56,032 nucleotides of DNA from a virus. Positions 1 to 56,032 of the stretch are shown piece by piece (position 1 is the first letter of the stretch; every line of letters starts with the position of its first letter). Location of the stretch: IMG/VR virus record IMGVR_UViG_3300020469_000058, positions 1-56,032 of that record, one strand, 5' to 3'. The notes below the pieces were generated by a model. That model saw nothing but the letters and a program-made list of their open reading frames with translations, did not search any database and was not told the DNA's origin. The position numbers and the translations under genes were made by a program.

Positions 1-726
1 AGCAAAGATACTTCCCCCTTCAGATGCACCTTTTGTAATTGTTTTAAATGTCTCTCCCAGTTTAGAAAAATTCTTGAGTTGATTCCTTATGACATCTGAA
101 CTTAGAAAAAACGCTTTTATATTTCTACCGATAGATTTAAAAAAGTCACCTATCTTACCAAAGAACTCAAAGAACTTAGTTGAACCAGAACGAACACTAG
201 CAATAACACTCTTAAACCTTTTTGCAATACTTTCTAGAGTTGTGGTAAATCTACCAAACACTTTAAAGGTATCACCTTTTAAGATTTGTCCTGTTCCAGC
301 TTTACGGAAGATATCTCCTAGTGCATCAAATAACATTGTAATTGGTTTGATTACTCTGTTACTAAAGGCAGTTTTTATAAACTTTGGAGTTATTAATTTG
401 AAAGAGTCTTTGATACCATCAAGAAAACCAACAACAAGTCCCGTAAGTGCCGCACCAATAGCACCAATTACTCCAAGGAAACCCATCCCCTTTGCATCAC
501 CTACCATCTGTCCAAATCTAGGTTGGTCGCCACCACTCTTTTCTTTCTTCTTTTCACGTTCCTTTTCAAGATTGTCGCCTGCCTGATTTGCCATAGATTT
601 AAAGTATTGTGCAAAAGATTTATTCAGACTAGCAAGTTCGCTAATCTGTTTCTCGTCTCTTTTTTCACTTTTAATACCTTCAATCTGAACTGCTTCAGTG
701 AGGTGTGATATGGTTAATTCTGCCAT
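1..726 (-). CDS. Probable tape-measure/tail assembly protein, N-terminal part (cut by window edge)
   Basis: The minus-strand frame is open from an ATG at 726 to base 1, giving 242 codons with no stop, so the C-terminus lies outside the window. The first 75 residues are charged and Lys/Glu-rich. A Gly/Ala/Val hydrophobic stretch follows at about residues 85-110, then an amphipathic Phe/Lys-rich region. A hydrophobic segment inside a long helical protein is usual for tape-measure proteins. Its place directly after a chaperone-like gene with a frameshift signal supports that role by analogy with lambda G/GT-H. The start lies 4 nt after the preceding stop (731), so translation is probably coupled. 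It could instead be another internal tail protein; T4 gp29 is the likely counterpart. Confidence 0.55.
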   Translation of the reverse strand, partial: MAELTISHLTEAVQIEGIKSEKRDEKQISELASLNKSFAQYFKSMANQAGDNLEKEREKKKEKSGGDQPRFGQMVGDAKGMGFLGVIGAIGAALTGLVVGFLDGIKDSFKLITPKFIKTAFSNRVIKPITMLFDALGDIFRKAGTGQILKGDTFKVFGRFTTTLESIAKRFKSVIASVRSGSTKFFEFFGKIGDFFKSIGRNIKAFFLSSDVIRNQLKNFSKLGETFKTITKGASEGGSIFA

Positions 727-730
727 TGTC

Positions 731-916
731 TTATCCGTTTTGGTTTTTCATTCGTTCTTCTTGTTCTTTAAGATATTCCTCTAGTAATACTAGGTAAATC
801 TCCCTCTCCCATGGCATCATATGTTCTATGTCATACAATGAATAATTAAAGTGTTGCATTAACGCAAAGTTGGTCTTAAAATGATTGACCAAATTATCAT
901 GCGAGAGGCATATTAA
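731..916 (-). CDS. -1 frameshift extension of gp26 (chaperone-like C-terminal segment)
   Basis: Immediately after the gp26 stop, the -1 frame is open for 61 codons down to a TAA at 733-731. It has no ATG or ribosome-binding site at its head. The first internal ATG is at 859 and would give only 42 residues. The segment is acidic and amphipathic, with a Pro-Trp-Glu-Arg-Glu stretch and a Leu/Glu/Lys-rich end. Slippage on the T-run at 922-915 would join it to gp26 as a protein of about 296 residues. This layout matches tail-assembly chaperones that precede tape-measure genes. Alternatives are independent translation from the ATG at 859 or from a TTG codon. Confidence 0.55.
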   Translation of the reverse strand, partial: LICLSHDNLVNHFKTNFALMQHFNYSLYDIEHMMPWEREIYLVLLEEYLKEQEERMKNQNG

Positions 917-1620
917 AAAAAATCTTGAAGACCCTCCAGAGTCACTTTATTCTCGTGACCACATGTACATTTAAACTCTACTTCTTTTTTCATGACTGGT
1001 ACAGTTTTTAGGTATTCACCAACCTTTGTAAACTGTATGTTTGTCATTGAATCTATAAATTCATTCAGTTCTTTTTTACTTACGTCTGATACAAGATGAT
1101 GTTCGTCTTCTGTCATGATTGCAACCATACAGTCTTCTAACATCATGAATCCAAACTCCGCTTCAGAAACACCTTCACGGAAGTTCTTTACGAATCCATC
1201 ATAAGTAGGATATCTTAGTTCAATAGAGATATCATCTGTAATCTCAACCACATTGTTTGCATCTGATTTTGTAACTTCAAGAGACGATAAGTCAATATCA
1301 ACCTCTGTCCTTAACTCACATTCTTCAGCCTCACATTTAAAGTGTAAGGTTGATGTCTCACCAACCGACTTACTACGAATCTGAGTGAACATGTATTCAA
1401 CATCGAACGTTGCAAGGTCACTTGTTTTAATATCTTCATTCACACATGCGACAACGGTATCGACCATTGCCCTCATTGCCTGTTTCTGGTCTTGCGACTC
1501 AAAAGCAGAGAGAAGAAGTTTCTCTTCTTTGACCAAATATGGTCTATATGTGACAACCTTTTCAGATGATGGGATTACCATCTCATACTTTAGATTATCA
1601 TTTAACTTAGGTAGTGCCAT
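913..1620 (-). CDS. 26: Baseplate hub subunit gp26-like / tail assembly chaperone
   Basis: The 235-residue product begins Met-Ala-Leu-Pro-Lys-Leu-Asn, as marine T4-like gp26 homologues do. I chose the ATG at 1620 because GGAG lies 6 nt upstream. An in-frame TTG at 1632 would place that ribosome site inside the gene. Near the C-terminus is a Cys-x-Cys-Gly-His stretch and in the middle two more cysteines, suggesting a small metal-binding element. In T4, gp26 takes part in central baseplate hub assembly. Here it sits just upstream of the probable tape-measure gene and ends on a slippery sequence, suggesting that the short and the frameshifted forms act as tail-assembly chaperones. Family assignment is fairly firm; the chaperone role is inferred. 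Confidence 0.75.
   Translation of the reverse strand: MALPKLNDNLKYEMVIPSSEKVVTYRPYLVKEEKLLLSAFESQDQKQAMRAMVDTVVACVNEDIKTSDLATFDVEYMFTQIRSKSVGETSTLHFKCEAEECELRTEVDIDLSSLEVTKSDANNVVEITDDISIELRYPTYDGFVKNFREGVSEAEFGFMMLEDCMVAIMTEDEHHLVSDVSKKELNEFIDSMTNIQFTKVGEYLKTVPVMKKEVEFKCTCGHENKVTLEGLQDFF
915..922 (-). promoter_or_regulatory. Putative -1 ribosomal slippery site (run of eight T)
   Basis: The last codons of gp26 read GAT TTT TTT TAA, so the 0-frame contains a perfect X-XXY-YYZ heptamer (T TTT TTT) directly before the stop. A -1 slip continues as TTA ATA TGC into a 61-codon open frame. I did not identify a clear downstream pseudoknot by eye. Confidence 0.55.
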
Positions 1621-1635
1621 TATATTCTCCAAATA

Positions 1636-2337
1636 TTATAAAAATTTCCTAATCAGTTCACCCGCAAGTCCTTCGACAAAATCGTTTCCTACACGGTCAC
1701 CCTTTTTTGACTTCCAATTCTTATATGACAGTTGTACCGTCACTTCAAGTAATTGTCCGTCATCACTCAACTCAATTGCATTCAATGTTGTTGGGTATGC
1801 TTTATCTAGGAGTAACGTATATGTGATATCGTCACCGAACACCGCATTTAAATCAAACTCACCTTGTGCGAGGTCTAACGGGCCTAGTCTTGGTAATCTT
1901 CCTCTAATTGCAGAAGGAATTTTACCAGAGTCAAATAGTTTCTTTTTCTTTATAGGGAAAGAAATACCCTTTTTAATATGTTGAATAATAACAGGATGTG
2001 TGTAATCGTTGTAATATCCAACTTCTTTTGTTTCTGCATTTACTGCTTGTTCTTGCCACAGTTCAAAGTATTCTCTGATACCCATATCATTCAAACAATG
2101 GAACGTGAGTGTTACGTCATCTACTGCATAACCATATGCAACTTTAGTAACATCAATACCCATTGGTCTTTCTGTAGAAAGAATTTGTCTGCCAGGCAAT
2201 GACGCTGCTTTACATAACAAGTTTAAGTTACGTGCGTCACCTTTGATAGGTGGTAAGAAAATCTTATATAGACTTCCTAATGCGATTCCCCCGCCAGCAC
2301 CTACAGATGATTTAAAATCGTCAATACGAATACTCAT
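1636..2337 (-). CDS. 54: Tail-tube-fold protein, gp54-like (baseplate-tail tube junction)
   Basis: The 233-residue protein opens with Asp-Asp-Phe-Lys-Ser followed by a Gly-rich loop, very like the start of gp19 in this window (45617-46144). It shares the pattern of a Leu-Cys-Lys-Ala-x-x-Leu-Pro segment, a Thr-Leu-Thr-Phe strand and a Tyr-Phe-x-x-Trp helix. It is longer than gp19 and lies in a hub operon, which fits T4 gp54, the tail-tube initiator on top of the baseplate. The start codon overlaps the end of the upstream gene (2337), indicating translational coupling. gp48 is the other possible identity, but the protein at 5194-6237 fits gp48 better. Confidence 0.65.
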   Translation of the reverse strand: MSIRIDDFKSSVGAGGGIALGSLYKIFLPPIKGDARNLNLLCKAASLPGRQILSTERPMGIDVTKVAYGYAVDDVTLTFHCLNDMGIREYFELWQEQAVNAETKEVGYYNDYTHPVIIQHIKKGISFPIKKKKLFDSGKIPSAIRGRLPRLGPLDLAQGEFDLNAVFGDDITYTLLLDKAYPTTLNAIELSDDGQLLEVTVQLSYKNWKSKKGDRVGNDFVEGLAGELIRKFL

Positions 2338-2930
2338 TAGTCTTTACCTATTGCCTGTCTTGAATCATAGAATACTTTCTGTGAGTTCGATTTACGGAAC
2401 TGTGCAGTCGGTAAGAATGTTGCAATCTCCCACTCTGGAGCAGGAACTTCTGCAAACTTACTCTTGACATGTGAATTCAAGTAGTGTTTAAAACATGGTT
2501 TGTAGTATCGCAACTTTGCAATACCCTGTAATCTCTTGTAAGTAATATTAAACTTTGCATCGTCAGAGTTCTTACTGGACGCAACTTCCATCAATGCATC
2601 CAACATTTTTGCACGAAGGATAGGTGGAAGATAATGAAGGTTGATTCCATAGAATCCACCCTCTGCTGGCCCGACTACAATAATCAATGGGAATGCATCA
2701 TAGTATGGAAGTTTATCTTTAGTCTTTGGGTCATAGAAAAACATCTGCATAGAACCAATAATACCACGATTCGCTCTTTGTTTTATCTGGTCTTCTTTCA
2801 TCAATGCTTCACGATTGATAGACCGCATGTTAGATGCTTTCTTTCTGAACCATTCACGGGATTCTTTGGTACGGGGAGTAACTCCCGCACGGAATGCCTG
2901 TAATTCTAGTCTGTTGAATATATTACTCAT
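2337..2930 (-). CDS. Conserved marine T4-like protein of unknown function
   Basis: The 197-residue basic protein has a central stretch with Asp-Lys-Leu-Pro-Tyr-Tyr-Asp and Gly-Phe-Tyr-Gly-Ile-Asn-Leu-His-Tyr-Leu. I recognise this pattern from uncharacterised proteins of cyanophages and related T4-like phages, but I cannot assign a T4 gene number with confidence. There are no membrane segments or catalytic motifs. The start ATG lies exactly 5 nt after a minus-strand late promoter (2943-2936), with no room for a ribosome-binding site, so the mRNA may be leaderless. Its place between gp4/radical SAM and the gp54-like gene suggests a virion or tail-assembly role (inference). Confidence 0.7.
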   Translation of the reverse strand: MSNIFNRLELQAFRAGVTPRTKESREWFRKKASNMRSINREALMKEDQIKQRANRGIIGSMQMFFYDPKTKDKLPYYDAFPLIIVVGPAEGGFYGINLHYLPPILRAKMLDALMEVASSKNSDDAKFNITYKRLQGIAKLRYYKPCFKHYLNSHVKSKFAEVPAPEWEIATFLPTAQFRKSNSQKVFYDSRQAIGKD

Positions 2931-2934
2931 AGTT

Positions 2935-4665
2935 CTATTTATACCAATTTAACTTATCTTTCTTATATCTTTCGAGGTTTTTGAAATATTTCTTTACGTC
3001 TTTTCTTGTTATATCGGGTAGTTTTTCTTCGTAAGTCTCTCTCAAGTCATATCCTAGTTGTTTGTACCAACCCATATGCCATCCAGATAGACTTTCTGGT
3101 CTTCCTAGTTTGATTATTCTGTCTGATTGATACTTAGTAGTCCATTCTAACATGTCAATTTGGTCGTAATTTCCACTTGGATGTACCCATACTTGTTGAA
3201 ATGTTTTTTCTGCACGGTTTTTTAACTCTTCCTTTAGAGCAGCATCTTTTGGAAAATTATCTACCATTTGTCGTAAAGAGGGGTTTGGGTTTATTACTCT
3301 CTTTACTTCCCAGTGTTGATAATAGTAATTTTCTATAGCTTTATCTAAAAGAGTTTTATCTCTCCACGTGTATCCATATTTGGACGGGTCTTTTTCTATA
3401 TCTGAAACTGCATCAACACCATCTGAGACATGTTGTGATATATACAATGGATGTATTGTGACTTGATTCCACCAATACTTATTCAACCATTCTCCAGATT
3501 TATCTAAAGTTTCAAATGTTTCGTGAGGTAATCCCGCAATCATTGTCAATGTTTGATTGTAATGATTACCAGTATGTCTATTCTTCTTAAAATACTCTGC
3601 GGATGCAAGTAATCCCTCTTGCATCTGTAATGGAGAAAAACCTTTGTTAATAGATTTACCAGATGCATGGTTAAATGTTTCAATACCCATAGACTGACTG
3701 GTGAATCCCATATCAATCATATTGTCCCAGTCTTGTTTTGCTCGTCTTATTAACAAGTCACCACGAATAAATCCATGGAACTGAGGTTGAAAGGGAAGTT
3801 TTCTTACAACGTCTGCAAACTTTGATATGTACTCAGAACTTGCATTAGCGGTCTCATCTGCAAGACAGTAATGTGTTACACCCCATTTCTCATAGTTCTC
3901 TCTTAGTTCTTCTTCAAAGTTTTCTGCATGTCTACTATGGTCACCCTTAACACCTAACGGGGAGTAGTCACAGAATGTACATTTGAATATACATCCTCTA
4001 GACAACTCCATGGTCAATACTTCATCCTTTTGTATAAAATCTCTTTCTTCGTATGATGTGTGTGGATTCTTATGAGGAAATGCGGGATAGTCATTAAAAC
4101 AATCCATAATAACAAATTCCTTTCCTACCATGTCTATTTGATTGAAAGGATTAATTTTGACTTTTACTTTAGGGTGTTTTGCATTACCAGTAAAATAATC
4201 ACACAGAGCGACAATTGCATGTTCTCCATTACCTATACAAAAGTAATCGACATTTTCGTGTCGGACAACATTAACTAGTTTATTTGCACCTACTACGATT
4301 TTTACCCAAGGGTATCTTTCCTTAATGTGTTTTATGAGTCTGTTTTGTTTTCTTACTATAGGTGGTGCTTCGTGAATTGAATATGTGAAGAACACACTGA
4401 ACCCTATCCATTTGGTATTCTTAGTGATTCGAGTTTCACAAAATTCATGTAGTTCACTATCGTCCCATGCCTCAAGAAAGTCTACAACTTCAATGTCCCA
4501 CTTCCCAGTATTTCTTAAATGGGTTGCAATTCTATGAGCGCCCGTTCCCCTAACTGGCATTTCTTCCCAATTACCAGAATCATAAACTGCATGTTCTGGA
4601 ACAAATCCTTTACCTATCGGGTATGTAAAGGACGCACCAGTTATTATTAATCCATGGTGTTTCAT
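2935..4665 (-). CDS. Radical SAM enzyme with N-terminal B12-binding-like domain
   Basis: In this 576-residue protein, residues 1-180 look like a B12-binding-type Rossmann domain: alternating strands, Val-Val-Gly-Ala near 125 and a Gly-Asn-Gly-Glu-His near 146. Residues 215-430 carry the radical SAM core, with the 4Fe-4S motif C225-x3-C229-x2-C232 inside Ser-Arg-Gly-Cys. Such enzymes cleave S-adenosylmethionine to a 5'-deoxyadenosyl radical; the substrate is unknown. Similar genes occur in marine T4-like phages. Its start overlaps the end of gp4 (4662-4665), and it is read from the late promoter at 5182-5175 together with virion genes. It may therefore modify a structural protein or act late on host metabolism (inference). 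The C-terminal 140 residues are of no recognised family. Confidence 0.85.
   Translation of the reverse strand: MKHHGLIITGASFTYPIGKGFVPEHAVYDSGNWEEMPVRGTGAHRIATHLRNTGKWDIEVVDFLEAWDDSELHEFCETRITKNTKWIGFSVFFTYSIHEAPPIVRKQNRLIKHIKERYPWVKIVVGANKLVNVVRHENVDYFCIGNGEHAIVALCDYFTGNAKHPKVKVKINPFNQIDMVGKEFVIMDCFNDYPAFPHKNPHTSYEERDFIQKDEVLTMELSRGCIFKCTFCDYSPLGVKGDHSRHAENFEEELRENYEKWGVTHYCLADETANASSEYISKFADVVRKLPFQPQFHGFIRGDLLIRRAKQDWDNMIDMGFTSQSMGIETFNHASGKSINKGFSPLQMQEGLLASAEYFKKNRHTGNHYNQTLTMIAGLPHETFETLDKSGEWLNKYWWNQVTIHPLYISQHVSDGVDAVSDIEKDPSKYGYTWRDKTLLDKAIENYYYQHWEVKRVINPNPSLRQMVDNFPKDAALKEELKNRAEKTFQQVWVHPSGNYDQIDMLEWTTKYQSDRIIKLGRPESLSGWHMGWYKQLGYDLRETYEEKLPDITRKDVKKYFKNLERYKKDKLNWYK
2936..2943 (-). 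promoter_or_regulatory. T4-type late promoter (TATAAATA)
   Basis: There is a perfect TATAAATA octamer on the minus strand. It overlaps the last codons and stop of the radical SAM gene (Tyr-Lys-stop = TAT AAA TAG). The next ATG follows after GAACT, exactly 5 nt. In T4 the start of transcription lies about 5-6 nt after the octamer, so +1 should fall on or beside the ATG. Confidence 0.75.
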
Positions 4666-5138
4666 CTTTTTCTTTTGGTGAAAGGTCTCAGTGGTTTTGT
4701 TGATTTAGGAATAAGAGACTTGAGTGGTTCATTCTTTTCAGTCCAGATAACAAATCTCCATCCACGGTCTTTTGCATATTCATTTGCCGCTTCCCACTTA
4801 TTTATATTCTTTACGTAAGTCATACTTTCAGATATAAACTTTTTAGTTCTGCGACTACCTGTAGGAATTCTAGTCTCTTTATCTGGTTTAATCTCAACCA
4901 ACCAAGTCTTACCATCTTCCATGACCATTTTTAAATCCATAAAATATCTATGATAACGCTTGTCAACTTCATATAAGTATGGTATAATAACCTCTTCAGA
5001 AGACCATTTTACTACTTTGGGGTTGTTATCACACCATTTGAATGCATGTTTCTCCCACAGAGAACGATATACCACAACAGTATGGTCTCCCTCGTACTTC
5101 TTTGTGTTTTTTACTCTGTATCTACCCGAATATGCCAT
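4662..5138 (-). CDS. 4: Head completion protein gp4
   Basis: The 158-residue protein starts Met-Ala-Tyr-Ser-Gly-Arg-Tyr. It contains Tyr-Arg-Ser-Leu-Trp-Glu (about 25-30), Ile-Pro-Tyr (about 51-53), His-Arg-Tyr-Phe-Met-Asp (about 63-68) and Leu-Val-Glu-Ile-Lys-Pro (about 79-84). Spacing and residues match the T4 gp4 (gp50) head-completion family, which has a nuclease-like core: D68, E82 and K84 form a PD-(D/E)xK-like set. In T4, gp4 finishes the DNA-filled head before tail joining. An AAGG box lies just upstream of the ATG. A basic C-terminus (Lys/Arg-rich last six residues) probably contacts DNA. It is the first gene of the minus-strand operon, behind the late promoter at 5182-5175. Confidence 0.85.
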   Translation of the reverse strand: MAYSGRYRVKNTKKYEGDHTVVVYRSLWEKHAFKWCDNNPKVVKWSSEEVIIPYLYEVDKRYHRYFMDLKMVMEDGKTWLVEIKPDKETRIPTGSRRTKKFISESMTYVKNINKWEAANEYAKDRGWRFVIWTEKNEPLKSLIPKSTKPLRPFTKRKR

Positions 5139-5146
5139 AAAAACCT

Positions 5147-5154
5147 TATAAATA
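5147..5154 (+). promoter_or_regulatory. T4-type late promoter (TATAAATA) for gp48 operon
   Basis: There is a perfect octamer 39 nt before the gp48 ATG at 5194. It faces the minus-strand late promoter at 5182-5175, so each transcript should run through the other's promoter. Confidence 0.85.
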
Positions 5155-5174
5155 AAGATAACTGATTTATAACC

Positions 5175-5182
5175 TATTTATA
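5175..5182 (-). promoter_or_regulatory. T4-type late promoter (TATAAATA) for gp4 operon
   Basis: There is a perfect octamer on the minus strand, 36 nt before the gp4 ATG at 5138. Its predicted start (about 5169) lies within 10 nt of the predicted start of the opposing promoter. Confidence 0.85.
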
Positions 5183-5193
5183 GAGAAATTACA

Positions 5194-6237
5194 ATGCCGA
5201 CAGTCACAAACATTCAAGACGTACAGGTAGGAGATACTTTAACTTCTGCACAAATAGTTGAAGCAGCAACTGGTAGAAAGCCTGGCATCGAAGAAAACAA
5301 AAGTCGAAAAGACTTAGAGTATCCACTTAACAATCCTGACGAATATAAAGGTCGTTTAATCTTTAACGTAATGAAAGAACCTGAGACTGACCTTGGTAAT
5401 ATTTCAGAAGCAGCAACTTCTTTTGCAAAGTCTGTTGGGGCGGGTTTAAAGAATGCACTTAAAACTGAAAACCCTGAAGAAGTTGCAAAAGCAGTTAAAT
5501 CTCACAAAGGTGAAGATAACGTTCCTATTATTAAACAAAGACCATTAATTAAACTTGATAGACAAGTATCGATGTATCTACCTGTTGGTCTACAATACCG
5601 TGATAACGTTGCATATGAGAATATGGACTTAGGTGGTGCGGGTGCGGCTGCGGAAAGAGGATTACAATCTGGTTCTGGTGCTATTAAGAATTTGATTGAA
5701 GGTGGAATGAAAACTCTGAGTGCGGGTCTTAGTGGTGCGGCAAACAAAGATGTTGCAAAACTAGGTGTTGTTAAACTTGCATCTAAGTTACCTGACGAAG
5801 TATCGGGTGCATTCAAATCAGCAGCGGGGGTGACAACTAATCCAAACACTCGTGTATTATTTAAACAAGTTAATCTTCGTGAATTTGCATTTGCATTTAA
5901 GTTCATTGCAACTTCGTCAAAAGAAGCAGAAGAAGTAAAAGAGATTATTAAACTATTTAGAACAGAACTATATCCAGAGAATATTAATCTAGACGTGGGT
6001 GGAAGTCAAGTTTCTATTGGTTACAAGTTTCCCAACAAATTCCAGATTGATATTGAATATGATGGAGAAGAGATTGCAACAAGAATTAAACCGTGTTTCC
6101 TTAGAGATGTTAGTGTAACATATAATAACACATCAATGACTATGCACAATGACGGGAACTTTCAAGAAATCGAAATGTCATTATCATTCCAAGAAACAAG
6201 AACACTCAACAGAAAAGATGTAGAGGAAGGATTCTAA
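5194..6237 (+). CDS. 48: Baseplate tail-tube cap gp48
   Basis: The 347-residue protein has an N-terminal region rich in Ala/Gly/Lys (about 65-210). The C-terminal domain includes a Phe-Ala-Phe-Lys-Phe strand, a Tyr-x-Phe-Pro-Asn-x-Phe stretch and an ending of Leu-Ser-Phe-Gln-Glu-Thr with Leu-Asn-Arg-Lys-Asp-Val. I know this C-terminal pattern from gp48 of marine T4-like phages. In T4, gp48 caps the baseplate hub and, with gp54, starts tail-tube polymerisation. It is the first gene of a long plus-strand baseplate operon with its own late promoter. It ends in TAATG, shared by one base with the next gene. Confidence 0.75.
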   Translation: MPTVTNIQDVQVGDTLTSAQIVEAATGRKPGIEENKSRKDLEYPLNNPDEYKGRLIFNVMKEPETDLGNISEAATSFAKSVGAGLKNALKTENPEEVAKAVKSHKGEDNVPIIKQRPLIKLDRQVSMYLPVGLQYRDNVAYENMDLGGAGAAAERGLQSGSGAIKNLIEGGMKTLSAGLSGAANKDVAKLGVVKLASKLPDEVSGAFKSAAGVTTNPNTRVLFKQVNLREFAFAFKFIATSSKEAEEVKEIIKLFRTELYPENINLDVGGSQVSIGYKFPNKFQIDIEYDGEEIATRIKPCFLRDVSVTYNNTSMTMHNDGNFQEIEMSLSFQETRTLNRKDVEEGF

Positions 6238-7019
6238 TGACAACAAAATATTTTAAAAACTTTAATATTGTCGGATATAATTTTGGTAATGAGACCTCTT
6301 CAGTTCTCTTCGATGACCTCTCACAATATGTAGATATTATTGATGGACTGAAAGATAATGTTTCTTTCTATGAACAGTATACTGTAGTTGCGGGTGAAAG
6401 ACCTGATACTCTTTCATACAAGTTATATGGAACTACTAATTATTACTGGACATTCTTTCTTATGAATGACCACTTACGTGAGTCTGGATGGCCAATCCCT
6501 ACATATGAACTATTGGATACTGCAAAAACAAAATATCCATATAGAATTGTTACAACAAACTCAGATATATCAACATCATTTCCAGTTGGTCAGATTGTAA
6601 CTGGAGTAAATAGTGGTACTGTCGGTACTATAATCAAACGAAACCTTGACATGGGTCAATTAGTAATTGATACTTCATTAACGCCTGGCGATTACTTTGG
6701 TAAATATCCTAACCTTGAAAACTTTGGCCCTACAGAGAACATACAATACACTGCTCAAGATGGTGCATTCTATACTGCAACACTTGTTAAAGAATCTGAA
6801 CAATACAATGCAGTTCATCATTACGAAGATACTAATGGTGTATGGCAAGACTTGACATTATTTGATTTTGATACACCAAATCCTCTCTGGAAACCTGTCA
6901 CTTATAGAGATAGAATTGAAGCAAGGAACGATGAATTAAAATTTATTAATGTTTTAAAACCCGATGTGGTAGACAACGTAGTTAGTGAATTCAATAACTT
7001 TCATAAAAGAGTAGGTTAA
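6237..7019 (+). CDS. 53: Baseplate wedge subunit gp53
   Basis: This 260-residue protein has the gp53 signature Tyr-x-Val-x-x-Gly-Glu-Arg-Pro-Asp-x-Leu-Ser at about 50-60, then Tyr-Tyr-Trp-Thr-Phe-Phe-Leu-Met-Asn. The family is the base-plate wedge protein 53, which in T4 contacts gp6/gp25 and links wedges around the hub. A Gly/Thr-rich beta segment occurs at about 115-180. The C-terminal 70 residues contain Trp-Lys-Pro-Val-Thr-Tyr-Arg-Asp and an ending in Arg-Val-Gly. Start and stop overlap their neighbours by one base (TAATG at both ends), showing tight coupling in the baseplate operon. Confidence 0.85.
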   Translation: MTTKYFKNFNIVGYNFGNETSSVLFDDLSQYVDIIDGLKDNVSFYEQYTVVAGERPDTLSYKLYGTTNYYWTFFLMNDHLRESGWPIPTYELLDTAKTKYPYRIVTTNSDISTSFPVGQIVTGVNSGTVGTIIKRNLDMGQLVIDTSLTPGDYFGKYPNLENFGPTENIQYTAQDGAFYTATLVKESEQYNAVHHYEDTNGVWQDLTLFDFDTPNPLWKPVTYRDRIEARNDELKFINVLKPDVVDNVVSEFNNFHKRVG

Positions 7020-8371
7020 TGTCCACATCTCAACAGTTCAAAATAACTGAGGCATCAATCTCGGCAGACCGTTTCGGTGGATTTGCATCAAATTCTTTTG
7101 ATGTTCGTACATCTGTTGCGGAATTAAATATATTTGAAAGTTTAGATAAACCTTATTTGACGGGAACTGTTGTTATTCTTGATGACAAAGCATTGTTTGA
7201 TTCAATGAATTTTCAAGGAACAGAACGATTTCGTATAAAACTTTCTTCTGCGGATGAAACTTTAGATACCGTATTCGAACGTACCTTTATGATGACTGGA
7301 ATCGAGCGTTCGGTCAAGGGAAATGATAACGGAAAATCTAGTATGTATGTTATTACATTACTAGACGAACATGCATATCTGAGTAGTCTAACAAGAATTA
7401 GTAAATCGTTTAACGGACGTATTGACAAGATTATTATTAAACTTCTTGCAACTCAAATGAATATGGATGTGGACGTTTCTTATTTGTTTAGAGGTGACGG
7501 TAAAGAATCTCTACCTGTTCAATCTAATATGAAAGGTATTATTCCTAACCTGAGTCCTATACAAACAATTAAATGGTTGATACAAAGAGCGACCACAGTT
7601 ACAGGGTCACCTTTCTTTGCTTATGCATCTATGCATGATGACAATCTTCGTCTAGGTAATTTAGATGCCATGTTATCACAAAAAGCGTTTAACTCAAAAT
7701 TACCTTACACATATAACCCAGCAAATGTTTCTAGTGCAGATACCCAATCGGAAGTAGAAAAAACATTTACTATTAAAGCATTAAAAACATCTAAGATGGG
7801 AAACACATTGAAACTTATTCAAGAAGGTGCAGTTTCATCACAGATGTCAAATACTAATCTTAACACAGGACAAATATTTAGTCAACACTTTTCAATAAGA
7901 AATACCTTGAATAAATTAAATAATCATGGTATAATTGGAGAGTATCAGAATGTATTTGATACTGAGTTTAAGATGGACGAATCTCTTGTAGATACTTTTG
8001 AATCACAGAGGTTTCATACAATAACATCTAGTGGTACATATGGTAGATTTAAAAGTTACCATGATGAGTTTGATGCGACTAAGTTTGAAAAGAAACTTGA
8101 AAGTAAAGCATTACACAATACTCTATATAAAAACATGATGAATGTAGTTATTGAAGGTGCGGGATTTATTGTTTCGAAAGCAAGTGTTGGTGACATAGTA
8201 AATTTAAAAATTGTAAATGATAATACAGAACAAGATAGAAATGTCGGTGAAGATGACTTAATAGATAAAACTAAATCTGGTAATTGTATTATATACGATA
8301 CTAGACATACTTTCTCTGGAACACAACACACGGTGTCTATGAACGTATGTAAACTGGAGAAACTTTCATAA
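7019..8371 (+). CDS. 27: Baseplate central hub protein, gp27-like
   Basis: The 450-residue protein is mostly beta. It starts with a Phe-Asp-Val-Arg-Thr strand and a Ser-Leu-Asp-Lys-Pro-Tyr-Leu-Thr-Gly-Thr-Val segment, then a middle region with Pro-Ile-Gln-Thr-Ile-Lys-Trp-Leu. This matches phage hub proteins of the gp27/VgrG-N type, in which repeated tube-like domains form a trimeric ring under the tail tube. The assignment rests on fold-like pattern and position directly before the OB-fold gp5-like gene, as gp27-gp5 form one complex in T4. There is no catalytic motif. T4 gp27 is somewhat shorter (391 residues). Confidence 0.6.
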   Translation: MSTSQQFKITEASISADRFGGFASNSFDVRTSVAELNIFESLDKPYLTGTVVILDDKALFDSMNFQGTERFRIKLSSADETLDTVFERTFMMTGIERSVKGNDNGKSSMYVITLLDEHAYLSSLTRISKSFNGRIDKIIIKLLATQMNMDVDVSYLFRGDGKESLPVQSNMKGIIPNLSPIQTIKWLIQRATTVTGSPFFAYASMHDDNLRLGNLDAMLSQKAFNSKLPYTYNPANVSSADTQSEVEKTFTIKALKTSKMGNTLKLIQEGAVSSQMSNTNLNTGQIFSQHFSIRNTLNKLNNHGIIGEYQNVFDTEFKMDESLVDTFESQRFHTITSSGTYGRFKSYHDEFDATKFEKKLESKALHNTLYKNMMNVVIEGAGFIVSKASVGDIVNLKIVNDNTEQDRNVGEDDLIDKTKSGNCIIYDTRHTFSGTQHTVSMNVCKLEKLS

Positions 8372-9231
8372 TGAAACCAATTCTTTCAGAGTATTATGGT
8401 GATAACACACGATGGTTTATTGCAACTGTTGTGGATTCTTCACCACCATATGGTTTTGAAGGACGAGTAAAAATTCGTGTACATGGATTACATACCTCGT
8501 CTACTAAACTAATACCTCAACATGACCTACCATGGGCGCAATGCGTTGTACCTACAACAGAAGGTGGAATATCTGGTATTGGAAGAATGCCACAGGTTCA
8601 ACCTAATGCATTGGTCTTCGGTATGTTTATGGATGGTGTAAATTCACAAACACCTATTGTATTAGGTAGTCTACCGCATATTGAATTACCTACAAGAACT
8701 CAACTAGGTCAAGTGGGTGAAGATATTGGAGAAGATAACAAACCAGAAGGTCTGTGGCAAAGTGTTATTGCCGCAGTAAAACCAAAAGATGTTGATATAC
8801 AAAATGACAATAGTGGTAATATTAATAATCTGGTAAGATTGTCACGAGAAAAAACTGCGGTCAAGTTCTTTTTAAATCTTGGATATACTGTTAAACAATC
8901 TATAGGTTTAGTTTCTGGTCTTGAGATGGCTTCTGGTTTAAGAACTGGTGTTAATGTTCAATCAAGTGGTCTTGGAAGGTATTCTAGAAAAAGGTATAAT
9001 GATTTACAAAACTTTTCTAATGACTACAATCAATTTATGGTTCAACTTGCCTTCATTGCATACGAATTAAATGGGTCACAAACAAACGCAAATATAAAAC
9101 TACTACAATCAGATAAGTTAGAAGGTTCTGATGGAGTGTGTAGGGTAGTGTGTAAGTATTATATTCAAGATGAGTCTCTTACAAAACAGTCAGAACTTGC
9201 CGCACGAAGAATGATGGATAGGATAGCATAA
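8371..9231 (+). CDS. 5: gp5-like OB-fold hub protein (N-terminal part of a split gp5)
   Basis: In this 286-residue protein, residues 1-110 match the OB-fold that begins gp5/VgrG-type spike proteins: Trp-Phe-Ile-Ala-Thr-Val-Val near 16-22, Gly-Arg-Val-Lys-Ile-Arg-Val-His-Gly near 31-39, Leu-Pro-Trp-Ala and Val-Leu-Gly-Ser. In T4 this domain joins gp27 to the spike. The remaining 170 residues are not lysozyme: no glycoside hydrolase motif is visible, and they look helical. The lytic and beta-helix parts of T4 gp5 appear instead as the next two genes. One-base overlaps (ATG within TAATG) link it to both neighbours, consistent with fixed stoichiometry in one complex. Confidence 0.7.
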   Translation: MKPILSEYYGDNTRWFIATVVDSSPPYGFEGRVKIRVHGLHTSSTKLIPQHDLPWAQCVVPTTEGGISGIGRMPQVQPNALVFGMFMDGVNSQTPIVLGSLPHIELPTRTQLGQVGEDIGEDNKPEGLWQSVIAAVKPKDVDIQNDNSGNINNLVRLSREKTAVKFFLNLGYTVKQSIGLVSGLEMASGLRTGVNVQSSGLGRYSRKRYNDLQNFSNDYNQFMVQLAFIAYELNGSQTNANIKLLQSDKLEGSDGVCRVVCKYYIQDESLTKQSELAARRMMDRIA

Positions 9232-11018
9232 TGGCATTAAACAAATCTTCACTCAACAGTACAATAAACTCTGAAATCAATAAACAGGTTGAAGGGAATG
9301 CTAATTATGCCTCTAGTGCTGTAAACACTATCGAAGATACATTTGCAAAGACCACAAGTAAAATTGGTAAGGTTGATGGAGAAGTCTTAGGTGGAGTTCA
9401 GTCTTTAGGTTCGTCTGCTCTTGACGGAAACGAAGTATTAAAAGATGGTATAGGAAAACTTACAGATAAGATTCCTAGTTTAGGAGGTACTGCAACTGCA
9501 CAATCATCCATACCAAACCTTTTAGGTTTATCAGAAGCAGACCCTACTGCATCTGCAATGGAAGCAGTTGGTGGTGCATCACCCAAAGACCTTCAATCCG
9601 CAGTAGATAAAGTAACAACTATCTCTGGTGAATCGATGACTGATATATCTACATTTACTGCCAGTATTGCTTCCGCTGATGAACTAACAAGTATTACCGC
9701 TGCTCTTCCTTCTTTAGAAATTCCTAGTCTTGATGCAGTCGTAGGTGAGATTACCCCTGTTGCAAGTCTGAGTAGTCTTGGAGATGGTGTGAAGGATGCA
9801 GTATCAGATGCAACTAGTATTGGTGGTCTTAGTGCGTCACTCCCGTCACCAAAGAATACATTAAGTAATTTCGGTAGTGTTGGTGATTTAGTTTCAAGTG
9901 GATTGAACGATATTACAACCGCTGCTACAGGATTTGTAAATGATGCAACCAAGTTTGCAGATGACTTTGCATCATCGATAGACAAAGGTGTCAGTGGAGT
10001 TTTACAGAATCTTGCAGAGGGATTGACAGGACAAGCATCTTCTTTCCTCGCTAATATTGTGCCTGGCGGTATTAGTTCAACTGAAGCAGAGAGAAGAGAA
10101 ATATTAAGACAGTTTTCAACAGGAGACCCAACAGAAAAAACTAAAGCAGTTAAAACACTGACATCAAAATCTAATAACGTGTCTCCTGAAATGAAAAGTA
10201 TTATTGATAAAGTAGAAGCGACTACACCTAATACATTGTCAGATAAAGTTGCAAACGAAGCAAAAAAACAAGGTGTTCCTCAAGAAAAAATAGATGTAGC
10301 TATTGCAGAATTACAAACAATTGATAATAGTTTAGAACAACTTGATACAACTATTGGTGGTACAGTTGTTATTGACCAGAGTATGTTTGATGAAGACTTT
10401 TCTATTGGTCAAAATGAATCTAAGTGGTCTGGTCGTACATCTAAAGATGATGTGTTTACATACGTTGCATCTGTAGAGGAATTAGATGCAGATTTCGCTC
10501 GTGTAGAAAGACAAGTTACAGAAGTAATCGTCCACGCAACCGAAACATTTACCAATAAAGACATTGGTGCAATAGAGATAAATAACATTCATAACGAATT
10601 AGGACACGATGGTATTGGTTATCATTATGTAATTAGAAGAGATGGTAGACTTCAACGTGGTAGACCTGTTAATAAGGTTGGAGAACACGCAGTAGTAAAT
10701 GGACATGATGTATATTCAATTGGTATTGTAATGGTTGGTGGTATAAATGTATCTGCGGGAGATGATAACCCTGAAACTTATAGGTCTTCACAATCATTCA
10801 CTCGTGAACAATATACGACACTAGAAAAATTTATTAGGTCATTCTATCGTAAATATTCTGGTGGACAAGTATTTGGACATAATGATATTGATGTACAAGA
10901 AGAAGACCCATACTTTGATGTGACCGATTATATTGAATCAGTATTTAGAAAAACTAATATAACCACTGACCCATCTAGCAGTTCACCATTAAGTCCATCC
11001 GAGATTAACGTACAATGA
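9231..11018 (+). CDS. Baseplate-associated N-acetylmuramoyl-L-alanine amidase (amidase_2-like)
   Basis: The 595-residue protein is in two parts. Residues 1-420 are Ser/Thr/Ala/Asp-rich and low in aromatic residues, probably an extended or helical stalk. Residues about 425-580 form an amidase_2/T7-lysozyme-like domain: H435 in Val-His-Ala-Thr-Glu-Thr, a Tyr-His-Tyr-Val-Ile-Arg-Arg-Asp-Gly stretch, a Gly-Arg-Pro-x-x-Lys segment, and H550 in Gly-His-Asn-Asp followed by an Asp-Pro-Tyr-Phe-Asp. H435, H550 and the later Asp are the likely zinc ligands. It would cut the peptide-sugar amide bond of peptidoglycan during injection. Its position between OB-fold and beta-helix genes is exactly that of the lysozyme domain inside T4 gp5. 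Confidence 0.8.
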   Translation: MALNKSSLNSTINSEINKQVEGNANYASSAVNTIEDTFAKTTSKIGKVDGEVLGGVQSLGSSALDGNEVLKDGIGKLTDKIPSLGGTATAQSSIPNLLGLSEADPTASAMEAVGGASPKDLQSAVDKVTTISGESMTDISTFTASIASADELTSITAALPSLEIPSLDAVVGEITPVASLSSLGDGVKDAVSDATSIGGLSASLPSPKNTLSNFGSVGDLVSSGLNDITTAATGFVNDATKFADDFASSIDKGVSGVLQNLAEGLTGQASSFLANIVPGGISSTEAERREILRQFSTGDPTEKTKAVKTLTSKSNNVSPEMKSIIDKVEATTPNTLSDKVANEAKKQGVPQEKIDVAIAELQTIDNSLEQLDTTIGGTVVIDQSMFDEDFSIGQNESKWSGRTSKDDVFTYVASVEELDADFARVERQVTEVIVHATETFTNKDIGAIEINNIHNELGHDGIGYHYVIRRDGRLQRGRPVNKVGEHAVVNGHDVYSIGIVMVGGINVSAGDDNPETYRSSQSFTREQYTTLEKFIRSFYRKYSGGQVFGHNDIDVQEEDPYFDVTDYIESVFRKTNITTDPSSSSPLSPSEINVQ

Positions 11019-12463
11019 CAACTAAAAAAGATAATTACAGAGAACGAGTTAATAAACTAGGTGAGGGTACAGAACAGACTCTTGGTGTTTCTATTGATGG
11101 AATGCAAGACCCTACTGGTGAATATCCTAAAAGAGATTATAACTTCGGAACAGGTATCAATAAAGCTGCCCGTGGTATAAAGATTAATGACCTTTACCTT
11201 GGGGGTGGAGACGTTGGTGTATCTCTAGGGGTACAATCACAACGTCCTTCCGAATATCCTTTTAACCAAGTATCAGAATCTTTATCTGGTCATGTTGTAG
11301 AATATGATGACACGCCAGGCGGTGAACGAGTATTAATTAAACACCGTAAAGGTGCGGGTGTAGAGATGAGAGCAGATGGTTCTGTTCTTATTTCTGCGGT
11401 AAACAATAAAGTAGAAGTCACTGGTGGTGACCAAACTGTTATTGTTGAAGGACATGGTAACTTAGTCTACAATGGTAATCTTAATCTTAAAGTAACAGGT
11501 GATTACAACATAGATGTTGGTGGTAATTATAATGTCAATGTTGCGGGTAATTTAGTAGAGTCTATCGAACATAATTTAAAAACAACAGTCACAGGTAATA
11601 CTAATCTAACAACAAAAGGTACAAGAAACCTAAAGACCGTTGGAACAAACACTCATATGATGTTATCAGATAATAATCAGTTTGTCAAGGGTAATCATAA
11701 ACATCTTGTTGAAGGTAATATTGACCAAGCATCTGAAGGAAAGATATTTGTATCTGGTAAAGAATCCTATGCAGTATCATCTAAGAACACCAATATCACG
11801 GGTGCGAAGTTCGTATCAGTATTGGGACAGAAGGGTGCAATCGGTGGTAAGAAGGTTGACTTTACTGGTAATGTGTTCCAAGGTAATGAAGGTGCAATGG
11901 CAGAATCTTCTGGTGCAATCTTCCACGGTACATTCAAGGGTATTGCAGACGAAGCGATTCGTTCATACAATGCGAATGTAGCAGGATTTGCCGAAGTATC
12001 TGACCTAACACATGGACAGTCATATGCGGAAGCAGCAACTTCTGGAAGTGCGGTTGGTGATACTCATACAGCAGCAACCAAGGTACAGGCGGTTATTACA
12101 GGGGAAGACCCACTGACTCCATTAGTAGTAGTAGGACACGCAACCTCTGGTTCATATGCAATCAAGAATGTTGTGGTCGATGCAGATGATTCGTTAAAGA
12201 ATAAAATCTTATTGACCGATGATTACGAGAATGTATTTGATAAGATACCAACTACCCAAGAGATTCGTTCTGCATTTAGAAACAAGTCTTCTCGTGATAC
12301 TGTAGGTGGTATTCTTGTTTCAGAAGAAAGACTAAACCCAGACTACAAAGCTACAACTCCACCTTCAATTGGAAGAACTGCAAAGAAATCTCCATCATCT
12401 AGATTTGGATTTGAACCGATTGGTAATGCATTAGAGAATAGAGGTAAAAGGTTCACACCATGA
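11015..12463 (+). CDS. Cell-puncturing spike, gp5 C-terminal beta-helix-like
   Basis: In this 482-residue protein, residues about 90-130 resemble the gp5/VgrG region before the needle: Pro-Gly-Gly-Glu-Arg-Val-Leu-Ile-Lys-His, then Gly-Ala-Gly-Val-Glu-Met. Residues 130-280 are a run of octapeptide-like repeats (Val-x-Val-x-Gly-Asn / Asn-Leu-x-x-x-Val-x-Gly), the pattern of the trimeric beta-helix of T4 gp5C. The C-terminal 190 residues are Ala/Ser-rich and then basic, of unknown role. The start overlaps the stop of the amidase gene by 4 bases. I read it as the needle part of a gp5 divided over three genes. Confidence 0.75.
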   Translation: MTTKKDNYRERVNKLGEGTEQTLGVSIDGMQDPTGEYPKRDYNFGTGINKAARGIKINDLYLGGGDVGVSLGVQSQRPSEYPFNQVSESLSGHVVEYDDTPGGERVLIKHRKGAGVEMRADGSVLISAVNNKVEVTGGDQTVIVEGHGNLVYNGNLNLKVTGDYNIDVGGNYNVNVAGNLVESIEHNLKTTVTGNTNLTTKGTRNLKTVGTNTHMMLSDNNQFVKGNHKHLVEGNIDQASEGKIFVSGKESYAVSSKNTNITGAKFVSVLGQKGAIGGKKVDFTGNVFQGNEGAMAESSGAIFHGTFKGIADEAIRSYNANVAGFAEVSDLTHGQSYAEAATSGSAVGDTHTAATKVQAVITGEDPLTPLVVVGHATSGSYAIKNVVVDADDSLKNKILLTDDYENVFDKIPTTQEIRSAFRNKSSRDTVGGILVSEERLNPDYKATTPPSIGRTAKKSPSSRFGFEPIGNALENRGKRFTP

Positions 12464-13053
12464 TAATATTAGTAGACCCAGTATATAATCCAGAATTTCA
12501 AAGTAGTATTAATTCTGCAACTAGACTAGCAAAAGGTGTGACCGTTGCCAAGTTCTTGGGTGCATATGGAGATAGAACACCGTTCAATCATGTTGAAAGT
12601 GCATCTGTAAGGAAACAAACTGCAAGAAATCTATATCTTCAAGCAGAAGCAATGAGTATTATTAACGGTAATACAGAAAACTTTAACAAAGTAAGACTAG
12701 TAGTATCAGAAGGTTTGTATGACCTGAAATCTATTGATGCGGGTGATGAAACCATGCAGAAGAAATCTGACGGTAGATTGGTGTATTATCAAGTAATCGA
12801 TAGAGAAGGAAATGTTGACCTAGAGAAAACATTTGATGTTGCAGAGTATTGGAAAGATTATATTAATTTTAAGAACATCTACTTAGATTATGACACATAC
12901 AATCCAGATAAAACACTTACTGGTCAGATTGGTCTAGAGTTTCCGACTGTTCCAAGTAGTTTTGATATAACTTTTACTAAGGATGTTAGTACTCATTTTA
13001 ATAATGAGTTAATGAGTAAAAATGAATTAGTAGAAATTAAAGAGAAAGACTAA
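12460..13053 (+). CDS. Conserved baseplate-operon protein of unknown function
   Basis: The 197-residue acidic protein begins with Ile-Leu-Val-Asp-Pro-Val-Tyr-Asn-Pro-Glu-Phe and contains Val-Val-Ser-Glu-Gly-Leu-Tyr at about 80-86 and Tyr-Trp-Lys-Asp-Tyr-Ile-Asn near 125-131. Proteins with this pattern lie next to gp5 in cyanophages, so it is a conserved marine T4-like baseplate-region protein. I know no function for it. It overlaps the spike gene by 4 bases (ATGA), which suggests co-translation with the spike. There are no membrane or catalytic motifs. Confidence 0.75.
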   Translation: MIILVDPVYNPEFQSSINSATRLAKGVTVAKFLGAYGDRTPFNHVESASVRKQTARNLYLQAEAMSIINGNTENFNKVRLVVSEGLYDLKSIDAGDETMQKKSDGRLVYYQVIDREGNVDLEKTFDVAEYWKDYINFKNIYLDYDTYNPDKTLTGQIGLEFPTVPSSFDITFTKDVSTHFNNELMSKNELVEIKEKD

Positions 13054-13060
13054 AAAAGGT

Positions 13061-13068
13061 TATAAATA
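13061..13068 (+). promoter_or_regulatory. T4-type late promoter (TATAAATA) before gp25
   Basis: There is a perfect octamer, then GAAGT and the ATG of gp25 at 13074, a gap of exactly 5 nt. The predicted transcription start coincides with the initiation codon. Confidence 0.8.
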
Positions 13069-13073
13069 GAAGT

Positions 13074-13523
13074 ATGGCAATACGTAGAGCATTCGCACAG
13101 GAAGATACTAATCTCCAATCTGCTACAGTAACAACTAGTAGAGAGAGACAGTATTCTGACGTTGACCTTTCATTTAAGGTGAAACCTACCAGTGGAGAAA
13201 TCTTCAAAAAACTGGATGGTGCCGCAGTGAAACAGTCAATCAAAACACTAGTTATGACAAATAGACTAGAGAAACCGTTTCGTCCTGATTTTGGTGGAGA
13301 TGTAAGGGGACAATTGTTCGAATTAGCGGACAAAGGAAAGTCTTCTATTCTACGTAGAGGTATAATACAGAACATAGAAGTATATGAACCCAGAGCAGAA
13401 GTCCTTAATGTGATTGTAAAAATGCAACCTGATAGACACAGTCTGGACGTAACTATTAAATTTAAGGTAGTGAATACAACCGAAGAAGTAGAATTCACCA
13501 CAACATTAGCAAGGTTAAGATAA
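13074..13523 (+). CDS. 25: Baseplate wedge subunit gp25
   Basis: The 149-residue protein belongs to the GPW/gp25 family. It shows Tyr-Ser-Asp-Val-Asp-Leu-Ser-Phe near 27-34, Glu-Lys-Pro-Phe-Arg-Pro-Asp-Phe-Gly-Gly near 66-75, and a late strand Val-Ile-Val-Lys-Met-Gln-Pro-Asp. In T4, gp25 joins gp6 and gp53 in the wedge core and primes sheath polymerisation. The ATG lies 5 nt after a late promoter and has no Shine-Dalgarno sequence of its own. It is translated either from a leaderless transcript or from read-through of the operon. gp6 follows one base after its stop. Confidence 0.9.
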   Translation: MAIRRAFAQEDTNLQSATVTTSRERQYSDVDLSFKVKPTSGEIFKKLDGAAVKQSIKTLVMTNRLEKPFRPDFGGDVRGQLFELADKGKSSILRRGIIQNIEVYEPRAEVLNVIVKMQPDRHSLDVTIKFKVVNTTEEVEFTTTLARLR

Positions 13524-13524
13524 C

Positions 13525-15351
13525 ATGGCAACAACAATAAAATCGACATCGTTAGATTTTGATGCAATCAAAAACAATCTAAAAACTTTTCTCGCAGAAA
13601 AAAATGAGTTTTCAGACTTTAATTTTGAAGCGTCTGGATTGTCAAACATCCTAGATGTTCTTGCATACAACACACACTACAATGGTTTAACTGCTAACTT
13701 TGCATTGAACGAATCTTTTCTTGGTACTGCACAATTACGTAGTTCATTGGTATCTCTTTCAGAAGGTATAGGATATATTCCAGATTCTAAAACATCTTCT
13801 CAAGCAATTATTAAGATGTCTGTAAATTTAAGTGGTGTTTCTGGTCGTACTGCAACCATTCAAATACCTAGTGGTTTTAAATTCAATTCAACCGTTGATA
13901 CTACAGAATATGTGTTTCAAACTCTAGAAGATTTAACTGCAAGTGATAATGGTGAAGGTCTGTATATATTTAAAGATGCGTCTGGTAATGAAAACATTAA
14001 AGTATTCGAAGGAACAGAAAGAGTAAAAACTTTCCTTATAACAAGAAAAGAAGAAAATGCAGTTTATATTATTCCAGATGCAAATATGGATATTGATACT
14101 GCGGTGGTTCGTGTCTATGAAACGCCTGGCGCTTCTGCATTCGCAACATATACAAACTTACTAAAAGCAACAACAATTAACATTGCATCAACATTGTTTA
14201 TTCTAAAAGAATCACCTAATGGATTCTTTGAACTAACTTTTGGTAATGGAACTACTTTAGGTAGAGCCCCAGATGCGGGTAATAAAGTTGTTGTGACATA
14301 TCTTGCCTCAAGTGGTGCTGAATCAGATACCGCTAAAGTATTCGAACCACAATCAACAATATCAGTTGCGGGTGGTAACTACTCTGTGGTTGTTAGTACT
14401 GTTGCAAATGCAGTTGGTGGTGGTGAGAAAGAAAGTATTGAATCCATTCGTAAGACTGCACCTTTTCAGTATGCAACTCAGAACCGAATGGTAACTGCGG
14501 TTGATTACTCTACCCTAGTATTAAGAAACTTTTCCACATTAATCAAAGATATAAAATCATTTGGTGGTGAAGATGCACTTGACCCTAAGTTTGGGACAAT
14601 CTTTATGTCAGTATTATTTAATGCAGATGTAGATTCAGTAACAGAAGACGTAACAAAACAATCTATTATAGACCTTTCGAATCAATTATCAGTAGCGTCC
14701 TTTAGTTTAGAGTTTATTGACCCAGTAAAAACTTTTATTGAGACAGAAGTATTCTTCCAATTTAATCCTAGCTTGACTACACTTTCTAGAAATACAATTC
14801 AAGATAATGTCAACACAACGATTAGTGATTACTTTACTGATAACACAGGTAAATTTGGACAATCATTTAGACGTTCAAATCTATTAACTTTGATAGATGA
14901 CGTAAGTCCCTCAATCTTATCATCTCGTGCAACAGTTAGAATGCAGAGAAGGTTCTCACCTACATTAACTAAGATTCAAGACCATACATTAAGATATGCT
15001 GCTAATATTTCTGAAACCGATGATGTAAATTATATCATTACTTCAAATGCGTTTCAATATAAAAATAAGACATGTATCATTAGAAACAAACTAAACACTA
15101 ATAAACTAGAAGTATTTAATCAGAATGACCGTATTGTTATAGTAGATAACGTTGGTTCATTTACTAAGGACACTATTAGTATAGTAGGATTACAAATAGA
15201 TAATTTTGTTGGTTCAGAATCATTTATTAAAGTAAGTGCAGTCGCAGCTAATGAAAGTGCAATTACTCCATTCAGAGAAGATATTATTGAACATGATAAG
15301 AGTCAATCGTTTAGTCGTATCGTAGATGTTGACACTGGAGTCACTACGTAA
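13525..15351 (+). CDS. 6: Baseplate wedge subunit gp6 (baseplate J-like)
   Basis: The 608-residue protein begins in the usual gp6 way: Leu-Asp-Phe-Asp-x-Ile-Lys-x-Asn-Leu near 10-20, then Phe-Glu-Ala-Ser-Gly-Leu-Ser-Asn-Ile-Leu-Asp-Val-Leu-Ala-Tyr-Asn-Thr-His-Tyr. The middle contains Gly-Asn-Gly-x-x-Leu-Gly (about 235-245) and the end of the J-like domain Arg-x-x-Ala-Pro-x-x-Tyr-x-x-Gln-Asn-Arg. gp6 dimers form the ring that holds the wedges together around the hub. Length is close to T4 gp6 (660). It sits in the conserved order gp25-gp6 and ends in TAATG with the next gene. Confidence 0.9.
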   Translation: MATTIKSTSLDFDAIKNNLKTFLAEKNEFSDFNFEASGLSNILDVLAYNTHYNGLTANFALNESFLGTAQLRSSLVSLSEGIGYIPDSKTSSQAIIKMSVNLSGVSGRTATIQIPSGFKFNSTVDTTEYVFQTLEDLTASDNGEGLYIFKDASGNENIKVFEGTERVKTFLITRKEENAVYIIPDANMDIDTAVVRVYETPGASAFATYTNLLKATTINIASTLFILKESPNGFFELTFGNGTTLGRAPDAGNKVVVTYLASSGAESDTAKVFEPQSTISVAGGNYSVVVSTVANAVGGGEKESIESIRKTAPFQYATQNRMVTAVDYSTLVLRNFSTLIKDIKSFGGEDALDPKFGTIFMSVLFNADVDSVTEDVTKQSIIDLSNQLSVASFSLEFIDPVKTFIETEVFFQFNPSLTTLSRNTIQDNVNTTISDYFTDNTGKFGQSFRRSNLLTLIDDVSPSILSSRATVRMQRRFSPTLTKIQDHTLRYAANISETDDVNYIITSNAFQYKNKTCIIRNKLNTNKLEVFNQNDRIVIVDNVGSFTKDTISIVGLQIDNFVGSESFIKVSAVAANESAITPFREDIIEHDKSQSFSRIVDVDTGVTT

Positions 15352-16364
15352 TGGCAATAAACCATCCACATGGCAAGAACGATACTCTGATTGATTTAAA
15401 TAGGAGAGATATTACCTTTCCTAAAAATCAAATCCAAGAGGTTCTTCCTGAGTTCTTTAGAGGTACATATCCAAAACTCATAAGTCTTTTGGAGGAGTAC
15501 TATCATTTTGAGACGGGGTCTGAGTCTCCTTCTCGTTTGATTAGTGAGTTGTTCCTTAACCGTGATATTACTCAGAATGATATAGAACTTTTGTCCTATA
15601 TCGAAGATGAACTTTTATTGGGTCAATCTTTCTTTGAAGGATTTGCAGATAAAAGAGCTGCAGCAAAGTATTCAAATACATTATATCGTTCAAAAGGAAC
15701 ATTGTATTCAATACAACAATTCTTTAGAACATTCTTTTCCATTGACCCAGACGTAATCTATACTAAGAAAAATATATTTAAGGTTGGGGAAGAGGATTCT
15801 AAGATTGGTTTTAACTCTCAGAAGTTTATTACCGATAACAAATTATACCAGACTTTTGCACTACTTGTCAAGTCTGAAATTGCAGAAACAGAATGGAAAG
15901 AACCATATAAGTTGTTCGTCCATCCTGCTGGCATGTTTGTTGGTAGTGAAGTGCAAATTGTATCTGTGGGAACAGATGAAATTACCGCTCCATTAGTTCA
16001 ACTTGAACCACCACCACCTATTACTATTGAAAATACAGGGTCGTTCAATGTGTTACCAACACTAGATTTAACTGCACTTGTTGATGACCTATATAGTGAT
16101 TCAGATGGTATGTTAAGTAGAATTAATGCAGAACTTACTGATATCAGAGGGTTCAGACCAAATACTATACAGACTATTGAAAATCAGTATTCATCATTAA
16201 GAGAAGCACAAACTGCAACATCTCCAACATTTGATGATTCTGACCAGTTTGAAACAAATGGTATGGATTTATCAAATCATTTCCATTGGGAAACGATTGA
16301 CCAAGAGAAACATATTTTTTATAGTGCAGATAGTGACCAATACCTAAAAAGTTTTACATTATAG
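15351..16364 (+). CDS. Baseplate wedge protein, gp7-like (tentative)
   Basis: The 337-residue protein starts with a short basic segment. It then has Glu-Val-Leu-Pro-Glu-Phe-Phe-x-x-x-Tyr-Pro-Lys-Leu-Ile-x-Leu-Leu-Glu-x-Tyr-Tyr at about 29-51, and a Tyr-Arg-Ser-Lys-Gly-Thr segment at about 111-116 followed by aromatic helices. This N-terminal pattern is shared by large proteins that follow gp6 in cyanophages and are usually taken as wedge (gp7-like) proteins. T4 gp7 is about three times longer, so this would be a short version. Position gp6-x-gp8 supports the role. A late promoter lies just after its stop (16376). Confidence 0.5.
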   Translation: MAINHPHGKNDTLIDLNRRDITFPKNQIQEVLPEFFRGTYPKLISLLEEYYHFETGSESPSRLISELFLNRDITQNDIELLSYIEDELLLGQSFFEGFADKRAAAKYSNTLYRSKGTLYSIQQFFRTFFSIDPDVIYTKKNIFKVGEEDSKIGFNSQKFITDNKLYQTFALLVKSEIAETEWKEPYKLFVHPAGMFVGSEVQIVSVGTDEITAPLVQLEPPPPITIENTGSFNVLPTLDLTALVDDLYSDSDGMLSRINAELTDIRGFRPNTIQTIENQYSSLREAQTATSPTFDDSDQFETNGMDLSNHFHWETIDQEKHIFYSADSDQYLKSFTL

Positions 16365-16375
16365 TGTAAAAGACT

Positions 16376-16383
16376 TATAAATA
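16376..16383 (+). promoter_or_regulatory. T4-type late promoter (TATAAATA)
   Basis: There is a perfect octamer 22 nt before the ATG at 16406. It lies in the 41-nt gap after the gp7-like gene. Confidence 0.85.
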
Positions 16384-16405
16384 GATTAAACAGACGGATT
16401 ATCAA

Positions 16406-17431
16406 ATGGCGAAACAAACACTAAACAGAGGAACTACAGCAAACGATGGTACAGGTGATACCTTACGTACTGCTGCTCAGAAAATAAATGAGAACTTTAC
16501 AGAACTCTACACCTCTATTGGTGGAGATTCTGCTACTGCAAACGTAAAACTTGCAGCGGGGGGTGCAATCTTTGAAGGATTGGCAGTGAATGCCCACCAG
16601 ACTATAGTTTCTCCAGTTGAACCAACACAAGATAATAACGTCTATATTCCAGATGACAGTGGAACATTAATATTAGACTCTTGTTCTCAGACATTATCTA
16701 ACAAGACTATTCTTGTTCCGACAATGACAACACCTAAGATTCGAGATGCGAATGCAAGTCATACGTACAATGTAACCGTAGGTGATATAAGTGCAAATCG
16801 TAATATTGCGTTACCAGTCCTACAGAGTAATGATACATTTGTATTTGCAAATGCAACACAAACGTTACTCAACAAAACTATTGGTGGATTGACAGTTAAC
16901 AATCCTAAGTTTGGTGGTATCTCAGGCGGGTCTTTACTAGTAGATAGTGCAGACAACGAATATTTAAAATTTGTAAAGACCGCAAGTGCAGTTAACTTTG
17001 TTACTATGTCAAACAGTGCCACAGGTAACAGTCCATCTATTGATGTAGACGGTGGTGACGCTAACATTAGTCTTGAACTTGCTGCAAAAGGTACTGGTGC
17101 GGTTGAAATTAAAAACAAACTTGTTCTTGAAAAAGGAACAGATGTTGCATCAACAACTGCTATTGATTTAAACGAACCATTAACAGTATTTAATTCTGGT
17201 TCACAAATCCTTCCAACTATCGGAGATGGAACAATTCAAGGGGAAGTAAAATACTTCAGTAACGTTGGTGCGGGTGAAGCAAGACTTACTGTAGGTAATA
17301 CTTCAAATATCCATGGTGTAAGTAATAATGGCCATATCTCTTTCGGAGAAGGTGACGGATGTATACTAGTATGGAACTCAACTAAAAGCAAATGGTTTTT
17401 CGTGTCAAATAATGGCACAACAATAGGGTAA
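16406..17431 (+). CDS. Fibre-like virion structural protein
   Basis: In this 341-residue protein, residues 1-35 carry the motif Asn-Arg-Gly-Thr-x-x-Asn-Asp-Gly-Thr-Gly-Asp-Thr-Leu-Arg-x-Ala followed by an Asn-Glu-Asn-Phe-Thr-Glu-Leu-Tyr helix. This motif marks the N-terminus of many fibre and structural proteins in marine phages. The rest is Asn/Thr/Gly-rich beta sequence without enzymes or membrane segments, with repeated Leu-Leu/Ser-Asn-Lys-Thr-Ile units near 90 and 150. It lies between two wedge genes under its own late promoter, so a baseplate-attached fibre or decoration role is likely (inference). Confidence 0.65.
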   Translation: MAKQTLNRGTTANDGTGDTLRTAAQKINENFTELYTSIGGDSATANVKLAAGGAIFEGLAVNAHQTIVSPVEPTQDNNVYIPDDSGTLILDSCSQTLSNKTILVPTMTTPKIRDANASHTYNVTVGDISANRNIALPVLQSNDTFVFANATQTLLNKTIGGLTVNNPKFGGISGGSLLVDSADNEYLKFVKTASAVNFVTMSNSATGNSPSIDVDGGDANISLELAAKGTGAVEIKNKLVLEKGTDVASTTAIDLNEPLTVFNSGSQILPTIGDGTIQGEVKYFSNVGAGEARLTVGNTSNIHGVSNNGHISFGEGDGCILVWNSTKSKWFFVSNNGTTIG

Positions 17432-17436
17432 TTGAA

Positions 17437-18795
17437 ATGGCGATTATAACTCAAGATTTAAAGAAACAAGTATTAAAGGATATCAAATCAGATTTTGATT
17501 CCGCAAGTGAAAATTACTTTGCAGTAATAGGTCGCTCTGAAGATTGGAACGATTCTGACGTTGCACCAACTGTAATAAGTTCTGCAAGAGAAGAAAGAAA
17601 CTTCCGTCTTGGAATACAATCTGCAAAAAACATTATTGATTTATCCTTTGTTGTTCCCAGATATAACTGGTCTTCTGGTGCAATTTATTCTGCATATGAC
17701 GATGCGTCAGTAGGATATCCTGCTCAGTCATACTATGTTATGAATGACAATAACCAAGTATACATGTGTATTCAACAATCTAGAAATGCGGCAGGACAAG
17801 CACAGACATCAACTGTTCAACCTACAGGTAATACAACGGGTGTTGCATTTGATACCGCAGACGGTTACATTTGGAAATTCTTATACTCTATCAGTGCTTT
17901 AGACGCAAACAAATACATCTCTGCAAACTATTTACCAATTAAATTACAGGGTGCAACTGACTCAGATTCACCCGCTGCTGACGTTGAACAACTTGCAGTT
18001 CAGAATGCGGCAATTATAGGACAAATTACAGGTTATCAGGTTGATTCGGGTGGTAGTGGATATTCAAGCACACCAACAGTCAACGTAACAGGTAACGGAA
18101 CAAAGGCAAAAGCAAACGCAACAATTTCTGGTGGACAAGTAGTTAAAGTAGAACTTATCGATAGTTCTGGTGCATACACATTAGGTTCAGGATATGACTA
18201 TGCAGATGTTACTATAACGGGTGGTGGAGCTCCAACTAAACCAGCCGCAGTTAGAGCAGTTATTAGTACTCCAATAGGACTTGGGGGAGACCCAAGAGAT
18301 GACCTTCGTGCTACCTCAATTATGTTTAACGCAAAACCATCTGGTGCAGAAGGAAATGACTTTATTATTGGTAATGACTTCCGTCAAGTTGGTTTAATTA
18401 GAAATTTAAAAGATAGTGCGGGTACAGTAGACTTCACTGCCTCTACAGGTATTGGTCTAAAGAAACTAGTATTATCAAGTGTAACTCAAGGGTTTACCGC
18501 AGATAACCAGATATTAGGTTCAACTTCTGGAATCAAAGCATTGATTGATAAAGTAGACTCTTCTAATATATGGTATCACCAAACCGAAGAGACTGGTTTC
18601 GGTAATTTTGGTTCAGGTGAGAACATATCAGAAACAAATGGTAATGGTGCGGGAGTTCTAAACGGTTCTTTCCATCCATATGTAAACCCAGAAATTGACA
18701 CTTTCTCTGGAGAAGTACTCTACATAGATAACCGTGCAGCGGTTACTCGTAGTGCTGACCAGACTGAAGATATTAAAATCGTAATCCAAATTTAA
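17437..18795 (+). CDS. 8: Baseplate wedge subunit gp8
   Basis: The 452-residue protein has the conserved gp8 N-terminal region: Tyr-Phe-Ala-Val-Ile-Gly-Arg near 27-33, Val-Val-Pro-Arg-Tyr-Asn-Trp-Ser-Ser-Gly-Ala-Ile-Tyr near 71-83, Tyr-Tyr-Val-Met-Asn-Asp-x-x-Gln-Val-Tyr, and Asp-Gly-Tyr-Ile-Trp-Lys-Phe-Leu-Tyr. T4 gp8 (334 residues) forms dimers that link gp7, gp10 and gp6 in the wedge. This version is about 120 residues longer, with a Gly/Thr-rich beta region after residue 190. It lies 5 nt after the fibre-like gene and 9 nt before the giant protein, all on one transcript. Confidence 0.8.
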   Translation: MAIITQDLKKQVLKDIKSDFDSASENYFAVIGRSEDWNDSDVAPTVISSAREERNFRLGIQSAKNIIDLSFVVPRYNWSSGAIYSAYDDASVGYPAQSYYVMNDNNQVYMCIQQSRNAAGQAQTSTVQPTGNTTGVAFDTADGYIWKFLYSISALDANKYISANYLPIKLQGATDSDSPAADVEQLAVQNAAIIGQITGYQVDSGGSGYSSTPTVNVTGNGTKAKANATISGGQVVKVELIDSSGAYTLGSGYDYADVTITGGGAPTKPAAVRAVISTPIGLGGDPRDDLRATSIMFNAKPSGAEGNDFIIGNDFRQVGLIRNLKDSAGTVDFTASTGIGLKKLVLSSVTQGFTADNQILGSTSGIKALIDKVDSSNIWYHQTEETGFGNFGSGENISETNGNGAGVLNGSFHPYVNPEIDTFSGEVLYIDNRAAVTRSADQTEDIKIVIQI

Positions 18796-18804
18796 GGTAT
18801 AGAC

Positions 18805-21800
18805 ATGCCAAAGACATTTACATCTAACGTATTCCAATCAACCTATAAGGATGATTTTAAGGACAGTGATAATTATCATCGTGTCCTTTTTAACAGTGGT
18901 AGAGCGGTTCAAGCACGTGAACTTACTCAACTACAAACAATCATTCAAGAGGAAATCGGGAGATTTGGTCGGAACGTCTTTAAAGACGGTGCTGCCGTAA
19001 ATCCAGGCGGCCCTCACGTCAATAGTGATTATGAATTTATTAAACTAGATACTTCAGTAAGAACTTTACCAGACGATACTTCTGTTTTAATAGGACTTGA
19101 GTTCACACATGCCGCAACAAGTACTGCTGCAAGAGTTCTAGAGGTCGTGACTGCTACAGGTTCAGACCCAGCAACACTATATGTTCAATACACAAACACC
19201 TCTGGTGGTGACGTTGGAACAAACCCAGTTCGTATGCAATCGGGTGTAGATATCACAAGTGGTAGTTTTACATTTACAACACAATCAACAAACACTATTG
19301 CAAACCCTGCTGTAGGACGTGGTTGTCAAGTATCAAATGCTGCGGGTGATTTCTTTACTCGTGGTCATTTTGTATTCGCTAAACCTCAATCACTTATTAT
19401 ATCAAAATATACAAGATATCCTACTAAAGTTATTGGTTTTAAAGTAACAGAAGATATTATTACTGTTGCGGATACTAATGAATTGTATGATAATCAGGGT
19501 GCAAATCCTAACCTATCTTCGCCTGGCGCTGATAGATACCGAATTAAACTTACTTTAACAACAAAAGATGACGTTGCCTCAGATGAAAACTTTGTCTTCT
19601 ATTGTGATATTGTTGATGGTAATGTAGTTGACCAAGTAACTGGTGCAGATAATTACAATGCACCTAATACACTTGTTGCACAAAGAACAAAAGAAGAGAG
19701 TGGAGATTATATTGCAAAAGACTTCACTGTTGATTTCAGTGACTCAGCGACTAATCTAGTCGCATCTGTATCAGATGGTGTTGCATATGTAAACGGACAT
19801 CGTGGTGCAACAGAAAAACCTACACCTATTACTATTCCAAAACCAAGAACTGATGTAACTTTAGAGAATGAAGTAACTGGTATTAGTTATGGTCAATTTG
19901 TCTTATGTAGTGAACTAAAGGGCGACATTGGTTCATTGTTTAAGACAGTTAATCTATCAACATCTACTACTAATCCTGCTGCAAGTATTACAGGTACAGC
20001 AAGAGTTCGTTTTGTAGAAAAGAGTGGTGTTAATTTTAAAGTCTATCTATTTGATATCAAGATGAATAGTGGACAGTCTTTCCGAAATATTAAAACACTT
20101 GGTACTAGTACAACTAATAGAGCAATCCCTGTTTTTGAATCTAGTAAAGCAGTGATTAAGGATGCAACTAAAGTAAACTTAGTATATCCTCTTCCTAATC
20201 CAAGACCAAGAGCAATTACAGACGTTGACTTTGAAGTTCAAAGAGTTTCTGCTACGATTTCTAATTCTTCAAGTTCATTCTCTATGCCTAACTTGACTGT
20301 GACTGGTGAAACCTATACCAATACAAGTGATTGGATTGTTATTAATGCATCTACTGGTGCTGTACAAACTGGTGCAACTTTTGGTACTTCTGGTACTACC
20401 TCTATGACTGTTAGTAATGTAGCATCTGCTAATGCTATCGTATATCATAAAATTAACAAAGCATCCCCAGTAGTTAGACCAAAGACATTAACCGATGCAA
20501 CTGCAACCGCAACATTATCAACCGATTCTTTAACTGGTGCAAAATATCTAGATTTAGGTAAAACTGATGTCTATAGTGTACAATCAATTAGACTAACTAA
20601 TTCTGGTGGTACAGATATCTCTCATCAATTTACTGTTGATGATGGTCAACGAGCAGGATTCTATGGTAATGGTCGATTAGTATTAAATGGTGGAGAGACT
20701 CAAAACGGAACAGTTTACTGTGCATTTAAACATTTTGTTCATGGTAATGGAGATTACTTCTCAGTTAACTCTTACGAAGGTAAGGTTGATTATGACAAGA
20801 TACCCGCATTCAAAGTCGGGCCTAGAACATCCGTAAACTTACGTGACGTAATTGATTTCCGTTCTGCGGTAAACTCTAGTAATGTATTTACTACTTCATC
20901 ACAAAATGAAATCCCTGCTAATGGTGATATCTTCCAAGGTGACGTAACATATTATGTCCCTCGTTCAGATAAAATCGTAGTTACCGAACAAGGTGAAGTT
21001 AAAAATATTTTAGGTGAAGCAGGATTTTCTTCTCAGATTCCCGCAACCCCATCAAATACTCTAGGTCTTTTTGAACTAGAACATAACGCATATGGTCTAA
21101 ATGACTCTGACGTAGTTGTAACTCCTCTCAAAGCGAAAGGATTTACAATGAAAGATATCTCTGAACTAGAGAATAGAATTGATAAGTTAGAAGAAGTAAC
21201 AACTTTAAGTATGTTAGAACTTGATACATCTTCACTCTTAGTTCTTGATTCTGCTGGAAACTCTAGAATGAAATCAGGTTTCTTCGTAGATAACTTTGCA
21301 AATAGAAGTTTCTCAGACGCAGAAAACTCAGAATATCGTGCTGCTATTGACCCAACTAAAGGTTTACTTTCATGTGCAACCTTTGAAGATAACGTTGGAC
21401 TTGTATATGACAGTGCCGCATCATCAAACACTATTCTTAAAGGTGATACGATATTCCTTAATTATACACATGTTGAATCAATAAGTCAACCAGTAATTTC
21501 TGGAACAGAGAACGTTAACCCATTCGCAGTTATTACTGGAGAAGGAAATCTTACTCTATCTCCAGCTTCAGATGAATGGTTTCAAACAGCATACAAACCC
21601 GCAAATGTAATTAACAAAACTGCGGAAGAACAACTAGGTGACCTAAACGAAGGTAATCTTGCAGTAGGTACTGCACAACAACGTGGATTCGCTGGCGGTA
21701 GTGGTGCATGGATGTGGTCTGGAGCGCCTTTTATTCCATTAATAGGATTCGGTGAATTCGGTATTGGTGGTGGCGGTGGTGGTATCGGCAACCTCTTTGG

Positions 21801-24003
21801 AGGATGGAGAGGAGCGGGTCAGTGGAACTGGTCTGGTCTAAACACCCAAAGAAGTTCAAACGGTATAAACCGAACTGGTGTGTCTACAACAAACGATGGT
21901 ACATTTACTAGTAGAACTTCAAGTTTTAGTCAAAATGTAGTTGTTGGTAATAGAACAGTTCGTAAGATTGTTGGTGATAAAACTGTATCATTAACATTCC
22001 TTCCTTTCATTCGTTCTCGTGAGGTATCTTTCCGTGCAGAAGGTTTAAGACCTAACACTAGATACTTCCCATTCTTTGATGGTACAGATGTTGCAACTTT
22101 CTGTAAAGAAAAAGCATTCCAAAGACATGCAAGCGGAACGTTCCTAAGTGGTAAAGAAAATAGATTAGCTACTACTCACCCAGAGGGTTCTTCGAATTTA
22201 ATATCTAACTCGAATGGTGAAATTGAAGGTTCATTCTTTATTCCGTCAAGTGAAACAAATCGTTTCCGTGCGGGAACAAGAGAATTTAAACTACTTGATA
22301 TTAGTAAGAATGATGATGACGCTGCTTTATCACATGCATCAAATAACTATGTTGCTCAAGGTACATTGGATACTAGACAAGAGACTATTACATCTACTCG
22401 TATTACTCAGAAGAGAACTCGTAGATGGACAGAGACTACACGTGTCCGTAATCGTGACCCTCTTGCACAATCATTCACAGTAACAAAACCATCTGGAATG
22501 TTTGTAACTAAGGTTCAGACTTATTTTCAAAGCAAGGATACAAGTATTCCTGTTGAATTACAGATTCGTCCTATGGTAAATGGCGCTCCATCTTCTACAG
22601 AGATTATTGGTAATGCGTCTAAGTTCTTGAACCCAAGTGCGGTAAATCTTCCTGCTTCTCAAACACAAGCTGCGGTCTTAAATGCACCCACTACATTTGA
22701 GTTTGATGAACCAATCTTCTTGAATCCAGAAACGGATTATTGTATTGTTCTTCTTGCAGAATCAATTGATTATAATGCTTATGTCGCAGAGACTTATGCA
22801 TTTGAACTTGGTTCTACAGAGAAACGTATTTCACGTCAACCATCTATGGGGTCATTATTTAAATCTCAGAATGGTAAGACATGGGAGCCAGACCAAACAA
22901 AAGACCTTGCATTTAAAATCTTCACTGCTGACTTTGATACTGCGGGTGGTTATGCAGTGTTTGAAAACGCTGCTCTTGAAAAAGAATCAATTTCAAGTAA
23001 TCCATTCTTTACAACATCATCCGATGCGACAGTTACTATGTTATTCCCGAACCACGGTTATGATGTAAGTGATACTATCACAATTTCAGGTGCTGTTGGT
23101 GGTAATGGATTGTCTGCGGGTAATATAAACGGTAACAGAACTGTTACTCACGCAGATGGATTTGGTATTAAGTTTGAAGCGGGTAGTAATGCAAATGCGG
23201 GTGGTAGAGTTGGTGGAGATGCAGTTAAGGCAGATAGACAGGTTCTATTCGATACTGTTGTTCCAGAATTTACAACATTACAACCCGATGACACAAATAT
23301 AACATATAATGTTAAATTTACTTCTGGTAAATCATTTGCTTCTATTGGTCAAACAAGATATCAAAAAGATATTACATACTCTTCTGAGATTCGTATTGGA
23401 GATGAAAACTATTTCACAACTCCAAGACTTATTGCTAAGACTGCAAACGAGTCTGTTGAACTAGGTTCAGGGGTTAAGTCTGCAACATTTAAAGTTAACA
23501 TGACAACAGTCCGTGGAGATGTTTCTCCATTGGTTGATGCACAAAGAGTATCACTCAAAACTACAAACAATATTATTGATAATCAAGCAGCGGCTACTGC
23601 TGCGGGATTCAATGTTCCGTTGAACTATGTTGCAGAAACAACAGCGTTTGGTGGTTCATCACTTGCAAAACACATGACTACAGTCGGTGTTCTTGAAGAA
23701 CCCGCTGTTGGTTTAAAACTAATAATTGGTTGTCTAAGACCAGTTGGTTCAGACTTTGATTTATATTGGAGAGTTGCACAAGATGGTGACAACATCTTTG
23801 ATATAGATTGGACACTAGAATCACCAGAACAAACGATTGCTGCTGATGAAAGAAACTTCCGTGATTATCGTTTCCTAATTGGTGGAGACGGTGGAGATGT
23901 TGATGCATTCTCGCAATATCAATTTAAGATTGTAATGCGTACTAATAACTCTGCAAAAGTTCCTTTCTTCAAGGACTTACGTGCAATTGCAATGGCAACA
24001 TAA
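18805..24003 (+). CDS. Giant baseplate/fibre protein with DUF4815-like N-terminus
   Basis: The 1732-residue protein starts with Tyr-His-Arg-Val-Leu-Phe, Arg-Ala-Val-Gln-Ala-Arg-Glu-Leu-Thr-Gln-Leu-Gln and Glu-Glu-Ile-Gly-Arg-Phe-Gly near 23-55. This is the mark of large cyanophage structural proteins with a DUF4815-type domain, thought to occupy the gp9/gp10 wedge position. A short coiled-coil segment (Glu-Leu-Glu-Asn-Arg-Ile-Asp-Lys-Leu-Glu-Glu) lies near 790. A Gly-rich loop near 980-1000 has six Gly in a row with one interruption. Predicted beta domains follow to the end. It probably bridges the wedges and the fibres encoded downstream (inference). Confidence 0.65.
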   Translation: MPKTFTSNVFQSTYKDDFKDSDNYHRVLFNSGRAVQARELTQLQTIIQEEIGRFGRNVFKDGAAVNPGGPHVNSDYEFIKLDTSVRTLPDDTSVLIGLEFTHAATSTAARVLEVVTATGSDPATLYVQYTNTSGGDVGTNPVRMQSGVDITSGSFTFTTQSTNTIANPAVGRGCQVSNAAGDFFTRGHFVFAKPQSLIISKYTRYPTKVIGFKVTEDIITVADTNELYDNQGANPNLSSPGADRYRIKLTLTTKDDVASDENFVFYCDIVDGNVVDQVTGADNYNAPNTLVAQRTKEESGDYIAKDFTVDFSDSATNLVASVSDGVAYVNGHRGATEKPTPITIPKPRTDVTLENEVTGISYGQFVLCSELKGDIGSLFKTVNLSTSTTNPAASITGTARVRFVEKSGVNFKVYLFDIKMNSGQSFRNIKTLGTSTTNRAIPVFESSKAVIKDATKVNLVYPLPNPRPRAITDVDFEVQRVSATISNSSSSFSMPNLTVTGETYTNTSDWIVINASTGAVQTGATFGTSGTTSMTVSNVASANAIVYHKINKASPVVRPKTLTDATATATLSTDSLTGAKYLDLGKTDVYSVQSIRLTNSGGTDISHQFTVDDGQRAGFYGNGRLVLNGGETQNGTVYCAFKHFVHGNGDYFSVNSYEGKVDYDKIPAFKVGPRTSVNLRDVIDFRSAVNSSNVFTTSSQNEIPANGDIFQGDVTYYVPRSDKIVVTEQGEVKNILGEAGFSSQIPATPSNTLGLFELEHNAYGLNDSDVVVTPLKAKGFTMKDISELENRIDKLEEVTTLSMLELDTSSLLVLDSAGNSRMKSGFFVDNFANRSFSDAENSEYRAAIDPTKGLLSCATFEDNVGLVYDSAASSNTILKGDTIFLNYTHVESISQPVISGTENVNPFAVITGEGNLTLSPASDEWFQTAYKPANVINKTAEEQLGDLNEGNLAVGTAQQRGFAGGSGAWMWSGAPFIPLIGFGEFGIGGGGGGIGNLFGGWRGAGQWNWSGLNTQRSSNGINRTGVSTTNDGTFTSRTSSFSQNVVVGNRTVRKIVGDKTVSLTFLPFIRSREVSFRAEGLRPNTRYFPFFDGTDVATFCKEKAFQRHASGTFLSGKENRLATTHPEGSSNLISNSNGEIEGSFFIPSSETNRFRAGTREFKLLDISKNDDDAALSHASNNYVAQGTLDTRQETITSTRITQKRTRRWTETTRVRNRDPLAQSFTVTKPSGMFVTKVQTYFQSKDTSIPVELQIRPMVNGAPSSTEIIGNASKFLNPSAVNLPASQTQAAVLNAPTTFEFDEPIFLNPETDYCIVLLAESIDYNAYVAETYAFELGSTEKRISRQPSMGSLFKSQNGKTWEPDQTKDLAFKIFTADFDTAGGYAVFENAALEKESISSNPFFTTSSDATVTMLFPNHGYDVSDTITISGAVGGNGLSAGNINGNRTVTHADGFGIKFEAGSNANAGGRVGGDAVKADRQVLFDTVVPEFTTLQPDDTNITYNVKFTSGKSFASIGQTRYQKDITYSSEIRIGDENYFTTPRLIAKTANESVELGSGVKSATFKVNMTTVRGDVSPLVDAQRVSLKTTNNIIDNQAAATAAGFNVPLNYVAETTAFGGSSLAKHMTTVGVLEEPAVGLKLIIGCLRPVGSDFDLYWRVAQDGDNIFDIDWTLESPEQTIAADERNFRDYRFLIGGDGGDVDAFSQYQFKIVMRTNNSAKVPFFKDLRAIAMAT

Positions 24004-24209
24004 TGAAATCGTATGTTGCTATAGAAGGAAATTCATCTTTAGCAAGAGACCCAAATTCGGGGACAATTGTTAATATAAATAAAGATGAGATAAGTAAAGC
24101 TCGTTTATTAAAAACGAAAAGAAAAGAACAAGAAAGAGAGTTTGATGATTTAAAGAATGAAGTAAGTGAAGTTAAAGAACTCCTTAACAAACTAATAGAG
24201 AAACTGTAA
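24003..24209 (+). CDS. Small coiled-coil protein
   Basis: This 68-residue protein lies between two structural genes, overlapping each by one base (TAATG). Residues 1-25 resemble a short conserved cap (Ser-Tyr-Val-Ala-Ile-Glu-Gly-Asn-Ser-Ser-Leu-x-Arg-Asp) that I know from small genes after giant structural proteins in cyanophages. Residues 30-68 are a strongly charged coiled coil with heptad Leu/Val spacing, ending Leu-Leu-Asn-Lys-Leu-Ile-Glu-Lys-Leu. The function is unknown; it may act as an oligomerisation or fibre-assembly factor. Confidence 0.75.
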   Translation: MKSYVAIEGNSSLARDPNSGTIVNINKDEISKARLLKTKRKEQEREFDDLKNEVSEVKELLNKLIEKL

Positions 24210-25714
24210 TGGCTACCGCAAAACCGACAATTACAACGATTAATGATACGTTCACTACGTTGGTTACTAATACCAACACTGTCTCATTAGACTTAGGTGC
24301 AACTGGTCGATTAAACACGAATCAGGACTCTAGTGCCGTTGCAGCTATTAATGAACTGGAACTAGGTATTCGTGGTACTTCGAATGACTTAGTTGCAACT
24401 GATTTATCACAAGCAGGAATTACTGCAAATAACGTTGTGTCTGCACTAGTAGAACACGATGTAGATATGCATGGTTCTGGAGGTGGTAATGCCGCTTCTG
24501 ATTTAACAACAAATGCAAATGATATTGTATCTGGTGTTAATGAACTAGAAGTTGCTATTCGTGGAACTGATAATGGACTAGTCGCTAATATCCTATCAAC
24601 CACTGCAACTAACTTAGTTACTGGTATTGGTGAACTTGACTCTGATATTGGTGCAAGACCACACACAAATCTTACAACTGGTGCAAAGAATCTTACTGCT
24701 GCTATCAACGAACTTGAAGCAGACATATTTAACGCAGAGGGTGGAACTAAAAGAACTCTTGCGTCCCTTGGTACAACCGATAAAACTGGTATCGTTGATG
24801 CAATCAATGAACTAGAAACTGCAATCCGTGGTACTACAGCAAATTACACTATTAGTACTACTAGTAACGATTTAGTAGGTGCGGTAAACGAACTTGATAC
24901 ATTGCAAGGTAATGTTTCAATGGGAACAAGTGCATCTACTGTTACAGGTGCAATTAAAGAACATGATGATGAGTTAGGTACAATTACTGCTCTTGCAATG
25001 GGTACAACTGCATCTACAGTATCTACTGCGATTGCAGAACTAGAAGTAGAGATTGATACACTTAATACAAAAGTCGAACCCGCCCAAGCATTAACAACTA
25101 CTGCAACTACATTATCAGATGCAGTAAATGAACTTGATGCACTACAGGGTGACAGTGCAATGGGTACAACTGCAACTACCGTTACAGGTGCGATTGCAGA
25201 ACTAGAAACAGAGATTGACACACTCAATACCTTTGTTGAACCTACACAATCATTGACTACTACTGCAACAACTGTTGCGGATGCAATCAACGAACACGAT
25301 GCAGAGATTGGTGCTGCCTCTCTCAACACATCTGCTACCACATTACGTGGTGCAATCAATGAACTACATACAGAGGTTGGTGCTGCAATTGGGGCAACTC
25401 ATAACACAACCACTGGTAATATTGGTTCATCATTAAACTTACTAGATAGTGCAGTTGGTAACCTTGATGGTTTAAATGCTACCGATGTTCCTGCTGCGGG
25501 TCATAATAACTTAGTATCCGCTATCAACGAAGTTGCTGCAAGAGTAACTGGACTTGATGCTTCTGGTGCTGAGGTTGATTCTAGAATCGGGTCGTTATCA
25601 AATCTACACGCTGCTTTCACAGGAACAGAAGATGACAGTATAGTGAATGCTATTAATGCATTAAGGGGTGATATTCCACTTATATTCGATGAGAATGGAA
25701 CACAACTTAATTAA
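24209..25714 (+). CDS. Repeat-containing fibre protein
   Basis: This 501-residue protein consists of about 11-12 repeats of roughly 30-40 residues. Each has the core Ala-Ile-x-Glu-Leu-Glu or Ala-Val-Asn-Glu-Leu-Asp, preceded by a Thr-Thr-Ala-Thr-x-Val-type stretch and often followed by Ile-Arg-Gly-Thr. The alternation of a short helix (coiled-coil like) and a Thr/Ser strand is typical of trimeric phage fibre shafts. There is no enzyme domain or signal peptide. It probably forms a shaft attached to the giant baseplate protein. The DNA repeats are degenerate, so the array is old. Confidence 0.7.
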   Translation: MATAKPTITTINDTFTTLVTNTNTVSLDLGATGRLNTNQDSSAVAAINELELGIRGTSNDLVATDLSQAGITANNVVSALVEHDVDMHGSGGGNAASDLTTNANDIVSGVNELEVAIRGTDNGLVANILSTTATNLVTGIGELDSDIGARPHTNLTTGAKNLTAAINELEADIFNAEGGTKRTLASLGTTDKTGIVDAINELETAIRGTTANYTISTTSNDLVGAVNELDTLQGNVSMGTSASTVTGAIKEHDDELGTITALAMGTTASTVSTAIAELEVEIDTLNTKVEPAQALTTTATTLSDAVNELDALQGDSAMGTTATTVTGAIAELETEIDTLNTFVEPTQSLTTTATTVADAINEHDAEIGAASLNTSATTLRGAINELHTEVGAAIGATHNTTTGNIGSSLNLLDSAVGNLDGLNATDVPAAGHNNLVSAINEVAARVTGLDASGAEVDSRIGSLSNLHAAFTGTEDDSIVNAINALRGDIPLIFDENGTQLN

Positions 25715-25731
25715 TTGGAGAAAGTGCGAAC

Positions 25732-28344
25732 ATGACTGTTCCATTAAAGTTAAAAGACAGTGCTGCACCCACTGAGTTGCAAGTATTCTCTTCTGCGGAG
25801 GAGAACTACTTAGCATATCTAGCGGGTCAACATATGGCGGGGTATGCCAATGGTACGCCTGGCACTTTAAGCACTACCAACACAGGAAACCTTGTTGGAA
25901 CATTAACTGATACATCATTTGATTCTGCTGTAGGAACTGGTGGTGGCGGGTCTCTATTAACAATTGGTACAACCACAACTTCCCTTTATCAAGCAGCGGG
26001 AAGTATTTCTGACGCAACAATAAGAAGTTCTAATAATTTCCGTCTTCCTGTAATGCAGAGAGACAGTGATGGTCAAAGAGTTATCCGTGAAATGGATGAC
26101 TCAGATATGGATTCTTTAATAACCAGAATTAGAAGTCGTGTTTTTACATCTGACTATCCAAGTACATATAGACTAGGGTCTTCAACTCCGACAGGAAGTT
26201 GGGGTGCTGTTATATCAAATTTAGCGACAGATACTAGAACTGATGGAACTTCTATAGGTTATAATATTTACAGAAAAACTAATGATACTTCACCCACTAA
26301 GGTATTACCGTTTTCTATAAAACGTGCTAGTGGGTCTACAGGAACGTATCAAGGTCTTCAGTTGATGACCGATGACCAAGTTAGACAGACCTTTGCAGAT
26401 TATCTTAGAAATAAAATTGCCTCAGAAGTATCATCTAATGGAATTGGTTCTTATAAAATATATCCTTCTGGTACAACACCAACGGGTCAAGGTTTGCCTG
26501 GCACATGGGCTGCAAAAGGAACTGCTACAGATACTAGACAGGTTGTTAGTGACGTAAACTATACAAGGGCAAGGTCATCAACCTATTCAAAACTTAGAAC
26601 GTCAACATATAGTGCTGATTATTCAAGAAATCGTTCGTCTACTTTTTTAAGTCACAGTGACGCTACTAGGACAAGTAGTTACACAACAACTCGTACTACC
26701 GATAGAACAGACCACTATGCCGCATCTGGTTTTCTAGGTAACTATACTGGTGACTTTACTGGTAATACAGAAAGAGTCTATTCAAGAAATAGAAGTAGTG
26801 CTTTAAACTACCAAGGTAATTATACTCAAAACTTTACTGCTGCTTATTCTAGATTAAGCGTATTCACAGGAAACTATGCGGATGCCGAAGGTAATAATTT
26901 TATACGACAAAGTAATGTAGTTAATAATTATACTGGTAATTATGCTAATGCTTTTGCTGGAAACTATGGTAGAATAAACGTATACTCTGGTAATTATACT
27001 GGTGAATACACAAGAAATAGTACAAGAGATAGTCAATCAATTGATGATGCCAACTACGCCAGAGACTTTACAGGTAACTATGCCAGAAACTTTGATAGAA
27101 GTAGAGAATCTAACTATACTAGAAATAGTACTGATGCAGTCTTGACAAACTTCCAGAGAACATCTACCAGAGATTCTAACAGAGATTCAAATAGAACTAT
27201 AACTGGTGACTTTACTGGTGACTTTACTGGTGACTACACAAGAAATTATACTGGTGATTTCCAAAGAACTTCTATTCAAACGACAAATTATACTGCCGTT
27301 TACCAAAGAGGTAGACATAAGCAAGGTAATGTTCAATACTATACTGGTGATTTCATAGGACAAAGATATTATACTAGACAAAGACAAAACTATGCATATG
27401 GTTGGACTGGTTATTATTATTCAAGGTCTAATTCTACTACGGATGATTACTGGAGAGTAATCTATGGTGGGCCGAGTCATGTTAATGGTGACCAATATGG
27501 TATTTCTGTTTTTGCTAAAATATATGCCTCCAGTGCGGATAATACAGGGTCAAGCCAGCAACTTGGGATGACTAATGCAGCTACTACTGGGTTAGATGAC
27601 CCATCAAGTGTGTTACCTTTTAGTCAATATCTAACAATAACTTCATACAATTATACTACTGGAATACCTAGCTATGAAGATTTTGTTGGAGGTACATGGG
27701 CAAATTTCATTACTAAAATGAAACTAGTAACGGGTATGATAATTGGTAATTATGAATATGAGAAGGGTAGTTTTCAGGGTCGATATCATAGTAATTTATA
27801 TAATGATTACCCCGATGCTGATTTTCCATATTGGGATTTTTACTCTGTAAGACGTAGGTCTGCGGCATACTTTACTGGTAACTTTGCAGCATCATTTATT
27901 GGTGAATATCAAAATACCTTTGCACGTGCATTCACAAGAAACAGTACTGCAAACTCAACGACTGAGTATGCGGGTGATTATGCGGGAGATTTTGCGGGAA
28001 ATTTCTTGGGTGATTATGTTGGTGACTTTACTGGTGATTACACAAGATTTTTCAGTGGTCAATATTCTAGAAACTATGTTAGTACAAGAAGTTCTAATTT
28101 TAGTGGAGGAGACTCATATTCTCGAACCTTTACTGGTAATTTCATAGGAAACTTTACTAGAACATTTACTGCTAATTATATTGGTAATTATACTAGAAAC
28201 TATGCGGGTCAATATACAGGTAATTATTTAAGAAACTTTCAAGGAAACTTTGCTCGAACCTTTACTGGTAACTATGCGGGTCAAACCATAGGTAGTGGTA
28301 ATCAAAATATTGAGACTTATACTCTCTACGTAAGAACAGCATAA
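25732..28344 (+). CDS. Tetrapeptide-repeat structural protein A
   Basis: In this 870-residue protein, residues 1-260 form a globular cap that is paralogous to the start of the next gene (shared Glu-Glu-Asn-Tyr-Leu-Ala-Tyr, Ser-Leu-Tyr-Gln, Tyr-Arg-Leu-Gly-Ser and Ile-Lys-Arg-Ala-Ser-Gly blocks). Residues about 276-556 and 712-850 are runs of a four-residue repeat, (Asp/Asn)-(Tyr/Phe)-x-(Gly/Arg). Between them, at about 557-705, is a non-repetitive domain with several Trp, Tyr and Gly residues. The last 20 residues (Ser-Gly-x-x-x-Ile-x-Thr-Tyr-Thr-Leu-Tyr-x-Arg-Thr-Ala) also match the paralogue. I infer a virion fibre or surface protein. No enzyme motif is visible. Confidence 0.75.
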   Translation: MTVPLKLKDSAAPTELQVFSSAEENYLAYLAGQHMAGYANGTPGTLSTTNTGNLVGTLTDTSFDSAVGTGGGGSLLTIGTTTTSLYQAAGSISDATIRSSNNFRLPVMQRDSDGQRVIREMDDSDMDSLITRIRSRVFTSDYPSTYRLGSSTPTGSWGAVISNLATDTRTDGTSIGYNIYRKTNDTSPTKVLPFSIKRASGSTGTYQGLQLMTDDQVRQTFADYLRNKIASEVSSNGIGSYKIYPSGTTPTGQGLPGTWAAKGTATDTRQVVSDVNYTRARSSTYSKLRTSTYSADYSRNRSSTFLSHSDATRTSSYTTTRTTDRTDHYAASGFLGNYTGDFTGNTERVYSRNRSSALNYQGNYTQNFTAAYSRLSVFTGNYADAEGNNFIRQSNVVNNYTGNYANAFAGNYGRINVYSGNYTGEYTRNSTRDSQSIDDANYARDFTGNYARNFDRSRESNYTRNSTDAVLTNFQRTSTRDSNRDSNRTITGDFTGDFTGDYTRNYTGDFQRTSIQTTNYTAVYQRGRHKQGNVQYYTGDFIGQRYYTRQRQNYAYGWTGYYYSRSNSTTDDYWRVIYGGPSHVNGDQYGISVFAKIYASSADNTGSSQQLGMTNAATTGLDDPSSVLPFSQYLTITSYNYTTGIPSYEDFVGGTWANFITKMKLVTGMIIGNYEYEKGSFQGRYHSNLYNDYPDADFPYWDFYSVRRRSAAYFTGNFAASFIGEYQNTFARAFTRNSTANSTTEYAGDYAGDFAGNFLGDYVGDFTGDYTRFFSGQYSRNYVSTRSSNFSGGDSYSRTFTGNFIGNFTRTFTANYIGNYTRNYAGQYTGNYLRNFQGNFARTFTGNYAGQTIGSGNQNIETYTLYVRTA
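26555..27405 (+). repeat. 12-nt coding repeat array (tetrapeptide units), first block
   Basis: The array is coding and degenerate, with units of 12 nt encoding (Asp/Asn)-(Tyr/Phe)-x-(Gly/Arg), inside protein A. It is less regular than the array in the next gene and includes Ser/Thr-Arg variants such as Arg-Ser-Ser-Thr. A second shorter block lies at about 27865-28285. Confidence 0.8.
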
Positions 28345-28347
28345 ATA
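28340..28347 (+). promoter_or_regulatory. Possible late promoter variant (CATAAATA)
   Basis: This octamer differs from TATAAATA at the first base. It overlaps the stop of protein A and lies 7 nt before the ATG of protein B (28355). Confidence 0.35.
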
Positions 28348-28354
28348 GGTTGAT

Positions 28355-31300
28355 ATGGGAACTACCACACTAAAACTTGAAGGTACAAATGGTGACCTCA
28401 AGGAAATAACAACCACAGAGGAGAATTACCTTGCGTATCAAGCAGGGTTGCATCTTTCTGCGTTGGATTCTAGTGCAGTAGGAACACTTACCGCATCCTC
28501 AACTAATAACGCTTTAATCGGAACATATACCGATACTACTTTTGACGATGCAGTTGGAACACACGGATTTGCTAGTGGTAATGTTCCAGTAATACAAACA
28601 ACAACATCATTATATCAAAGAGAAGGTATCACTAACTTTGCGGGTGACTCCGATGCATTTAGATATCCTATTGAGTTTAATGATAATAGTGGAACAAGTG
28701 AGATTCATGAACTTGATTCCTCAGAAGTAGATACACTCACAGACCGTTTAACAAGTCGTATTGCAACATCTGAATATCCAGGCACATACCGATTAGGTTC
28801 GTCTTCGCCAGGCGGAACATACTCAACATATAAAGCTGGAGTATTCTCTGATAGATTACAAACAGGTTCTTCAGGAACAGTATATAACCTTTATGTGAAG
28901 TCTAGTATGTCTTCACCGACTGTAGTAAGACCTGTCTCAATTAAACGTGCATCTGGATTGACTGGTTCTTTCCAAGGTCTGAAAGAAATGACCGATGCAG
29001 AAATTAAATATAGTTTTGGGTCAAGAGTACAATCTAGAATATCAAGTGGTTCTAATGGAGTTGGAACATATCAATTAAGAAGTAATGTTCAAGGCGCTCC
29101 AACAGATACAGGAACTTGGGCGACTCGTGGTACTGCAACGGATACTCGTTTTAACCTAGTAAACACTGATTATAGTGCAAACTATCAAAGGGTTAGTACA
29201 ACAGATTCTACTAGAAACCGTACCGCAGATTTCTCTAGAAGTGTTGATTACGTAGGTAATTACTCAAGGAATTTCACAGGTAATTTTCTAGGTGAATATA
29301 CTGGAGACTTTACAGGTAACTTTGTTGGAGACTTTGTTGGGGATTATTCCAGAAGTTTTATTGGAGATTACGTAGGTAATTACTCCAGAGACTTTGAAGG
29401 TAACTATACTGGTGATTACTCTAGAAACTTCCTTGGTAATTATATCGGAAACTATGCTCGTGCATATTCTGCTGTATATTCAAGAACAAGAGTCACTACA
29501 TTTACTGGTGATTTCACTGGTAACTATGTCGGAAACTATTCAAGAAACTATAGTGCTGCATATACTAGAAACAGTACTGCGGAATTCATAGGAGATTTCA
29601 CTGGTAATTATACAGGTAATTATACAAGAAATTATTCTGCAAACTATCAGAGAACACGTGTTACTAATTTCCTTGGAGATTTTACTGGTGACTATACAGG
29701 AAACTACGCAAGAAACTTTGAAGCAGATTATACCAGAGATAGAGTCACAACATTTACAGGTAATTTTTTAGGAGATTACACAGGAAACTACGCTAGAAAC
29801 TTTGAAGCAGATTATCAGAGAACACGTGTTACTAACTCAGCGGGAACATACACTGGTAACTTTGAAGGAAACTATACAGGTAACTATGCCAGAAACTTTA
29901 GTGCTGATTATCAAAGAACTCGTTCAACTGATTACACACAAGTTTTTACTGGTAACTTTGAAGGAAACTATACTGGTAACTATGCTCGTAACTACACTGG
30001 AAACTACGCTAGAAACTTTAGTGCTGATTATCAAAGAACACGTATTACTGATTACGTAGGAGATTATGCAGGCGACTATACAGGAAATTTCTTAGGTGAT
30101 TATACAGGTAACTATGCACGTAATTATAGTGCGAACTATCAAAGAACTCGTGTTACTACATACACTGGAGATTTTGCGGGAGACTATGCGGGTGACTTCG
30201 TAGGTAACTATGCTAGAAACTTCCTTGGTAACTATGCTAGAAATTATCATGGTGACTTTGAGGGTAACTACACAGGAAACTATGCTCGTAATTATCTTGG
30301 TAACTATGCTCGTAACTACACAGGTAACTTCGTAGGTGACTATTCAAGAACTCGTGCTACTGCATACGCAAGGACACGTGCTACTGCATATTCAAGAACT
30401 CGTGCAACTAACTATGCGGGTGGTGGTAAAGGTGGTAACGCTTATAACTACACTGGTAACTTTGTAGGTAACTACACTGGTAACTTCGCTGGTAACTACA
30501 CAGGTAACTTTGTAGGTAACTACGGAAGAACTCGTGCTACTAACTATGCAAGAGCGTTTACTGCAAACTATGCCAGAAACTTTAGTGCCGCATATACCAG
30601 AGACCGTAATACAAACTATGCTAGAAACTTTACTGCAAACTATGCTAGAAACTATACAAGAACATCTACCAGAGATTCTAATAGAACTCGTATTACTGAT
30701 TACGTAGGTAATTTCTTAGGTGACTATACTGGTAACTATGCTAGAAACTTTAGTGCTGATTATCAAAGAACATCTACCAGAGATTCTAACAGAACTCGTA
30801 TCACTACATACACGGGTGACTTCTTAGGTAATTACACTGGTAACTATGCAAGAAATTATAGTGCAGACTACGCTAGAAACTTTAGTGCAGACTATGCTAG
30901 AACACGTGTAACAGATTACACAGGTAACTTTGTCGGTGATTTCTTAGGAGATTACACTGGTAACTATGCAAGAAACTATCAGGCAGACTATGCTAGAACT
31001 CGTGTAACAGATTACGTTGGTGATTATGTTGGTGACTTCTTAGGTAATTACGTTGGTAACTATGCAAGAAACTATAGTGCTGATTACCAGAGAACTCGTG
31101 TAACTGATTATGCGGGGAACTTTGTAGGTAATTACACTGGTAACTATGCTAGAAACTATCAGGCAGACTATACTAGAAATAGTACAGATACTTTTGTAGG
31201 TGATTTCTTAGGAGATTACACTGGTAACTATGCTAGAGAATTTACTGCGGATTATTTAAGAAATAGTACTGCAACATTCTTGGGTGATTTTACGGGTGAT

Positions 31301-31762
31301 TATACAGGAGACTATGCAAGAGCATTTAGTGCAGACTATACAAGAAATAGTGTTGCTGATTTTGCGGGTAATTTCTTAGGTGAATATACAGGAAACTATA
31401 ATAGAAGTTTTACTGCTGATTACCAAAGAACTAGGGTGTCTACTTATAGTGCCGCCTATAGTAGAACAAGAACATCTCTATATAGTGCAAACTATCAGAG
31501 AACAAGAAGTTCTGCATACACAAGGAATTCTACAGTAGATTCTACAAGAAACTCAACTGCGGTATTTACTAGAACTTGTGTTGTTGTACGTTCAAGTGCA
31601 TACAGTAGAACTAGAACAAGTGTGACAACATTTACTGGTGATTATACTGGTAACTTTGTTGCAGAATTTACAGGTGACTATGTGGGTAACTATGTCGGAA
31701 CAACTATTGACTCAGGAAGTTCAGTAATTAAGACATACACTCTTTATCAGAGAACCGCATAA
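28355..31762 (+). CDS. Tetrapeptide-repeat structural protein B
   Basis: In this 1135-residue protein, residues 1-265 form a cap domain paralogous to that of the preceding gene. From about 271 to 1113 it is almost pure four-residue repeat, (Asp/Asn)-(Tyr/Phe)-x-(Gly/Arg), roughly 210 units with very few interruptions. Longer periods of about 8-10 units recur, marked by Asn-Tyr-Ala-Arg-Asn-(Phe/Tyr)-Ser-Ala-Asp-Tyr-Gln-Arg-Thr-Arg-Val-Thr. Tyr, Asn, Gly, Thr and Arg dominate; Pro and Trp are lacking in the array, and Cys occurs once near its end. The C-terminal tag matches protein A. A regular period of four suggests a repetitive beta structure such as a solenoid or fibril (inference). It is probably a virion fibre. 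Confidence 0.8.
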   Translation: MGTTTLKLEGTNGDLKEITTTEENYLAYQAGLHLSALDSSAVGTLTASSTNNALIGTYTDTTFDDAVGTHGFASGNVPVIQTTTSLYQREGITNFAGDSDAFRYPIEFNDNSGTSEIHELDSSEVDTLTDRLTSRIATSEYPGTYRLGSSSPGGTYSTYKAGVFSDRLQTGSSGTVYNLYVKSSMSSPTVVRPVSIKRASGLTGSFQGLKEMTDAEIKYSFGSRVQSRISSGSNGVGTYQLRSNVQGAPTDTGTWATRGTATDTRFNLVNTDYSANYQRVSTTDSTRNRTADFSRSVDYVGNYSRNFTGNFLGEYTGDFTGNFVGDFVGDYSRSFIGDYVGNYSRDFEGNYTGDYSRNFLGNYIGNYARAYSAVYSRTRVTTFTGDFTGNYVGNYSRNYSAAYTRNSTAEFIGDFTGNYTGNYTRNYSANYQRTRVTNFLGDFTGDYTGNYARNFEADYTRDRVTTFTGNFLGDYTGNYARNFEADYQRTRVTNSAGTYTGNFEGNYTGNYARNFSADYQRTRSTDYTQVFTGNFEGNYTGNYARNYTGNYARNFSADYQRTRITDYVGDYAGDYTGNFLGDYTGNYARNYSANYQRTRVTTYTGDFAGDYAGDFVGNYARNFLGNYARNYHGDFEGNYTGNYARNYLGNYARNYTGNFVGDYSRTRATAYARTRATAYSRTRATNYAGGGKGGNAYNYTGNFVGNYTGNFAGNYTGNFVGNYGRTRATNYARAFTANYARNFSAAYTRDRNTNYARNFTANYARNYTRTSTRDSNRTRITDYVGNFLGDYTGNYARNFSADYQRTSTRDSNRTRITTYTGDFLGNYTGNYARNYSADYARNFSADYARTRVTDYTGNFVGDFLGDYTGNYARNYQADYARTRVTDYVGDYVGDFLGNYVGNYARNYSADYQRTRVTDYAGNFVGNYTGNYARNYQADYTRNSTDTFVGDFLGDYTGNYAREFTADYLRNSTATFLGDFTGDYTGDYARAFSADYTRNSVADFAGNFLGEYTGNYNRSFTADYQRTRVSTYSAAYSRTRTSLYSANYQRTRSSAYTRNSTVDSTRNSTAVFTRTCVVVRSSAYSRTRTSVTTFTGDYTGNFVAEFTGDYVGNYVGTTIDSGSSVIKTYTLYQRTA
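29165..31697 (+). repeat. Long 12-nt coding repeat array (about 210 tetrapeptide units)
   Basis: The DNA repeats with a 12-base period encoding (Asp/Asn)-(Tyr/Phe)-x-(Gly/Arg). Codons vary within units (TAT/TAC, GGT/GGA, AGA/CGT), but stretches such as 30446-30525 are almost identical from unit to unit, which shows recent expansion or recombination. Superimposed higher-order units are roughly 100-130 bases long. Confidence 0.85.
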
Positions 31763-31801
31763 TAAACTTATATATAAACGTGAAGTGTTAGGAGATTAAA
31801 C

Positions 31802-32254
31802 ATGGCAAGAGTATGGTTAGATAATGCATTCTGGGAAACCCCCAAAAAACAAATGTTGAATGCAATCAGCGAAGAAAGTGTTGATAATAAAGAGATTCGT
31901 CAAGTTCATAAACTGAACAGACACAATAATAATGGAACTGAGAACGCTCTATTCTTAGAGGCAGTCGCTTACATTACAGAAGAAAAGATTGATGCTGCAA
32001 GTAAGAAACGTCTTGAAAAGAAACAAGCAGAAGCAGAACTTGAGAAACAAAAACAATTAGAACATGAACGTGCAAAGAAGTTAGAAAAACTTTTTGAATA
32101 TAAACTAGAGACTTTTGAGATTGCTGAAATCAAAGATTCTAAAAACAGACTATTAAAATCAAAGTTAAGACGTTCTAGGTCTATCCCAGAAGTAAACTTA
32201 TATGCTATGATGATTGTGAAGGAATCTATAGAGAATGAAATCGACTCAAAGTAA
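31802..32254 (+). CDS. Charged helical protein of unknown function
   Basis: The 150-residue protein begins Met-Ala-Arg-Val-Trp-Leu-Asp-Asn-Ala-Phe-Trp and has a long Lys/Glu-rich helix at about 68-100, likely a coiled coil. A good ribosome site (TTAGGAG) precedes the ATG. The 3' end overlaps the glycosyltransferase start by 20 bases, so the two are co-expressed. I do not recognise the family. Its place after the repeat fibres and before two modifying enzymes suggests a fibre-assembly or adaptor role, but this is only inference. Confidence 0.65.
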   Translation: MARVWLDNAFWETPKKQMLNAISEESVDNKEIRQVHKLNRHNNNGTENALFLEAVAYITEEKIDAASKKRLEKKQAEAELEKQKQLEHERAKKLEKLFEYKLETFEIAEIKDSKNRLLKSKLRRSRSIPEVNLYAMMIVKESIENEIDSK

Positions 32255-32984
32255 AGGATTTGTAATTGTAGCGTCTAAGAATCACAACTTCTATATTTAC
32301 GCTTGCAATTTAATGGAATCAATCAAAGACTTCTATCCAGAAGCACTCATTACTCTGGTTACCGAAGAAAGATTCTTGGATGACCGTGCAGATGAAGCTG
32401 ACCAAATAATCTTTTGTACCGACCACTATCGTGCAAAACTATGGGGTATGGCACAAACTCCGTATGATATTACCATGTATGTTGATGCAGACATGGACTG
32501 TGAACACGAAGATATAATAACTGTATGGGATGAGATGCAAGATTATGATATGGTCTTCCATGAACTTACCAAAGAACGTGAAAAGTTTTATGCAATTCGT
32601 GAATTTAAATATGAAGATAAAAGGGAGAAGTTCCGTCTATGCGGAGGAGTTTGTCTCTATAGAAGTGAGAATCCATTAGTCCGTGAATTTATGGATGATT
32701 GGTTTGAAATGTATAATCTCCAACACACTAATGAGTGGCAACCAAAAGGGTTTGACCACGACCAATTTCAAAAGGATTTAAAACACTTTGACCAAACAAC
32801 TCTCTGGTACATGACAGAGAAGATGGAAAAATATAAAGATTTAAAAATAGGAATCTTCTCAGATGATATTAGATGGAATTATTTCACTCAATATGCATAT
32901 GAAGGATTGAAATCAATAGAAGGAAAACCACCTATATTAAGACATTACTCAGGGTCTTTGAAGAAGGATAAACTTATAGTATGA
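32235..32984 (+). CDS. GT-A-type glycosyltransferase
   Basis: The 249-residue protein starts with a Rossmann-like strand (Gly-Phe-Val-Ile-Val-Ala-Ser). A Val-Asp-Ala-Asp-Met-Asp stretch follows at 83-88, where D84-A85-D86 is the DxD motif that binds the metal and nucleotide sugar. Later, a Phe-Asp-His-Asp-Gln segment and the ending His-Tyr-Ser-Gly also fit glycosyltransferases of the GT-A fold. The sugar donor and acceptor are unknown. It overlaps its neighbours at both ends (32235-32254 and 32981-32984). Flanked by repeat fibres and a tail fibre, it may glycosylate a virion protein (inference). DNA glycosylation is the other possibility. Confidence 0.75.
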   Translation: MKSTQSKGFVIVASKNHNFYIYACNLMESIKDFYPEALITLVTEERFLDDRADEADQIIFCTDHYRAKLWGMAQTPYDITMYVDADMDCEHEDIITVWDEMQDYDMVFHELTKEREKFYAIREFKYEDKREKFRLCGGVCLYRSENPLVREFMDDWFEMYNLQHTNEWQPKGFDHDQFQKDLKHFDQTTLWYMTEKMEKYKDLKIGIFSDDIRWNYFTQYAYEGLKSIEGKPPILRHYSGSLKKDKLIV

Positions 32985-33649
32985 TAGACATTCCGATTAA
33001 TAATAAAGATGTGAAACAAGCATTAGATAATTTCTTATGGTATTATAACAATAGAGAAGTATTATCTAAAGAGGTTCATCTCCATGGTGAAGCAAAGGAC
33101 AGAAGTCACTGGGTTGGTACAAAACACAGAGATGAAATCATTGCTCAAGACACAAACCATGAAGGATTTCCAGATGCAGTTCATGGATACTCTTTAAAAT
33201 CGGATAGAATTCAGTTTGTTGAAAGAAATAATCCAAATAATGCATCTTATATATCAAAATTTGGTGAACTCAATACTGAACTTTGTACAATATTATCCAC
33301 ACGTAATAACGCATTAGCACAACTTTATCCCCCAAATGGACATATTTCGTGGCATAATAATGCAAATGCATCTGCATATAATATTATTTTCTCTTGGTCA
33401 GAGACGGGAGAAGGATGTTTTAAATATGTTGATGGTCATACAGGTGACGAAGTTGTCATGCAAGATGTAAAAGGATGGCAGTGTAAAGCAGGATATTTTG
33501 GTGCATATGGTGAACCTTGGTATAAAAGGGTGTATCATGCAGCCGAGACTGACTGTTGGCGATTGACCGTATCTTACATATTTGACCGAACTGATATGTC
33601 TATGGGTCTACAAGACGATATAATAGAAGAAATAATGTCTGATTTTTGA
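32981..33649 (+). CDS. 2OG-Fe(II) oxygenase-like protein
   Basis: This 222-residue protein has the core pattern Tyr-Pro-Pro-Asn-Gly-His-Ile-Ser-Trp-His-Asn-Asn-Ala-Asn at about 116-129, later a distal His186 and Arg194, as in the double-stranded beta-helix of 2-oxoglutarate/iron oxygenases. The first facial-triad motif reads H125-N-N127 rather than the usual H-x-D. Either Asn replaces Asp or the metal site is altered. Related proteins occur in cyanophages. It overlaps the glycosyltransferase gene by 4 bases (ATGA). A hydroxylation-glycosylation pair acting on fibre proteins is a tempting reading, not shown by the sequence. Confidence 0.6.
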   Translation: MIDIPINNKDVKQALDNFLWYYNNREVLSKEVHLHGEAKDRSHWVGTKHRDEIIAQDTNHEGFPDAVHGYSLKSDRIQFVERNNPNNASYISKFGELNTELCTILSTRNNALAQLYPPNGHISWHNNANASAYNIIFSWSETGEGCFKYVDGHTGDEVVMQDVKGWQCKAGYFGAYGEPWYKRVYHAAETDCWRLTVSYIFDRTDMSMGLQDDIIEEIMSDF

Positions 33650-33670
33650 TGTAGTTAGGTTTCGTTTCCT

Positions 33671-33678
33671 TATAAATA
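33671..33678 (+). promoter_or_regulatory. T4-type late promoter (TATAAATA)
   Basis: There is a perfect octamer, 42 nt before the ATG at 33721, in the 71-base gap after the oxygenase gene. Confidence 0.85.
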
Positions 33679-33720
33679 AAGACAAGAAGAAAGTTTATTG
33701 TTTTTATATGGGTACTCTAA

Positions 33721-34089
33721 ATGTTGACACCAAACTACGAAGATATTACAATTACACAAGGTGCAGATGTAGCGATAGAAATACATCTCATCAATGACAG
33801 CGACAGTGCATATGACCTTACCAATAGGTCTGTAGCATCTAAAATGAAAAGAAATTATACCGATTCTGCGGGTGACCCAGATACGGTAACATTTAATGCG
33901 TCTATAATTTCCCCAGCAACTTCGGGGATTGTAAATCTCTCACTAACTAATACTCAAACAGATGCGTTGAAGACTCGTGGACGTTATGTCTATGATGTAG
34001 AAATATCTTATGTCGATAGTGATTCCAACACAATAATCCAAAGAGTCCTCGAAGGTCAAGCAGAAGTAAGTCCTTCGGTCACTAAATAA
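33721..34089 (+). CDS. Small beta-sandwich structural protein (fibre-associated)
   Basis: The 122-residue beta-rich protein contains Ile-Thr-Gln-Gly-Ala-Asp-Val near 12-18, Tyr-Asp-Leu-Thr-Asn-Arg-Ser-Val-Ala-Ser-Lys-Met near 31-42 and Tyr-Val-Tyr-Asp-Val-Glu-Ile near 88-94. It ends Val-Leu-Glu-Gly-Gln-Ala-Glu-Val-Ser-Pro-Ser-Val-Thr. The pattern matches small cyanophage proteins found directly upstream of tail fibres and resembles the N-terminal domain of BppU-like baseplate proteins. It probably lies at the fibre attachment point (inference). It is the first gene behind a late promoter; the long tail fibre follows after 11 bases. Confidence 0.65.
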   Translation: MLTPNYEDITITQGADVAIEIHLINDSDSAYDLTNRSVASKMKRNYTDSAGDPDTVTFNASIISPATSGIVNLSLTNTQTDALKTRGRYVYDVEISYVDSDSNTIIQRVLEGQAEVSPSVTK

Positions 34090-34100
34090 GGAAAAAATTA

Positions 34101-37100
34101 ATGACTGATAAGATATACATCAAAAAGATAGTCGTTGGGACTCCAATTAAGCGAGTAACATCTGGTGCGTTTTCTATTGAAAATTTATCAGGGGTAGACG
34201 TAAGTGCGACAGAATCCGATGGTTCAATCCTTGCATGGAAATCAAGTGCAAGTAAATTCGTCACAACAAATTTAAAAGGTTCTACTAATATATCCGCTAA
34301 CTACGATAGTGGTCTGGAACAATATACTTTTAGTTTTACTGGAGACACAATTACGGGTAGTCTTATACCCGACTCCAATGAGGCATACGACCTTGGTAGT
34401 GCAACTAAAAAATGGAAAGATTTACATCTAAGTGGAAATACTATTCAACTTGGAACTATATCACTAAGAGATAGTAATGGTTCTTTCGTTGTTGTTGACA
34501 GTGGTGGTAGTAAAGAAACTCTTGGGGTTTCTCTTTCTTCAAATAACACTGGTGTTTTAAACTTTGATAGTGGTTTAGGTCAGTTTACATTTAACGATTC
34601 TGACCTTGCAAGAACAAACATCAATGAGACATTCCATAGTGGTATAACTGTACTTAATGGTGCAACTATTGACAGTGCAACCATTACTAATCTTGCAAAC
34701 ACAAATTTAACTGGAAGTCAAGCGACTTTCGATAGTGCAAACATTGGTACTCTACGAGTAACTGGTAATACTGTCCTTGATGGTAATCTGACCATTACTG
34801 GTACAGAGACTACCGTAAACACCGAAACAATTAACCTTGCAGACAATACGATTGTCCTAAACTCTAATGCAACTGGTACACCTAGTGAAGATGCGGGTAT
34901 TGAGATTGAACGTGGTTCTTCTGCAAACAAATCATTCTTATGGGATGAAGGTAGTGAGTACTGGACACTAGGTTCAGAGACTCTTCAAACTACAGGTAAA
35001 ATTTTATACGGTAACGTCTACAGTTCAGAAGGTGACTTACCAAATGCGGGAACATATCATGGTATGTTCGCACACGTACATGGAACAGGTAAAGGTTACT
35101 TTGCACATGGTGGTGCATGGCACAAACTATTAGACGAAACATCGTCAACAACTGCAAACTTGACCGAAGGGTCAAACCTCTATTATACTACTGCACGTTC
35201 CGATAGTGACTTTGATATTCGACTCGCAACTAAAAATACTGCGAATCTTTCTGAAGGGTCAAACCTCTATTATACAACTACTCGTGCAGATTCAGACTTT
35301 GATGTCAGACTTGCTACCAAAACAACAAGTAACGTAGCAGAAGGCACAAATCTCTATTACACGTCTACAAGAGTTGATTCAGATATACTGAATTCATCTA
35401 TTGACGCACAAAGAGCTGCTCCAGTATACCACAAAATTGTAGTTACTGTAGAAAGTGGTTATTACTTAATAGACGGAACTTCACAAGCAAATATGGTGTT
35501 GTCACCTAATGTTGTGTACAGATTCGACCAATCACATAGTAGTAATAGTTCACACCCATTAGTATTCTCTACTACATCCGATGGAACACATGGTGGTGGT
35601 TCAGAATTATCTTCAAACTTTAAAGTATATAATAAAGTAGGTAATGCTGGCTCTACAGGTGCATATGTTGATTTAGCAGTAGAACAAGATGCGGGTAAAC
35701 TTTATTACTACTGTCAGAGTCATGGTGGAATGGGTGGTGTTGCAAATACAAGTCCTCTTTCATCTATCAGTGTTACAGACGCTGGCGGGGATGGTTCACT
35801 TTCATATAATAGTTCAACTGGTGTAATAACTTACACAGGGCCAAGTGCAACCGAAGTCAGAGCGCATTTAACAGCAAACAAAGGTTTGTCTGTATCCAAC
35901 GGTGAGTTTAATATAGATTCCGCTAACGTTAGAGGCATGTTCTCTGCGGGTGGTGACCTATCTTATAATAGTGGAACAGGTCAGTTCTCATTTGACGTAG
36001 AACAAGTCTATACCAAAACAAACTTTGATTCCGATTTAGGTGCTGCATTAGATGGTGGAGCGGGTATTACATATGACTCCGCACAAGACACTATCTCTAT
36101 TACAGCAACTGGAGTAACTGCGGGAACATACGGTAACGCATCTCAGATTCCAGTATTTTCAGTTAATGCACAAGGTCAATTAGACAGTGCGGGTACAGTT
36201 GCAGTTGCGGGTGTATCTACATTCTCATTCGATTCCGCAAATGGTAATATTACAATTGGAACTGCGGATGGAGGAAGTTTCCTCACAACTATTACTCTTG
36301 ACCCATATACTACTACAAATCTAACAGAAGGTACAAGAAAATATTATACTACTGCAAGAGCGGATAGTGATTTTGATATTAGACTTGCAACCAAAACTAC
36401 TCAGAATGTAGCAGAACATAGTTCTAATCTTTATTACACAACTGCAAGATGGGACGCACGTCTTGCTCAAAAAGATTTAGATAATATTGCAGAAGGTTCA
36501 ACAAATTTATATTATACCTCTGCTCGTGCAGATAGTGACGCAAAGAACTCAGTATCAGTAACAGATGCGGGAGGCGATGGTTCACTATCCTACAACTCAA
36601 CAAATGGTGTCTTTACATATACAGGGCCGAGTTCAAGTGACGTTCGAGCTCACTTTAGTGCTGCGGGTGATTTAACTTATGACTCTTCTACTGGTAGATT
36701 CTCTATTGATGTGGAGAATGTTTATACAAAGTCTAACTTTGATTCAGACCTTGGTGATGCACTAGTTGGTGGAACAGGAATCACATATGATTCTTCTTCC
36801 GATACAATCAATCTTACAAACACTGGTGTTACTGCTGCAACATACGGTTCTTCAACTTCAGTTCCCCAGATTGCAATCAATGCTCAAGGTCAAGTTACCT
36901 CTGCAAGTAATGTAACTATTGCGGGTGTTACTGGTGTAGATTTTGATAGTTCAAACGCAACTATTACAATACAAACAACTGGTGGAAACTTTACGGATGT
37001 CATATCACTCGACCCATTCACTACTGCAAACTTATCAGAAAATACTAACCTCTACTATACCGATGCAAGAGCAAGAGCATCCAACTCTGTCACAGATGCG

Positions 37101-39356
37101 GGTGGAGACGGTTCACTGGCATATAACAGTACTACAGGTGTTATCACTTATACTGGGCCTAGTGCTGCTGAAGTAAGAGCGCATTTAACCGCAAACAAAG
37201 GACTCTCCGTTTCTAATGGTGAGTTTAACATAGATTCTGCAAATGTCAAGGGAATGTTTAGTGCATCTGACGCTGGCGGAGATGGAAGTTTTGCATACAG
37301 TAATGGTGTCTTTACATATACAGGGCCGAGTGCGACAGAAGTAAGAGCGCACTTAACCGCAAATAAAGGACTTTCTGTATCCAACGGTGTATTCGACATT
37401 GACTCTGCTAATGTAAAAGCAATGTTCAGTGGTTCAAGTGGTGTAAACTACTCTAATGGTGCAATCACTGCCGACACAAATGAAATCAGAGGATTCTTTA
37501 CTGCAAATAAAGGTCTTTCAGTTTCAAGTGGTGAGTTTAATATTGACTCTGCCAATGTTCGTGGAATGTTCTCAGGTTCAACAGGAGTAACCTATAATTC
37601 AGGTACAGGTGCAATTGCAATCGGACAGGCAGTTTCAACATCCGATGATGTAACCTTCCAAGACGTAACAGTCAGTGGTAACCTAACAATTACAGGTGAC
37701 ACAGTTCAGACTGGTAGTGTTGTATCCGACAATAACTTTACAGGTCTAACCAACTCTAATACAGGAAACAGTCAAGACTTTGGTTTCTATGGTAAGTATG
37801 TAGAAGGTGGAACAACCAAATATGGTGGTGTATTCTACGATGCATCTACAGATAATACATTCAGATTATTTACTGATACACAAACACTTCCGACTTCAAC
37901 AGTAAATACTGGTGCTACAGGTTATTCAAGTGCAAACTTGATTGTTAAAGATATCAATGCCGAAGACTTAGTTCTATCTGGTAATCTGACAGTCAATGGT
38001 GCTACTGTAACCAACAGTGCAACCAACACAACAATCGAAGATGCATTGATTGAACTTGGTTCTGGTAATACAGGTTCAAACTCAAATGACCTTGGTCTTG
38101 TTCTTGAAAGAGGAACAACTGGTGACAATGTGTTCATGGGTTGGGATGAGAGTATAGACAGAGTAAGATTCGCAACTACAACTGCTACAGGTTCATCAAC
38201 AGGTGACTTATCACTTACAAATGCAAACGTTCAAGCAGCAAGATTTTATGGTGACTTAACTGGTAACGTCACGGGTACAACCTCTGACATATCTAACCAT
38301 ACAACCGCAGACTTAACTGAAAACACTAATCTTTATCATACCACTGCACGTGCAAGAGGTGCTATATCGGTAACCGATGCGGGTGGAGATGGAAGTGCAT
38401 CCTACAATAGTACTACAGGTGTAATTACCTATACAGGGCCGAGTGCATCTGAGGTAAGAGCGCATCTGACTGCGAACAAGGGTCTAAGTGTATCCTCTGG
38501 TGAGTTCAATATAGACTCTGCAAATGTTAGAGGAATGTTTAGTGCTTCAGGTGACCTAAGTTACAATAGTGGTACAGGACAATTTAGTTTCTCTGATTCT
38601 GCACAACATACTTCTGCACAAATACGTGCAATGTTCTCAGGTTCAACTGGTATTACTTTAAATGGTACTACTGGTGCAATATCAACAACCGATGGAGATA
38701 TCGTTCATGATAATCTATCAGGATTTGTTGCAAACGAACACATAGACCATACTTCAGTTACCTTAACTGCGGGAACAGGTTTAACTGGTGGTGGCACAAT
38801 CGCTGCTTCTAGAACTTTCAATGTGGTTGGTGGTAAGGGTATTATTGCAAATGCGAATGATATCCAAGTTGACTCCGCAAACATCAAAGGTATGTTTAGT
38901 GGTGGTACAGGTATCACATATAGTAATGGTGCAATCTCTACTACAGATGGAGACATTGTCCACGATAACTTGAGTGGATTCGTAGCGAATGAACACATAG
39001 ACCACAGTGGTGTAACAATGACTGCGGGTACTGGTCTTACTGGTGGTGGTACTATTGCTGCTACTAGAACCTTCAATGTTGTGGGTGGTAAAGGTATTAC
39101 CGCAAACGCAAACGATATTCAGATTGACTCTGCAAATGTCCTTGGTATGTTCTCTGGTTCAGGTGACCTTTCATACAACTCAGGAACAGGTGCATTCTCA
39201 TTTAGTGAGACATATTCAACTGCCGCAGAATTGATGACCGCACTAAAAACAGTTGATACAAACTCAAGTGGTTTAAATGCAGACTTACTAGACGGTCAAC
39301 AAGGTACTCATTACAGAATAAACGTTTACAATAACGCAGGCACGTTGTTAAACTAA
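34101..39356 (+). CDS. Long tail fibre protein with cupredoxin-like insert
   Basis: The 1751-residue protein is built of repeated fibre modules: Asn-Leu-x-Glu-Gly-x-Asn-Leu-Tyr-Tyr-Thr-x-x-Arg, Asp-Ala-Gly-Gly-Asp-Gly-Ser, Tyr-Thr-Gly-Pro-Ser-x-x-Glu-Val-Arg-Ala-His, and Phe-Asn-Ile-Asp-Ser-Ala-Asn-Val-Arg-Gly-Met-Phe, each several times. Residues about 442-553 are different: a beta domain with H485 in Ser-His-Pro-Leu-Val-Phe and then C538-x2-H541-x2-M544 in Tyr-Tyr-Tyr-Cys, the ligand layout of a type 1 copper site. The C-terminus has Asp-Leu-Leu-Asp-Gly-Gln-Gln-Gly-Thr-His-Tyr, common at the tips of marine phage fibres. It is probably the host-recognition fibre, in the role of T4 gp34-37. 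Confidence 0.8.
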   Translation: MTDKIYIKKIVVGTPIKRVTSGAFSIENLSGVDVSATESDGSILAWKSSASKFVTTNLKGSTNISANYDSGLEQYTFSFTGDTITGSLIPDSNEAYDLGSATKKWKDLHLSGNTIQLGTISLRDSNGSFVVVDSGGSKETLGVSLSSNNTGVLNFDSGLGQFTFNDSDLARTNINETFHSGITVLNGATIDSATITNLANTNLTGSQATFDSANIGTLRVTGNTVLDGNLTITGTETTVNTETINLADNTIVLNSNATGTPSEDAGIEIERGSSANKSFLWDEGSEYWTLGSETLQTTGKILYGNVYSSEGDLPNAGTYHGMFAHVHGTGKGYFAHGGAWHKLLDETSSTTANLTEGSNLYYTTARSDSDFDIRLATKNTANLSEGSNLYYTTTRADSDFDVRLATKTTSNVAEGTNLYYTSTRVDSDILNSSIDAQRAAPVYHKIVVTVESGYYLIDGTSQANMVLSPNVVYRFDQSHSSNSSHPLVFSTTSDGTHGGGSELSSNFKVYNKVGNAGSTGAYVDLAVEQDAGKLYYYCQSHGGMGGVANTSPLSSISVTDAGGDGSLSYNSSTGVITYTGPSATEVRAHLTANKGLSVSNGEFNIDSANVRGMFSAGGDLSYNSGTGQFSFDVEQVYTKTNFDSDLGAALDGGAGITYDSAQDTISITATGVTAGTYGNASQIPVFSVNAQGQLDSAGTVAVAGVSTFSFDSANGNITIGTADGGSFLTTITLDPYTTTNLTEGTRKYYTTARADSDFDIRLATKTTQNVAEHSSNLYYTTARWDARLAQKDLDNIAEGSTNLYYTSARADSDAKNSVSVTDAGGDGSLSYNSTNGVFTYTGPSSSDVRAHFSAAGDLTYDSSTGRFSIDVENVYTKSNFDSDLGDALVGGTGITYDSSSDTINLTNTGVTAATYGSSTSVPQIAINAQGQVTSASNVTIAGVTGVDFDSSNATITIQTTGGNFTDVISLDPFTTANLSENTNLYYTDARARASNSVTDAGGDGSLAYNSTTGVITYTGPSAAEVRAHLTANKGLSVSNGEFNIDSANVKGMFSASDAGGDGSFAYSNGVFTYTGPSATEVRAHLTANKGLSVSNGVFDIDSANVKAMFSGSSGVNYSNGAITADTNEIRGFFTANKGLSVSSGEFNIDSANVRGMFSGSTGVTYNSGTGAIAIGQAVSTSDDVTFQDVTVSGNLTITGDTVQTGSVVSDNNFTGLTNSNTGNSQDFGFYGKYVEGGTTKYGGVFYDASTDNTFRLFTDTQTLPTSTVNTGATGYSSANLIVKDINAEDLVLSGNLTVNGATVTNSATNTTIEDALIELGSGNTGSNSNDLGLVLERGTTGDNVFMGWDESIDRVRFATTTATGSSTGDLSLTNANVQAARFYGDLTGNVTGTTSDISNHTTADLTENTNLYHTTARARGAISVTDAGGDGSASYNSTTGVITYTGPSASEVRAHLTANKGLSVSSGEFNIDSANVRGMFSASGDLSYNSGTGQFSFSDSAQHTSAQIRAMFSGSTGITLNGTTGAISTTDGDIVHDNLSGFVANEHIDHTSVTLTAGTGLTGGGTIAASRTFNVVGGKGIIANANDIQVDSANIKGMFSGGTGITYSNGAISTTDGDIVHDNLSGFVANEHIDHSGVTMTAGTGLTGGGTIAATRTFNVVGGKGITANANDIQIDSANVLGMFSGSGDLSYNSGTGAFSFSETYSTAAELMTALKTVDTNSSGLNADLLDGQQGTHYRINVYNNAGTLLN
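35424..35760 (+). other. Cupredoxin-like domain coding segment inside the tail fibre
   Basis: This segment covers fibre residues about 442-553. The order His485 ... Cys538-Gln-Ser-His541-Gly-Gly-Met544 follows the plastocyanin-type ligand order, preceded by an aromatic strand (three Tyr). The flanking sequence is ordinary fibre repeat, so this is an inserted module. Confidence 0.6.
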
Positions 39357-39357
39357 G

Positions 39358-39365
39358 GATAAATA
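39358..39365 (+). promoter_or_regulatory. Possible late promoter variant (GATAAATA) before gp13
   Basis: This octamer differs only at the first base from TATAAATA. It lies 6 nt before the ATG of gp13 and just after the tail fibre stop. Confidence 0.45.
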
Positions 39366-39371
39366 ACTAGT

Positions 39372-40160
39372 ATGGCATATAGTAGAATAAATAGTAGAAG
39401 CGATTTCATAGATTACTGTCTGCGTAGACTGGGTCACCCTGTCATCGAAATAAACATAGATGATGGACAATTGGATGACCGTGTCGATGACGCATTACAA
39501 CTATTCAATGAATATGTTGGTGAAGGTTCTCATAGAGTATATCTTCCAGTAACAATCACTTCGGATATGACAACAAGAGGATATCTAGATTTTGATTTAG
39601 ATACAACTGGTGTTAGTAATGCAAATGACATTTTAAATGTTGTTCGTGTATTACCTATCAATAGTGAAAGTGGTAGTTCAAGTTTCTTTGATGTTAAGTA
39701 TCAAATGCGTCTCAATGACATGTGGGACTTACAAACAGGTCTATCTGACATGGCATACTTTGAACAGATGCAACAATACTTATCACTTGTTGATATGAAA
39801 ATGACAGGACATCCCCAGATACAATACCAGAAGGCAAACAATAAACTCCACATCTTTGGTGACATTGGTGCGGGAAGAGACCTTAAAGCTGGTATGAAAA
39901 TTTTAATTGAAATGTATATGGCAACCGATATCAATGGTAATGGTAAAGCATATGATAACATGTTCTTAAAAGAATATGCAACTGCATTAATCAAAGAACA
40001 ATGGGGTGCAAACCTAATTAAATTTGAAGGAATGGTATTGCCAGGCGGTGTACAACTTAATGGTAGACAAATTTACGAAGACGCAAAACAAGAAATCGAA
40101 GTAATACGTCAAAGAATATATAATGAATATGACACACCACCAGATTTCTTTATGGGATAA
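39372..40160 (+). CDS. 13: Neck protein gp13
   Basis: The 262-residue protein begins with Arg-Ser-Asp-Phe-Ile-Asp-Tyr-Cys-Leu-Arg-Arg-Leu-Gly-His-Pro and has Gln-Leu-Asp-Asp-Arg-Val-Asp-Asp-Ala-Leu near 33-42. Both are conserved in gp13 of T4-like phages. It ends Asp-Thr-Pro-Pro-Asp-Phe-Phe-Met-Gly, also typical. In T4, gp13 and gp14 form the head neck that joins capsid and tail. It opens the conserved cluster gp13-gp14-gp15-gp16-gp17. The ATG is 6 nt after a late-promoter-like octamer, with no clear Shine-Dalgarno sequence between. Confidence 0.85.
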   Translation: MAYSRINSRSDFIDYCLRRLGHPVIEINIDDGQLDDRVDDALQLFNEYVGEGSHRVYLPVTITSDMTTRGYLDFDLDTTGVSNANDILNVVRVLPINSESGSSSFFDVKYQMRLNDMWDLQTGLSDMAYFEQMQQYLSLVDMKMTGHPQIQYQKANNKLHIFGDIGAGRDLKAGMKILIEMYMATDINGNGKAYDNMFLKEYATALIKEQWGANLIKFEGMVLPGGVQLNGRQIYEDAKQEIEVIRQRIYNEYDTPPDFFMG

Positions 40161-40164
40161 TTAG

Positions 40165-41034
40165 ATGGCAACGAACCCTTATTTTAAACAAGGTGTTAAG
40201 TCTGAACAATCAGTATATGAGGACATCATAATTGAAGCCCTCAAATTCTATGGACAGGACGTATATTACCTTCCACGAGAAATCATCAACAAAGATAAAG
40301 TCTTTCTTGATGACGTACCGTCACGTTTTGGTAATGCATACAAGATTGAGATGTATATTGAGAACACCGAAGCGTTTGAAGGCGAGGGTGACCTATTTAC
40401 TAAATTCGGTATCGAACTAAGAGACCAAGCAAACTTTGTTGTTTCAAGAAAAAGATGGAAGACTTTGGTTGGTTCTCGTTTAGAATCATTAAACTTCCGT
40501 CCTCGTGAAGGGGACTTAATCTATTTGACACTATCTCAATCTATATTTGAGATTCGTAGGGTAGAGACCGAAACTCCATTCTATCAACTAGCAAATCTTC
40601 CTACATTCCGTATGCAATGTGAGTTGTTCGAGTATAATGATGAGGATATGGATACTGGGTTTGCTACAATTGATAATATAGAAGCAGAAGCAGCATATCA
40701 AGTTGAATTAACACTGGACTCTGCGGCAGGATTCTCTATTGGAGAAACAGTTACTCAGGCATACGATACGTATAACTTAACAGGTGAAGTTACTAGATGG
40801 AGTGACTCAGATGGTATCTTACGACTTGCACATGTTGGTGCATCCGATGGGAAGTTCCATCAATTTGGAACAGGGGTACAAGTAACTGGTGGTACGTCTC
40901 TTGCGAAAGCAACACCGACATTTGTTGATGAGTTGCAGGCAATACAAGCAGATGCACAAAATAGAATCTTTGATGACTTCGAAGCAGACTTCCTTGACTT
41001 CTCAGAGAGTAATCCATTCGGAGATATATCATAA
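40165..41034 (+). CDS. 14: Neck protein gp14
   Basis: The 289-residue protein starts with Asn-Pro-Tyr-Phe-Lys near 4-8, then Glu-Asp-Ile-Ile-Ile-Glu-Ala-Leu-Lys-Phe-Tyr-Gly-Gln-Asp-Val-Tyr-Tyr-Leu-Pro-Arg, and later Pro-Arg-Glu-Gly-Asp-Leu-Ile-Tyr. These are fixed features of gp14, the second neck protein. T4 gp14 is 256 residues, so this is slightly longer. It sits 4 bases after gp13 and shares its stop with the gp15 start (TAATG). Confidence 0.85.
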   Translation: MATNPYFKQGVKSEQSVYEDIIIEALKFYGQDVYYLPREIINKDKVFLDDVPSRFGNAYKIEMYIENTEAFEGEGDLFTKFGIELRDQANFVVSRKRWKTLVGSRLESLNFRPREGDLIYLTLSQSIFEIRRVETETPFYQLANLPTFRMQCELFEYNDEDMDTGFATIDNIEAEAAYQVELTLDSAAGFSIGETVTQAYDTYNLTGEVTRWSDSDGILRLAHVGASDGKFHQFGTGVQVTGGTSLAKATPTFVDELQAIQADAQNRIFDDFEADFLDFSESNPFGDIS

Positions 41035-41813
41035 TGTTTGGTACATGGTTTTATCATAAAAGAGTAAGAACTGCGGTATCCGTATTCGGTTCTATGTTTA
41101 ATAACATATACGTGTTGAGACATGATAGTACAGGAAAAACTATCTCTCAAGTAAAAGTACCATTGTCATATGCACCTAAGAGAAATTTTATTGCACGTCT
41201 TGATGAGATGAAAGCGGGTGAAGATGGGGAACGTAGAGTTGCAATTAAACTACCTCGTATGTCTTTCGAGATTACGAGTATGAATTATGACGCACCTCGT
41301 CAATTACCTAAAACAAATAATGTATCTGCGGTTGTGTCTAATAGTGTTACTGCAAGACGTAAACTATATACTTCGACACCATATAACATTGGATTCCAAT
41401 TAAACATATATGCAAAATCACAGGATGATGCATTACAAATTGTAGAACAAGTTTTACCATACTTTGCACCACAATATACCTTGACAATCAAACCATTTGC
41501 TGATATACCTACCTTGACCGAAGATGTTCCAGTAACACTTTCTGGTGTATCCTTTCAAGATGACTTCGAAGGTGCAGTTGAACAACGTAGGACAATTATA
41601 TATAGTTTAGAGTTTGAAATGAAGATTGCTCTATACGGGCCAGACGCTAATAAAAGTATTATTCGTGATGTGCGTAATAATTTATTTAATATGCAAGCAG
41701 GATTACAAGATAGTGACATGTATATAAAAACAATAAAAACTACACCGAATCCTACTAACGTAAGTGCAGATAGTGATTACGGATTTATTGAAACTGATTT
41801 GGATAGTGCATAA
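41034..41813 (+). CDS. 15: Tail completion / sheath stabiliser gp15
   Basis: The 259-residue protein starts Met-Phe-Gly-Thr-Trp-Phe-Tyr-His-Lys-Arg. It contains Val-Pro-Leu-Ser-Tyr-Ala-Pro-Lys-x-x-Phe near 43-53 and Leu-Pro-Arg-Met-Ser-Phe-Glu near 77-83, as in T4 gp15 (272 residues). gp15 forms the hexameric ring at the head-proximal end of the tail that binds the last sheath ring and the neck. It is joined by one-base overlaps to gp14 and gp16. Confidence 0.85.
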   Translation: MFGTWFYHKRVRTAVSVFGSMFNNIYVLRHDSTGKTISQVKVPLSYAPKRNFIARLDEMKAGEDGERRVAIKLPRMSFEITSMNYDAPRQLPKTNNVSAVVSNSVTARRKLYTSTPYNIGFQLNIYAKSQDDALQIVEQVLPYFAPQYTLTIKPFADIPTLTEDVPVTLSGVSFQDDFEGAVEQRRTIIYSLEFEMKIALYGPDANKSIIRDVRNNLFNMQAGLQDSDMYIKTIKTTPNPTNVSADSDYGFIETDLDSA

Positions 41814-42160
41814 TGAGTGATGAAAAACGAATAAAAGATGATTACGAATACTCTCGTGATACCTACTATGAGATACTAGAAAATGGTAAAGAGAGTATGC
41901 AATTAATGATTGAAGTTGCAAGGGAGAGTGAACACCCCCGTGCGTTTGAAGTGTTGTCTACCATGATGAAAAACATGGCAGATGTGAATGATAAGTTGAT
42001 GGATTTGAATAAGAAGAACAAAGACATAAATCAGAAAGAAGAACTTAAACAACTGGGTAACACCACAAACAATCTATTTGTAGGAACAACTACAGACTTG
42101 CAGCGACTTATACAGAATGAAAAACAAGTAGTAATAGATGCAGAATCAGAATCCGAATGA
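41813..42160 (+). CDS. 16: Terminase small subunit gp16
   Basis: The 115-residue protein shows Asp-Asp-Tyr-Glu-Tyr-Ser-Arg-Asp-Thr-Tyr-Tyr near 9-19, then Pro-Arg-Ala-Phe-Glu-Val-Leu and a central coiled coil (Met-Lys-Asn-Met-Ala-Asp-Val-Asn-Asp-Lys-Leu-Met-Asp-Leu). The layout matches T4 gp16 (164 residues) but is shorter, as in other marine T4-like phages. It forms a ring that regulates gp17 and DNA recognition for packaging. Its 3' end overlaps the gp17 start by 23 bases. Confidence 0.85.
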   Translation: MSDEKRIKDDYEYSRDTYYEILENGKESMQLMIEVARESEHPRAFEVLSTMMKNMADVNDKLMDLNKKNKDINQKEELKQLGNTTNNLFVGTTTDLQRLIQNEKQVVIDAESESE

Positions 42161-43757
42161 ATCATATCTTGGCAATATAAATGTCAAGCGTGATGGAGTT
42201 CAACACAATTTTACAGAAAAGGAAATAACAGAATACTTAAAGTGTTCTAAAGACCCTGTATACTTCTGTAAGCAATATCTAAAAGTAATCTCTTTGGATG
42301 AGGGTCTAGTTCCCTTTGACTTGTATCCATATCAAGAGACAATGTTCGAACACTTCAACAATAACCGATTTAGTATCGTCCTTGCATGTAGACAGTCTGG
42401 TAAATCAATTAGTTCTGTAGGATATATTATTTGGTTTGCTTGTTTTCATAGTGAGAAAACCATTGCAGTACTTGCCAACAAAGGTGCAACTGCAAGAGAG
42501 ATGTTAGGTCGTATCACACTCATGTTAGAGAACTTACCATTCTTTCTACAGCCAGGCACTAAGGCACTCAACAAAGGTTCAATAGAATTTAGTAATAACT
42601 CCCGTATCATTGCTGCCGCAACCTCTGGTAGTTCTATTCGTGGTATGTCCGTTAACTTACTATTCCTAGATGAGTTTGCGTTTGTTGAAAATGCAAATGA
42701 GTTCTATACATCCACCTATCCAGTAATTTCTGCGGGTAAAGATACAAAGGTTATTGTTACATCTACTGCAAATGGTATCGGTAATACGTTCCATAAGATT
42801 TGGGAAGGTGCAGTTCAGAAGGTAAACGAATTCGTTCCTTTTACAGTTAATTGGTGGGACGTGCCAGGCAGAGATGAGGAATGGAAAAGACAGACAATAT
42901 CAAACACCTCTCAGTTACAATTTGACCAAGAGTTTGGTAACACCTTTTATGGAACAGGTGATACACTAATAAATGCCGAGACATTATTAGGGTTTAGGGC
43001 ATCAAACCCTCTAGAAGTTCTAGAAGGGGCTGATTTGTTAATATATGAACGTCCAATCAAAGACCATGAATATATCATGACTGTGGACGTATCAAAGGGA
43101 AGAGGTCAGGATTATTCTACGTTTAACGTAATCGACATTAGCACGAGACCGTTCAAACAGGTTGCTGTCTATCGCAATAATACTATATCTCCAATACTCT
43201 TTCCTAATATTATATATAAGTACGGAAATCTCTATAATGATGCATATGTGGTAATTGAGTCTAATGACCAAGGTACACTTGTATGTCAAGGACTGTATCA
43301 AGACCTAGAGTATGAAAATATTCATATGGAATCTGCAATTAAAGCAGACCGTATTGGTATTGAAATGAATAGAAAGGTTAAACGATTAGGTTGTTCTTCT
43401 GCAAAAGACTTATTAGAAAGTAATAAATTATCAATTGTAGATGAACATACCATCATGGAAATCTCTACTTTTGTATCAAAAGGACAATCTTTTGAAGCAT
43501 CTGACGGTAATCATGATGATTTAATGATGAATATAGTTATGTTCGGATACTTCTGTTCATCTCAATACTTCACTGATATGACAGATATCAACTTAAAAGA
43601 GATGATGTTTGCACAAAAAATGAAAGAAATTGAGGATGATGTGCCTCCTGTAGGGTTCATTGATGATGGTTTAGAAGAAGTGAGACAAGAAGAAATACAG
43701 AAAGAACACGGTTGGCATACCTTCGAAGGCACTGGACTAGGTGTTGAAGAATGGTAA
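42138..43757 (+). CDS. 17: Terminase large subunit gp17
   Basis: This 539-residue protein has both motor and nuclease domains. The ATPase part has the Walker A Arg-Gln-Ser-Gly-Lys-Ser at 85-90 and Walker B Leu-Leu-Phe-Leu-Asp-Glu (D178, E179 catalytic). The RNase H-like nuclease has D317 in Thr-Val-Asp-Val-Ser-Lys-Gly, E374 in Val-Ile-Glu-Ser-Asn and a late acidic pair in Asn-His-Asp-Asp-Leu-Met. It pumps DNA into the prohead through gp20 and cuts the concatemer. It is slightly shorter than T4 gp17 (610). A late promoter for gp18 follows directly. Confidence 0.95.
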   Translation: MQNQNPNESYLGNINVKRDGVQHNFTEKEITEYLKCSKDPVYFCKQYLKVISLDEGLVPFDLYPYQETMFEHFNNNRFSIVLACRQSGKSISSVGYIIWFACFHSEKTIAVLANKGATAREMLGRITLMLENLPFFLQPGTKALNKGSIEFSNNSRIIAAATSGSSIRGMSVNLLFLDEFAFVENANEFYTSTYPVISAGKDTKVIVTSTANGIGNTFHKIWEGAVQKVNEFVPFTVNWWDVPGRDEEWKRQTISNTSQLQFDQEFGNTFYGTGDTLINAETLLGFRASNPLEVLEGADLLIYERPIKDHEYIMTVDVSKGRGQDYSTFNVIDISTRPFKQVAVYRNNTISPILFPNIIYKYGNLYNDAYVVIESNDQGTLVCQGLYQDLEYENIHMESAIKADRIGIEMNRKVKRLGCSSAKDLLESNKLSIVDEHTIMEISTFVSKGQSFEASDGNHDDLMMNIVMFGYFCSSQYFTDMTDINLKEMMFAQKMKEIEDDVPPVGFIDDGLEEVRQEEIQKEHGWHTFEGTGLGVEEW

Positions 43758-43760
43758 ATG

Positions 43761-43768
43761 TATAAATA
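43761..43768 (+). promoter_or_regulatory. T4-type late promoter (TATAAATA) before gp18
   Basis: There is a perfect octamer 62 nt before the gp18 ATG. A good ribosome site (AAAGGAAAG) precedes that ATG, so this is a normal leadered late transcript. Confidence 0.85.
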
Positions 43769-43830
43769 AAGGTAAGTGAATATAACCGTATTATGATAAC
43801 TTATAATTAGAAAAACTAAAGGAAAGAATT

Positions 43831-45603
43831 ATGGCTCTTTTTACACCCTCTGCTTCTCCTGCTGTAACAGTTAAAGAAATTGATTTAACGGGTGTTGTCC
43901 CGAACGTTCAAACTTCAACTGGTGCATTCGTGGGGAATTTCGGTTGGGGGCCAGTAGGCGTTGCTACACTAGTTTCAGATGAATCTGGACTTGTTAGCAC
44001 CTTCTCTGCACCAACTGACGATAATACGGTAGATTTCCATTCTGCTGCTTATTTTTTAAGGTATTCCAACTCCATGTACGTAGTACGTGAACAGGATAGT
44101 GACGGCAAAAACTCCGTTGCGAACCATACCTCATTAGGTACATTAACTGCACAAACAGTTAACAACCTAGACGCATTCGAAGACTTATCAATTGATAGTT
44201 CTGACGGTGCTTTCATTGCCAAATATCCTGGCTCTATCGGTAACTCTCTGAAAATCTCCATCGTGGGAACAGACAGTGCTAATGGTAGTTCAGTCAACTT
44301 TAATAGTTGGGCATACAAAGACGATTTTGACGGAGCGCCTGGCACTTCTTCTTTCGTATCTGCACTTGGTGGGTCAAATGACGAAATCCACGTTGCAGTT
44401 ATTGATGAAGACGGTGAAATTTCGGGTACTGCGGGAACTGTCCTTGAAACATTCCCATACTTATCTGTTGCAAAGAACGCTAAAGCATCCGATGGTTCAT
44501 CAAACTTCTTCAAAGAAGTATTGAAGATTCGTTCCAATTGGGTATATGCGGGAGACTTCCACTTATCTGGTGATTCAGATGGTGTGGATGATTTTGCACA
44601 CTCAACTTGGGGTAACAATGCAACTACTGCTGGCGAAGACTTCAAAACTAATCAAAACTTCTCTAACACACAAAGCACTTGGTCATTCAAAGCTGGTGTT
44701 ACATCAAGTTCTTTAGGAACTGATGATATCCTTCGTGGATACGACAAGTTTGAAGACAAAGATAATATCGAAGTAGACTTCCTTATCGCTCCAGAATCAT
44801 TGTCAAACACCGCTGCTACTACAATCGTAAATGATTTAGTATCAATAGCGGGAACAACTAGGAAAGATTGTGTTGCAGTTGCATCACCTTCTCGTAATGC
44901 TGTAGTTACTGTAGGCACCAACGTTGGTGTTCTTGCAAATAACAACACATACACGAAGTCTTCCTACTTGGTACAAGACAACAACTATCTGAAAGTATTT
45001 GACAAGTATAATGACAAATACATTAAGATTCCTGCCGCATCATCCACTGCGGGTCTCATGGCTGCAACTGACTTAGTCGCTGCACCTTGGTTCTCCCCTG
45101 CTGGGTCAAGACGTGGTAGATATCAAGGAATCACAGATATCATATTATCTCCGACAAAAGCTGAAAGAGATGCATTATACAAGGCTGGTATCAACCCAAT
45201 CGCAAATATTCCAGGCGAAGGCATTATGCTCTTCGGTGACAAAACTAACGAATCAAGACCTTCTGCATTTGACAGAATTAATGTTCGTAGATTGTTCCTT
45301 GGAATTGAAAGAGCGATTGCAATAGCAGGACGTAATGTAATGTTTGAATTCAATGACGAGTTTACTCGTGCAGAGTTCGTAAACATTGTAGAACCGTTCT
45401 TACGTGAGATTCAAGGTCGAAGAGGTATCACGGATTTCCGTGTTGTCTGTGACGCAACGAATAACACGCCTGCTGTGGTTGACCGTAATGAATTTATCGC
45501 TTCTATCTTTATTAAACCCGCACGTTCTATTAACTTCGTAACATTGAATTTTGTTGCAGTTAGAACTGGTGTTGAGTTTGATGAAGTAGTTGGCACAGTA
45601 TAA
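43831..45603 (+). CDS. 18: Tail sheath protein gp18
   Basis: The 590-residue protein starts Ser-Pro-Ala-Val-Thr-Val-Lys-Glu-Ile-Asp-Leu-Thr-Gly and contains Gly-Ala-Phe-Val-Gly-Asn-Phe-Gly-Trp-Gly-Pro near 32-42. The C-terminal domain is typical of contractile sheath proteins: Trp-Phe-Ser-Pro-Ala-Gly near 421, Asn-Val-Arg-Arg-Leu-Phe near 491, Arg-Ala-Glu-Phe near 516, and a final Val-Arg-Thr-Gly-Val-Glu-Phe-Asp-Glu strand. It polymerises around the gp19 tube and contracts on infection. It has its own late promoter, and gp19 follows after 13 bases with an AAGGAG-like site. Confidence 0.95.
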   Translation: MALFTPSASPAVTVKEIDLTGVVPNVQTSTGAFVGNFGWGPVGVATLVSDESGLVSTFSAPTDDNTVDFHSAAYFLRYSNSMYVVREQDSDGKNSVANHTSLGTLTAQTVNNLDAFEDLSIDSSDGAFIAKYPGSIGNSLKISIVGTDSANGSSVNFNSWAYKDDFDGAPGTSSFVSALGGSNDEIHVAVIDEDGEISGTAGTVLETFPYLSVAKNAKASDGSSNFFKEVLKIRSNWVYAGDFHLSGDSDGVDDFAHSTWGNNATTAGEDFKTNQNFSNTQSTWSFKAGVTSSSLGTDDILRGYDKFEDKDNIEVDFLIAPESLSNTAATTIVNDLVSIAGTTRKDCVAVASPSRNAVVTVGTNVGVLANNNTYTKSSYLVQDNNYLKVFDKYNDKYIKIPAASSTAGLMAATDLVAAPWFSPAGSRRGRYQGITDIILSPTKAERDALYKAGINPIANIPGEGIMLFGDKTNESRPSAFDRINVRRLFLGIERAIAIAGRNVMFEFNDEFTRAEFVNIVEPFLREIQGRRGITDFRVVCDATNNTPAVVDRNEFIASIFIKPARSINFVTLNFVAVRTGVEFDEVVGTV

Positions 45604-45616
45604 GGAGTAAAGGAAA

Positions 45617-46144
45617 ATGGCAATTTTAGGCGTAGATGATTTTAAATCAAAACTCAGAGGGGGCGGAGCTCGTCCCAATCTGTTCAAAGCGACTGTCAAC
45701 TTTCCAGGCTATGCGGGGGGAGATGTAGAACTTACATCTTTCCTTTGTAAGACTGCACAGTTGCCAGCATCCGTAATGAACGTAATGGAAGTTCCTTTCC
45801 GTGGTAGACAATTAAAAATGGCGGGTGACCGTACATTTGAACCATGGACAGTAACCATTCTCAATGATACAGATTTCTCAATCCGTAATTCTATGGAAAG
45901 ATGGATGAATGGTATCAATGCTCATCAAGCTAATACTGGTCTAAGTAATCCTACTGATTACCAAGCAGACCTAGTTATCGAGCAGTTGGACAGGGGTGGT
46001 GATACTCTCAAGACGTACAACTTCCGTGGATGTTTCCCAACAAACGTCAGTGCAATTGACGTAAGTTACGAGACTGTAGATACTATTGAAGAATTTACAG
46101 TTGAGTTCCAGATTCAATACTGGGAATCCGACACCACTAGTTAA
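45617..46144 (+). CDS. 19: Tail tube protein gp19
   Basis: The 175-residue protein matches T4 gp19 (163 residues) in length and pattern. It has Asp-Asp-Phe-Lys-Ser near the start, a Gly-rich loop, Phe-Leu-Cys-Lys-Thr-Ala-Gln-Leu-Pro-Ala near 44-53, Phe-Arg-Gly-Arg-Gln-Leu-Lys, Thr-Val-Thr-Ile-Leu-Asn-Asp, a Trp-Met-Asn-Gly-Ile-Asn helix, and the terminal strand Phe-Gln-Ile-Gln-Tyr-Trp-Glu. It stacks as hexameric rings to form the inner tube. It lies between gp18 and gp20, and a hairpin that can act as a terminator follows its stop. Confidence 0.95.
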   Translation: MAILGVDDFKSKLRGGGARPNLFKATVNFPGYAGGDVELTSFLCKTAQLPASVMNVMEVPFRGRQLKMAGDRTFEPWTVTILNDTDFSIRNSMERWMNGINAHQANTGLSNPTDYQADLVIEQLDRGGDTLKTYNFRGCFPTNVSAIDVSYETVDTIEEFTVEFQIQYWESDTTS

Positions 46145-46160
46145 TCTAGTTATATATAAG

Positions 46161-46190
46161 GGGGTAGGGAATAATCCTTACCCCTTTATT
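46161..46190 (+). terminator. Hairpin with T-rich tail between gp19 and gp20
   Basis: The arms are GGGGTAGGGA (46161-46170) and TCCTTACCCC (46175-46184) around an ATAA loop, followed by TTTATT. Nine pairs are Watson-Crick and one is G-T. It looks like a rho-independent terminator or attenuator that lowers portal expression relative to tail proteins. Confidence 0.65.
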
Positions 46191-46202
46191 ATGAGGTAAA
46201 AA

Positions 46203-47711
46203 ATGGCAGAACAAGACAATAGTATTCTTAAACTATTCGGTTTCGAACTCAAGAGACAAGAGAAAGCCGAAAAGGAAAAAGAAAAATTAAAGTCCATTGT
46301 TGCTCCCACCGATGATGACGGTGCGGGGTATGTTACTGCGTCTGGTTCTCACTATGGTCAATACATTGACATGGAAGGGAGTCAAGCAAAGGACAACCAA
46401 CAATTAATTATGAAATATCGTGGTGTTGCAACACATCCCGAAGTAGATGCCGCAGTAGAAGATATTGTTAATGAATCAATCGTTGGTTCAGAAATGGATA
46501 TCTCTTGCGAAATTAATCTGGATAAAGTAGAAGCACCAGATAATATTAAAAATATGATGACCGAAGAATTCAACAAAGTATATGGTATGTTGAAATTCAC
46601 AGATTTAGGTCATGACATATTCCGTTCATTCTATGTTGATGGTAGAATATATCACCATCTTGTAGTAGATGAATCCAGAATTAAAGAAGGTATTCAAGAG
46701 ATTAGAACTATTGATGCCGCAAAGATACGTAAAGTAAAAGAAGTAAAACATGAGAAAGACCCTATCACGGGTGCTAAGGTAGTAAAAGAAGTAAAAGAAT
46801 TCTATATCTTCCAAGAGAAAGCGGGAACTAATCAAGGTGTAAGACTTTCTCCAGACAGTGTTTCATATGTATCAAGTGGTCTATTAGACCCAACTAAAAA
46901 ACAGGTTGTGTCTTATTTACATAAGTCATTAAAACCTATTAACCAATTAAGAATGATGGAAGATTCTCTTGTAATCTACCGTCTTGCAAGAGCCCCCGAA
47001 CGTAGAATATTCTATATCGATGTGGGTAACATGCCACGTAATAAGTCTGAAGCGTACATGCAAGGTATCATGTCTCGTTACAGAAACAAGATTGTATATG
47101 ACTCAAGTACTGGTCAACTTAAAGATGACCGTAAACACATGTCTATGTTGGAAGACTTTTGGTTACCACGTAGAGAAGGTGGTAGAGGAACTGAAATCTC
47201 TACACTGCCTGGCGGTGAGAACCTTGGTCAGATAGATGATATCTTGTACTTCCAGAAGAGGTTGTATCGTTCATTGAACGTACCAGTCAACCGTCTGGAA
47301 CAAGAAGCACAGTTTACATTAGGTAGGTCAACTGAAATTTCTAGGGATGAAGTTAAGTTCCAGAAGTTTATTGACCGTCTACGTAGAAGATTCTCAATGT
47401 TGTTTATTGGTATTCTCAAGAAACAACTTATACTCAAAGGTATTATTACTGAGAGTGATTGGGAAGAGTGGAAGAACGCAATTACTGTTGACTTCCAAAG
47501 AGATAACCACTTTACTGAATTGAAGAATGCAGAACTATTACAGAATAGACTACAGACTTTAGACCAAGTATCTCAGTATGTGGGTGAGTACTTCTCCCGT
47601 GAGTGGGCAATGAAGAACGTAATGATGATGTCTGACGAAGATATCGAAGAAATGAAAAAACAAGTCGAAGGCGAAAACTCCGTTGAAGACGAAGATGAGG
47701 AAATACAATGA
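46203..47711 (+). CDS. 20: Portal protein gp20
   Basis: The 502-residue protein has the classic gp20 regions. These are His-Pro-Glu-Val-Asp-Ala-Ala-Val-Glu-Asp-Ile near 78-88, Ile-Arg-x-Ile-Asp-Ala, Arg-Ala-Pro-Glu-Arg-Arg-Ile-Phe-Tyr-Ile-Asp-Val-Gly-Asn near 262-275, a Leu-Glu-Asp-Phe-Trp-Leu-Pro-Arg-Arg-Glu-Gly-Gly-Arg-Gly-Thr-Glu-Ile stretch near 315-331, and Leu-Pro-Gly-Gly-Glu-Asn. It forms the dodecameric portal at one head vertex and starts prohead assembly. The acidic C-terminal tail overlaps the start of gp67 by 4 bases (ATGA). Confidence 0.95.
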   Translation: MAEQDNSILKLFGFELKRQEKAEKEKEKLKSIVAPTDDDGAGYVTASGSHYGQYIDMEGSQAKDNQQLIMKYRGVATHPEVDAAVEDIVNESIVGSEMDISCEINLDKVEAPDNIKNMMTEEFNKVYGMLKFTDLGHDIFRSFYVDGRIYHHLVVDESRIKEGIQEIRTIDAAKIRKVKEVKHEKDPITGAKVVKEVKEFYIFQEKAGTNQGVRLSPDSVSYVSSGLLDPTKKQVVSYLHKSLKPINQLRMMEDSLVIYRLARAPERRIFYIDVGNMPRNKSEAYMQGIMSRYRNKIVYDSSTGQLKDDRKHMSMLEDFWLPRREGGRGTEISTLPGGENLGQIDDILYFQKRLYRSLNVPVNRLEQEAQFTLGRSTEISRDEVKFQKFIDRLRRRFSMLFIGILKKQLILKGIITESDWEEWKNAITVDFQRDNHFTELKNAELLQNRLQTLDQVSQYVGEYFSREWAMKNVMMMSDEDIEEMKKQVEGENSVEDEDEEIQ

Positions 47712-48025
47712 GTGAAGTAGAAAATCAAGAAGTGGAAACACAAGAACCAAGTGCAGTAACAGAATTAATTAATCAAATCACCAGTGGTGACTTGGCTAAT
47801 GCTGAAGGTTCTTTTAAAAGTCTTGTACAAGATAAGATGACAGATGCACTAGAAGCACAACGTGTTGCAACTGCACAGGCAATCTTTAATGACCAAGACG
47901 ATGACGTTGAAATAGATGAAACAGACATTGAAACAACAGAAAATCCTGAAGAATCGGAAGAAGAAACCGAAGAAAACGAAGAAATAATAGCAGAATTAGA
48001 CGATGATGAAGTAGAAACTGCATAA
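47708..48025 (+). CDS. 67: Prohead core protein gp67-like
   Basis: In this 105-residue protein, the last 45 residues are almost only Asp, Glu, Thr and Asn. It lies directly after gp20, as gp67 does in T4 and cyanophages. The middle, Ser-Gly-Asp-Leu-Ala-Asn-Ala-Glu-Gly-Ser-Phe-Lys-Ser-Leu, is a conserved helix of marine gp67. Core proteins of this type are digested by gp21 into acidic internal peptides. Identity rests on position plus composition. Confidence 0.75.
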   Translation: MSEVENQEVETQEPSAVTELINQITSGDLANAEGSFKSLVQDKMTDALEAQRVATAQAIFNDQDDDVEIDETDIETTENPEESEEETEENEEIIAELDDDEVETA

Positions 48026-48051
48026 TTTGCTTGTTTCAAAAACATTGTTTG

Positions 48052-48059
48052 TATAAATA
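48052..48059 (+). promoter_or_regulatory. T4-type late promoter (TATAAATA) before the gp68-position gene
   Basis: There is a perfect octamer, then ATACT and the ATG at 48065, again exactly 5 nt. The predicted transcription start falls on the start codon. Confidence 0.8.
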
Positions 48060-48064
48060 ATACT

Positions 48065-48286
48065 ATGAAATCTTATAAAGAAATTCTTCAAGAATTAAGT
48101 GAAGCAAAGAAGCCCAAGGGCGAAACTGTCTTCAACAAAAAGATTAAACGTATCCCTGTCCTTATTGTAAAGGATAAGGGAACAAACCCTTTTGTGGTCT
48201 ATATTGATGGAGACAAATTAGACTCTTTCAAATCACAAAAGGATGCAGAAAAGTCTGCAATGAAAGTAATAAAGGAATTAACATGA
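48065..48286 (+). CDS. Small prohead core protein at the gp68 position
   Basis: The 73-residue basic protein starts Met-Lys-Ser-Tyr-Lys-Glu-Ile-Leu-Gln-Glu-Leu-Ser-Glu-Ala-Lys. The Leu-x-Glu triplets (Leu-Gln-Glu, Leu-Ser-Glu) could serve as gp21-type cleavage sites. The remainder is a small alpha/beta domain (Ile-Pro-Val-Leu-Ile-Val-Lys-Asp-Lys ... Pro-Phe-Val-Val-Tyr-Ile-Asp-Gly). It lies between gp67 and gp21 where T4 has gp68 (141 residues), but I see no strong sequence likeness, so the name is withheld. It overlaps gp21 by 4 bases and has a late promoter 5 nt before its ATG. Confidence 0.65.
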   Translation: MKSYKEILQELSEAKKPKGETVFNKKIKRIPVLIVKDKGTNPFVVYIDGDKLDSFKSQKDAEKSAMKVIKELT

Positions 48287-48945
48287 AGTTAATTACAGAA
48301 TTCACTGATAATGATTCTCTATCTTGTTTAGTAGAAAAGAAAGAGAACGGTGAAAAAAATTATGTCATTGAAGGCGTTTTCGCACAAACTGACAAAAAGA
48401 ACAGAAATGGTCGTGTCTACCCTAAACCTATTATGGAAAAAGCGGTAGCAAAATATGACCAAGAACAAATTTCTAAGAAACGTGCGGTTGGGGAATTAAA
48501 TCACCCTGAAGGGCCGACAGTTAACTTAGACAAAGTTTCACACCTCATCACTGAACTCAAGTTCGAGGGAAATGATGTGGTTGGAAAGGCACAAATATTG
48601 GAAACTCCAATGGGTAAGATTGTGAAAGGTCTTCTTGATGGTGGTGTTCAATTGGGTGTGTCAACTCGTGGTATGGGTAGCCTTGAGAACAGAAACGGTG
48701 CAATGGTCGTCAAAGACGATTTTATTCTTAGTACTGTTGACATAGTACAAGACCCTAGCGCTCCTGAAGCTTTCGTTAATGGTATAATGGAAGGGGTAGA
48801 CTGGGTTTGGAATAACGGTGTTTTATGTCCTCAAGTAATTGAAAAAATGGAGACTGAAATTAAAACTGCTCCGAAAACTGTCTTGTATGAGACAAGTGTT
48901 CGAGAGTTCAAGAATTTCCTCTCGTTAATTAAATCTAAAATATAG
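48283..48945 (+). CDS. 21: Prohead protease gp21
   Basis: The 220-residue protein has the family motifs of T4 gp21: Lys-Asn-x-Asn-Gly-Arg-Val-Tyr-Pro near 39-47, Gly-Glu-Leu-Asn-His-Pro with catalytic H74, and Gly-Val-Ser-Thr-Arg-Gly with catalytic S127. An Asp-Pro-Ser-Ala-Pro near 157 follows. This serine protease cleaves the scaffold and capsid proteins during head maturation. Length is close to T4 gp21 (212). It is translationally coupled to the upstream gene (ATGA overlap) and followed by gp22 after 9 bases. Confidence 0.92.
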   Translation: MKLITEFTDNDSLSCLVEKKENGEKNYVIEGVFAQTDKKNRNGRVYPKPIMEKAVAKYDQEQISKKRAVGELNHPEGPTVNLDKVSHLITELKFEGNDVVGKAQILETPMGKIVKGLLDGGVQLGVSTRGMGSLENRNGAMVVKDDFILSTVDIVQDPSAPEAFVNGIMEGVDWVWNNGVLCPQVIEKMETEIKTAPKTVLYETSVREFKNFLSLIKSKI

Positions 48946-48954
48946 GAGTCAATT

Positions 48955-50007
48955 ATGACTGAAGAAAGTAAAGTCGAAGTTGAACTCCACGATGAAGACA
49001 TTAACGACATTGTGGAAGATACTCTCGAAGAAGGAAGCGCTCCTGCTCCTAAAGGGAAACCTGATGCAAATGCAACTGACGAAGAAGAGTCTATTGCATC
49101 TGTAGATAAAGCAGCGGACGCAACCAAAGCAAAACAAGCTCCTGCTCCGAAAACAAAAGCGGGCATGATTAATGCAATGAGCATGAAGTTACATTCTATG
49201 AAAAAAGATGAACTGACTGCATCATACAGTAATATGATGGATGATGTGCAACACACAGAAGACGCAATCGTGGAAACACAGGTTGATACTTCTGCTGAAC
49301 TGGATGCATTAGTCGAGTCTGAAGCAACACTCAGTGATGAGTTTAAAGCTAAAACCGCAGTAATCTTTGAAGCAGCCGTGAAATCAAAACTATCAGAAGA
49401 AATTGATAGAATTGAATCACAGTATAAGGAAGAATTAGCAGAAGAAATCTCTTCTACTAAGGCAGACCTTGTAGAGAAAGTGGACAGCTACCTTAACTAT
49501 GTAGTTGAATCTTGGATGGAAGAAAATCAAGTTGCAATCCAGAGCGGACTCCGCACTGAAATTGCCGAGACTTTCATGGATAAAATGAAAGACCTCTTTA
49601 CAGAGTCTTACATTGAAGTCCCAACTTCTAAGGTTGACCTAGTTGATGAACTTGCTGAATCCGTAGAAGAACTTGAGACTCGTCTCAACGAAACTACTCA
49701 GAAAGTTATAGACACAACCGAGGAACTGGAAGTTTACAAACGTGAAACGATTATTCGTGAAGCGTCACGTGACCTTGCAGAAACTCAAGTAGAAAAATTG
49801 AAATCACTCGTTGAAGGTTTAGATTTTGAAGACGAAGACCAATTCGCCTCTAAAGTCAAGACTGTAAAAGAGTCATATTTCACAAAAGAAATCACTGGTA
49901 GTGAAGAAGTAGAACAAGTTGTAGAAGATGCTGACGTGCAAACTGAAGTATCATCTGTAATGGAACAATACATCTCTACTATCCGTAAAAACGCATCTAA
50001 ATCATAA
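48955..50007 (+). CDS. 22: Prohead scaffold protein gp22
   Basis: The 350-residue, highly acidic and helical protein has long coiled-coil stretches (about 140-330) rich in Glu, Lys, Ala and Leu. An acidic N-terminus is followed by an Ala/Pro/Lys linker near 32-65. This composition and the place between gp21 and gp23 identify the major scaffold protein, which fills the prohead and is then digested by gp21. T4 gp22 is shorter (269). A segment Val-Val-Glu-Ser-Trp-Met-Glu-Glu-Asn near 180-190 is conserved in marine homologues. gp23 follows after 12 bases with an AAAGGAAA site. Confidence 0.88.
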   Translation: MTEESKVEVELHDEDINDIVEDTLEEGSAPAPKGKPDANATDEEESIASVDKAADATKAKQAPAPKTKAGMINAMSMKLHSMKKDELTASYSNMMDDVQHTEDAIVETQVDTSAELDALVESEATLSDEFKAKTAVIFEAAVKSKLSEEIDRIESQYKEELAEEISSTKADLVEKVDSYLNYVVESWMEENQVAIQSGLRTEIAETFMDKMKDLFTESYIEVPTSKVDLVDELAESVEELETRLNETTQKVIDTTEELEVYKRETIIREASRDLAETQVEKLKSLVEGLDFEDEDQFASKVKTVKESYFTKEITGSEEVEQVVEDADVQTEVSSVMEQYISTIRKNASKS

Positions 50008-50019
50008 AGGAAATATAAA

Positions 50020-51333
50020 ATGCAATCTTACGATAATTTAATCGAAAAGTGGGCTCCAGTTCTAAACGAAGAGTCTGCTGGCGTGATTACTGATAATCAC
50101 AGACGTGCGGTAACTGCTGCAATTCTCGAAAACCAAGAAAAAGCAATCGCTGAAGAGCGTTCTGCTTCTGCGGGTTTCATGACAGAGAATGCTGCAAGTG
50201 GCGCTAACAACACTGGTTCAGTTAATAACTTTGACCCAGTATTAATCTCACTAGTACGTAGAGCAATGCCTAACCTCATCGCTTATGACGTATGTGGTGT
50301 ACAACCTATGAATGGCCCTACTGGTCTTATCTTCGCTATGAAGAGCAGATACCAAGGTGGTTCTACTTCTAACCGTGAAGCACTATTCAACGAAGCTGAA
50401 ACTCAGTTCTCTGGTGATAGTTCTGGTACTCACGATTCAGACAATGCGTCTGGTTGGAACGGAATTGATTCATCTGGTGCTAGACTTTCTAACCTTGCTG
50501 CTGGCGGAATGCCAACTGCTGATGCAGAAGCATTGGGTAGAACTGGTGGTTCATCTTTCAACGAAATGGGTTTCACCATTGAAAGACAGACTGTAACTGC
50601 TAAGTCACGTGCGCTTAAAGCTGAATACACTTTAGAACTTGCACAAGACCTTAAAGCGATTCATGGTCTTGACGCAGAAACAGAATTGGCTAACATCCTC
50701 TCTACTGAAATCCTTGCGGAAATCAACAGAGAAGTTATCCGTACTGTTAACTCTCAAGCGAAAACTGGAGCTCAACAAGCTAACGTTACTGCAAAAGGTA
50801 TCTTTAACATGAGTTCAGACGCTGACGGACGTTGGTCTGCTGAGAAGTTCAAAGGTCTTGGTGTACAAATTGACCGTGAAGCAAACGTAATTGCAAAAGA
50901 AACAAGACGTGGAAAAGGTAACGTAGTTATCTGTTCTTCAGATGTTGCTACTGCACTTGCTGCTGCGGGTACTTTGGACTATAGTCCTGCTATCAACAAC
51001 AACCTACAGGTTGACGATACTGGTAATACTTTTGCTGGTGTATTAAACGGACGTATCCGTGTATACATCGACCCTTATGCTAACACTGATTATATCACTG
51101 TTGGTTATAAAGGACAGAACCCATATGACAGTGGTGTATTCTACTGCCCATACGTTCCGTTGCAAATGGTTAAAGCAGTTGGTGAAGAAGACTTCCAACC
51201 ACGTATCGGGTTTAAAACTCGTTACGGAATGGCAAGTAACCCATTTGTTGGGTCTACACCTTCTGACGGTCTTGCTACTGCAAAGACTAACCAGTACTAC
51301 AGAATTTTCAAGGTTACTAATATCTTGACATAA
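50020..51333 (+). CDS. 23: Major capsid protein gp23
   Basis: The 437-residue HK97-fold protein of the T4 type starts with Leu-Ile-Glu-Lys-Trp near 7-11. It has Phe-Asp-Pro-Val-Leu-Ile-Ser-Leu-Val-Arg-Arg-Ala-Met-Pro near 69-82, Gly-Val-Gln-Pro-Met-Asn-Gly-Pro-Thr-Gly-Leu-Ile-Phe-Ala near 92-105, and the C-terminal Gly-Phe-Lys-Thr-Arg-Tyr-Gly. A likely gp21 cleavage site is Ile-Ala-Glu at 43-45, removing a short propeptide. It is shorter than T4 gp23 (521), as usual in marine relatives. It is the last gene of the late cluster and is followed by a strong terminator. Confidence 0.95.
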   Translation: MQSYDNLIEKWAPVLNEESAGVITDNHRRAVTAAILENQEKAIAEERSASAGFMTENAASGANNTGSVNNFDPVLISLVRRAMPNLIAYDVCGVQPMNGPTGLIFAMKSRYQGGSTSNREALFNEAETQFSGDSSGTHDSDNASGWNGIDSSGARLSNLAAGGMPTADAEALGRTGGSSFNEMGFTIERQTVTAKSRALKAEYTLELAQDLKAIHGLDAETELANILSTEILAEINREVIRTVNSQAKTGAQQANVTAKGIFNMSSDADGRWSAEKFKGLGVQIDREANVIAKETRRGKGNVVICSSDVATALAAAGTLDYSPAINNNLQVDDTGNTFAGVLNGRIRVYIDPYANTDYITVGYKGQNPYDSGVFYCPYVPLQMVKAVGEEDFQPRIGFKTRYGMASNPFVGSTPSDGLATAKTNQYYRIFKVTNILT

Positions 51334-51373
51334 GTCTGTAATAAGAAGAGTGAGGTTAACTCACCGTTCTTTA

Positions 51374-51401
51374 AAGGGTCTCTTCGGAGACCCTTTTTTT
51401 T
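51374..51401 (+). terminator. Strong rho-independent terminator after gp23
   Basis: The stem AAGGGTCTC / GAGACCCTT closes on a TTCG tetraloop and is followed by a run of eight T. It lies 41 bases after gp23. The stop codon of the converging Dam gene (51402-51400) sits in the T-tract, so the hairpin may serve both directions, though the opposite T-tract is weak. Confidence 0.95.
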
Positions 51402-52275
51402 ATCCGAAGAAATCGTCTAGTGAAGGTGGGGTAGGTGTGTCGTAGTTTAACAACAAGAGTTCCTTCCTGTTGTGTTCATCTTCTCTATACTTCTTACCAC
51501 TATGCATGGTATAAGTCAAATCCCATATACGTTGTTCCCAACCTTTATATGCATCACGAAGAGTATCATTAGAATTATACGTAATCATGATTAGATTCTT
51601 AGAGTTGTCTGTGACTGTGTGAAAGTCTTTGTGGTCAAATGAGTCATGCATGTCACCATTGTTACCATAGATAAATGACTTGATGTCATATGGTGGGTCT
51701 GCAAATACAAATGCATCTGGATTATCATCAAACATGACACTATAGTCATCATTGGTCAATGTCCAGTTTTTCATGAGATGACCGAACTTAGGTAGTTTTG
51801 CAATCAGTCTATGATTGAACAAATCCTTTACTGCATCTTTACTGAATGAACCTGTCGATTCTCCTAGTCCAGAGAAAGAACATCGATTCATTATATAGAA
51901 TCTCCAAGCAATTTCGAACTCATTATCTGGGTTCTCTAGACCTTCACGCATAACATGATAATAATCTAGATGTGCTTGAAGAGGGTCAGAAGACTCAGAT
52001 AGTTCTGTTTTGACACTATGTAGTTTGTCTGCAAGTTTCTGACCTTCCTGTTGTACGGTCAACCAAAAACAATACAGATTGTAGTATTTGTCATTGACCC
52101 ATACAGGAACATTGGGATACTTCTTACTAAAGGCAAATGCACATGAACCACCCCCAAGGAAGGGTTCACGATACTCTTTAATAGAGTCTATAGGCATATT
52201 CTCGTCACTGAATAAGAAGTCAGTTGCACGAGTCTTTCCGCCTGGATATCTAAGTGGAGATTTTAAATCTTTCAT
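51400..52275 (-). CDS. dam: DNA adenine methyltransferase (Dam/D12 class)
   Basis: The 291-residue protein has the D12-class layout. Ser-Pro-Leu-Arg-Tyr-Pro-Gly-Gly-Lys at 6-14 and Glu-Pro-Phe-Leu-Gly-Gly-Gly-Ser at 37-44 bind S-adenosylmethionine, and Asp-Pro-Pro-Tyr at 193-196 is the catalytic motif IV. It should methylate the N6 of adenine in DNA. The canonical target would be GATC, yet I found no GATC in this window. The C-terminus ends Ser-Leu-Asp-Asp-Phe-Phe-Gly, resembling sliding-clamp binding tails of T4-type proteins. A minus-strand sigma70-like promoter lies directly upstream, with its predicted start beside the ATG and no ribosome site. Confidence 0.88.
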   Translation of the reverse strand: MKDLKSPLRYPGGKTRATDFLFSDENMPIDSIKEYREPFLGGGSCAFAFSKKYPNVPVWVNDKYYNLYCFWLTVQQEGQKLADKLHSVKTELSESSDPLQAHLDYYHVMREGLENPDNEFEIAWRFYIMNRCSFSGLGESTGSFSKDAVKDLFNHRLIAKLPKFGHLMKNWTLTNDDYSVMFDDNPDAFVFADPPYDIKSFIYGNNGDMHDSFDHKDFHTVTDNSKNLIMITYNSNDTLRDAYKGWEQRIWDLTYTMHSGKKYREDEHNRKELLLLNYDTPTPPSLDDFFG

Positions 52276-52282
52276 GTTGTAT

Positions 52283-52311
52283 ATAGTACACTAGTCCACA
52301 CTAAATGTCAA
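52283..52311 (-). promoter_or_regulatory. Sigma70-like promoter for dam
   Basis: On the minus strand, TTGACA (52311-52306) and TACTAT (52288-52283) are separated by 17 nt. The -35 is perfect; the -10 matches 4 of 6. The ATG of dam (52275) is 7 nt after the -10, so transcription should begin at or next to the start codon. Confidence 0.65.
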
Positions 52312-52335
52312 GGTAAAAATAAACTAAAATAATGC

Positions 52336-52364
52336 TTGACAAACCTTGCTGTTGTTGTTATAAT
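52336..52364 (+). promoter_or_regulatory. Consensus sigma70 promoter P1 (TTGACA-17-TATAAT)
   Basis: A perfect -35 (52336-52341), a 17-nt spacer and a perfect -10 (52359-52364) give an expected start near 52371. The first gene begins at 52397 with an AAAGGAAAGG ribosome site. This is a strong early promoter read by the unmodified host polymerase. Its spacer end and downstream bases recur at P2. Confidence 0.92.
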
Positions 52365-52396
52365 AAGTGTATAAAATGAAAAAAGGAAAGGAAAAT

Positions 52397-52687
52397 ATGA
52401 CACCATTTATCAAAGAAGAGTTCACATGGGACGGTATGTATCTCATGTATAGAGGTAAACACACTAAGAGTGTGAACATGGAGGTCGCAAGACCAGACTG
52501 TCACCCATCTTGGGTTGGTCTACCAAAACCAGAGTTTATCGCAAGGTTCAAGTATGGTTACAAACCTTGGAAGGCATGGGTTAACTTCCTAGTCAAGAAT
52601 GTTACTGTTGAAGAGTATCTTGCATTGTCTGAAGAGATTCACCCCGCACCCGCAATGAGAGAGTTAGGTTACGGAGGAAGAACTTAA
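52397..52687 (+). CDS. Small conserved phage protein of unknown function
   Basis: In this 96-residue protein, the ATG at 52397 was chosen because it follows AAAGGAAAGG. A more upstream GTG would lie before the predicted transcription start. The sequence contains Pro-Ser-Trp-Val-Gly-Leu-Pro-Lys-Pro-Glu-Phe-Ile-Ala-Arg-Phe-Lys-Tyr and Val-Lys-Asn-Val-Thr-Val-Glu-Glu-Tyr, a pattern seen in small cyanophage proteins without known function. It is rich in aromatic residues and Pro, with no membrane segment. It is the first gene after promoter P1; the next gene starts within its stop (TTAATG). Confidence 0.8.
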   Translation: MTPFIKEEFTWDGMYLMYRGKHTKSVNMEVARPDCHPSWVGLPKPEFIARFKYGYKPWKAWVNFLVKNVTVEEYLALSEEIHPAPAMRELGYGGRT

Positions 52688-52875
52688 TGAACGAATACTG
52701 GAAAGAAATTACGGATTGGGGAGACTTGGGATATAGAGTTCCAAGTCATACCTATATTGTAAACAAGTACACTCAACTGGTGGGATACATCAAAGAGGGT
52801 ACTACTGAAGAGATTATCTTCAAATCACCCATGAAACAGTTCTCTAAGAGTAGGAGAAAGTTCAAAAAATTATGA
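52687..52875 (+). CDS. Small basic protein of unknown function
   Basis: The 62-residue protein is Trp/Tyr-rich at the N-terminus (Asn-Glu-Tyr-Trp-Lys-Glu-Ile-Thr-Asp-Trp) and strongly basic at the end (Ser-Lys-Ser-Arg-Arg-Lys-Phe-Lys-Lys-Leu). It overlaps the previous gene by one base and ends 9 bases before the -35 of promoter P2. I do not recognise it. The size, basic charge and early promoter suit a host-takeover protein, which is inference only. Confidence 0.6.
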   Translation: MNEYWKEITDWGDLGYRVPSHTYIVNKYTQLVGYIKEGTTEEIIFKSPMKQFSKSRRKFKKL

Positions 52876-52883
52876 GAAAACAC

Positions 52884-52912
52884 TTGACAAAGTGTGTTCT
52901 TGTTGTTATAAT
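52884..52912 (+). promoter_or_regulatory. Consensus sigma70 promoter P2 (TTGACA-17-TATAAT)
   Basis: A perfect -35 (52884-52889), 17-nt spacer and perfect -10 (52907-52912). Bases around the -10 match P1 for about 20 positions (TTGTTGTTATAATAAGT), so P1 and P2 are duplicates 548 bases apart. Confidence 0.92.
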
Positions 52913-52939
52913 AAGTATATAATCAAGAAAGGAGAGATT

Positions 52940-53326
52940 ATGATAAACCTGAAAAACTATGAATGTCCCGACTACGAAAGTGGTCTTTATAAGGGTATCC
53001 CTATGGAATATAGGAATGCACCTGTTATACAAGAAATCTTGAAGACAAGATTGTTCACTGTGAGATACAGAGGAACGAGTAAGAATGATTACGACAGACC
53101 ACAAGATTTCTGTCACAAAGATTATGCGGATACCTTCGCAATCTATCCATATGCAAACTATGACGAATATCAAACTAAGGACGATTACCTTGGTCTTGAG
53201 AAACCTAAGTACGACCCTGTTGTAAGAAACTACGAAGACCTTAGAAATTTCAGAGATATGCATATAAAATTGACGTGTGAAGTTGCGGATGCAATCGTAA
53301 GAGAAATGACCGAAGGTGTTGCATGA
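52940..53326 (+). CDS. Unknown early protein, Tyr/Asp-rich
   Basis: In this 128-residue protein, the ATG at 52940 is preceded by AAAGGAGAG at the right distance. An upstream GTG at 52892 would lie inside promoter P2 and is rejected. The sequence is rich in Tyr, Asp and Lys (Asn-Tyr-Glu-Cys-Pro-Asp-Tyr, Tyr-Pro-Tyr-Ala-Asn-Tyr-Asp-Glu-Tyr) with no recognised domain. It overlaps the endolysin gene by 4 bases, so promoter P2 also drives that gene. Confidence 0.75.
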   Translation: MINLKNYECPDYESGLYKGIPMEYRNAPVIQEILKTRLFTVRYRGTSKNDYDRPQDFCHKDYADTFAIYPYANYDEYQTKDDYLGLEKPKYDPVVRNYEDLRNFRDMHIKLTCEVADAIVREMTEGVA

Positions 53327-53841
53327 GTCATGATACAATGATGAAGTGGTCTTTCTTAGGACTAATACTATCGGGTCTTTCCCTGTACTGTTCCAATGCG
53401 AATGGTTCTGAGTTAAGGTATCCCTATGAACAAGAGACCTTTTGTCTCGCAAAGAACATCTACTTTGAATCGGGTAATCAACCTCTTGCGGGTAAGATTG
53501 CAGTTGCACAAGTAGTGTTGAATCGTATGGAACACAAATCATATCCAAAAAATGTATGTGGTGTTGTGTATGATGCAAAGTGGAAAGAAAACTGGAAAGG
53601 TAATATGATGCCTGTCAGGAATCAATGTCAGTTTAGTTGGTTCTGTGACGGTAAGTCAGACGAACCTTTGGACACAAAGACGTGGGAGTTATCCCTAAAG
53701 GTTGCATATGATGTTCTATCAAGACACTATCCAGATATTACTGAAGGTGCAACACATTACCACACACTCTATGTTGACCCATATTGGTCAGATAGTTTAA
53801 ACGAAACTGTGAGAATCACAGACCACATTTTTTATAAATAA
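53323..53841 (+). CDS. Endolysin, SleB-type cell wall hydrolase with signal segment
   Basis: In this 172-residue protein, residues 8-22 are a hydrophobic segment after a short polar head (signal peptide or signal-anchor). From 40 on it follows the hydrolase_2/SleB family: Cys-Leu-Ala-Lys-Asn-Ile-Tyr-Phe-Glu-Ser with catalytic E49, then Ala-Val-Ala-Gln-Val-Val-Leu-Asn-Arg-Met, and later Cys-Gln-Phe-Ser-Trp-Phe-Cys-Asp-Gly. The enzyme is expected to cut the glycan strands of peptidoglycan. Secretion by the host Sec system could make lysis independent of a classic holin; none is seen nearby. The last codons Tyr-Lys-stop contain a late promoter for the next gene. Confidence 0.85.
   Translation: MSHDTMMKWSFLGLILSGLSLYCSNANGSELRYPYEQETFCLAKNIYFESGNQPLAGKIAVAQVVLNRMEHKSYPKNVCGVVYDAKWKENWKGNMMPVRNQCQFSWFCDGKSDEPLDTKTWELSLKVAYDVLSRHYPDITEGATHYHTLYVDPYWSDSLNETVRITDHIFYK
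53833..53840 (+). promoter_or_regulatory. T4-type late promoter (TATAAATA) inside the endolysin 3' end
   Basis: There is a perfect octamer formed by the codons TAT AAA TAA of the endolysin. The next ATG (53852) follows after 11 nt, with AAGGAA between. Confidence 0.75.
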
Positions 53842-53851
53842 GGAATATATT

Positions 53852-54043
53852 ATGTATGAAGTAAGATTAGCAAATACAGGTTTAGACTGTATGAAATGGT
53901 ATGCATTCAATACCGCAAAAGAAGCTGTTAAGTTTGTTTTGAAAGAACTACACTGCGTTGGATTTACCGTAGATGGTAAGACCTACGAAGAGAAGTTCGA
54001 AGAAATTGTTTGGGTTGGAAAAGGAAGAATTAATGAAGGTTGA
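53852..54043 (+). CDS. Small unknown protein
   Basis: The 63-residue protein has the look of a small alpha/beta domain: Tyr-Glu-Val-Arg-Leu strand, Ala-Lys-Glu-Ala-Val-Lys-Phe-Val-Leu-Lys-Glu-Leu helix, then a Val-Asp-Gly-Lys-Thr-Tyr hairpin. I do not recognise the family. It starts 11 nt after a late promoter and overlaps the next small gene by 11 bases. Confidence 0.65.
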   Translation: MYEVRLANTGLDCMKWYAFNTAKEAVKFVLKELHCVGFTVDGKTYEEKFEEIVWVGKGRINEG

Positions 54044-54173
54044 TTATCACAGATTAATTAGTAATGCAGTTGCAGCACAAGAACGAAGTGGTACTGAATG
54101 GGGTAAAATCTATTGGGGACGAGTCATTGAGTTTTTGACAAAAAAGGTGCATGAAGACGAAGTAGTCCATTAA
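54033..54173 (+). CDS. Very small unknown protein
   Basis: In this 46-residue protein, the ATG at 54033 is preceded by AAGGAAG and overlaps the end of the previous gene. A longer reading from an earlier start (53973) would lie within that gene. The sequence is helical (Tyr-His-Arg-Leu-Ile-Ser-Asn-Ala-Val-Ala-Ala-Gln) with a Tyr-Trp-Gly-Arg-Val-Ile-Glu-Phe-Leu segment. The function is unknown. Confidence 0.55.
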   Translation: MKVDYHRLISNAVAAQERSGTEWGKIYWGRVIEFLTKKVHEDEVVH

Positions 54174-54178
54174 ACTCT

Positions 54179-54186
54179 TATAAATA
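54179..54186 (+). promoter_or_regulatory. T4-type late promoter (TATAAATA)
   Basis: There is a perfect octamer, 26 nt before the ATG at 54213 with an AAGAGGA ribosome site between. It gives late expression to a structural gene inside an early/middle region. Confidence 0.85.
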
Positions 54187-54212
54187 GTAGTATAGACTAT
54201 TAAGAGGACATT

Positions 54213-54740
54213 ATGGCAGTCACATCAAACGTTCAAGTCACAGACGAAGAACTAACAACCAATTTAAATTACTTACAACCTACTGGGTTTAAAGTAATTA
54301 TTGATAGGACTAAGTACCCAAACATGGAGTACTTTGTTCAGTCTGTGTCACATCCTGGCGCTCAATTAACTCCATTGGAATTACCTGTACGTAGGATTAC
54401 ATCTGTACCTTTAGCGGGTGACAAACTAACGTTCTCAGAAGTTTCGTTTGATATTATTGTGGACGAAAACATGACATCTTATAAAGAGATGTATAATTGG
54501 ATGATTCGTATAGTGAATGAAGGACAAGTATCTGCGGGTGCAAGAGATACAGGAAAACCTACCTATGCGGATATAACTTTATCTGTGTTGTCTAGTCACA
54601 ATAACACTGCACAAAAGATTAGATATCTTGATTGTGTTCCAACTGGATTGGGTGCAATTGAGTTTCAATCCACTTCGGGTGACACTACATATGTCACCTT
54701 CAATGCATCATTTAGGTTCTCACAATTTGAGATTATTTGA
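54213..54740 (+). CDS. Tail-tube-fold virion protein (third gp19-like protein)
   Basis: The 175-residue protein shows the tail-tube layout: Gly-Phe-Lys-Val-Ile-Ile-Asp strand near 26-32, Ser-His-Pro-Gly near 46-49, a Pro-Val-Arg-Arg-Ile loop, Leu-Thr-Phe-Ser-Glu-Val-Ser-Phe-Asp-Ile-Ile-Val-Asp-Glu near 72-85, then Tyr-Asn-Trp-Met helix and the terminal strand Phe-Asn-Ala-Ser-Phe-Arg-Phe-Ser. Cyanophages carry a similar protein between gp23 and uvsW. T4 gp3, the tube terminator, has the same length (176) and could be its counterpart, but I cannot confirm this. It has its own late promoter. Confidence 0.65.
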   Translation: MAVTSNVQVTDEELTTNLNYLQPTGFKVIIDRTKYPNMEYFVQSVSHPGAQLTPLELPVRRITSVPLAGDKLTFSEVSFDIIVDENMTSYKEMYNWMIRIVNEGQVSAGARDTGKPTYADITLSVLSSHNNTAQKIRYLDCVPTGLGAIEFQSTSGDTTYVTFNASFRFSQFEII

Positions 54741-54766
54741 CATTTAACCCTTTATTATGGTATAAT
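54737..54766 (+). promoter_or_regulatory. Sigma70-like promoter for uvsY-uvsW (TTGACA-18-TATAAT)
   Basis: The -35 overlaps the stop codon of the preceding gene. The -10 is perfect and preceded by TGG (extended -10-like). The uvsY ATG at 54772 is only 5 nt after the -10, so the start of transcription should fall within the start codon. Confidence 0.75.
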
Positions 54767-54771
54767 ACATT

Positions 54772-55227
54772 ATGATTAACTTAGAAAGTATACTTGCTGA
54801 ATGGCAAGAAGACAGTATTATTCGCAAAGACGATTATGAACAAGCGTCTATGAATACCCCTAAACTACACGCAAAATACCTTGAGTATTTGTCTCTGACC
54901 AAACTACGTTTGAAGAAAGCAGAGTTTGACCAAAAAACCTTACTGAAAGATAAGTATCTTTATTACGAAGGTAAGATGCCTGAAGAAGATATGACTGCAC
55001 GTGGTTGGAAGTACGACCCGTTTGATGGTCTGAATCCTAAAGCTTTTACCAAGTCAACTAAAGAGACATTCTATAATGGTGATAAGGATATGCAAGAATC
55101 TGAAATAAAGATTCAAATGCTTAAAACTACCATAGAAACTCTATCAGAAATTGTGGACAATCTAAAGTGGAGACACCAGACGATTGGAAACATCATTAGG
55201 TGGAGACAATTCGAAAGCGGTATGTAA
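54772..55227 (+). CDS. uvsY: Recombination mediator UvsY
   Basis: The 151-residue, helical, highly charged protein matches T4 UvsY (137 residues) in size and in its ends. It has Asn-Leu-Glu-Ser-Ile-Leu-Ala-Glu-Trp-Gln near the start, His-Ala-Lys-Tyr-Leu near 33-37, Tyr-Tyr-Glu-Gly-Lys near 64-68, and Ile-Ile-Arg-Trp-Arg-Gln-Phe-Glu-Ser-Gly at the C-terminus. UvsY loads the UvsX recombinase on single-stranded DNA covered by gp32. It has a sigma70-like promoter with almost no leader. uvsW follows after 15 bases. Confidence 0.85.
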   Translation: MINLESILAEWQEDSIIRKDDYEQASMNTPKLHAKYLEYLSLTKLRLKKAEFDQKTLLKDKYLYYEGKMPEEDMTARGWKYDPFDGLNPKAFTKSTKETFYNGDKDMQESEIKIQMLKTTIETLSEIVDNLKWRHQTIGNIIRWRQFESGM

Positions 55228-55242
55228 GGTATATATAGATGA

Positions 55243-56032
55243 ATGACAATACCTAATACTATTACCGTTGGTCTTAAAGACCACTCCATGATGTTGATAG
55301 ATTGTAATCAACACCAACTCCAAGAACTGCGGGACTACTTTTCTTTCTTTGTGCCTGGCTATAAATTTATGCCTGCATATAAGTCTAGAAGGTGGGACGG
55401 TAAAATCAAACTATTCAATCAGATAACCCGTGAATTAAATGCGGGTTTATATGAGCATGTAAAGAAATTTTGTTCTGACCGCATGTATCCTCTTCAATTA
55501 CAAGAGACAGATTTTGGTCATCCCGCATTAACCAATCAAGTTAAACACCAAGAACTAATTAAATTCCAAAGTAAACTTAACCTACCGTTTCCATTATATG
55601 AATATCAATATGATGCGGTAACCCATGGTATAGAAAAGAAACGTTCCGTTTTATTGTCACCAACTGGTTCGGGTAAGTCATTTATTATCTACAACCTTAT
55701 GCGTTGGTATCTAGATAATCACGATAAACAAATACTTATTGTTGTTCCGACAACAAGTCTAGTCGAACAGATGTACAAAGACTTTGAAGATTATGGTTAT
55801 GATGTACAGAATAATGTACATCGTATCTACAGTGGTAAGGACAAGACTACCGACAAACCAGTTATTATCTCTACATGGCAATCAATCCATAGATTTTCTA
55901 AGGATTGGTTTGAGAATATGGGTTGTGTGTTTGGAGATGAAGTCCATTTATTCAAGGCAAAGTCTTTATCTGGTATCATGAATAAGTGTGTCAATGCGGA
56001 ATATAGATTCGGTACTACAGGTACATTAGATG
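55243..56032 (+). CDS. uvsW: DNA/RNA helicase UvsW, N-terminal part (cut by window edge)
   Basis: The frame is open from the ATG at 55243 to the window end (263 codons); T4 UvsW has 503 residues. The N-terminal domain contains Gly-Tyr-Lys-Phe-Met-Pro-Ala-Tyr-Lys-Ser-Arg-Arg-Trp-Asp-Gly-Lys, typical of UvsW. Motif I is Ser-Pro-Thr-Gly-Ser-Gly-Lys-Ser (139-146), motif Ia Val-Val-Pro-Thr-Thr-Ser-Leu, motif II Asp-Glu-Val-His (232-235) and motif III Gly-Thr-Thr-Gly-Thr. This SF2 helicase unwinds branched DNA and R-loops and drives the switch from origin- to recombination-dependent replication. Confidence 0.93.
   Translation, partial: MTIPNTITVGLKDHSMMLIDCNQHQLQELRDYFSFFVPGYKFMPAYKSRRWDGKIKLFNQITRELNAGLYEHVKKFCSDRMYPLQLQETDFGHPALTNQVKHQELIKFQSKLNLPFPLYEYQYDAVTHGIEKKRSVLLSPTGSGKSFIIYNLMRWYLDNHDKQILIVVPTTSLVEQMYKDFEDYGYDVQNNVHRIYSGKDKTTDKPVIISTWQSIHRFSKDWFENMGCVFGDEVHLFKAKSLSGIMNKCVNAEYRFGTTGTLD

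Follow-up and report, generated by a model that had tools for sequence, protein, structure and literature searches.

The stretch of 56,032 nucleotides analysed here in full (the window) carries two repeat proteins, which we call A and B, and downstream enzyme genes. They lie in the interval from the VrlC position to gp14 and have tail-fibre and LtfC-like genes as neighbours. VrlC has an equivalent place in HTVC008M. The T4 structural gene set is present and in order, with PHROG matches for baseplate, sheath, TerL, portal and capsid proteins, and the capsid protein is 71% identical to that of C48C1, 64% to that of Melnitz-3 and 61% to that of HTVC008M. Judged by these genes, the source, a marine phage, is T4-like and of the Kyanoviridae type. 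We also considered a cyanophage, but psbA (Photo_RC) was absent from 14 carrier virus records (64-164 kb), among them the 149-kb record of L010 with a 100% identical cap, and from C48C1.

Table 1. Features of the A/B locus and its surroundings (positions in the window).
Feature	Position	Strand	Matches, layout or motifs
Baseplate protein with DUF4815, VrlC position	18805..24003	+	Pfam DUF4815 1.7e-57; phrog_358; upstream border of host-recognition cluster
Tail-fibre-like protein, 501 aa	24209..25714	+	phrog_25848 tail fiber 1.5e-15
Repeat protein A	25732..28344	+	870 aa; cap, repeats, non-repeat insert, repeats, C-terminal tag
A first tetrapeptide block, several registers	26560..27348	+	
A non-repeat insert	27349..27882	+	
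A second tetrapeptide block	27883..28284	+	
A C-terminal tag	28285..28341	+	end ETYTLYVRTA
Repeat protein B	28355..31762	+	1135 aa; cap, array, C-terminal tag
B N-terminal cap, conserved, ~270 aa	28355..29170	+	
B array, ~206 tetrapeptide units	29171..31702	+	almost all one register
B C-terminal tag	31703..31759	+	end KTYTLYQRTA
Small basic protein, 150 aa	31802..32254	+	adjacent in all complete loci
Glycosyltransferase (GT), GT-A type, GT8-like	32235..32984	+	D84xD86, D186Q187, H237
2OG-Fe(II)-dioxygenase-fold protein	32981..33649	+	H125-x-N127 ... H186 ... R194
LtfC-like tail-fibre assembly protein	33721..34089	+	phrog_3304 5.5e-15
Large tail-fibre/structural protein, 1751 aa	34101..39356	+	phrog_9729 1.8e-21, phrog_697 1.6e-20
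Head-tail adaptor Ad2, gp14 position	39372..40160	+	phrog_211 7.2e-38; downstream border of cluster

A sequence-only reading of this DNA had described two paralogous proteins with a common cap and C-terminal tag and about 300 tetrapeptide units, some 210 of them in the second protein, and in this it was right. The caps align over their full length, B is 41% identical to A over residues 10-419, and we count 206 units in B (residues 273-1116) and 89 in ten stretches of A, for a sum of 295. ETYTLYVRTA is the exact last ten residues in 42 of 107 distinct family members. The span given to the arrays, 26555-31697, also takes in the B cap and the A insert, the latter possibly a folded domain. A strict period of four was claimed for both proteins. 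In B, 98.8% of the Phe/Tyr residues fall on one phase (mean 38% and maximum 46.5% in 1000 shuffles); in A the share is 56% (shuffle maximum 48%) because the register shifts between stretches. Position 1 of the B unit is Y/F in 161 of 203 cases, and positions 2, 3 and 4 are T/A/V/S, G/R/A and N/D/T. The autocorrelation of B is 0.05 at lag 3 and 0.27 at lag 4; its top short period is at lag 8 (0.335), with 0.362 and 0.338 at 28-32 residues. The strongest higher-order periods are thus 2 and 7-8 units rather than the 8-10 units proposed; the periods given by TRF are 84-120 nt, equal to 7-10 units. As for the many N-x-T motifs described, B has 38 N-x-S/T sequons, only moderately more than its shuffles (mean 24, maximum 33), and the 23 in A are inside the shuffle range (mean 17).

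The 21 copies of the YTGN unit are written in 9 DNA versions; with such diverse codons behind identical units, the constraint acts on the protein. Against the ortholog in L014, the B array has a dS of 0.72 and a dN of 0.09, and all 8 of its 8 indels are whole units. The B array is under purifying selection. Proline and lysine make up 1% and 0.5% of the residues in the family's arrays, and the B array has no proline.

Searches of Pfam, PHROGs and PDB sequences with A and B gave no convincing match (in Pfam, none at all), in agreement with the earlier suggestion of a new repeat outside the described families. Pentapeptide repeat proteins (period five, A(D/N)LXX), already dismissed in that reading, are excluded by the period of four and the lack of a Pfam match, and a collagen-like Gly-X-Y fibre by the low lag-3 value relative to lag 4 and by the proline-free B array. 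The triple-stranded beta-helix of T4 gp5 is an intertwined trimer with a VxGxxxxx octapeptide, to be compared with the lag-8 peak of B; gp5 was matched weakly, and by VTGN arrays only. AlphaFold2 modelling of the cap with about 45 units gave a mean pLDDT of 39 and about 25 over the array, and therefore says nothing for or against the new solenoid, amyloid or silk fold that had been proposed.

Directly 3' of B, overlapping genes for a small protein, a GT and an oxygenase form one operon, suggesting co-expression. The sequence-only reading had passed over the GT and oxygenase genes, and also how widely the family extends among relatives. The small protein is a possible assembly factor. In the GT, D84xD86 and H237 supply the DxD motif and C-terminal His of GT8/GT-A enzymes and are invariant in all 27 sequences and in the divergent set. 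Its best family matches are weak, to PF01501 (3e-4 in L166, at 20.8 bits below the cut-off of 24.3) and PF00535 (1.4e-3), and the window GT reaches neither; NCBIfam searches with the GT and PDB profile searches with the GT and the oxygenase returned chance matches only. The oxygenase gene product is predicted to have the 2OG-Fe(II)-dioxygenase double-stranded beta-helix fold: its model has a pLDDT of 94, and the top 50 PDB matches in a fold search are all 2OG oxygenases, including PHD2, P4H and AspH (best E 6e-6, with low TM-scores of 0.26-0.40 and high rmsd). R194, invariant and eight residues past H186, provides the basic residue for 2OG binding. The HxD/E...H metal triad is absent and an invariant HxN replaces HxD, so catalysis is uncertain; AspH and halogenases also lack the acid of this triad. 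Stand-alone copies of the oxygenase occur after a tail-tube gene and in a replication region, one of each, and thus the family is not exclusive to the arrays.

To follow these associations across relatives we used three separate starting points and scored only loci with enough flank. Starting from the cap, all 33 of 33 loci have the small gene, GT and oxygenase within 2.5 kb downstream, and the association is also complete from the oxygenase (47/47) and from the GT (47/47). We also compared 78 distant GT loci; for the majority, identity to the L167 query is 27-33%, and that query has 29% identity to the window GT. In this set the small gene is present in 77 loci and the oxygenase in 75, and a cap or repeats in all except two, both cut off upstream. 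As these loci share ancestry, the apparent count of independent observations is inflated. The linkage survives a changed gene order, with the oxygenase before the GT in L362, L383 and L398, and a separation of the two in L358 and L367. In L166 the GT and the oxygenase each adjoin their own tetrapeptide protein or its operon, and nine large genomes have one such GT each. L155 appeared to be an exception without a cap, but its cap protein lies farther upstream, at 416-3334. The examined regions of the array-less phages HTVC008M and Melnitz-3 have no cap, small gene, GT or oxygenase, and a tblastn search of 50,697 GenBank phage records found the small gene, GT and oxygenase together in C48C1 only. 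In IMG/VR, the cap occurs in at least 180 stretches and the linked GT in at least 305.

Among the closest known systems, WJE88074.1 of C48C1 (OQ984149, a record that lists no host; 3347 aa, annotated 'hypothetical protein' with no function assigned) resembles A and B in cap, aromatic tetrapeptide arrays and C-terminal tag, and the genes downstream of it match those of the window phage, but it is one giant protein rather than two and is 34% identical to B. The VTGN arrays of YP_007675557.1 from S-RIM2, found in cyanophage structural proteins, share the period of four, the x-T-G-N pattern and a T4-like tail cluster; they are aliphatic where those here are aromatic, the examined stretch has no cap, GT or oxygenase, and we rejected homology with A and B because the similarity is limited to low-complexity VTGN. 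The host-recognition cluster of pelagimyophages, with tail fibres and GT8 genes between VrlC and gp14, occupies a place like that of the A/B locus, although the parts of that article drawn on here say nothing of tetrapeptide arrays or of a module that joins a GT and an oxygenase (PMC7029224). In that comparison, the HTVC008M stretch does not contain the module. Mimivirus offers a virus-encoded repeat protein with its own 2OG oxygenase and GT, collagen with the lysyl hydroxylase/glucosyltransferase L230 (PMC9546862), but there the repeat is Gly-X-Y and the chemistry is on lysine, which like proline is nearly missing from the arrays here. The freshwater glycofibril TLP-4 (PDB 9ikm) also has linear tetrapeptide repeats and, going by the title of the CryoSeek II paper, is glycan-coated; its (S-X-T-A)n chain has no aromatic position and weakly matches VTGN arrays only (E 0.014).

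In the relatives, the predicted GT and oxygenase genes beside those of the repeat proteins suggest a kind of tail fibre not yet described, one that carries chemical decoration. The explanation that we favour, and consider fairly likely, is that A and B serve as tail-fibre or adhesin proteins and that the adjoining enzymes modify them, most likely by glycosylation on Thr/Ser. A fibre-like protein, as first proposed, agrees with the virion-type gene context, and A and B would be virion components within the host-recognition cluster. The role of the conserved cap at the N-terminus is probably to attach or assemble the proteins; the variable [Y/F]-[T/A/V/S]-[G/R]-[N/D/T] array would form an extended shaft, and the conserved C-terminal tag closes each protein. 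We infer that the enzymes are active and that the arrays are their substrate. The GT8-like GT would most likely add sugar to the many Thr/Ser hydroxyls, the modification of A and B probably being O-glycosylation, and the oxygenase would hydroxylate side chains in a separate or preparatory step. Among other acceptors, Tyr cannot be universal, being absent from unit position 1 in L131 and L134, nor can Asn, of which there is little at position 4 in the L121 and L142 arrays; collagen-like prolyl or lysyl hydroxylation is rejected on the scarcity of both residues. A more specific proposal, in which the oxygenase hydroxylates and the GT then glycosylates the arrays to give a glycan-coated linear tail fibre, would make this the bacteriophage equivalent of collagen with its hydroxyl and sugar groups, and would make phages a possible origin of the glycofibrils seen in the environment; we offer it tentatively, as a doubtful extension.

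The GT, with or without the oxygenase, might instead alter structures on the host surface, such as the lipopolysaccharide O-chain, excluding competing phages, with its position in the cluster incidental. This is how the pelagimyophage GT8 genes, many of them between VrlC and gp14, are read in the parts of the published account used here (PMC7029224). However, an enzyme acting on the host surface would have no need to remain next to a single repeat-protein family while lineages diverged deeply and genes changed order, and this GT is absent from array-less HTVC008M and Melnitz-3; moreover, mimivirus L230 was an LPS enzyme by first annotation and later proved to modify collagen (PMC9546862). We think a host-surface role unlikely. 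It also seems improbable to us that the enzymes act on some other product of the operon, be it the 1751-aa tail fibre, the 501-aa fibre protein or the 150-aa protein. Those genes are adjacent too, and the last is linked as tightly as the enzymes (77/78 distant loci), but the hydroxyl-rich neighbours in all loci with flank are the repeat proteins, and L166, where the GT and the oxygenase each have a different tetrapeptide protein, or the operon of one, next to them, points the same way.

That the arrays form ordinary fibre shafts that carry no modification, perhaps of intertwined trimeric beta-structure, and that the enzymes are hitchhikers with different functions would fit the stand-alone oxygenase copies and the VTGN arrays of S-RIM2, where such enzymes are absent from the examined 24-kb stretch and, by tblastn, from the whole record. 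The linkage of the GT with aromatic arrays or the cap is nevertheless unbroken, with a single GT there in each genome, and we give this reading little credence. The amyloid-like or silk-like fibre of the sequence-only reading draws on the regular aromatic spacing and the near absence of Pro and Lys; with a structure prediction that lacks confidence and a tail-fibre operon as context, we regard it as very improbable. Modification of A and B by the adjoining enzymes is the reading that we retain.

The arrays are covered by no family in the searched libraries, yet IMG/VR has at least 180 stretches with the cap that accompanies them and at least 305 with the linked GT. Should the enzymes modify the fibre, phage adhesins would have a post-translational chemistry dedicated to them. 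This would matter for host recognition, for the evasion of bacterial defence by the fibre, and for the interpretation of those glycosyltransferases and 2OG oxygenases in marine T4-like phages that have so far gone unexplained.

The main new result is a conserved enzyme module that accompanies the two tetrapeptide-repeat proteins, A and B, in the host recognition region of the window, which is a complete 56-kb IMG/VR record. Its genes form a T4-like structural cluster, running from the baseplate through a DUF4815 protein in the VrlC position (the upstream border of the host recognition cluster), a tail fibre, A, B, a small protein, a predicted glycosyltransferase (GT), a predicted 2OG-Fe(II)-dioxygenase-fold protein (the oxygenase), an LtfC-like assembly protein and a large tail fibre to the head-tail adaptor, followed by sheath, terminase, portal and capsid. 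The interval holding A and B is termed the "host recognition cluster" in a pelagimyophage study (PMC7029224), and Pelagibacter phage HTVC008M has the same gene frame around it. The closest GenBank capsids are those of phage C48C1 (71%), Methylophilales phage Melnitz-3 (64%) and HTVC008M (61%). A search for psbA in C48C1 and in a set of carrier records gave no hit, and a cyanobacterial host is thus unlikely.

Features of the window and of related loci (L-numbers) retrieved for comparison; L401 is C48C1
Feature	Position	Length	Remarks
Tail-fibre-like protein	window 24209-25714		directly upstream of A; own INELxxxIRGT-type repeated segments
Gene A	window 25732-28344	870 aa	ORF uninterrupted, adjoins B
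Gene B	window 28355-31762	1135 aa	ORF uninterrupted, adjoins A
GT	window 32235-32984		motifs D84xD86, D186Q187 and H237, all invariant
Oxygenase-fold protein	window 32981-33649		AlphaFold2 pLDDT 94
Relative of A and B	L058:9986-16081	2031 aa	non-repeat insert
Second, different GT8-like gene	L166:10932-11696		PF01501 0.0053; adjoins oxygenase
Epimerase and dehydrogenase genes	L401:35326-37226
Stand-alone oxygenase paralog	L401:18267-18920
Stand-alone oxygenase paralog	L401:40130-40804

The four-residue repeat that the sequence-only reading had described in A and B is real. We count about 206 units in B and about 89 in A, the latter spread over ten shorter stretches, with a unit consensus of [Y/F]-[T/A/V/S]-[G/R/A]-[N/D/T] and higher-order periods of 8 and 28-32 residues. 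In B, 98.8% of the Phe and Tyr residues fall on a single phase of four, a share that never exceeded 46.5% in 1000 shuffles; in A it is lower (56%, with a shuffle maximum of 48%) because the stretches of A shift register. One and the same peptide unit is encoded by many different DNA spellings, and comparison of the array with its nearest ortholog (L014) gave a dN of 0.09 and a dS of 0.72. All eight array indels relative to L014 are whole units, as are 96 of 121 over ten orthologs, a count to be read with the preference of the aligner for unit-sized gaps in repeats in mind. The AlphaFold2 pLDDT of the array is about 25, which may reflect disorder, an obligate trimer, or a requirement for modification.

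In viral contigs, a search with the N-terminal cap returned at least 180 relatives. Comparison of 107 distinct full-length members shows a persistent cap and C-terminal tag but variable arrays: units are all-Phe in L131 and L134, NYAGPT or NYLGEASGAV in L072 and L077, and some members, such as L058, carry non-repeat inserts. Thr is the commonest array residue in these 107 members (15%), with Pro at 1% and Lys at 0.5%. No description of this family turned up in the libraries searched. By eye, the L058 insert resembles a PA14 carbohydrate-binding domain, with no match in Pfam.

The enzymes accompany the repeat proteins at every distinct locus with sufficient flank in three separate retrievals (33/33, 47/47 and 47/47). 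The loci counted are the top-scoring ones and have common ancestry, so that the counts do not represent independent events. A stricter linkage test used 78 loci of distant GT relatives, where we found the small gene (a 150-residue basic protein in the window) at 77, the oxygenase at 75, the cap at 66 and tetrapeptide arrays at 68; only two (L331 and L339) lack both cap and arrays, and both are cut off upstream. Gene order within the module differs in L166, L358, L362, L367, L383 and L398. As controls, the examined regions of the array-less relatives HTVC008M and Melnitz-3 contain none of the cap, small gene, GT and oxygenase, nor does a stretch of cyanophage S-RIM2 with VTGN arrays. Nine large genomes each contain exactly one GT of this kind. 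Counter-evidence to the linkage comes from the oxygenase: among 78 distant oxygenase loci, 61 have a stand-alone gene with neither GT nor repeats; C48C1 has two such paralogs, one of them after a tail-tube gene; and a second copy is also present in a 149-kb record whose cap is identical to that of the window. The specific partner of the repeat proteins is therefore the GT, not the oxygenase. Of the stand-alone paralogs in C48C1, L287 and L298, one directly follows a tail-tube gene and another sits in the replication region.

The GT is GT-A/GT8-like; 13 of 27 family members give weak Pfam GT2 matches, and one distant member gives a GT8 match (3e-4). The second GT8-like gene of L166 lies on a phage contig in a Gammaproteobacteria MAG; all three matches in the bacterial genome collection (L165, L166 and L167) are surrounded by the phage module and are apparently of phage origin, their contigs having been binned into MAGs. 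In the case of the oxygenase, the best 50 PDB fold matches to the model all belong to the 2OG oxygenases (prolyl hydroxylases, AspH, AlkB and JmjC), albeit with low TM-scores (0.26-0.40), and the metal motif H125-x-N127...H186 with R194 is invariant down to 28% identity. The invariant Asn of HxN replaces the customary Asp or Glu throughout the family (alignments A2 and A6), making for an unusual predicted metal site, and catalytic activity of the predicted oxygenase is accordingly uncertain.

What these enzymes act on can be read in more than one way. On a rival reading, they might modify host LPS instead of A and B, in line with how the pelagimyophage study (PMC7029224) reads its GT8 genes. 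A precedent for modification of a virus-made repeat protein is mimivirus collagen, which has its own 2OG hydroxylase and GT, and whose L230 was initially annotated, wrongly, as an LPS enzyme (PMC9546862). The window resembles that system in encoding repeat proteins together with a predicted 2OG-type enzyme and a predicted GT. C48C1 also has genes for a nucleotide-sugar epimerase and a UDP-glucose dehydrogenase, which could provide sugar donors.

We hypothesize that the repeat proteins are enzymatically modified. A and B would be tail fibres or adhesins, and the GT and oxygenase would modify them, with the arrays as putative substrate. The modification would most likely be O-glycosylation, with Thr and Ser as putative acceptor residues, and a candidate order of steps has the oxygenase acting before the GT.
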